Shown piece after piece: positions 1 through 32,067 of a DNA stretch of 32,067 nt. Each line of letters opens with the position of its first letter. Position 1 is the first letter of the stretch. The notes under the pieces are model-generated. The model was not told where the DNA came from and searched no databases. It worked only from the letters and a program-made list of their open reading frames with translations. Source of the DNA: Steroidobacter sp. (GTDB taxonomy: Bacteria; Pseudomonadota; Gammaproteobacteria; Steroidobacterales; Steroidobacteraceae); the NCBI RefSeq assembly GCF_016790065.1, contig NZ_JAEUPY010000148.1, forward strand, positions 1 through 32,067. The letters are read 5' to 3'. Both the position numbers and the translations under genes were made by a program.

Positions 1-1
1 C

Positions 2-220
2 TTCAGCGATACGCCGCTGAGCGAAGCGATCGTCGAAGCCAATCGCTATTCACGTGACAAAATCGTGCTGCGAGCTCCGCAGCTGCAGAGTGCGCGCATC
101 AGCGGCACGTTCGAAGCCGGTAAGAACGAATTGTTCGCGGAAGGCTTGCAAGCGTACTTCCGCGTCGACATCGAGCGCAGCACCGATGGCACGCTGGTGT
201 TGAGTGTGCCGAACGAATAG
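2..220 (+). CDS. FecR-type anti-sigma factor, C-terminal fragment (partial)
   Basis: An open frame runs from the window edge to a TAG at 218-220 and encodes the last 72 residues of a protein. The segment PLSEAIVEANRYSRDKIVL followed by ARISGTF is the C-terminal periplasmic domain of FecR regulators; the same pattern (LSEVATEFNRY, then ISGTF) occurs in the complete FecR encoded on the - strand at 18087-19109. In the family this domain contacts the STN domain of the partner receptor and passes the ligand signal to the inner membrane. The partner is very likely the receptor that follows. The sigma gene and the rest of FecR lie upstream of the window. Confidence 0.85.
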   Translation, partial: FSDTPLSEAIVEANRYSRDKIVLRAPQLQSARISGTFEAGKNELFAEGLQAYFRVDIERSTDGTLVLSVPNE

Positions 221-306
221 TTGTGAGGGGTGATCCTTTTCGGTTGTCAACATTGGCAGGGAGCTTTGAATCCTTGCAGGCCAATACACAACCAGAAGGG
301 CGCGCA

Positions 307-3300
307 ATGGGCAACGATCGATCGGCGACTGTTGATGTTTCATCTCGATGTCTGCGCACCGACGTGCGCCGGCTATTACACACCTGGCAGGTGCAAGCGG
401 CTGCAGTAATTGCGCTGGGTTGCGCGGTCCAGAGCGTAAGAGCCGAAGACAATCCGCAACGAAGCTACGAAATCGCACCTCAGTCGATTTCCACCGCGCT
501 CAAAGCTTTTGCGGCCCAGTCGGGCATGCAACTGATCTTCACCGAAAGCGACGTCGGTCAAACGCGCACCAGTGGCGTGAATGGAACGCTGTCGGCGCGC
601 GCTGCGCTGGCCGAGTTGCTGCGAGGAACGAATCTCGAATTCTCCTTTACGCGTAACAACATCGTGGTGGTGCGTAAGGTCGAGACAGCTGCGGTTTCCG
701 CTGGTGCGTCTCTTACGCAGCCGGCGGCGTCGGCTGATGCCATCCGTCTTGCGAGTCAACGCGTCGAGACCGCTGCTGATCCCGAATCTGCTTCGGCACC
801 AGGCTCGGAGCAGAAGGGCTCGATCAGCCGTGAAGAAGACATCGCCGAAGTGCTGGTGCTGCGCAAGCGGCCGTTCACCGATAAGAACGTCGACATCATC
901 CGTACCGAAAACGATGTGCAGCCGTACTACATTTTTCGCGCGGCTGATATTGAGCAATCGTCGGCCGTCAACGTCGAGGACTTTCTCAAGCGCAACCTAT
1001 CGATGAACACGACGGCGTCGGTCGCCAGTCGCACAGCGCCCAATACCAGCGGCAACGCGAGCTCCATCAATCTGCGTGGCCTCGGCGCGAATCAAACGTT
1101 GATTCTGATCAACGGCCGCCGGACTGCAGGCCCGAACGTCTTCGGCGTGCACGGTCAGCCGGACGTTAACGGCATTCCGCTGTCGGCAGTGGAGCGCATC
1201 GAAACTCTGCCTACGTCGGCGTCCGCCATCTATGGCGGTGCTGCGGTCGGCGGCATGGTGAACGTTGTGCTCAAGGATTCATTTGACGGCGGCGAAATGC
1301 GCGTGCGTTACGAGAACCCTTTCGACGCCAGTGCGCCACGACGCATGGTGTCGGGCACTTATGGTTTATCGCTCGAGGAAGGTCGCACGCAGCTGGTGGT
1401 GAGCGGGCAGTTGTCCGACTCGGATTATCTGCGACGCGAGGATCGCAACGATCTGGTTCAGGCTTACATGAATCGGGTTCGTCGTAACAATCCCTCCTTG
1501 CTCAGCACGAATACCTCGCCGTATCTGCTCGGCAGTACGCCGAACATCGTGTCCGCGACCGGCGCCAACCTGACACTCGACGACGGCACGCCGCTCAATT
1601 CACCCATCACTTACATTCCGGTGGGCTATGGGCCCGGCTCCGATCCGCGCTTGCTGGTCGCCAACGCCGGTCAGGTCAACACCACGCCGCCGCACACTGG
1701 CAATAACCTTTACGGCGATCTCGCGCCTTTGGGCTCGGCGCCTGAAGCGCAGTCGTTCATGTTCTCCGCGCGTAGAAAGATGACCGATTGGCTGGATGTA
1801 TTCGCGGAATATTTCTACGGCCGCAATCGAACCGAAGCGACCACGTCGCCCTTCAGCGATACGGTGGTCATTCCGGCCAACGCGCCCACGAATCCGTTCC
1901 AGCAGAACGTACGCATCAGCTTTCCGTCCGACTACGCCTTTCCGTACAAGACTGAGAGCTTGACGCGGCGTTTCGTGGCCGGCGTGGTCGCGAGTCTGCC
2001 GCATGAATGGAGCGCGGAGGCTGACTACACCTACAACCTTGCCGACTACAGTTATCGTTCCAGGAACTACAACAATCGCGGCCCGCTCACTACCGATCTG
2101 AACTCCGGCGCGCTCAATCTATTGCAAGACGTGGTCGGCAATCAGGTGGACTTGAGTCAGTACCTGGGCACTTTCGGTTTCTCGGGACCTTCCAAGCTCG
2201 AAGATTTCGCCATTCGTTTGGCGGGTCCATTGTGGAACATGCCGGCCGGTGCGCCTACGGTCGCTATTGGCATCGAGCGCCGTATCGACAGCGTGGATGA
2301 AGGCGACTTCCTGCGTGTGTTCGATAACTATCCGGCGAACAGCGAAACCCAGGTCTATCTGGATCAGAAGCAGACGATCGATAGTTTGTATCTGGAAACG
2401 TCCATTCCCTTCTTTTCCTCGCGCAATGCTTTGCCAGGTCTTGCGGATCTGGCCTTGCAGTTGGCGGGACGAATGGAGCGCTACGACGTGAGTTCCAACA
2501 CCGCGTTCCAATACACCTCGCCGGCATCCTTGGTTGCCACCAACGTGCCGGTCGTCCGTAACTCCACTGAGTACACGGAGACCAAAGGCATGGTGGGCTT
2601 GCGCTACAAGCCGGTGGACGATCTGATGCTGCGAGCAAGCTTCAGCACGGCGTTCCTGCCACCGACCTATGCGCAGTTGCTGCCGGGAACGTTGGCTGCT
2701 TCGAATCTGAATGTGATCGATCCATTGCGCGGTAATACCAACACCAGCGTGCGCAGCCGCTCGGGTGGTAATCCCAGTCTGCAGCCGCAGGAGTCGGAGA
2801 GCATCGATGTCGGCCTGATCTTCGAGCCTCACTGGGTGGACGGGCTGCGCCTGAGCGTGCAGTGGTATCGCATCAAGCTCGAGAACGTGTTCCTGACCAT
2901 CACCGGTCAGCAGATCGTGAATCTGGAATCGCTGTTCCCCGGACGAATCACTCGCGGCCCGGTGGCGCCTGGCGATCCGTACGGTGTCGGTGCGATCACT
3001 GAAGTCGACTCGACCTTGGTCAATGCGAATCGCGGTGAAACCGACGGCTACGATTTTGGCGTCAGCTATCGCAAACAGACGGATAACTGGGGCACGTTCA
3101 ACTTCTCCGCCCAAGCGACCTACATCGATCACTACAAAATCCAGAGCAGTCCGGTGGCGGGGTTGGAAGATATCGTGGGCCAGGTTGGCGGTCGCAACGC
3201 GCCGCTGCAGTTCCGTGGCAACGTCGGCATCTCGTGGGCGTTTCACAATTGGCTGACGGGATGGGATGTCACGCACTACGGCAGCTACCCGCAGGATCGC

Positions 3301-3573
3301 GCGGCCAATGGTGCATACATTCTGGCGCAGGGAGCGTACGAGATTCCTAACCAGACCTATCATGATTTTCTGCTGGCCTATTCCACGGACTCGCTCGCCC
3401 CGGGCGGCGGCTCTTGGTATGACTCGCTGCTGGCGGATACGACGGTGAGCTTGAACATCAAGAACGTGTTCGATGAGAAGCCGCCGTTCGATGCGCGCGT
3501 AACGTACTACACCAGTCCGTTCGGCGATCTGTTGCTACGTTCGTATCAGCTGTCGCTCGTCAAAAAATTCTAG
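307..3573 (+). CDS. STN-domain TonB-dependent outer-membrane receptor (1088 aa)
   Basis: Outer-membrane active-transport receptor with a signalling domain. From the ATG at 307, preceded by AGAAGGG, residues 25-46 form a signal peptide ending SVRA before EDN. Residues about 52-124 are an STN domain, a TonB-box-like stretch (IAEVLVLRK) lies at about 179-187, and the plug follows with NLRGLGANQTLILINGRR. The beta-barrel ends in KKF, a C-terminal Phe as in BAM substrates. An in-frame GTG at 223 would add 28 residues ahead of the signal peptide and is less likely. The plug type and large barrel resemble receptors for peptides or carbohydrates more than classical siderophore receptors. The gene follows a FecR tail and is 22 bp from three exported peptidases, suggesting a peptide ligand (inference). 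Confidence 0.9.
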   Translation: MGNDRSATVDVSSRCLRTDVRRLLHTWQVQAAAVIALGCAVQSVRAEDNPQRSYEIAPQSISTALKAFAAQSGMQLIFTESDVGQTRTSGVNGTLSARAALAELLRGTNLEFSFTRNNIVVVRKVETAAVSAGASLTQPAASADAIRLASQRVETAADPESASAPGSEQKGSISREEDIAEVLVLRKRPFTDKNVDIIRTENDVQPYYIFRAADIEQSSAVNVEDFLKRNLSMNTTASVASRTAPNTSGNASSINLRGLGANQTLILINGRRTAGPNVFGVHGQPDVNGIPLSAVERIETLPTSASAIYGGAAVGGMVNVVLKDSFDGGEMRVRYENPFDASAPRRMVSGTYGLSLEEGRTQLVVSGQLSDSDYLRREDRNDLVQAYMNRVRRNNPSLLSTNTSPYLLGSTPNIVSATGANLTLDDGTPLNSPITYIPVGYGPGSDPRLLVANAGQVNTTPPHTGNNLYGDLAPLGSAPEAQSFMFSARRKMTDWLDVFAEYFYGRNRTEATTSPFSDTVVIPANAPTNPFQQNVRISFPSDYAFPYKTESLTRRFVAGVVASLPHEWSAEADYTYNLADYSYRSRNYNNRGPLTTDLNSGALNLLQDVVGNQVDLSQYLGTFGFSGPSKLEDFAIRLAGPLWNMPAGAPTVAIGIERRIDSVDEGDFLRVFDNYPANSETQVYLDQKQTIDSLYLETSIPFFSSRNALPGLADLALQLAGRMERYDVSSNTAFQYTSPASLVATNVPVVRNSTEYTETKGMVGLRYKPVDDLMLRASFSTAFLPPTYAQLLPGTLAASNLNVIDPLRGNTNTSVRSRSGGNPSLQPQESESIDVGLIFEPHWVDGLRLSVQWYRIKLENVFLTITGQQIVNLESLFPGRITRGPVAPGDPYGVGAITEVDSTLVNANRGETDGYDFGVSYRKQTDNWGTFNFSAQATYIDHYKIQSSPVAGLEDIVGQVGGRNAPLQFRGNVGISWAFHNWLTGWDVTHYGSYPQDRAANGAYILAQGAYEIPNQTYHDFLLAYSTDSLAPGGGSWYDSLLADTTVSLNIKNVFDEKPPFDARVTYYTSPFGDLLLRSYQLSLVKKF

Positions 3574-3595
3574 TTTTCATCCGGGGGATTCCACT

Positions 3596-5695
3596 GTGCT
3601 GCGACGTGCGACGTTGCTCGGTACGCTATTGCTTGCGTCCGTGACTCATGCGGCGACTGACCTCGTCGCTCGTTACTTGGATAACTACCCGCAGCAGGGA
3701 GAGCTGCAAGCCGCCGAGGAGGCTCCGGTACTGACTTGGACCAGGGAATTGCGGGGTGTGCAGAGTGTGTGGGTCGCCGAGGGCGAGCGACTCACACCGC
3801 GCGTGTTGCTGAGTTATCCGGACGACGATGGACAATTGCTTGGAGGCTTGACGCTCGCGCCGAATGGAACGTGGCTGGCGTATGTGCGCGGCAGTTCATC
3901 GAACACGTCGGGCGAAGCCAATAATCCGCTGAATCTTGCCGACCCGCAGGAGCGTGCGTTGTGGGTCGTTGCCCTGAGCGACGGCAAACCGCAGCGAATT
4001 GCTGGCGGCGGCTCGACACCGGGCAATCTCGCGATCTCGCCGGATAGCAGCACGCTGGCCTTCTCGCGAGGTAGGGACGTGTGGTTGGCGAAGCCCGGTG
4101 CAGCCATTCAACCGATTCGTGCCTTCACTATTCGTGGTTCTATCGGCGGCCTTGCTTGGTCTCCCGATGGCCAACGCCTTGCGTTCGTCAACGGCCGTGG
4201 CGCCTTCAGCATGATCGGCGTGTTCGACGTTGCGACTCGGCAGATCCGCTTCTTAGCTCCGAGCATCGATAAAGACGCGTCGCCGGTGTGGTCGCCCGAT
4301 GGTCGCTGGCTGGCATTCACGCGATCGAGCGAGCCGGTGCAAAGCTATCGCTTCGATCAGAAAGCCGACGTAGTGCCTTGGTCCCTGATGATCGCGGACA
4401 CCAGCACGTGGCAGGTTGCGACTCGATGGACTGCTGACCGCGGGGCTGGCAGCGCTGCTTATTACAAGGCATTGCTTTGGTCGGGTAATGACGAGTTGGT
4501 TTTCCTGTGGGAGAAGACGGGCTGGTCGCACATCTATCGTCTCTCACGTACTGAGGGAGTTCCACGTGCAGTGACTTCGGGTGAGGGCGAGGTCGCGGCG
4601 GTCACGATCGCTCGTGACGGGCGCACGCTTTACTATCACGCGAACACCGAGCTGCGCGAACGTTACGACTTGTTTAGCGTTCCGGTCGCTGGTGGCAAGC
4701 CTAAAGAACTGTTGGCGGGCTATGGCGTCACGGCGTACTTCGCTCCGCCGGCGCTTCTAGATAACGGTGCGGTGGCGGTCGACGCGTACACGCCGCGCGA
4801 ACCGGGGCAGATCATGCTCATCGGTGCTCAAGGTAAGCCGCGAGCGCTGGTCGCGAATGCCACGCCGTCGGAATTTCCTGCGAAGGAGCTGCCCGAGCCG
4901 GAGATCGTCGAGGTTAAAGCGGCGGATGGTGTGGTGTCTCGCTCGCTGCTTTATCGGCCCAAGAAGGTGGGCTCAGGGAAAGTGCCGGCGTTGGTGTACG
5001 CGCACGGCGGCTCTCGCTCCATTCAAACGTTGCGGCCGAATCATCTGGCCGGCTTGGTCGAGTCGCTGGTGATGAGCGGCTACGCCGTGATCGTTCCCAA
5101 TTTCCGCAGCGGCCTCGGATATGGTCTCAAATTCAGAGAAGCGCAAGGCTATGGCGCGGCTGGCGGCACCGACCTTGCGGACATTGTCGCGGCAGGCGAG
5201 TACTTGCGAGCGTTGCCGGAAGTTGCAAGCGATCGCATTGGCATCTTTGGTTTGTCGTATGGCGGGTATCTGACCACGGCGGCGTTGGCGCGTGCGCCGA
5301 AGCTATTTGCAGCCGGCGTCAGCATCGTCGGCGTCACGGATTGGCAGATGGAGTTGGAGCTCGATGCCGGCGGTGCGCCGTTGCCGTTTCGTTTGACCAA
5401 GCGCCTGGAGTTGGAGGAGTTGGCTTACAAATCGTCTGCCATGGCTGATCTGTCTGGTTGGCGTGCGCCGATCTTGTTCATTGCTGGCGGGGACGATCAG
5501 GCGGGGTGGATCCAAGAAGCCTCCCAGTTGGGATATCTCCTGCGGGAACGACAGATTCCGGTGGAGTCTTGGGTCGAACCCAATGGCACGCACAGTCCAG
5601 CCACGCATGCGATGTTGCGTGCACGAGCAGACGCGGCTTTGGATTTCTTCGAGCGGCGCTTGAAGCAACCAAAGACGACGGTGACCACGCCGTGA
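3596..5695 (+). CDS. Exported S9 family (prolyl oligopeptidase-like) serine peptidase, copy 1
   Basis: Encodes 699 residues from a GTG preceded by CCGGGGGA. The N-terminus (LLGTLLLASVTHA) is a signal peptide, so the enzyme should act in the periplasm or outside. Residues about 50-400 hold PD40/WD-like propeller repeats (SPDSSTLAF, SPDGQRLAF, SPDGRWLAF). The C-terminal alpha/beta hydrolase has YAHGG at the oxyanion region, nucleophile S554 in GLSYGGY, and the acid and base are best placed at D634 (GGDDQ) and H666 (GTHSP). The S9 fold cleaves short peptides that fit through the propeller. It pairs with the next gene as a divergent tandem duplicate: both share a VPWS block and a WEKTGW block at the same relative sites. 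Its stop overlaps the next start (GTGA). Lasso-peptide isopeptidases belong to the same superfamily, but nothing here specifically points to one. Confidence 0.85.
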   Translation: MLRRATLLGTLLLASVTHAATDLVARYLDNYPQQGELQAAEEAPVLTWTRELRGVQSVWVAEGERLTPRVLLSYPDDDGQLLGGLTLAPNGTWLAYVRGSSSNTSGEANNPLNLADPQERALWVVALSDGKPQRIAGGGSTPGNLAISPDSSTLAFSRGRDVWLAKPGAAIQPIRAFTIRGSIGGLAWSPDGQRLAFVNGRGAFSMIGVFDVATRQIRFLAPSIDKDASPVWSPDGRWLAFTRSSEPVQSYRFDQKADVVPWSLMIADTSTWQVATRWTADRGAGSAAYYKALLWSGNDELVFLWEKTGWSHIYRLSRTEGVPRAVTSGEGEVAAVTIARDGRTLYYHANTELRERYDLFSVPVAGGKPKELLAGYGVTAYFAPPALLDNGAVAVDAYTPREPGQIMLIGAQGKPRALVANATPSEFPAKELPEPEIVEVKAADGVVSRSLLYRPKKVGSGKVPALVYAHGGSRSIQTLRPNHLAGLVESLVMSGYAVIVPNFRSGLGYGLKFREAQGYGAAGGTDLADIVAAGEYLRALPEVASDRIGIFGLSYGGYLTTAALARAPKLFAAGVSIVGVTDWQMELELDAGGAPLPFRLTKRLELEELAYKSSAMADLSGWRAPILFIAGGDDQAGWIQEASQLGYLLRERQIPVESWVEPNGTHSPATHAMLRARADAALDFFERRLKQPKTTVTTP

Positions 5696-7785
5696 GGGTC
5701 TCGCGTTGGCTCTGTGCTGCCGTCCTGATCGGTTCCGCCGCGACGGCAGCGGTGCCGCCGGAGCGATTCACTCTGCAGCAGTCCATCGATGCCTATGAGT
5801 CGGCCATCGGTGCTTGGGCCGACTACGCCACTGAAACTTTGACTTCGACTCAAGGCCGCTATGTTCTCTGGAACGAACGCAGCGAGTTGTGGGTCGCTCT
5901 GGCGCCTGAGTTCGAGCCGCGCCAGCTGACCAAGCATGGTGATGACGTTCGAATCGTCGACATGTTCGCGTTGCCCGACGGCGTCTCGGTGCTCTACGTC
6001 CGTGCGCGGCCAGGAGGCGAGCGAGAGCTTTGGCGAGCCAATACTGAGACTGGCCAGGCGACGCAGCTGGCGAGCGGCGCTGACGTACCGCGCTCTGCGC
6101 CGACGTTTGCGCCTGACAGCGAGTCGTTCGTGGTCAGCGAAAAAGGCACGATCATTCGTGCTCGGATCACGCCGAATGGGTTGCAGCGCTCACGGCTGCT
6201 GGCCATCGACGACGACCGGCACGCCAACTCCGTGTCCTTCAGTGAGTTTACTTTTTCAGCGGACGGTCAGCGGCTCGCGTTCGTGAGCCAGCGAAAAGCG
6301 GGACAAAGCTATGTCGGCGTTATCGACTTCAAGTCGGGGGAGGTCACTTATCTGGATCCTGCCATTCACCGCGACAGCAAGCCGTCCTGGTCACCCGACG
6401 GGCAAAAACTGGCGTTCATTCGCGTGCCCGGCAATTGGGTTCGTGAACATCGCTTCATCGACAAGACGGCGGCCGTGCCGTGGAGCATCGCAGTCTGGAA
6501 CGTCCGATCACGTCAACTTCGAACGGCATGGCGTGCGGATGCAGGGCGCGGTAGCTATGTGCCGCCGAAGTTGTTTCCACCGGTGTGGACTGCCGAGGGT
6601 CGCTTGGTCTTTGCGTGGGAGAAGACCGGCTGGCCATTGCTTTATTCCGTCTCTTCGAAAGGCGGTGTCGCTGCGTTGTTGACACCGGGCCAAGGAGAGA
6701 TCGGTCGGCCACGCGTGGATGCTGCGAATCAGACCATGGTGTTCGAGAGCAATCACTCAGATCTGGGCCGATCTCATCTGTGGCGCTTGTCGTTGACCGA
6801 TGGCCGGTTCGAGCAGCTCACCAAAGGCGATAGCGTCGAGCAACTGCCGGGCATGCTGTCTACCGGTGACATTGTTTACTTCGCCAGTGAGCGCGGCCGC
6901 ATGCCGCTACGCCGGGTCGTTCGGCGCCAGGACGGTAGTACTCGAGCACTGACGCCGTCTGCGGCGGTCGCCAAGGAACATCAATCAGTGTGGCGCGAGT
7001 TCGTCGACACGACCGTTTTCACTGTGACGGCTGGCGATGGAGTCACGAGCTATCACTTGAAGATGCAGCCTCGCGGGCCCGCGCCTCGCGAAGGGTTTCC
7101 CATCATCGTCATATGCAAGGGCGGACCAATCAGTCGGGTGCTTCCGGGCGATCGTTATGGCGACTACACGCCTTTCGCTCAGTACGCCGTGAGTCGTGGC
7201 TACGTGGTCGTGTTCATGAACTACCGGGGCAGCGCCGGGCTCGGGCTCGACTTTCGATATCCGGCTGAGCGCGGCGCCACAGGCGCCAGCGAGTTGTTGG
7301 ATCTGTCGGCGCTGGCTCGGCATTTGAAAGCTGATGCGCGTGTGAACGCTAACGCCATCGGCATCATGGGTTACTCCTACGGCGGACATCTGGTCGGCCT
7401 GGCGTTGGACAAGCTGCCGCAAGACTATCGAGCTGGCGTGCACATGAGCGGTATCGCCGACTGGATCGTCGAGCTGAAGAAAGACGGCGATGCCATACCG
7501 GAGTTCGTCGCGCTCTCGGAACGCTCGCTGGCCGACGACCTCGCCAAAGCATCGTCGCCGAGCCTGGAACACTGGCGAGCACCGATCCTGTTCACCATCG
7601 GCGACGCCGACACCTCCGGCCACGTGGAAGCGGTGATCGATCTCGGGCACCGGCTGCTGGCCAAGGGCGTCGATGCCGAATTTCAACTGATTCCCGGCGC
7701 CACGCACGGCGACTTGCGCTCGTTCCCGATGGCGCGCGTCTACGAGTTTTTCGAACGACACCTCCGAGCCGATACCACCGAATGA
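5692..7785 (+). CDS. Exported S9 family serine peptidase, copy 2
   Basis: I start this at GTG 5692, which overlaps the previous stop in GTGA and places a signal peptide (WLCAAVLIGSAATA) at the N-terminus; the open frame extends back to 5458, but only as overlap with the previous gene. The 697-residue product has a PD40-type propeller and a C-terminal alpha/beta hydrolase with S562 (GYSYGGH), D640 (GDADTSGHV) and H672 (GATHGD) as the likely triad. The usual HGGP before the nucleophile reads CKGGP, with Lys at 476. It shares VPWS and WEKTGW blocks with the preceding peptidase, consistent with tandem duplication. Expected role: periplasmic or surface peptide cleavage alongside its two neighbours. 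Substrate unknown. Confidence 0.85.
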   Translation: MRVSRWLCAAVLIGSAATAAVPPERFTLQQSIDAYESAIGAWADYATETLTSTQGRYVLWNERSELWVALAPEFEPRQLTKHGDDVRIVDMFALPDGVSVLYVRARPGGERELWRANTETGQATQLASGADVPRSAPTFAPDSESFVVSEKGTIIRARITPNGLQRSRLLAIDDDRHANSVSFSEFTFSADGQRLAFVSQRKAGQSYVGVIDFKSGEVTYLDPAIHRDSKPSWSPDGQKLAFIRVPGNWVREHRFIDKTAAVPWSIAVWNVRSRQLRTAWRADAGRGSYVPPKLFPPVWTAEGRLVFAWEKTGWPLLYSVSSKGGVAALLTPGQGEIGRPRVDAANQTMVFESNHSDLGRSHLWRLSLTDGRFEQLTKGDSVEQLPGMLSTGDIVYFASERGRMPLRRVVRRQDGSTRALTPSAAVAKEHQSVWREFVDTTVFTVTAGDGVTSYHLKMQPRGPAPREGFPIIVICKGGPISRVLPGDRYGDYTPFAQYAVSRGYVVVFMNYRGSAGLGLDFRYPAERGATGASELLDLSALARHLKADARVNANAIGIMGYSYGGHLVGLALDKLPQDYRAGVHMSGIADWIVELKKDGDAIPEFVALSERSLADDLAKASSPSLEHWRAPILFTIGDADTSGHVEAVIDLGHRLLAKGVDAEFQLIPGATHGDLRSFPMARVYEFFERHLRADTTE

Positions 7786-10118
7786 AGAATCGCATGACCT
7801 GCGCCGCGTTGGCGCTCGCTCTGTTGGCGGCAGCCGTTTCCAGCAGTGCGGACATGTTGGAGAACTACCGGCGCGCTGAGAGCTACCTCGCGTGGCATGC
7901 TCGCAAGCTGGTGCTGAACGAAAAGATAACGCCCACTTGGACCGGGCCCGACACCTTTTGGTATCGCAGTCAGACGGTCGATGGTCACATCTTTCAACGC
8001 GTCGATGCGCGTCGACAGTCGCAGGCGCCTGCTTTCGATCATGAACGCCTCGCCAGTGCGTTGTCGTCGCTGGTCGGGGTGCGCCTCGACCCGAAGCAGC
8101 TGCCGTTCGATCGGCTGAGCTGGTCAAAGGACGGCCGAACACTGCAGGTCGGCTATCAGGGCAAGGCGGCAGGATGCACGCTCGATACATATGTATGTTC
8201 GCCGGTGGACGGCAAGGCCTCGCCGCCCGTCAATCAGGTGCGATCTGCCGACGGCCGATGGCTGCTCGATCTTCGCGAATTCAATCTAATCTTGACGGAC
8301 GCCGCGAGCGGCACGGAGTTCGCGCTGACCGATGACGGTGTCGAGGACTACGGTTACGCCGATGGCTCGGAGCTGAAACGAACCACGATCAGCGACCGCT
8401 CGCGTGGACTGCCGTCACCGCCAGTGGTGCTGTTCTCGCCCGACTCGAAAAAGATCCTCACGTATCGGTTGGATATGCGCGAGGTTCGTCGCATGCATCT
8501 GTTGCAGGATGTGCCGGGAGGTGCGCCGGTACTGCACAGCTATCACTACGCCTTGGCTGGCGATGCGCATGTGCCGCGCGCTGAGTTGATGATTTTCGAT
8601 CTGGAAACTCGGCGTCGGATCGTTCTGGATGCTCCGGCTTTGCAGTTGCCCACGCCGCTGTCGCTAACAGAGTTTCCGATCCTGTGGAGTGCTGATAGCG
8701 CTTCGGTGTTCTTCAGCTCCGAAGAGCGCGGCAGTAAGCAGGTGGATCTGTACGCTGCTGACGCGACCACCGGGAAGAGTCGGGTGTTGCTCCAAGAGCG
8801 CAGCGCGACTTATCGAGACCGTGGGGCGGCGGCGATGATGCGTTTGGTCCCCGGGCGCAATGAGCTGATCTGGGTGTCCGAGAGCTCGGGCTGGAATCAT
8901 TTGTATCGCGTCGACATCGCGACCGGTGCCATCAAGAACGCCATCACGTCCGGCGATTGGCTGGTTCGTGAAATCGTGCACGTCGACGGGCGAGGTCAAT
9001 GGATTTACTTCCTCGGCGCTGGCCGAGAAGCCGGTCGCGATCCTTATTATCGCCACCTGTATCGGGTCAAACTCGACGGATCGCGCTTGCAGTTGCTGAC
9101 GCCAGAGGACGCCGATCATACGGTGCAGGCGTCGCGTGACGGCAAGTACTTCGTCGATACGTTCTCACGAGTCGACGCACCTCCTGTCACGACACTTCGT
9201 GCTGCCGACGGCGCTCAGGTAATGACGGTGGCGCGTGCCGATATCAGTGCACTGCTCGCGACGGGTTGGAAGTCTCCCGAGCGCTTTACAGTGAAAGCGC
9301 GAGATGGAGTCACCGATCTTTTCGGCGTCATCATCAAGCCGGTGGACTTCGATCCGAGCAAGCGCTATCCGGTCATCGACAGCATCTACCCGGGCCCGCA
9401 AATCACCCGCGTGCAAAAGAAATTCACTGCCGAGGGCGAGCGACAGGATCAGGCCATCGCGCAGCTCGGTTTCATCGTGGTGGCGGTGGATGGCATGGGC
9501 ACTCCGAATCGATCCAAAGCCTTCCACGACGTTTCCTACGCCAACATGGGCGATGCCGGTGGCTTGGAGGATCACATCAGTGCGCTTCGACAACTCGCAG
9601 CCCGTCATCCCTACATGGATGTCGAGCGCGTTGGTATCTACGGCGATTCCGGCGGCGGCTACGCGTCGGTGCGTGCGCTACTGAAGTATCCCGAGTTCTT
9701 CAAGGTTGGCGTGGCTGGCGTCGGTAACTACGACCAGCGCAGCTATCTCGCCGCGTGGGGCGAGCGTTTCCAGGGTTATCCGGTCGAGCAGGGCGCTTAC
9801 GAGAGTATTTCCAATCTGCCGCTCGCGCCACACTTGCAAGGCAAGTTGCTGCTGATGATGGCCACCATGGACGACAACGTTCACCCGACCAACACCCTGC
9901 AGATGATCGACGCGCTGGTGGCCGCCAACAAGGATTTCGACTTGGTGGTGCTGCCCAACCGCAGCCATGCGCTCAACGACGTGAGCAAGCCACAGCAGCC
10001 GTTCATCGGCGCGGACGGTTACTACACGCGGCGGCGTTGGGATTTCTTCGTCAAGCACCTGCTGGGGACGGAGCCGCCGCAGGAGTACCGGATATCCACG
10101 CCAGGGAGCAGGCAATGA
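7782..10118 (+). CDS. Exported dipeptidyl peptidase IV-like S9 peptidase
   Basis: Encodes 778 residues; its ATG overlaps the previous stop in ATGA. It begins with a signal peptide (CAALALALLAAAVSSSA). The N-terminal two-thirds matches the DPP IV-type propeller domain: YRRAESYL near the start and SGWNHLYRVD in the middle are typical. The catalytic domain has S623 in GDSGGGY, D698 in MDDNVHP and H729 in NRSHAL, in the order and spacing expected for S9. Enzymes of this group remove N-terminal dipeptides, commonly after Pro or Ala. It differs in subfamily from the two preceding peptidases, so the operon pairs two cleavage types. A 130-bp gap then precedes the next regulator gene. Confidence 0.88.
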   Translation: MKNRMTCAALALALLAAAVSSSADMLENYRRAESYLAWHARKLVLNEKITPTWTGPDTFWYRSQTVDGHIFQRVDARRQSQAPAFDHERLASALSSLVGVRLDPKQLPFDRLSWSKDGRTLQVGYQGKAAGCTLDTYVCSPVDGKASPPVNQVRSADGRWLLDLREFNLILTDAASGTEFALTDDGVEDYGYADGSELKRTTISDRSRGLPSPPVVLFSPDSKKILTYRLDMREVRRMHLLQDVPGGAPVLHSYHYALAGDAHVPRAELMIFDLETRRRIVLDAPALQLPTPLSLTEFPILWSADSASVFFSSEERGSKQVDLYAADATTGKSRVLLQERSATYRDRGAAAMMRLVPGRNELIWVSESSGWNHLYRVDIATGAIKNAITSGDWLVREIVHVDGRGQWIYFLGAGREAGRDPYYRHLYRVKLDGSRLQLLTPEDADHTVQASRDGKYFVDTFSRVDAPPVTTLRAADGAQVMTVARADISALLATGWKSPERFTVKARDGVTDLFGVIIKPVDFDPSKRYPVIDSIYPGPQITRVQKKFTAEGERQDQAIAQLGFIVVAVDGMGTPNRSKAFHDVSYANMGDAGGLEDHISALRQLAARHPYMDVERVGIYGDSGGGYASVRALLKYPEFFKVGVAGVGNYDQRSYLAAWGERFQGYPVEQGAYESISNLPLAPHLQGKLLLMMATMDDNVHPTNTLQMIDALVAANKDFDLVVLPNRSHALNDVSKPQQPFIGADGYYTRRRWDFFVKHLLGTEPPQEYRISTPGSRQ

Positions 10119-10175
10119 GCGGCGGCTGACAGGCCACCGGAGGATTTACGCCCTCCCCAAAAAAATATCGCCCGA

Positions 10176-10206
10176 GGGGGTGGAAAATTTCCCGCCGTGC
10201 ATCTTC
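10176..10206 (+). promoter_or_regulatory. Candidate ECF-type promoter upstream of the sigma gene
   Basis: This lies in the 130-bp gap 10119-10248 between the DPP IV-like gene and the sigma gene. It combines a G-rich GGGGGTGGAAAATTT block with CATCTTC about ten bases later, resembling the GGAAAT-like -35 and CGTC-like -10 layout described for FecI-group sigma factors. GGAAA and TTTCC also form a small inverted repeat here. A short GGAGG/CCTCC stem (10139-10143 with 10152-10156) lies just upstream but lacks a T-run on the + strand. Assignment is by eye and weak. Confidence 0.35.
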
Positions 10207-10248
10207 AATGAGCGGCGCCGAATTTTGCGTCGATTCAGGTTCTAAGTA

Positions 10249-10833
10249 GTGTCCACAGGCCGGCTCTCCACCATCAGCTGGATTGGCAGGCACGTGCTGC
10301 CGTACGAAAAGGAAGTGCGTGCGTGGCTGCGGCGGGCGCTGCGCGTGCCCGGCGACACTGACGACGTCCTGCAAGAAGCCTACTGCCGCATGTCGGCGCT
10401 CCAAGATGTGGCACACATCGATAATCCTCGGGCCTATTTCTTTCGGGTCGTGCGCAACGTCTTGCTGGAGCAGATTCGCCGCGCGCGAGTGGTTCGCATC
10501 GACACGATCGCGCAGGTGGACAGTTTGGATGTGCTGGACGAGGCCGCCTCTCCGGAGCGAGTGGTGGCCGGGCAGTCCGAGCTGGCCCGCGTGGAGCGCA
10601 TCATTGCCTCGCTGCCGTCGCGTTGTCGCTGGGTCATCGAGCTGCGCAAGATTCATGGGCTGTCACAACGTGAAGCAGCCGAGGCGCTCGGGGTTCGTGA
10701 GGCCGTGATCGAGCGCGAAGTGGCCCGAGGTATTCGGTTGATTCTGAAAGGTATGTTGGAAGATGGAGCGACGGAGGCCAAGGCCGCAGGGGCGAGAGGG
10801 CATGAGCGAACGCGAGACAGCGAAAAAGGTTGA
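10249..10833 (+). CDS. FecI-type ECF RNA polymerase sigma factor
   Basis: Encodes 194 residues from a GTG. Region 2 is clear (DTDDVLQEAYCRM, then NPRAYFFRVVRNVL), as is the region 4 helix-turn-helix (HGLSQREAAEALGVREAVIE). No region 3 is present, as in ECF factors. The tail beyond region 4 is charged and low in complexity and overlaps the following FecR gene by 32 bases, so the two are co-translated. By FecI precedent it would direct RNA polymerase to the receptor operon downstream when its FecR is triggered. Which promoters it recognises in this window is not certain. Confidence 0.88.
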   Translation: MSTGRLSTISWIGRHVLPYEKEVRAWLRRALRVPGDTDDVLQEAYCRMSALQDVAHIDNPRAYFFRVVRNVLLEQIRRARVVRIDTIAQVDSLDVLDEAASPERVVAGQSELARVERIIASLPSRCRWVIELRKIHGLSQREAAEALGVREAVIEREVARGIRLILKGMLEDGATEAKAAGARGHERTRDSEKG

Positions 10834-11770
10834 GCAAGCCGCCATCGAGTGGCTGGCCCGTCGCGATGGTGGCGATTGGAATGAGACCACGCAGCGCGAG
10901 TTCGACGCATGGCTCGCGGGCGATGAACGTCGCGTGGGTGCCGTGACTCGGGCGGAAGCGGCGTGGGATTTCATGAGCCGGGCTCGTGCACTGTCCGGTG
11001 GCCGCTCCGTTGAAGAGATCCAACGAATTGCTTCGCTGGCGGCGCGCCGGCGCTTTTTCATCTCGACCGGTGTCGGCGTTGCGTTGGCGGCAAGTGTCGC
11101 GATGCTGGCGCTGTTGTTGGGAGGCGCGGAGCGGTACGGCACTGAGTTGGGCGAGATCAGGCAGGTCGCACTGACCGACGGCTCGCGCGCCAGCCTCAAT
11201 TCACAAAGCCAGCTGAAGGCCTCAATGCGAGCCGAGCAGCGCGATGTGGAGCTCGAAGCGGGCGAGGCCTTCTTCGAAGTGGCCAAAGATGCCGCGCGCC
11301 CGTTCATCGTCAAGGCGGGCAGCGTGCGAGTCAAAGCGGTCGGCACCGCTTTCTCAGTTCGCAAACGCGAGCATGGCGTCGATGTGCTCGTGACAGAAGG
11401 TGTCGTGAGCACCTGGATCGCCGGCGATGAAGACAAAGCCTTGCGACTCGCCGCTGGTGCGCGGGCTTTCGTCACGGAACAGAACAATACGACGGTGCTC
11501 GAAGATGCTCCCACTGAGATTGCTCGTGCGCTCTCCTGGCGCGTGGGAGAGATCAGCTTGGAAGGTCAGACGCTGGCCAACGCGGCGGCCGAGTTCAATC
11601 GCTACAACCCCCGACGCATCGTGATCGATGACCCGACGCTCGGCGCGCGCCAACTGGTCGGCCGATTCCGAGTCAACGAGCCTGAAGAGTTCGCGCGAGC
11701 GGTGGTTTCGACGCTCGATGCTCGCATGGAAGTCAGTCCGGATACGATTCGGTTGGTGCCGCGAAAATAA
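10802..11770 (+). CDS. FecR-type anti-sigma / signal-transducing protein
   Basis: I choose ATG 10802, preceded by GAGAGG, over ATG 10763; it gives 322 residues starting MSERETAKK with the usual FecR N-terminal sigma-binding domain (FDAWLAGDERRVGAV). One membrane helix lies at about residues 85-108. The periplasmic part contains the FecR core (VALTDGSRASLNSQS, then VELEAGEAFFEVAKD and RPFIVKAG) and a C-terminal domain with AAEFNRYNPRRIVI. It would sit in the inner membrane, hold the preceding sigma factor, and receive the signal from the STN domain of the receptor encoded next. Lack of a long gap to the receptor (75 bp, T-rich, with an AGGGAGA ribosome site) supports one functional set. Confidence 0.9.
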   Translation: MSERETAKKVEQAAIEWLARRDGGDWNETTQREFDAWLAGDERRVGAVTRAEAAWDFMSRARALSGGRSVEEIQRIASLAARRRFFISTGVGVALAASVAMLALLLGGAERYGTELGEIRQVALTDGSRASLNSQSQLKASMRAEQRDVELEAGEAFFEVAKDAARPFIVKAGSVRVKAVGTAFSVRKREHGVDVLVTEGVVSTWIAGDEDKALRLAAGARAFVTEQNNTTVLEDAPTEIARALSWRVGEISLEGQTLANAAAEFNRYNPRRIVIDDPTLGARQLVGRFRVNEPEEFARAVVSTLDARMEVSPDTIRLVPRK

Positions 11771-11845
11771 TTTTTATTTTTTTGGTGGGACCCGCGAGGA
11801 TTTTTTTCTCCCATTCCTCTTTTAAGACAAACAGGGAGAAACCAC

Positions 11846-14176
11846 ATGTTCGATCGTTCGATGATTCCTGGCCCCGCGTCATGGCTCGCCGCTTCGGTGT
11901 GTACCGTGACCCTGTCCGCTCCACTGCACGCACAAGTCGTCAGTTTCGATGTCCCCGAACAAGATGCCGTGACTGGCATTTCCGAGTTCGCGCGACAAGC
12001 CGATGTGCAGATTCTCGCAGCGAATGAAGTAATCGCCGGCAAACGCACCGCAGCTGTCCACGGCAGCTACAGCGTCGACGCTGGCTTGGGACTGCTGCTG
12101 AAAGGAACCGACATCGTCGTCGGGACCAGTGACAGCCGCACCTATACATTGAAACAACAAGTCGCGTCCGCTGATGCACCGAGAACACTCGACGAAGTGG
12201 TGGTGACGGCGACCAAGACCGACACGCCGCTGATCGAAGCGCCGCAATCCATCTCGGTCGTCAGCAGTGACGAGATGGCGCTGCGCGGTGTGCAGGATCT
12301 CAATCAAGCGCTCAGCTACACCACCGGCATCAAGTTTCGTGACTATCCCGGTGGCCAAGGCATTCAAGATTTTTACCTGCGCGGGTTTCGCGCCAACACC
12401 AACGGCGAAAGCGTGTATCGCGATGGTTTGCGACAGCAGTACACCTCGCTGACTGGCAACGTCGAGCCGTACGCGCTCGAGCGCATCGAGTTGCTGAAAG
12501 GCCCGGCGTCGGTGCTGTACGGCCAGGGTAATCCTGGCGGTTTGGTGAACTTGACGACCAAACGGCCCACCGACGAACCGGTGCGTGAGGTGCAACTCAA
12601 AGCAGGCAGCTACGATCATTATCAGATCGGTGCCGACTTCGGCGACGCGCTGAGCAGCGACGGCAAACTGTTGTATCGCCTGACCGGCATGTATCGCGAT
12701 TCGGAGTTGCAGTACGACTACGGCCGCGACGATCGCTTCTATGTCGCACCGGCGTTGACCTGGCGCATCAGCGACGCCACGTCGGTGACATTGCTCGGCC
12801 AGTACTTCGAGACCACCACCTCGGGCAGCGAGCAGAGCTATCCCGCCATCGGCACCTTGTTCGCCAACCCCAACGGCCAGATTTCGCACGAGCGCTTTCT
12901 GGGCAATCCGGATTGGAATCGGATCAACATGGAGTACGCCTCGCTCGGCTATTTGTTCAATACGCGGCTGACCGACAGCTTGCGATTGAATCAAGTCGTT
13001 CGCTACAGCGACTCGCAATCCGAGTTCCACAATACTTCGGATCGCAGCTTGGGCTTGCTGGTCAACAATCGGTTGGAGAATCGCGGCGCTAACGATCGCG
13101 ACGATACCGAGAAGCAGTTGTCCGCCGACACCAATCTCGAATACGACCTCGAGACTGGTTCGGTTCAGCATCGCATTCTCGGCGGCTTCGACTACGCGCG
13201 GGTACGCACGACATTGCGGCAGCTGAACGGGTCGGCGGGCTTTCTGGATCTCTATGCGCCTGTCTATGACATTCCCATCGTGTGGAATGCGACGCTGTCA
13301 CGGCACTTCGCTGACGGGCTCAATCAGTACGGCGTGTATCTGCAAGATCAGCTGAAGTGGAATCGCTTCGTGGTCACGCTCAATGCTCGTCACGATACGT
13401 TGAAAACGTTTTCCAGAAATCGGTTGACGGGTGTGCGCACCGAGCTTGAAGACAAAAAGCTGACTGGCCGTGCCGGCGCGGTTTACGAATTCGATAGTGG
13501 TTTCGCGCCGTACGTGAGTTATTCCACGTCGTTTCAGCCTAGTGCTGCGGTGACTTGGGACGGCAAGTTGTTCGAGCCCACCGAAGGCAAGCAGGTCGAA
13601 GGCGGGTTGAAGTATCAGCCGCGCGGCACGCGATCTTCGGTGACTGCGACGGTTTATCAGCTGACCCAGATCAACGTGTCGACGCCGGATGTGGAGCATG
13701 CCGGCTTCAACACGCAGCAAGGTGAAGTGCGCTCGCGCGGCTTCGAGTTGGAAGCTCGCACGCCGGTGGGTGAGTCGTTCAACCTGATCTTCGCGTATGC
13801 CTACACCGATGCGAAAGTGACCAAGGCCAATCCGAATTCGGCGGGTGTGACTTCGCAAGGGTTGCGGCAGTTGGGCGTGCCTCGGCACAGCGCATCGGGC
13901 TGGCTCGACTACACATTCTCCAGCGGCGTGCCGGGGCTCAATCTCGGCGGAGGCGTGCGTTACGTCGGTGAGGCGTTCAACACACCCAACACTATCGAGT
14001 TTCCCAGCTATGTGCTCGTCGATGTGGGTGCGCACTACAGCTTTGGCAGTTACAAGCTCGGCCTGAATGTGACCAACTTGACCAACAAGGATTACTTCAA
14101 TCCCGGCTTCTATCCGAACAGCGTCTACTACGGCTACAAGCGCATGGTGCTCGGTACGCTGACGCGTAACTGGTGA
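11846..14176 (+). CDS. STN-domain TonB-dependent ferrisiderophore-type receptor
   Basis: Encodes 776 residues. A signal peptide ends at about LHAQ (residue 30); residues about 32-103 form an STN domain, and a TonB box LDEVVVTATK sits at about 115-124. The plug has APQSISVVS, YLRGFRAN and RIELLKGPASVLYGQGNPGG, the pattern of the FhuA/FpvA siderophore-receptor family, and the barrel ends LTRNW with the aromatic C-terminus expected of barrels. It follows its own sigma and FecR genes. Its stop overlaps a GTG of the next frame, so the downstream hydrolase is probably co-transcribed. The ligand is likely an iron chelate by family, though such receptors can carry other compounds. Confidence 0.92.
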   Translation: MFDRSMIPGPASWLAASVCTVTLSAPLHAQVVSFDVPEQDAVTGISEFARQADVQILAANEVIAGKRTAAVHGSYSVDAGLGLLLKGTDIVVGTSDSRTYTLKQQVASADAPRTLDEVVVTATKTDTPLIEAPQSISVVSSDEMALRGVQDLNQALSYTTGIKFRDYPGGQGIQDFYLRGFRANTNGESVYRDGLRQQYTSLTGNVEPYALERIELLKGPASVLYGQGNPGGLVNLTTKRPTDEPVREVQLKAGSYDHYQIGADFGDALSSDGKLLYRLTGMYRDSELQYDYGRDDRFYVAPALTWRISDATSVTLLGQYFETTTSGSEQSYPAIGTLFANPNGQISHERFLGNPDWNRINMEYASLGYLFNTRLTDSLRLNQVVRYSDSQSEFHNTSDRSLGLLVNNRLENRGANDRDDTEKQLSADTNLEYDLETGSVQHRILGGFDYARVRTTLRQLNGSAGFLDLYAPVYDIPIVWNATLSRHFADGLNQYGVYLQDQLKWNRFVVTLNARHDTLKTFSRNRLTGVRTELEDKKLTGRAGAVYEFDSGFAPYVSYSTSFQPSAAVTWDGKLFEPTEGKQVEGGLKYQPRGTRSSVTATVYQLTQINVSTPDVEHAGFNTQQGEVRSRGFELEARTPVGESFNLIFAYAYTDAKVTKANPNSAGVTSQGLRQLGVPRHSASGWLDYTFSSGVPGLNLGGGVRYVGEAFNTPNTIEFPSYVLVDVGAHYSFGSYKLGLNVTNLTNKDYFNPGFYPNSVYYGYKRMVLGTLTRNW

Positions 14177-14184
14177 GAACGACC

Positions 14185-15378
14185 ATGAGAATAATGATGA
14201 AAAGAACGTTGTCTCTGATCGTTTGCGCGTTGAGTTTGGTTTGGCTGGCGCCGGCAACGGCGTCGCCGGACCGTGCCGAAGTGCTGGACTACTTGGAACG
14301 ATTGCAGACGCAGTCCGGTGCGCCGGGCGTGTCTGCGGCTGTGGCGGTCGACGGACAAATCGTTTTCTCGGGCGGCGTGGGTCAAGCCGATCTGGAAGCA
14401 GGCACGCCGCAGAACGGACGCACTGTGCACAACATCGGCTCAGTGTCGAAGGTGATTGCGGTCACGGCGATTCTGCAGTTGGTCGAGCAAGGCAAGGTCG
14501 ATCTCGACGCCGAGCTACAGCGTTACTTGCCTTGGTTTCCTCGCAAGGACAAGCCCATCACGGTGCGGCACATCCTCACGCACACCTCGGGCATTCGTCA
14601 CTACAAGGACAACGAGTTCGGCGAGATCGTGAAGCACTATGCCGAGTTCGAACCGGCCACCCAGTTCTGGCGCGACGATCCGTTGGTGTTCGAGCCGGGC
14701 TCGCATTGGATGTACTCGTCGTACGCGGTGAACTTGATCCAGGGCATCGTGGAGTCGGTGAGTGGCCGGGCGTTCGAGACCTACTTGCGAGAGCAGGTGT
14801 GGATTCCTGCCGGCATGCTGTCCACTCAGTTCGACGTGCCGAGTCGAGTCGTGCCGCGCCGGGGCCGAGGCTATCTGCGTAGCCAGACCTATCCAGTGGA
14901 CGTCAACAAGCCGCAGTTACAGAAGGCGCCCGATGAGGACGTGAGCTACAAGTATGCTGGCGGCGGCATGATTGCCAGCGACGAAGACCTGTGCCGGCTG
15001 GGTATCGCTTTGAACCGCGCGCAATTGCTCAAACCGGAAACCCAGACCGCGATGTACAAGCTGCAGCTGCCGCCGGGGCTGCCGACCATGCCGTCCGAGT
15101 TCATGAAAAAGAACAGTCCCGGCGTGTTGCCGCCTTCGCAAGACAAAGAGCAGGCCCTGATGTGGTGGATGGGCAAGGATGCGGCTGGGCGGCCGTATGC
15201 GGGTCATGCCGGCAGCGTCAAAGGCACGCAAAGCATGCTGATGAACTTCTATAAGCAGAACGTGGTGGTGGCGGTTCACTTCAACGCCAGCGGCGCGGAT
15301 GTGGGTGAAGCGGCGATGTCCATCGCGCAGCTGTTCATGCCCCAGTTGGCTGTGCCTGTTGGGCGTTCCGCCAAGTAG
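14185..15378 (+). CDS. Exported beta-lactamase-family (class C / LACTB-like) serine hydrolase
   Basis: Encodes 397 residues from ATG 14185, with GAGA six bases upstream; GTG 14173 (overlapping the receptor stop) and ATG 14194/14197 are alternatives. A signal peptide (LSLIVCALSLVWLAPATA) is present. The catalytic SxxK is S86-V-S-K89. The second motif reads YSS (177-179) where most family members have YSN, and the third is H341-A-G. The domain includes penicillin-binding proteins, D-aminopeptidases, esterases and LACTB-like peptidases, and YSS/YST is seen in the LACTB-like branch. Its place right behind a siderophore-type receptor suggests it processes an imported ligand or peptide rather than giving antibiotic resistance, but this is inference. 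Confidence 0.85.
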   Translation: MRIMMKRTLSLIVCALSLVWLAPATASPDRAEVLDYLERLQTQSGAPGVSAAVAVDGQIVFSGGVGQADLEAGTPQNGRTVHNIGSVSKVIAVTAILQLVEQGKVDLDAELQRYLPWFPRKDKPITVRHILTHTSGIRHYKDNEFGEIVKHYAEFEPATQFWRDDPLVFEPGSHWMYSSYAVNLIQGIVESVSGRAFETYLREQVWIPAGMLSTQFDVPSRVVPRRGRGYLRSQTYPVDVNKPQLQKAPDEDVSYKYAGGGMIASDEDLCRLGIALNRAQLLKPETQTAMYKLQLPPGLPTMPSEFMKKNSPGVLPPSQDKEQALMWWMGKDAAGRPYAGHAGSVKGTQSMLMNFYKQNVVVAVHFNASGADVGEAAMSIAQLFMPQLAVPVGRSAK

Positions 15379-15384
15379 ACCTGG

Positions 15385-15411
15385 CAAGCGGCGGATCGCA
15401 TCCGCCGCTTG
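15385..15411 (+). terminator. Strong hairpin after the serine hydrolase gene
   Basis: A perfect inverted repeat with 12-base arms (CAAGCGGCGGAT and ATCCGCCGCTTG) around a 3-base loop CGC starts 7 bases after the hydrolase stop. It is GC-rich and very stable, but no T-run follows, so it may be a partial terminator or an mRNA-stabilising 3' structure rather than a textbook intrinsic terminator. It separates the receptor-hydrolase unit from the oxidoreductase gene. Confidence 0.6.
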
Positions 15412-15474
15412 ACGGCCATAGCGCCGATCTGCGATATGCCAACGCGGTACGGCTCACCGCGGGTTTGAGAACGC

Positions 15475-17391
15475 ATGCGTAATCGCGATCGCTCTTCGCA
15501 TCGGTTGGGGTTGGATCGGTCCATCACTCGTCGGGATTTTGTCGGCGGCACCTTGGTGGGCGCCGGCGCGGCGTTGTTGGGGGTTCCGACCATCGCGAGT
15601 TCTCAGGGGCTCGACGCGAGTTGGGGCGGCTTTGCGGGCATCGGCGATTACGCGCGGTCCAACGGCAACACCGCCGATGTGGTCAACACGGCCCATGCGC
15701 TACGCGATGGCGCTTTCGAACAACAGCTGGAAAAGGCCCAAGCGGTTGACGATGTCTACGATCTGGTGATCGTCGGCGGTGGCTTCGCTGGCGCGTCGGC
15801 GGCGTTGGAGTTTCATGACTCCGGCCGCGGCGGCCGCTGCCTGATGCTCGAGAATCACGCGATCTTCGGTGGCGCGGCCAAACAGAACGAGGTGGAGGTC
15901 GGCGGTTATCGGCTGTTGGGGCCGCAGGGGTCGCACAACTTTCGCGTGCCGCCGCCGCTGGAGGCGGGCGCGACCCCGAATCTGGCTCAGGAAATGTGGG
16001 CTCGTCTTGGGATTCCCAAGGAGTTCCTGCACGCGACACCCGCCAACGTTGCAAGCGGCGTGCGGATCGCCACTGAGTACTATCAGCCGATGATGCGGGA
16101 TGAGGGAGCCTCGATTGGCTACTTCTTCGATCCGCGAACTCATGGTCAGCGTGGCGGTTGGGTTCGCGACATGTGGTCGGATGAATTGCAGCGAACGCCG
16201 TTCGATGCACAAGCGCGTGCCGATCTATTGCGTCTGCAGAAGAGCGACGCTCACGTCGTCGCCGACGCTGCCAACGATGCTTGGATGGACCAACGCAGTT
16301 ACGCTGATTTCTTGAAGACGGCTTACGGTGTCGGTGAAGCGGGGCGCCGCTATGTCGATCCGATTCTCGCCGCGAGCGCTTACGGTGTTGGTAGTGACGC
16401 GCTGTCTGCCCTCGCTGCGAAACAATTGACGATGCCGGGAACGGCTGCCGACAAAACTGCCGCGCTCGGTAATCCCATGGAAGGCTTCCCGGGCGGCAAT
16501 GCGACGTTGTATCGCTACTTCATCAAAGCCATCCGGCCGGATGCCATCGCGGGTGGCAACGATCTCGAGTCCATTGCCACGGGCAAGGTTCGTTTCGATG
16601 AACTCGATCGTGCTTCGGCCAAGACGCGCATTCGTCTCAAGTCGATGGTCGTAGCCGTGCGTCACGTTGGTGATCCGCAAACTGCCAAGACGGTCGAAGT
16701 TATTTATTCGCGTGACGGACGCTTGCAGCGAGTGCAGGCGCGTGCCGTTGTCATGAGCACCGGTTCATGGGTGACGCGTCGGGCCGTTCGGGATCTTCCT
16801 TCGCGTCATCTCGATGCCTTCATGCAGTTTCATCACGCGCCGATTTTGGTTGCGAATGTCGCCGTTTCTCATTGGCGTTATCTCGACAAGCTCGGCGTGT
16901 CGGCCGCGCGTTGGTTCGAGGGGCTTGGGTTCTTTACCAATGTTCGCTCGCCTGTGCGCATCGGTGAGCGCGCACCGCCGCTCGATCCGAACTATCCGGC
17001 GATGCTGACGTTTTATATGGGCTTTCCTACCGCCGGTTTGCCGCTCGTCGCGCAGACCGCTGCCGGGCGGGCGCAACTATTCGGCACTCACTACAGCGCC
17101 TTTGAGTTGCAGATTCGCGAGCAGTTACAAACCATGTTCGGCGCTCATGGCTTCGATGCACGTCGTGACATCAAAGGCATCATTCTCAATCGTTGGGGCC
17201 ATGCGTTCGTCGCCCCTCAGCCCGGCTTCTACTTCGGCCTCGGCGGCCAACCCGCCCCGAGTTCGATTGCTCGCACGGCCTTCGGCCGCATCTCCTTCGG
17301 TCATTCCGAGTTCAACGGCCATCAAAACTGGCGCTGGGCCGCTACGGAGGGGAGAAGGGCGGCGAAGCAGGCGTTGGCGGTGCTTGTGTAG
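15475..17391 (+). CDS. Tat-exported FAD-dependent oxidoreductase, spermidine dehydrogenase-like
   Basis: Encodes 638 residues. A Tat signal is visible: R19-R20 in ITRRDFVGG followed by a Gly/Ala-rich hydrophobic stretch. The FAD-binding Rossmann motif G101-G-G103-FAG106 lies in DLVIVGGGFAGASAALEF, followed by an ENHAIFGG stretch typical of flavoprotein amine oxidases. The segments IGDYARSNGNT and AHALRDGAF before the Rossmann motif mirror the conserved N-terminal region of spermidine dehydrogenase (SpdH) proteins. In that family the enzyme oxidises polyamines in the periplasm; here the substrate is a guess and another amine or amino compound is equally possible. It lies after a strong hairpin, so it may have its own promoter. 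No clear Shine-Dalgarno is seen apart from GAGAAC. Confidence 0.7.
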   Translation: MRNRDRSSHRLGLDRSITRRDFVGGTLVGAGAALLGVPTIASSQGLDASWGGFAGIGDYARSNGNTADVVNTAHALRDGAFEQQLEKAQAVDDVYDLVIVGGGFAGASAALEFHDSGRGGRCLMLENHAIFGGAAKQNEVEVGGYRLLGPQGSHNFRVPPPLEAGATPNLAQEMWARLGIPKEFLHATPANVASGVRIATEYYQPMMRDEGASIGYFFDPRTHGQRGGWVRDMWSDELQRTPFDAQARADLLRLQKSDAHVVADAANDAWMDQRSYADFLKTAYGVGEAGRRYVDPILAASAYGVGSDALSALAAKQLTMPGTAADKTAALGNPMEGFPGGNATLYRYFIKAIRPDAIAGGNDLESIATGKVRFDELDRASAKTRIRLKSMVVAVRHVGDPQTAKTVEVIYSRDGRLQRVQARAVVMSTGSWVTRRAVRDLPSRHLDAFMQFHHAPILVANVAVSHWRYLDKLGVSAARWFEGLGFFTNVRSPVRIGERAPPLDPNYPAMLTFYMGFPTAGLPLVAQTAAGRAQLFGTHYSAFELQIREQLQTMFGAHGFDARRDIKGIILNRWGHAFVAPQPGFYFGLGGQPAPSSIARTAFGRISFGHSEFNGHQNWRWAATEGRRAAKQALAVLV

Positions 17392-17428
17392 CACAGAGGC
17401 GCTGTCGACTGACGGTTGGTCACGCTCG

Positions 17429-17719
17429 CTACTGATTGAGCAGTGGCCCCAAATCACGTGCCCCGTGAAGAATGCGTTCGATACGAACGCCACGATCGTC
17501 CAGCGTGAAGAAGATTACGTAGGCTCCATGCGAGCAAGACCGCAGTCCGGGTCGTAGATCAGTGCGTTCGGTGTAGGCGAGCGGTGCGCGAGCAATTCTC
17601 TGCGCATGTTCGATTAATTCGTCTTCGAACTGAGACGCCCGTTCCGGGTTATCGAGCGCGATGAAATCGGTGATCTCGGCGAGATCCATCTCCGCTCGAC
17701 GTGAGACCCGGACGCGCAT
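17429..17719 (-). CDS. parE: ParE/RelE-family toxin
   Basis: Encodes 96 residues on the - strand. The fold signature is clear: AEMDLAEITDFIA at the N-terminus, ERTDLRPGLRSCSHGAYVIFF in the middle and RILHGARDL at the C-terminus, all typical of ParE-type toxins. ParE toxins act on DNA gyrase in characterised members; RelE relatives cleave mRNA, and sequence alone does not settle which applies. Its start overlaps the antitoxin stop by one base (TAATG), the usual coupling. It ends 37 bp from, and converges with, the oxidoreductase gene. Confidence 0.88.
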   Translation of the reverse strand: MRVRVSRRAEMDLAEITDFIALDNPERASQFEDELIEHAQRIARAPLAYTERTDLRPGLRSCSHGAYVIFFTLDDRGVRIERILHGARDLGPLLNQ

Positions 17720-17982
17720 TATTTTTTCGACGTTTTGCCCTTGCCACGGCGGGCGCGATTTCTAGCGACGACTTCTTCGATAGACCCCGCGTCTTCGCTA
17801 TCGACCCCTTCTTGGATCGCGGCCCGCAGCTCGCTGTAGCGAATCTCGCGAAGCTTTTGCTCATCTTCCAGTAGGCGCAAACCGGCTCGCACGACTTCGC
17901 TGACGTTGTTGAAGCGCCCGGAGTCGAGCTGCTTCCTCACGAATTCCTCGAAGTGACTGCCAAGGGCTACGCTGGTGGGCAT
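17719..17982 (-). CDS. parD: ParD-family ribbon-helix-helix antitoxin
   Basis: Encodes 87 residues. The N-terminal ribbon-helix-helix (residues 1-45: TSVALGSHFEEFVRKQLDSG, then FNNVSEVVRAGLRLLED) is characteristic of ParD, and the charged C-terminal half is the expected toxin-binding tail. It neutralises the downstream toxin and, by family precedent, represses its own promoter; a palindrome lies 10 bases upstream of its start. The gene lacks a convincing Shine-Dalgarno. The pair sits between two receptor modules and may stabilise this region. Confidence 0.9.
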   Translation of the reverse strand: MPTSVALGSHFEEFVRKQLDSGRFNNVSEVVRAGLRLLEDEQKLREIRYSELRAAIQEGVDSEDAGSIEEVVARNRARRGKGKTSKK

Positions 17983-17991
17983 GGGAATGGG

Positions 17992-18006
17992 TTAACTAAT
18001 AGTTAA
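17992..18006 (-). promoter_or_regulatory. Candidate ParD operator palindrome
   Basis: TTAACT and AGTTAA form a perfect inverted repeat around AAT, 10 bases upstream of the antitoxin start and just downstream of a possible promoter. ParD-type proteins bind palindromes of this kind at their own promoters. It is AT-rich in a GC-rich region, which makes it stand out. Confidence 0.45.
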
Positions 18007-18020
18007 TAATAGATAGTCAT

Positions 18021-18048
18021 AGTCTACGCCTTTGATGGCTGCCTTCAA
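18021..18048 (-). promoter_or_regulatory. Candidate promoter of the ParD/ParE operon
   Basis: Read on the - strand, TTGAAG (18048-18043) and TAGACT (18026-18021) are separated by 16 bases, a fair match to sigma-70 -35 and -10 boxes (4 of 6 matches at each). The operator-like palindrome lies 14 bases further downstream, where a repressor would block initiation. Confidence 0.35.
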
Positions 18049-18086
18049 GGGGCGATATTTCGCTACCCTGACGGTGCCCTACGCCA

Positions 18087-19109
18087 TCACCGCTCGCGAG
18101 TGACATGAATCCCGCGCTCGCCGACGTCGACTTGCACGCCTTCGAACTCGCGTAGGAATGCCAGGAACGCGGTTTCGTTGTAAGCAGAGAAAGTGCCGCT
18201 GATCCGAGTGTCGCGCAGCGTTTCGTCGTCGATGTAGATAGGAACGCTCAAGTAGCGATTGAACTCGGTGGCCACTTCGCTCAAAGGGCGGCCGCTGATC
18301 ACGATCTCGCGGCGGATCCAGGCTGTCTCTGCGTTGACGTCGATAGCGGCGATCTTCGGGATGCCTTTGTTCAACTGCGCTTGCTGGCCGATGCTCAGTC
18401 GCAGCGGCGTGTCAGTGGGCGCAGATGCAGGGCCGACGACGTCGACTTTGCCTTCCACGACGGTGACGGTGATGTCGCCGCCGGCACGTCGGTATACGTC
18501 GAACTCAGCACCCACAGCCACGACTTCTGTGCCGCCAGCGCGGACGCGAAAGGGACGAGTGGTGTCGTGGGCCACGCTGAATAGTGCTTGGCCGCTTTCT
18601 AGTTCGATCAGGCGTTCATGCTCTGAGTAACGTACGCGCGTACGCGTTTCCGAATTGAGATGAATCACCGAGCCGTCGCTCAAACGAACGGTGCGTTGAT
18701 CGCCGTGCGCTACTTTGACCGTCATCGAGCCCGGCGGATTCACATACTGAAAGCCCCAGTACACCGCGACGCTCGCAATCACAGCAGCAGCGGCGAGTGG
18801 CAAAAAGCGAGTCGAGCGCCGACGCGAATCCCGGCTGAGGACGGCAGACGGATGCAACGCCACTACGTTGGCATCGCTCTCGGCTTGCTCTGGCGATTCG
18901 ACTGTCAAACCATCGAACGCACGCGACATGAGCTTGGCCATGCGCGCCGTTTCCAGATACTCCCGCACGTTATGCGGGTTGTCCTGTAGCCATTTGAGGA
19001 ACTCGACCTTCTCGGTAGGTGTGAGTTCGCCGCTCAACAGGCGTGCCGACCAGGCACTGGCCTGTTCGCGGACTGCGGCTCGAATCAGGTCATCCGTCGT
19101 TCGGTTCAT
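18087..19109 (-). CDS. FecR-type anti-sigma / signal-transducing protein
   Basis: Encodes 340 residues on the - strand. The N-terminal part (LTPTEKVEFLKWLQDNPHNV) matches the FecR sigma-binding domain, a membrane helix lies at about residues 101-120, and the periplasmic part has the FecR core (TVRLSDGSVIHLNSETRTRV, GQALFSVAHDTTRPF) and the C-terminal domain (LSEVATEFNRY, ISGTF). Its ATG overlaps the sigma stop in ATGA, so the two are translationally coupled. It would relay the state of the divergent receptor at 19834 to the sigma factor. Compared with the FecR at 10802 it has a longer linker ahead of the membrane helix. Confidence 0.9.
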   Translation of the reverse strand: MNRTTDDLIRAAVREQASAWSARLLSGELTPTEKVEFLKWLQDNPHNVREYLETARMAKLMSRAFDGLTVESPEQAESDANVVALHPSAVLSRDSRRRSTRFLPLAAAAVIASVAVYWGFQYVNPPGSMTVKVAHGDQRTVRLSDGSVIHLNSETRTRVRYSEHERLIELESGQALFSVAHDTTRPFRVRAGGTEVVAVGAEFDVYRRAGGDITVTVVEGKVDVVGPASAPTDTPLRLSIGQQAQLNKGIPKIAAIDVNAETAWIRREIVISGRPLSEVATEFNRYLSVPIYIDDETLRDTRISGTFSAYNETAFLAFLREFEGVQVDVGERGIHVTRER

Positions 19110-19627
19110 GGCGCCTCCGTTACATCCATTTGCTGGCGACAGTGCAAGGTGGCTCTAGCCACCGCTTTCTCGACGGCGCTTTTGGTGACGCCCCAGCGCC
19201 GGGCAATTTCCCGATACGACAAGTTCTCCTCGTAAACCAGTTTCAGTACCTCACGATCTCGTGCCGACAGCGTGCTCAGGGCTTCGCGCAGTCGCACGAC
19301 CAATCGTTCGGTGTCGATTTCTCGCTCGGTGTGCGCCTCGACGGATAGCTCCGGGGCGTTCAACGAGTCTTCCAGGGGCACGCGCAATGCCTGGCCTTGC
19401 CAGCCTTTGGCATGGGCCCGTTCGCGCAACAGATTGTCCGCGACGGTGAACAAGTAGCCTTGCGGATCGGCGATGCTGCTCAAGTCCTGTAAACGCAACA
19501 GGCGCAGGAACACCTCCTGACTCAAATCAGGGGCATCGGTCTGTTGCACGATCCGGCGACGGAAAAAGCTCGTCACCTGGCGCGCTCGCGCCGTGAACAG
19601 TTGATGTAGCAGCTTGTGCTCGCTCAC
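19106..19627 (-). CDS. FecI-type ECF RNA polymerase sigma factor
   Basis: Encodes 173 residues on the - strand from a GTG. Region 2 (APDLSQEVFLRLLRLQDL, then DPQGYLFTVADNLL) and the region 4 helix-turn-helix (ENLSYREIARRWGVTKSAVE) are typical of the FecI group. It is read divergently from the receptor gene, with a 206-bp shared regulatory gap (19628-19833), and followed by its FecR. Expected to drive transcription of the receptor-peptidase-amidohydrolase operon on the other strand when released by FecR. Confidence 0.9.
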   Translation of the reverse strand: MSEHKLLHQLFTARARQVTSFFRRRIVQQTDAPDLSQEVFLRLLRLQDLSSIADPQGYLFTVADNLLRERAHAKGWQGQALRVPLEDSLNAPELSVEAHTEREIDTERLVVRLREALSTLSARDREVLKLVYEENLSYREIARRWGVTKSAVEKAVARATLHCRQQMDVTEAP

Positions 19628-19703
19628 CGCACCGACCCTATCCTCAATTCAGCCTCGATTGGCAACCCGCCTATGAGTAAAGAGGGGGCCGCGCGGCCAC
19701 TGG

Positions 19704-19742
19704 CCACCCTGGGGGTGCAAATAAATTCTGGGCCCCAGGTGG
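19704..19742. promoter_or_regulatory. Inverted repeat in the divergent sigma/receptor gap
   Basis: The arms CCACC(C)TGGGG (19704-19714) and CCCCAGGTGG (19733-19742) are complementary apart from one bulged C, with an AT-rich 18-base centre. It lies near the middle of the divergent gap between the sigma gene and the receptor gene. Could be an operator serving one or both directions, or an mRNA hairpin in a leader; I cannot tell which. No iron-box (Fur-type) palindrome is obvious. Confidence 0.4.
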
Positions 19743-19833
19743 ACACTGCCCGCTGCGGCCACTCTTCATTTCCCAACAGGCCAACTAGCTTGAGCCAGCG
19801 GCCATACCACCACAATAATGTCGGGGAGTGTCG

Positions 19834-22395
19834 ATGATGAGCCCAATCGCAAATTTCAAGTTGCTGTGTGCGATCGCCGTTGCGCTGGGCGGTGCCAGCG
19901 CCGCCGTCAGTGCGCAAACCGCAACATCCCAGGGGACTGCCGATTCGGCGATTGCCGCGCAGCCTCTGGAAGAGGCGCTGAAAATCGTCGAGCGTCGCAC
20001 CGGCCTGCAGATCGTTTATGTCACCGCGCTGGTCGAAGGCAAATACTCGAAGGGCGCGCCGGCCGGTTTGCCGGCGACTCAGGCGCTCACCCATGTCCTG
20101 GAAGGCACGGGCCTCACCTTCAAATTCCTCACTGACCACACTGTGGCCATCCAGTCGCCGCGTGAGAGTGGCGCGAGCGTAGCCCAAAGCCCAGGCATGC
20201 AACGGATCGCTCAGGCGCAGGCGGTTGCCGAAACTCAGAATGCCAACGGCCCACAGGCAACGACTAGCAATGGCGGGGCCGCGGCTGCGGATACGTCGGC
20301 GGTGACGCTGGACGAGGTCATCGTGCAGGGCCTGCGCTTCCACGGTCCGGAAGCCAGCACGGCGCTCAAAGTGCCGCTGTCGATCAAAGACACGCCGCAG
20401 ACGGTCGTCGCCATCACCGGCGACATGATGGATTTCGCGTCCATCAAGACCTTCAAGGATGTGTATCGCGTCGACCCGACCGGCGGTGCCACTCATCGCG
20501 TCGACAATGCCAGCGTGAATTATTTCCGCGGCTTTTTGCAGCAGAGTAACAACGCCATCAAGGTCGACGGCTTTCGGCTGCGCTCCAGCTTCAATCTGGA
20601 CTTCGCGCCGTTCGAGCGTCTGGAGTTGGTGAAGGGTGCGACCTCCACCATGTACGGCCAGAACTCCATCGCCGGCACCTTGAATGCGATTTCCAAGATG
20701 CCCAAGAGCGAGTTCGGCGGCGAGCTGAAAGCGGAAATCGGCAGCTTCGATCATTATCGCGTCGATGCGGATATCTACGGTCCGTTGACCGACGATGGCG
20801 CGCTGGCGTATCGCCTGGTCGGCGCTCGGCTGGACGAAGATTCGTACCTGGACTACGCCGGCAAGAAGACCACGGTCATTGCGCCGACCTTGCGTTATCA
20901 AATCGGCGAGGACACGACGGTGTTCGCGCGCGTCAATTATCAAAAGACCGATTCGGTCACCATGTGGGGCGGCGGTCTGCAGTACCTCGGCGATTGGGAT
21001 GAGGCGTACGAAACGGGTTTCGATCCTGCGTTGCTGGTCATGCCGAATCTGCCGCGCTCGCATTTCAACGGCGCGTCCTGGAATAACGCTGAGCATGAGG
21101 CCAAGCTGATCCAGGCGGGACTGGAACATGGCTTTGATAACGGCTGGGTGTTACGCGCCTACGCCCAACGCAACAAGCAAGATATTTTCTATGCTCGTGA
21201 GTTCACTGCGCTGTTCCAGGCAGACGGCGTGCCGCTGCATGCGGTAGCCGAGCGCAACGACAATCGCTTCACGCTCGAAGGCGCTGAAGTCAATTTGTAT
21301 GGCGACATCGAGTTGTGGGGCCGCCCGCAGACATTGTTCATCGGTGCCGATTACTCCTCGCTGGAGAATCCGTTGTTGTATTCGCGGGTCAACGTCAACA
21401 GCCCGAGCATTTTCGATCCGACGTTCAATACCGCTGTGCCGCCCGTGAGGTCGCTGACGGACTACACCGTGTTCTCGCAGTATCGATCGGTGCAGAAGAA
21501 TACGGGCGCCACGGCGCAGGTGTTCATTCGCCCGCTGGATGGGTTGATCTTGCTGGTCGGCGGCCGCTATTCCAAGGATGAGAACGGCACTCGGTCGCGC
21601 TGTTGCGGCGCTGGCGTGCTGGCCGGCACCGTTCCGTACAACAAAGCTGAGGTCAAAGTCGATTCGTTCACGATGCAGACCGGCGTGACTTATGCGCTGA
21701 CGCAGAATCTGAACCTCTACGCCAGCTACGGTGAGACCTATTCGCCGCAGACCGGCTTGGTCAACGCCAATACCTACGTCGATCCCGAGGAAGGCACGGC
21801 GACGGAAATCGGTTTGAAGGGCGCGCACAGCGAACGTTTCTCTTACTCGCTGGCGTTGTTCGACATGGAACGAACCAACATCGCGCAGTCGCGGCCCGGC
21901 ACCGTGTATGTCGATCCCATCGGCACTCAACGCAGCCGAGGTGTGGAGGCGGAGTTCCAAGGCACCATCGTGCGAGGCTGGGAGTTGTTCGGCGCGCTCG
22001 GCTGGATGAAGGCAGAGTTCGCCGATGGTCAATACAAAGGTCTGCAGCCCGTCGAGGCACCGCGCTTCGGTCTGTCGTTGTTCACCAGCTACGAGTTGCA
22101 ACAGGGACCACTGCGTGGTGTTGGCATCGGCGCCGGTGTCGTGCACAAGCGTGGGCGCGAAACGTTCTTCATCGATCTCGGCCCGGATGGCCGGCCCTTG
22201 GCCTACGACTTCGGCGACTTCACCGAAGTGGACTTGCGAGTGTTCCGCAATACCGAGCACTGGCGCTTGCAGCTGTCGGTGACCAACCTGCTCAACGAGG
22301 AATACTTCACCTCGGATTCGTACAACGGCCTCGACTCGGGCATTCATATCAATCCTGCCCGTACCGTCATCGGCCAGGCGTCCTATCGCTTCTAA
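19834..22395 (+). CDS. STN-domain TonB-dependent siderophore-type receptor
   Basis: Encodes 853 residues. I start at ATG 19834, which has CGGGGAG six bases upstream; GTG 19828 and ATG 19837 are close alternatives. The signal peptide ends at about VSAQ (residue 28), an STN domain covers about 38-107, a low-complexity linker follows, and a TonB box LDEVIVQGLR lies at about 159-168. The plug carries TPQTVVAITGDMM, YFRGFLQQ and RLELVKGATSTMYGQNSIAG, the siderophore-receptor pattern; the barrel ends ASYRF. A Cys-Cys pair (RSRCCGAG) lies in a predicted extracellular loop. It is divergent from its sigma/FecR pair. Its stop overlaps the next start in TAATG, so it is coupled to a peptidase, which hints at a peptide-type ligand. 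Confidence 0.92.
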   Translation: MMSPIANFKLLCAIAVALGGASAAVSAQTATSQGTADSAIAAQPLEEALKIVERRTGLQIVYVTALVEGKYSKGAPAGLPATQALTHVLEGTGLTFKFLTDHTVAIQSPRESGASVAQSPGMQRIAQAQAVAETQNANGPQATTSNGGAAAADTSAVTLDEVIVQGLRFHGPEASTALKVPLSIKDTPQTVVAITGDMMDFASIKTFKDVYRVDPTGGATHRVDNASVNYFRGFLQQSNNAIKVDGFRLRSSFNLDFAPFERLELVKGATSTMYGQNSIAGTLNAISKMPKSEFGGELKAEIGSFDHYRVDADIYGPLTDDGALAYRLVGARLDEDSYLDYAGKKTTVIAPTLRYQIGEDTTVFARVNYQKTDSVTMWGGGLQYLGDWDEAYETGFDPALLVMPNLPRSHFNGASWNNAEHEAKLIQAGLEHGFDNGWVLRAYAQRNKQDIFYAREFTALFQADGVPLHAVAERNDNRFTLEGAEVNLYGDIELWGRPQTLFIGADYSSLENPLLYSRVNVNSPSIFDPTFNTAVPPVRSLTDYTVFSQYRSVQKNTGATAQVFIRPLDGLILLVGGRYSKDENGTRSRCCGAGVLAGTVPYNKAEVKVDSFTMQTGVTYALTQNLNLYASYGETYSPQTGLVNANTYVDPEEGTATEIGLKGAHSERFSYSLALFDMERTNIAQSRPGTVYVDPIGTQRSRGVEAEFQGTIVRGWELFGALGWMKAEFADGQYKGLQPVEAPRFGLSLFTSYELQQGPLRGVGIGAGVVHKRGRETFFIDLGPDGRPLAYDFGDFTEVDLRVFRNTEHWRLQLSVTNLLNEEYFTSDSYNGLDSGIHINPARTVIGQASYRF

Positions 22396-24392
22396 TGGTC
22401 AGAGCATTGTTATTGGCGGCGCTGCTGGCAGCGCCGCCGCTCGCTGCTGCCATCGAGTTGGCCGATCTGGGCAAGGAAGTGCGCCTGATCGAAGCTGTCA
22501 TCGCGCCCGAGGGTGGGCAGGTGGCGGTGGTGGGCGTGCATCAGGACTTCGTCGACAACCGTCTGGTGCGTTCGTTGCAGTTGGTCGATGTGAGCACCGG
22601 AGCGATTCGCGAGTTGGCGATTGGTCGTACCAGTGTTCGCTCGCCACAGTGGTCGCCTCGCGGTGATCGGCTAGCCTGGCTCGATGCCAGCGCTGGCGGC
22701 GAAGCGGCCATCCATGTGCTGTCACTGCAGGAGGGGCTCGCTAAGGCTGTGACCCTCAGTAATGTCGGTGGGGCGGTAAATAGCTTTCGTTGGAGCCCGG
22801 ACGGCAAGTCGTTCGCGTTCTTGACCGATGCATCGTCAGCGGCGCGAGAGCCGTTCAATCGTTCGTTCGAAATCATCGATGGCAGCTATCTCTCCAAGGC
22901 TGCATCCGTAACGTCGCAACTGTGGCTCGTCGCTGCGGATGGTGGTGAAGCACGGCGTCTCTCCTCGGATGATGAAAATGTGACGGCTATGGAATGGCAG
23001 CAAGGCGGCCGAAGCCTTGGCTACATATCGGAACCCGCGCGTGGAGTAGATTCGCCGAAAGCGACTCTGAGCATCATCGAGGTTCAGAGCGGCACGCGTC
23101 GAGTCGTGACCGAAGTGCCGACGCCGGGCGGCAATGTGGCCGTGCTCGAAGTGCTGCCGTCATCCCCGGATGGCCGCTTGATGTCGTATGCGCGCTCGCG
23201 CAGTGGCAACCTCTATTCACAGCGACGGATTTATCTCGCCGCCACGAATGACGCCAAGAATCGTGACGGCGCGCCTGCGCTCCACGCTGACGGCCGCGAT
23301 GCCACGCCTGCGCTAGACGCGAGCTTTCACGGCATGGCTTGGGTAGCCGAGGGCCGTACATTGGCGCTCTCAGCCAATCAAGGCACGCGAACCGCGCTGT
23401 GGCTACAACCGCTCGAAGGAAAATCGCAGCGACTCGACACAGGTGCCGTGTCCGAAGTGCGAGCACTGTCGGCTAGTCGCAATGGCACGCTCGCATTCAT
23501 CGGTAGCGAGCCTCGACGTGCGGCGGAAATATATGTAATGACCAGTGCGCGCTCCAAGCCGCAACGACTGACGCAGTTCAATGCATGGAGCGCGGCACTA
23601 GAACTGGGCCGAAGCGAAACGGTGACCTGGACGGTGGACGGTTTAGCGCTCGATGGCGTGCTGACCTACCCGCCGAAGTTTGACGCCGGCCGGAAATATC
23701 CGCTGGTGCTCGATCTGCATGGCGGCCCGACTGGAACCTCGCTCGATAGCTTCGGTGGGTTTCATCAACTGCTGGCCACGCAAGGCTGGTTGGTGTTTCG
23801 GCCCAACTTCAGAGGCAGCGACAACGCGGGCGAACGGGTGCAGAGCGCGATCGTCGACGATCTGGGTGAAGGCCCCGGGCGCGATGTGATGGCGGGCATC
23901 GCCGCACTTCAGGCCCGAGGCATCGTCGATGACACTCGAATCGCGGTGTCGGGATGGTCGTATGGTGGATACCTGACTGCCTGGTTGATATCTCGCTATC
24001 CGCAGACGTGGCGCGCGGCGGTGGCAGGCGCTGCGATTACCGATTGGCGCGATCAGTACCACTTCAGCGATCTCACCACCTCTATCGGGCACGCCTTCGG
24101 TGGTTCGCCATGGGTAGAAAAAAATGCCGAGAACTATTGGCGTCAATCGCCCATGGCCAATGCCACGCGCATTCGTACGCCGACGCTGATTCTCGCCAAC
24201 ACTGGCGACGAGCGCGTTCCGATCACGCATTCATACAAGTTGTATCGAGCGTTGAAGGACAGCGGTACGCCGGTGCAGTTCGTTGCGTATCCGATTTCGG
24301 GCCATTGGCCGTCGGATCCCGTGCATCAGCGAGACATGTATGGACGCTGGCTCGGATGGATCGCGACGGCCTTCGCGGGAGACGTGCGGTGA
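22395..24392 (+). CDS. Exported S9 family (acylaminoacyl-peptidase/DPP-like) serine peptidase
   Basis: Encodes 665 residues; its ATG overlaps the receptor stop by one base. A signal peptide (LLLAALLAAPPLAAA) opens the protein. The N-terminal propeller contains SPRGDRLAW and SPDGKSFAF repeats. The hydrolase domain is canonical: LHGGP at the oxyanion site, FRPNFRGSDNAG, nucleophile S522 in GWSYGGY, D605 in TGDERVP and H637 in SGHWPSD. This matches the S9C-type oligopeptidases that trim short peptides. It is the first enzyme after the receptor in a tightly overlapping operon, so it is likely the main processing enzyme for what the receptor imports (inference). Confidence 0.9.
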   Translation: MVRALLLAALLAAPPLAAAIELADLGKEVRLIEAVIAPEGGQVAVVGVHQDFVDNRLVRSLQLVDVSTGAIRELAIGRTSVRSPQWSPRGDRLAWLDASAGGEAAIHVLSLQEGLAKAVTLSNVGGAVNSFRWSPDGKSFAFLTDASSAAREPFNRSFEIIDGSYLSKAASVTSQLWLVAADGGEARRLSSDDENVTAMEWQQGGRSLGYISEPARGVDSPKATLSIIEVQSGTRRVVTEVPTPGGNVAVLEVLPSSPDGRLMSYARSRSGNLYSQRRIYLAATNDAKNRDGAPALHADGRDATPALDASFHGMAWVAEGRTLALSANQGTRTALWLQPLEGKSQRLDTGAVSEVRALSASRNGTLAFIGSEPRRAAEIYVMTSARSKPQRLTQFNAWSAALELGRSETVTWTVDGLALDGVLTYPPKFDAGRKYPLVLDLHGGPTGTSLDSFGGFHQLLATQGWLVFRPNFRGSDNAGERVQSAIVDDLGEGPGRDVMAGIAALQARGIVDDTRIAVSGWSYGGYLTAWLISRYPQTWRAAVAGAAITDWRDQYHFSDLTTSIGHAFGGSPWVEKNAENYWRQSPMANATRIRTPTLILANTGDERVPITHSYKLYRALKDSGTPVQFVAYPISGHWPSDPVHQRDMYGRWLGWIATAFAGDVR

Positions 24393-27300
24393 AGTGGGCG
24401 TGTGCGGTTTGGTTACTGTTGCTGGGAATGACGGCCGACGCCGCTGCGAGCCTGCCGCTTCAGCCGACGCGACAGATCACATTCGATACCAGCGAGGGCA
24501 CTTGGATTTCTGTCGACGTGTCTCGCGATGGCAAGACCCTCGTGTTCGATCTGTTGGGTGACCTGTATCAGCTACCCATCAGTGGTGGGCAAGCCGTTCG
24601 AGTCACTTCGGGGCTGGCGTTCGATTCTCAGCCGCGCTATTCGCCCGATGGCCGACAGCTGCTGTTCGTCAGCGACCGAGACGGTTCGGACAACGTCTGG
24701 GTCGCCGATGCGGATGGCAACAACGCACGCCAAGTCACTCGCGAAACCAACAACATTTTCATTTCACCGGTATGGACGCCAGACGGCGGCTCTATCGTCG
24801 TTTCCAAAGCCAGCGGCGCTGCAGGTGTGCGTGACTGGGCAACGCGAGGCGAGGTGGCGCTACATCTGTACTCGCTCGCTGGCGGCGCTGGCCTGAAAGT
24901 CAGTGGCGCTCCATTGTTGACGATCGCAGGCCAGTCCAACTCCGCGGCGGGACGCTACTTCGGCGCAACGTTCGGGCCGACGGGTGAACTGTTCGCTGCA
25001 CTGAACCGCGGCGGCATGCGAGACGGCTCGTGGCAGATCGTGTCATTCGATCGTGAGACAGCTCAGGCTCGCTTTCGCACCGGCGCACCGGGCAGCGCGA
25101 TGCGGCCCATGGTCAGCCCCGATGGTCGCTATCTCGTGTACGCGACACGCGTAGACGATAGAACAGAGTTGAGATTGCAGGACCTGGCGTCCGGAGAAAC
25201 CCAAACGCTGGTGAGTTCGGCAACGCCAGATGCGCAGCGCGAAGGTGCTTATGATGCCAGCCGCGACTTGATGCCGGGTGCGGCATTCACGCCAGACGGT
25301 ACCAGCATCGTGACCAGCTATGGCGGCAAGCTGTGGCGTGTCGATGTGTCGTCGGGTCGTGCCACGGCGATTCCGTTCACTGCACATATCGAGCAGGAAC
25401 TGGGGCCGCTGGTGAAGTTCACTCAGCGTTCGCCCAGTGACGCGCCGACCGCGCGAAAGATTAGCGATGCGCGATTGTCACCCGATGGCAAGCGGTTGGT
25501 CGTCTCCGCGATGGAGCGTTTGTGGATGGTCGATGTTTCGGCCGGCTCAAGCTCGCGAGGTGCTGCTCAGCGTTTGACTCAAAGCGAGCAGGTTGAGTCA
25601 TTCCCGGCTTGGTCGCCCGATGGTCAGTATGTGGCGTACACAACTTGGCGCGACGATGAAGGCGGGCACATCTATCGAATGCGAGCGGATGGTCGCGGTT
25701 CGCCAGAGCGTCTGACTGCAACGACTGCGTTCTACGAGAAGCCTGCATATACACCCGACGGATCGCGATTAGTGGCGGTGCGCTCGTCGCGGCAGGCTCA
25801 GTTGGAGAGTCGCAGGTCGCCCGGCGATCTGGTCAGCCTGCCTGCGAACGGCGGCGACATCACTGTCATCGCTCCGGTCACTGCAACCACGCAGGGCGGC
25901 CCGCACTTCGGTGCGCCGTCGGATCGAGTACTTATGTACGACGCGCAGGACGGGCTTGTGTCCATGCGACTCGATGGCAGCGAGCGGCGTGCAATCGTGA
26001 AGGTAGTCGGCCGTGGTGAGATCGGACCACGCCTTGGGACGGTGCCAGCGGATGATGTGATTCTGTCGCCTGACGGTCGGCATGCAGTGGCGTCGATGCG
26101 CGATCGCATCTATCTCGTTGCCATTCCGGTGTGGGCACAGACACAGACGCCCGTCGTCAATCTCGATGAGCCTGGTGCGGCGATACTGCCGACTAGTCGG
26201 CTCGACGTGACGGGTGGCGAGTCTCCCAGTTGGAGCGTCGACGGCAAGTCGCTTTACTGGTCGCTGGGTCGCTCGTGGTTTCAGCGGCGAGTGGACACTG
26301 ACTCGTTACAAGATCAGCAGATCGTTCGAACGGACATCGAGATTCGACGGCCGACAGCGCGCGCGCCAGAAACATTGGTCATGCGAGGCGCTCGCCTCAT
26401 TACGATGCAAGGAGAGCAGGTCATCGAGAATGGCGACCTTGTGATTGCCGATTCGAAAATCGCAGCGCTCGGTCCACGCGGCACTGTCGAAATTCCCGCC
26501 GACGCGCGCGTGCTCGATATAAGCGGCAAGACGGTACTGCCGGGCTTCATCGATATTGATGCAGAGCTATCACCGAACCAGCGTTGGCAATACCTTGCGA
26601 ATCTAGCCTACGGCGTGACGACGGTTCGCGACACTCGACCCGCCAGCTCTGATTGGATGATCGATGCGGACTCAATGGAGTCAGGCAATGCGCTCGGCCC
26701 TCGCATCGTCTCGAGTGGTCCTAGAATATCGGCCGCGGCGCAGTTGCGTAGTCTCGATGAAGCGCGTGCATTTCTGCGCGGATACTCCGAACACTACGGC
26801 GCTCGAACGATTGCTCAGGAGCATGTCGGGGAACGCAGGGTAAGGCAGTGGCTTGCCATTGCCAGCCGAGAACAAGGACTGTCACCGACAGCCGCTGGCG
26901 GTGGCGATCTCAAATTGAAGCTGACCCTGGCGGCGGATGGTTACGCCGGTATGTCCGGCGCGATTCGCATGTTTCCAGTGTATCGCGATGTCATCGAGTA
27001 CCTGGCTCGCAGCGGTACCGCGTACGCCCTCAACGTGGCCTCGACACAAGCCGATTATTTCTATCGTCGCTACGATCTTCGCAACGAATCCAAGTTGCTG
27101 AGGTTGGCGCCGTGGTCAGAGATCGAGGCGCGGCCGTTTCGGGGCCGTGCTGTGGCCGGCGCATACGGCGATGACTATTCCTTCCAACCGAAGGCGACTG
27201 TCGCGGCCGCGTTGTTGACCGCTGGCGGCAAAGTCACCGTCGGCTCGCGCGGGTTGCTACCGGGATTAGGATTTCATTGGGAACTGTGGGCCACGCAGAG

Positions 27301-27526
27301 CGGTGGGCTGTCGGCGCATTCGGCATTGCTTGCAGCCACGGTTGCGAACGCTGAGTTGCTCGGCTTGGGCGCTGAACTAGGTTCGCTCGCGCCGGGCAAG
27401 CGAGCTGATCTGCAAGTGCTCGATGGCAATCCGTTGCTCGACATCGCGCAGACCCAATCGATCCGCTACGTCGTGAAAGACGGGCGGCTGTATGACGCTG
27501 CGACACTTCAGGAGCGCTCGCCATGA
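24389..27526 (+). CDS. Exported PD40 propeller-amidohydrolase fusion with a degenerate metal site (copy A)
   Basis: Starts at GTG 24389, overlapping the previous stop in GTGA; the frame stays open back to 23954, but only this start gives a signal peptide (AVWLLLLGMTADAAA). The 1045-residue product has a TolB/PD40 propeller (about 25-650) and an amidohydrolase domain (about 663-1040, from RGARLITMQG). In this family the propeller-amidohydrolase fusion is related to exported imidodipeptidases. Against the next copy, the metal-binding HAH reads DAE (724-726), Lys in IKQY is Ala809, EH in GLEHW is SG (856-857), GSHG is GSRG (R954), EGG is AGG, and six residues are missing just after the HAH site. 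It is therefore probably not a metal-dependent hydrolase. The stop overlaps the next start (ATGA). Confidence 0.88.
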   Translation: MKWACAVWLLLLGMTADAAASLPLQPTRQITFDTSEGTWISVDVSRDGKTLVFDLLGDLYQLPISGGQAVRVTSGLAFDSQPRYSPDGRQLLFVSDRDGSDNVWVADADGNNARQVTRETNNIFISPVWTPDGGSIVVSKASGAAGVRDWATRGEVALHLYSLAGGAGLKVSGAPLLTIAGQSNSAAGRYFGATFGPTGELFAALNRGGMRDGSWQIVSFDRETAQARFRTGAPGSAMRPMVSPDGRYLVYATRVDDRTELRLQDLASGETQTLVSSATPDAQREGAYDASRDLMPGAAFTPDGTSIVTSYGGKLWRVDVSSGRATAIPFTAHIEQELGPLVKFTQRSPSDAPTARKISDARLSPDGKRLVVSAMERLWMVDVSAGSSSRGAAQRLTQSEQVESFPAWSPDGQYVAYTTWRDDEGGHIYRMRADGRGSPERLTATTAFYEKPAYTPDGSRLVAVRSSRQAQLESRRSPGDLVSLPANGGDITVIAPVTATTQGGPHFGAPSDRVLMYDAQDGLVSMRLDGSERRAIVKVVGRGEIGPRLGTVPADDVILSPDGRHAVASMRDRIYLVAIPVWAQTQTPVVNLDEPGAAILPTSRLDVTGGESPSWSVDGKSLYWSLGRSWFQRRVDTDSLQDQQIVRTDIEIRRPTARAPETLVMRGARLITMQGEQVIENGDLVIADSKIAALGPRGTVEIPADARVLDISGKTVLPGFIDIDAELSPNQRWQYLANLAYGVTTVRDTRPASSDWMIDADSMESGNALGPRIVSSGPRISAAAQLRSLDEARAFLRGYSEHYGARTIAQEHVGERRVRQWLAIASREQGLSPTAAGGGDLKLKLTLAADGYAGMSGAIRMFPVYRDVIEYLARSGTAYALNVASTQADYFYRRYDLRNESKLLRLAPWSEIEARPFRGRAVAGAYGDDYSFQPKATVAAALLTAGGKVTVGSRGLLPGLGFHWELWATQSGGLSAHSALLAATVANAELLGLGAELGSLAPGKRADLQVLDGNPLLDIAQTQSIRYVVKDGRLYDAATLQERSP

Positions 27527-29550
27527 ACTGTCGCGACTATTGGTATTGCGTGTTGGCGTTCATCGGCATCGCGGCGCTGCCTGATGCGTTCGCGGCCGAC
27601 GCTACACGGCTGCCACTGCAACCGACGCGCACGATCAAGTTCTCCACCGATGAGGGCACGTGGATATCGCTGGACGTGGCTCCAAACGGCAAGTCTCTGG
27701 TGTTCGAATTGCTAGGCGATCTCTACACCTTGCCTATCGCTGGCGGGCGAGCGGCGCGCATCACCTCCGGCATGGCGTTCGATTCTCAGCCGCGATTCTC
27801 GCCGGATGGTAAGACGATTGTTTTCGTCAGCGACCGTGACGGTGCCGAAAACTTGTGGCTGGTCGATGCCGACGGTCGCAACCCGCGAGCAGTGACGTCC
27901 CGCAAAGGTGACATGTTCATGTCGCCGGAGTGGACGCCGGACGGCGATTCGATCGTCGTCACTCGTTCCATCGGTAGCGTCAGCGGTTGGGCGTGGGGAA
28001 GAGAGACTCGCGATCTGGCGCTTTATATGTATCACCGCGATGGCGCCGCGGGCATCAAGCTCAACAATCTTACGCCGGTGGGCTTCACTCGTGCCGGAGC
28101 GGTGGGATTTACCGGCGCGGCATTCGGCACCGATCCCGATGTGCTGTTCGCTGCGATCTCGGCGGATTCGACCGATGCGGAACATGGTCTGTGGCAGGTC
28201 GTGTCGTTCGATCGCAAGCGAGGGACGTCCGTGCAGCTCACCGACGAGCCGGGCGGCGCGATGCGTCCTTTAGTGAGCCCGGACGGGCGCTATCTCATCT
28301 ATGCGAGCCGTCGCGATGACGTGACTCAGTTGCGCGTGCGGGACCAGCGAACCGGCGACACACGTACATTGCTCGTCAATGTGACGCGCGATGCGCAAAG
28401 GGATCCGGACATCGGCCGCGATCTCATGCCGGGCAGTGCGTTCCTTCCGGACGGTACAGCATTCGTGACCAGCTTCGGCGGCAAGTTGTGGCGAGTGTCG
28501 GTGCCGAGCGGCGAAGTCGCGGCGATTCCGTTCACGGCCGAAGTGGAGCAGAAGTTGGGTCCGCTGCTGCATTTCGATCAAGTGATCGACGATACCGTGA
28601 CGGTGCGGGAGATTCGTAATGCCAAGCCGTCGCCCGATGGCACGAAGCTGGTGTTCTCCGCGCTCGACCGGCTGTGGCTCATGCGTCTACCTAACGGCAA
28701 GCCTCAGCGCCTGACGACGGATGACAGCGGTGAGTTTTTTCCAACGTGGTCGCCGGATGGGCGTTACATTGCATACGCCACTTGGTCGGAACTCGAAGGC
28801 GGCACCATCAAACGTATTCGAGCCGAGAGCGGCGCGACCGCCGAAGCACTCGCCGGCGATACCGCTTACTACTACGAGAAGTTGGTGTACTCGCCCGATG
28901 GTAGGTCGTTGTTTGCTGTCCGCAGCTCACACCGTGCTCGTGCCGAGGCGCTGAATGAAATGTCCATGTGGCGAGACATTTCACCGGTGCCGCTCAACAG
29001 CGAACTGATTCAGCTGCCGGCCGAGGGCGGCGCGATCCGCAGCGTCATGCCACTGACGGCCGGTAAGGTGTATGCACCGTTTCATGGGGTACCGCATTTC
29101 AATCGTGCCAGCGGCGCGATGTATATATATGAGTACGACCGCGGCGTGGTCAGTGACAAGAGCCGACGCCCGTTGCTCACAGTCACCGGTTGGGACGAGG
29201 CAGGCGGTACCAACCAGGCCCAAGAGCCGGCCGACGATCTATTGATCTCGCCAGACGGCACTCGAGCTTTGGCGCTGGTGAATCAGGATTTGCACCTGAT
29301 CGATCTGCCTGCCGTGGCAACCGCAGCCCCGCCGACGATCTCGGTCGACGACGGTTCGTCGAGTCCGCTGCCGATTCGACGCATTACGCGAACCGATGGA
29401 GCAGGGCCAGGCGGCGACTTTGCTGGTTGGTTTCCTGACGGGAAACGCGTGTACTACTCGCTCGGCAGTACCTTCTTCATTTATGACCTTGCTTCTCGCC
29501 GCACCGAGCGCATCGAGGTCAATCTCAAACTGCCTCGCGACCGACCTTGA
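27523..29550 (+). CDS. Exported PD40/TolB-like beta-propeller protein (N-terminal half of split copy B)
   Basis: Encodes 675 residues with a signal peptide (VLAFIGIAALPDAFA) and PD40 repeats (FSPDGKTIVFVSDRDG, SPDGRYLIYASRRD, SPDGRYIAYATWSE, SPDGRSLFAVRSS). It aligns from end to end with the propeller half of the preceding fusion (LPLQPTR, EGTWIS, GLAFDSQPR versus GMAFDSQPR). It ends at TGA 29548-29550 after LPRDRP, and the same frame continues without interruption into the amidohydrolase gene at 29557. In an ungapped alignment to copy A the stop replaces a single linker codon. On its own the propeller would be a periplasmic binding or scaffold protein. Confidence 0.85.
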   Translation: MNCRDYWYCVLAFIGIAALPDAFAADATRLPLQPTRTIKFSTDEGTWISLDVAPNGKSLVFELLGDLYTLPIAGGRAARITSGMAFDSQPRFSPDGKTIVFVSDRDGAENLWLVDADGRNPRAVTSRKGDMFMSPEWTPDGDSIVVTRSIGSVSGWAWGRETRDLALYMYHRDGAAGIKLNNLTPVGFTRAGAVGFTGAAFGTDPDVLFAAISADSTDAEHGLWQVVSFDRKRGTSVQLTDEPGGAMRPLVSPDGRYLIYASRRDDVTQLRVRDQRTGDTRTLLVNVTRDAQRDPDIGRDLMPGSAFLPDGTAFVTSFGGKLWRVSVPSGEVAAIPFTAEVEQKLGPLLHFDQVIDDTVTVREIRNAKPSPDGTKLVFSALDRLWLMRLPNGKPQRLTTDDSGEFFPTWSPDGRYIAYATWSELEGGTIKRIRAESGATAEALAGDTAYYYEKLVYSPDGRSLFAVRSSHRARAEALNEMSMWRDISPVPLNSELIQLPAEGGAIRSVMPLTAGKVYAPFHGVPHFNRASGAMYIYEYDRGVVSDKSRRPLLTVTGWDEAGGTNQAQEPADDLLISPDGTRALALVNQDLHLIDLPAVATAAPPTISVDDGSSSPLPIRRITRTDGAGPGGDFAGWFPDGKRVYYSLGSTFFIYDLASRRTERIEVNLKLPRDRP

Positions 29551-29556
29551 GGGGCA

Positions 29557-30777
29557 GTGCTTTTAAGAGGCGCCCGGTTGATCACCATGAATGGCTACGA
29601 AGTGATCGAAGACGGCGATCTGGTCGTCGTCGACAACCGGATTCGTGCGCTCGGCCCGCGGGGCAAAGTTGCTGTTCCGACTGGAGCGCGCGTCATCGAC
29701 GTTACGGGTAAGACGATCATGCCTGGCCTGATCGACGTGCACGCGCACCTCTGGCCGATCTGGGATGCTCATCGCAAGGTGTCGTGGGAGTACGCGACCA
29801 GTCTCGCTTATGGCGTGACCTCGTTGCGCGATCCGCAATCAAAACGTTCGGACGCGCTGATCTATGCGGATCGAATCGACGTGGGCGACATGCTTGGCGC
29901 CAGAGTGTTTTCCGTGGGGCGCGGTGTATTTGCTCAGGTGGGACTGCGTAGCTTGGCCGACACGCGGCAGGTGTTGCGACGTTACTCGGAGCACTACCGA
30001 ACTCACACCATCAAGCAGTACCTGGTGGGCGGACGCTTGGAGCGGCAATGGTTCGCGATGGCGGCGCAAGAGCAGCGTCTGACGCCGACCACCGAAGGCG
30101 GCAAAGACTTCAAAATGAATCTGACGCTGATCCTCGACGGCTATTCGGGACTGGAGCACTGGATCGATACCACGCCGCTGTATCGAGATGTGACCGAGCT
30201 GATGGCTCGCAGCGGTATCGCTTACACGCTGACCACTAATGTGGAGTTGGATTACTTCTACCGTCGCTACGCGATTCACGACGACGCCAAGTTGCGGCGT
30301 TTCATGCCGCATACGTTCATCGATCGACTGCCGTATCGCGCTCGCTCCCTGGGCGTCGACGACCCGTATCTGTTCGAGCGTCACGCTGCCGATGCGGCCA
30401 AGATCGTCGCCGCCGGCGGCCGGGTTGCCCTCGGTTCGCACGGTAACTTTCCGGGCTGGGGCGTGCATTGGGAGCTGTGGGCCACCCAAAGTGGGGGGAT
30501 TTCGCCGCACGAGGGTCTTAGAGTAGGCACGCTTGCCAGTGCCGAGGCGATTGGCCTGGGTCGGCAGTTGGGTTCGCTCGAGTCAGGCAAGCTCGCGGAC
30601 CTGCTGGTCCTGGACAGCAACCCGCTGCTGGATATTCGCGCGACCTTGAGCATTCGCTACGTGATGAAGAACGGCCGGCTCTACGAGGGCGCTACGCTCG
30701 ACGAGATCTGGCCGAGAAGTCGCGAGTTCGGCCGACAATCCTGGATGCTAAAGTCGCGCTCCGCGACGATTCATTGA
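29557..30777 (+). CDS. Amidohydrolase-family protein (C-terminal half of split copy B), metal site intact
   Basis: Encodes 406 residues if started at GTG 29557, six bases after an in-frame TGA; GAGGGG overlaps the stop but leaves only two bases to the GTG. ATG 29587 is an alternative with no ribosome site. The family features are present: H62-A-H64 in LIDVHAHLW, K153 in IKQY, H201 in GLEHW, H295 in GSHG, and GKLADLLVLDSNPLLD at the C-terminus. Relatives include imidodipeptidases and other metal-dependent amide hydrolases. It has no signal peptide of its own, so if translated separately it would stay in the cytoplasm, unlike its fused relatives. Either readthrough, a recent nonsense change (for example CGA to TGA) or a base-call error could explain this. 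Confidence 0.8.
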   Translation: MLLRGARLITMNGYEVIEDGDLVVVDNRIRALGPRGKVAVPTGARVIDVTGKTIMPGLIDVHAHLWPIWDAHRKVSWEYATSLAYGVTSLRDPQSKRSDALIYADRIDVGDMLGARVFSVGRGVFAQVGLRSLADTRQVLRRYSEHYRTHTIKQYLVGGRLERQWFAMAAQEQRLTPTTEGGKDFKMNLTLILDGYSGLEHWIDTTPLYRDVTELMARSGIAYTLTTNVELDYFYRRYAIHDDAKLRRFMPHTFIDRLPYRARSLGVDDPYLFERHAADAAKIVAAGGRVALGSHGNFPGWGVHWELWATQSGGISPHEGLRVGTLASAEAIGLGRQLGSLESGKLADLLVLDSNPLLDIRATLSIRYVMKNGRLYEGATLDEIWPRSREFGRQSWMLKSRSATIH

Positions 30778-30790
30778 GGAGAGTCCTGCT

Positions 30791-32067
30791 GTGAAATGTT
30801 CGATCCTGGTTGTTACCGCTGCGCTTGGCAGCAGCATCTTGGCCATGGCCAATGCCGAGACTGTGCCGGCCCCCGAGGCGCTGGTTGTCGACGGGGTACC
30901 GGCCGTGCCGGCGGAGCTGCGTAGCGCCACCGCGCCTTATATGGAATCGCGCACGGCGACCTTTGTGGGCTGGAATCCACAGTCCAAGGGCATCTTGATC
31001 ACCACGCGATTTGGCAATACCAATCAGGTGCATGAAGTTGCCGCACCGAGTGGCTCGCGCGAGCAGAAAACCTTCGAACGCGAGCCGGTGGGAGCCGTGG
31101 GGTATGCACCGGGCAAGGGCGACGTGCTGGTGCTGAGTAAGGATGTCGGCGGCGATGAGTTCTATCAGTTGTATACGTTGGAGAGCGGCCGGCTGCGATT
31201 GCTCACCGACGGTAAGAGCCGCAACACCAGCGCGATGTGGAACCACGAGGGCACGCAGCTCGGCTATTCCAGCACTCGCCGGAATGGCACGGACAGCGAC
31301 CTGTACCTGATCGATCCGCGCGATCCGAAGTCGAATCGGTTGGTGGCTCAGGTGCAAGGCGGTGGGTGGTCCTTCGCTGACTTCGCGCCGAACGGCGCGC
31401 GTGCACTGGTGATCAATGCGGTTTCGGTCAATCAGCAAGAGTTGTATCAACTCGAACTCAGCACCGGAAAGATGACGCGGCTCGGCTCCAAGAAGGCCGG
31501 TGTGGTCTACGGGACCGCTTCCTATGGACCCGACGGGACGATTTATGCGACTAGCGATGAAGGCTCGGAGTTCTTGCGACTCGGCGCCATCAATCCTAAA
31601 ACGTCGGCCTTCGAGCCGTTCGCGTTGGCTGGCGCGCAGCCGTGGGATGTCGAAGATTTCCAAGTCGCGGCGGATAATTCTTTCCTCGCGTATGTGGTGA
31701 ACGAAGCGGGCATCAGTCGGCTCCGATTGCTCGAGCCGAGCACGCGCCGAGCTTTGGGAGAGGCGTCGCTGCCCTCGGGCGTGGTGTCTTCTTTGAAGAT
31801 TGCGCCTTGGGGGGCGATTGGCTTCACGCTGTCTTCATCGCAGTCGCCGTCCGATGCTTATTCTGTGGATGCGAAGACGTTAGCTGTGACGCGTTGGACG
31901 CGCAGTGAGACCGGCGGACTGGATGCGAGTCGCAACGCTAACGCGGAATTGGTGCGGACCAAGAGCTTCGACGGACTGGAAGTGTCCGGATTTCTGTATC
32001 GCCCGGATGCCACTCGATTCCCGGGCAAGCGGCCGCTGATCCTGGTGATTCACGGCGGACCGGAGAG
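30791..32067 (+). CDS. Exported S9 family serine peptidase, N-terminal part (partial, runs off window)
   Basis: The frame opens at GTG 30791, with GGAGAG eight bases upstream and 13 bp after the previous stop, and remains open to the window end (425 residues). The N-terminus (SILVVTAALGSSILAMANA) is a signal peptide. A propeller of PD40-like blades follows (GYAPGKGDVLVLSKD, DLYLIDPRD, ASYGPDGTIYATSDE). The last residues, PLILVIHGGPE, are the oxyanion-hole motif at the start of the S9 alpha/beta hydrolase domain, so the catalytic Ser, Asp and His lie outside. It is the fifth S9 peptidase of the window and the last visible gene of the module C operon. Confidence 0.85.
   Translation, partial: MKCSILVVTAALGSSILAMANAETVPAPEALVVDGVPAVPAELRSATAPYMESRTATFVGWNPQSKGILITTRFGNTNQVHEVAAPSGSREQKTFEREPVGAVGYAPGKGDVLVLSKDVGGDEFYQLYTLESGRLRLLTDGKSRNTSAMWNHEGTQLGYSSTRRNGTDSDLYLIDPRDPKSNRLVAQVQGGGWSFADFAPNGARALVINAVSVNQQELYQLELSTGKMTRLGSKKAGVVYGTASYGPDGTIYATSDEGSEFLRLGAINPKTSAFEPFALAGAQPWDVEDFQVAADNSFLAYVVNEAGISRLRLLEPSTRRALGEASLPSGVVSSLKIAPWGAIGFTLSSSQSPSDAYSVDAKTLAVTRWTRSETGGLDASRNANAELVRTKSFDGLEVSGFLYRPDATRFPGKRPLILVIHGGPE

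Follow-up and report, generated by a model that had tools for sequence, protein, structure and literature searches.

Some bacterial aspartate transcarbamoylases carry an inactive dihydroorotase-like subunit, a pseudo-amidohydrolase that is kept for assembly. This subunit belongs to a cytosolic pyrimidine enzyme complex and to an unrelated operon, unlike the protein considered here (A), an apparently exported bacterial protein in which a PD40 propeller precedes an amidohydrolase domain (AHD) devoid of its metal site. Pseudo-amidohydrolases are also represented by the CRMP (DPYSL) proteins, pseudo-dihydropyrimidinases which, like A, have kept the barrel and lost most of the metal ligands, including the bridging Lys; in CRMP-4, two of the six ligands remain, the Lys is lost and the cavity is kept (PMC4051505, in part). 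The CRMPs are human, cytosolic and dihydropyrimidinase-related, whereas A has none of the six ligands; among the chains compared, its sequence and fold matches rank prolidase-like enzymes first. For the superfamily, a metal motif of HxH, Lys, His(c), His(d) and Asp with given spacings has been published (PMC4407906, in part), and in a characterised member of another subfamily, Ala at any of the six ligands abolishes activity (PMC13081902, in part). A differs from the prolidase-like L-Lys and L-Arg carboxypeptidases (PDB 3mtw, 2p9b, 3n2c, 2qs8) in its N-terminal PD40 propeller and in having none of the six metal positions. The two-domain architecture is shared with the PD40-propeller amidohydrolases of Gemmatimonadota, Bacteroidetes, Gammaproteobacteria and other groups, which show about 32-45% whole-protein identity to A and also include tandem pairs, but which nearly always keep the metal positions that A lacks. 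No mention of inactive homologues was found in the accessible part of PMC3880350, and no account of a propeller-fused pseudo-amidohydrolase was found among the literature matches listed, which cover few subscription journals. Pseudo-amidohydrolases are already known from the CRMPs; what is added here is a bacterial, apparently exported case in which every ligand is gone while the neighbouring sister domain is still metal-competent.

Gene order at the locus

The window, a stretch of 32,067 nucleotides from Steroidobacter sp., originates from an 8.5 Mb draft genome of 937 contigs that is 96.4% complete and 5.6% contaminated. Its plus strand carries the series TonB-dependent receptor, S9 peptidase, A, B1, B2 and an S9-like gene, all joined by overlaps or short gaps (Table 1; neighbouring genes are named from their Pfam matches), and they are presumably co-transcribed as an operon. 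The name of the last gene, at 30791, is only probable: its present part has no Pfam match, and its NCBIfam TolB propeller score (34.4 of 343 bits) lies below the cut-off. A second scavenging block occupies window positions 223-17391 upstream, with two TonB receptors, three S9 peptidases and sigma/FecR genes, together with a beta-lactamase-family hydrolase and an FAD oxidoreductase whose family matches are weak.

Gene A starts at a GTG that overlaps the S9 stop, and its TGA stop overlaps the ATG of the next gene. The open frame of 1045 codons described in the earlier note is present on the plus strand; the span 26380-27526 given there corresponds to the AHD part of the protein, whereas the whole gene extends over 24389-27526. 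Pfam assigns to A both PD40 (PF07676, 119.8 bits) and Amidohydro_1 (42.1 bits; Amidohydro_1/3 matched), so that the propeller and the amidohydrolase are united on a single chain. The cut-off of 500 for the NCBIfam Xaa-Pro dipeptidase model NF051886 was not reached by A (91.2 bits) or by B2 (94.2 bits). The N-terminus of A, judged by eye, resembles a signal peptide, suggesting that the protein is exported.

Table 1. Features of gene A, its sister gene and their neighbours in the window
Feature	Position	Strand	Basis or remark
FecR, divergent	18087-19109	-	Pfam PF04773
Sigma-70-family, ECF-like factor, divergent	19106-19627	-	Pfam PF08281, PF04542
TonB-dependent receptor, first gene of the putative operon	19828..22395	+	Pfam PF00593, PF07715
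S9 prolyl oligopeptidase family gene, overlaps start of A	22395..24392	+	Pfam PF00326
Gene A, PD40 propeller and AHD without metal site, 1045 aa	24389..27526	+	ORF, translation, Pfam
Propeller part of A	24450..26360 (approximate boundaries)	+	Pfam; 38/39 conserved columns kept
AHD of A, predicted TIM barrel	26363..27526 (approximate start)	+	Pfam, AlphaFold2
DAE, residues 724-726; family HxH (strand 1), six-residue deletion next	26558..26566	+	Alignment
Ala809; family strand-4 Lys	26813..26815	+	Alignment
Ala836; family Glu (strand 5; EGG to AGG)	26894..26896	+	Alignment
Ser856-Gly857; family Glu-His (strand 6)	26954..26959	+	Alignment
Arg954 (GSR); family His just past strand 8	27248..27250	+	Alignment
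B1, propeller of B, signal-peptide-like start (by eye)	27523..29550	+	Ends at TGA 29548-29550 in the interdomain linker
B2, AHD of B, same frame, all six metal positions	29557..30777	+	GTG start, SD-like GAGGGG just upstream
Start of a further gene, propeller part, cut by contig end	30791..32065	+	Probably S9-like

The metal site of A and of its family

For comparison with family homologues, AHD sequences were gathered from source-genome paralogues, from genomes of the same genus, family and order, and from 77 other loci. The 171 matching open frames were reduced to 157 by dropping 14 with identical ends, and the addition of 13 rows and one further row brought the alignment to 171; these rows are not all independent, and 163 of them span all six metal positions while 8 do not. 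The pattern H, H, K, E, H, H is kept in 159 of the 163, and A is the sole row with none of the six. Every substitution named in the earlier note occurs at the residue number given for it (DAE at 724-726, A809, A836, G857 and R954), and the metal-site loss claimed there is strongly supported by this alignment. Each of the six ligand codons of A lies one to three bases away from that of B. Y811E, E856S and T882N are additional changes, each in a column that is at least 90% conserved. The six-residue deletion past the HxH site is likewise real: the GVT motif follows the second ligand after 15 residues in A and after 21 in B, and this spacing is 16-25 in a further 148 members, with 146 of them at 21-25.

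Measured against the metal ligands of the superfamily, in the family form HxH-K-E-H-H, A therefore scores none of six. As single Ala replacements at each of the six ligands inactivate the characterised enzyme of PMC13081902 (in part), it is very unlikely that A works as a metal hydrolase, and it would be expected to lack both activity and bound metal. A homologue of an enzyme whose catalytic residues are gone and whose fold is kept is a pseudoenzyme, and A answers to this definition, with the fold taken from prediction.

The ligand scheme quoted in the earlier note, HxH, Lys, His, His, differs from the family form, which is HxH-K-E-H with His rather than Asp at strand 8. Glu takes the place of the strand-5 His in 159/163 rows and His that of the strand-8 Asp in 161/163, so that the sampled PD40-amidohydrolases carry what reads from the alignment as a variant of the usual superfamily metal site. 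In the second ORF of locus L007, Glu and His are replaced by His and Asp, the usual superfamily ligands. Among the structural matches listed, no close relative of this family was found among solved structures.

In the source genome, no fewer than 26 propeller-amidohydrolase genes are nearly full length (matching at least 980 of the 1045 residues of A, with A and B counted and 150 of 253 candidates scored), and several of them adjoin genes like the TonB receptor, FecR and sigma genes of the window. Two other paralogues in this genome, L120:1326-4562 and L121:950-5215 (contigs C410 and C805; 57% alike), have each lost two of the six metal positions and adjoin genes similar to the beta-lactamase-family gene of the window. 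They were considered as further full pseudoenzymes and rejected: the second His is gone and His replaces Glu, but the other four positions are kept. They may represent a mononuclear variant or partial pseudoenzymes. A general rule that tandem pairs contain a dead copy was also rejected, because in Gemmatimonadota pairs neither member has lost any of the six positions where both are complete; such pairs, tandem and overlapping and with metal positions intact in complete members, occur on the contigs of L044, L047, L051, L052, L053, L064 and others.

Conserved scaffold and predicted structure

At a threshold of at least 90%, 52 AHD columns are conserved among 66 members less than 80% identical, selected from 148 long rows. 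B keeps 51 of these and A keeps 42. One of the ten changes in A is R to K in the N-terminal part, and the other nine fall in the active site: H724, H726, K809, Y811, E836, E856, H857, T882 and H954 (family residue with the number in A), where Y811, E856 and T882 are assigned from their position in ligand-bearing strands. All six ligand columns are changed, compared with 4 of the remaining 46 at this level of conservation (Fisher p = 1e-5); it is the active site alone that has been lost, and outside it 42 of 43 conserved AHD columns are kept. In the propeller, A and B each retain 38 of the 39 columns with this conservation in 77 non-redundant rows, out of 127 others. The earlier statement that the rest of the fold is kept agrees with these columns and with a confident structure model.

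AlphaFold2 models the AHD of A from 38 sequences with a pLDDT of 88.9 and a pTM of 0.91, and B2 from 37 sequences with 87.5 and 0.89. Foldseek matches were given a second look with VIA-align, whose rankings hold among the matches listed. Here, the AHD of A scores 39.6 against both 2p9b (rmsd 3.4, 354 residues aligned) and 3mtw (rmsd 3.1, 350 aligned), and B2 scores 38.2 to 9kov (rmsd 2.5, 332 aligned), and among these matches both domains are placed with prolidases and Lys/Arg carboxypeptidases. The structure prediction that had been proposed as a check thus returns a prolidase-like barrel, and the model of A shows the TIM barrel and beta-sandwich of the amidohydrolase superfamily, with the changed residues at or just past strands 1, 4, 5, 6 and 8.

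Search for orthologues

In searches with A or its AHD, no orthologue was found in the 13 other genomes of the genus (14 including its own; E up to 1e-60), in 217 genomes of the family including its own (E up to 1e-80; best 8 candidates per genome scored), in 369 class genomes sampled from a larger group and again including its own (E up to 1e-85; best 5 candidates per genome scored), among 60 relatives (best 13 candidates per genome scored) or among the 77 loci from the best 80 of 84 matching contig stretches. Among the AHDs compared, the nearest to that of A is that of B (52% identical), and all others are at most 46% identical (nearest 44-46%). Orthologues with the same substitutions, which the earlier note had suggested looking for, were found in none of the genus, family and class genomes, and among the genomes searched A is a singleton known from one draft genome.

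Possible roles of A

The explanation that we favour, and regard as about evenly poised between right and wrong, is that A is an exported pseudoenzyme that serves, without catalysis, as a binding or scaffold protein of a peptide-scavenging operon with TonB receptor and S9 peptidases. A and B would have arisen by tandem duplication from one prolidase-like propeller-amidohydrolase, after which A would have dropped the whole metal site while retaining propeller and barrel. In the cell envelope, it might then bind or scaffold the peptide or amide substrates that are taken up and cut by the TonB receptor and the S9 peptidases, a role that is read from the gene neighbourhood. The proposal of selection for a non-catalytic role is plausible and partly supported by the kept scaffold columns, but the faster change of the AHD, and the lack of an orthologue in the genomes searched, count against it.

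This faster change is seen in trees that contain A, B and others to a total of 53 out of 127 shared taxa (FastTree topology, lengths refitted by IQ-TREE without IQ-TREE bootstraps), in which A and B are sisters for both domains (FastTree support 0.89 and 0.99). The AHD branch is 0.65 for A and 0.40 for B (1.6 times), whereas the propeller branches are 0.54 and 0.55. Departures from the 70% consensus number 28 in A only versus 7 in B only for the AHD (p = 5e-4), and 13 versus 16 for the propeller (p = 0.71); at 90% consensus, the counts are 11 versus 1 and 2 versus 2. All other rows entered this comparison, redundant ones included, and its p values are rough. The AHD of A, and only that domain, has changed faster than that of its sister, and the excess of departures fits relaxed constraint on the AHD as well as a new role. 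Relaxed constraint would be expected if the dead AHD were just a structural appendage in the course of being lost, with selection on the propeller and the barrel preserved by the cost of misfolding or by too little elapsed time, which we consider possible but not probable. The stop codon in the neighbouring gene B adds to this alternative, since the A/B pair as a whole may be decaying.

Against such decay, the AHD of A keeps nearly all conserved columns outside the active site and is free of stops, and most of its nine changed active-site columns differ from B by two or three bases, which looks like slow replacement with the scaffold held. Codon-position counts were used for the comparison of A and B because synonymous divergence was judged saturated at 48-53% protein identity, and the differences fall mostly at third positions (139/92/228 in the AHD, 459 base differences in all; 249/196/386 in the propeller). 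When random substitutions were introduced into the AHD in 1000 runs, the stop-free share was 24% at 50 changes, 7.6% at 100 and 0.5% at 200. The stop-free frame argues against long free decay, without dating the loss; that a neutral domain with as few as 50 substitutions is still often free of stops counts against a retained role.

Gene B had been taken as an intact reference, which holds for its metal site (H62, H64, K153, E180, H201 and H295 in B2, with spacings within the ranges published in PMC4407906, in part) but not for the gene, which is split by the TGA at 29548-29550. This single in-frame stop parts the propeller from the AHD, so that B, unlike A, does not carry both domains on one chain; a GTG follows six bases on, and no signal peptide was seen by eye at the N-terminus of B2. 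B is the sole match with an internal stop in the source-genome table (150/253 candidates scored). Single in-frame stops also occur in L083:5788-9222 (inside the AHD) and L102:6409-9816 (inside the propeller), both from other draft genomes and not at the linker. The TGA could be erroneous, could have arisen recently by a nonsense mutation or could mark a true fission; from the sequence, it is possible that the gene was divided at the domain boundary, leaving the AHD without a signal peptide. The strand-7 loop is shortened in both sisters (16 residues in A and 15 in B, versus 20-22 in 160 of 164 long rows), for which reason the pocket of their common ancestor had probably already been reshaped, a point that counts against the favoured explanation.

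The tandem, overlapping arrangement of the sister genes would suit a pseudo-subunit that assembles with a catalytic paralogue, either B or another exported copy, and regulates or stabilises it. Amidohydrolases of this type can oligomerise; molinate hydrolase, a structural match, is a homotetramer (PMC4407906, in part), and the CRMPs form homo- and hetero-oligomers (PMC4051505, in part). Should the TGA be genuine and escape readthrough, however, B2 would be cytoplasmic and away from A, and the Gemmatimonadota pairs with both sites intact indicate that a dead partner is not the rule; we therefore judge such a pseudo-subunit unlikely. A scenario in which exported catalysis was abandoned in the operon, with A and B1 forming an exported capture pair that feeds the TonB receptor and the fission-separated B2, its one remaining metal-competent amidohydrolase, acting on imports in the cytoplasm, appears quite improbable.

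A different catalytic or metal site might have been rebuilt in A, for example from the acidic residues D722, D724, E726 and E811, given that several replacement residues are charged and that a cavity may persist as in the CRMPs (PMC4051505, in part). His and Lys are, however, absent from all six positions, and the Arg at the strand-8 position would be expected to repel metal and may itself fill the empty site, which makes a rebuilt site very improbable. Assembly error or contamination is scarcely credible: the genome is of draft quality and the TGA of B could be an error, but A departs coherently at functional positions within a frame open throughout, and an error would not alter the ligand codons while sparing their conserved neighbours.

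A is known from one draft genome, and its generality is unproven. It offers a clear-cut example from bacteria in which the loss of a metalloenzyme active site is complete and limited to that site, with a metal-competent sister domain alongside. Should A bind peptides, this would show that dead peptidases can be taken into scavenging operons for use in capture. With the A/B pair, it would then be possible to examine directly what a pseudo-amidohydrolase does.
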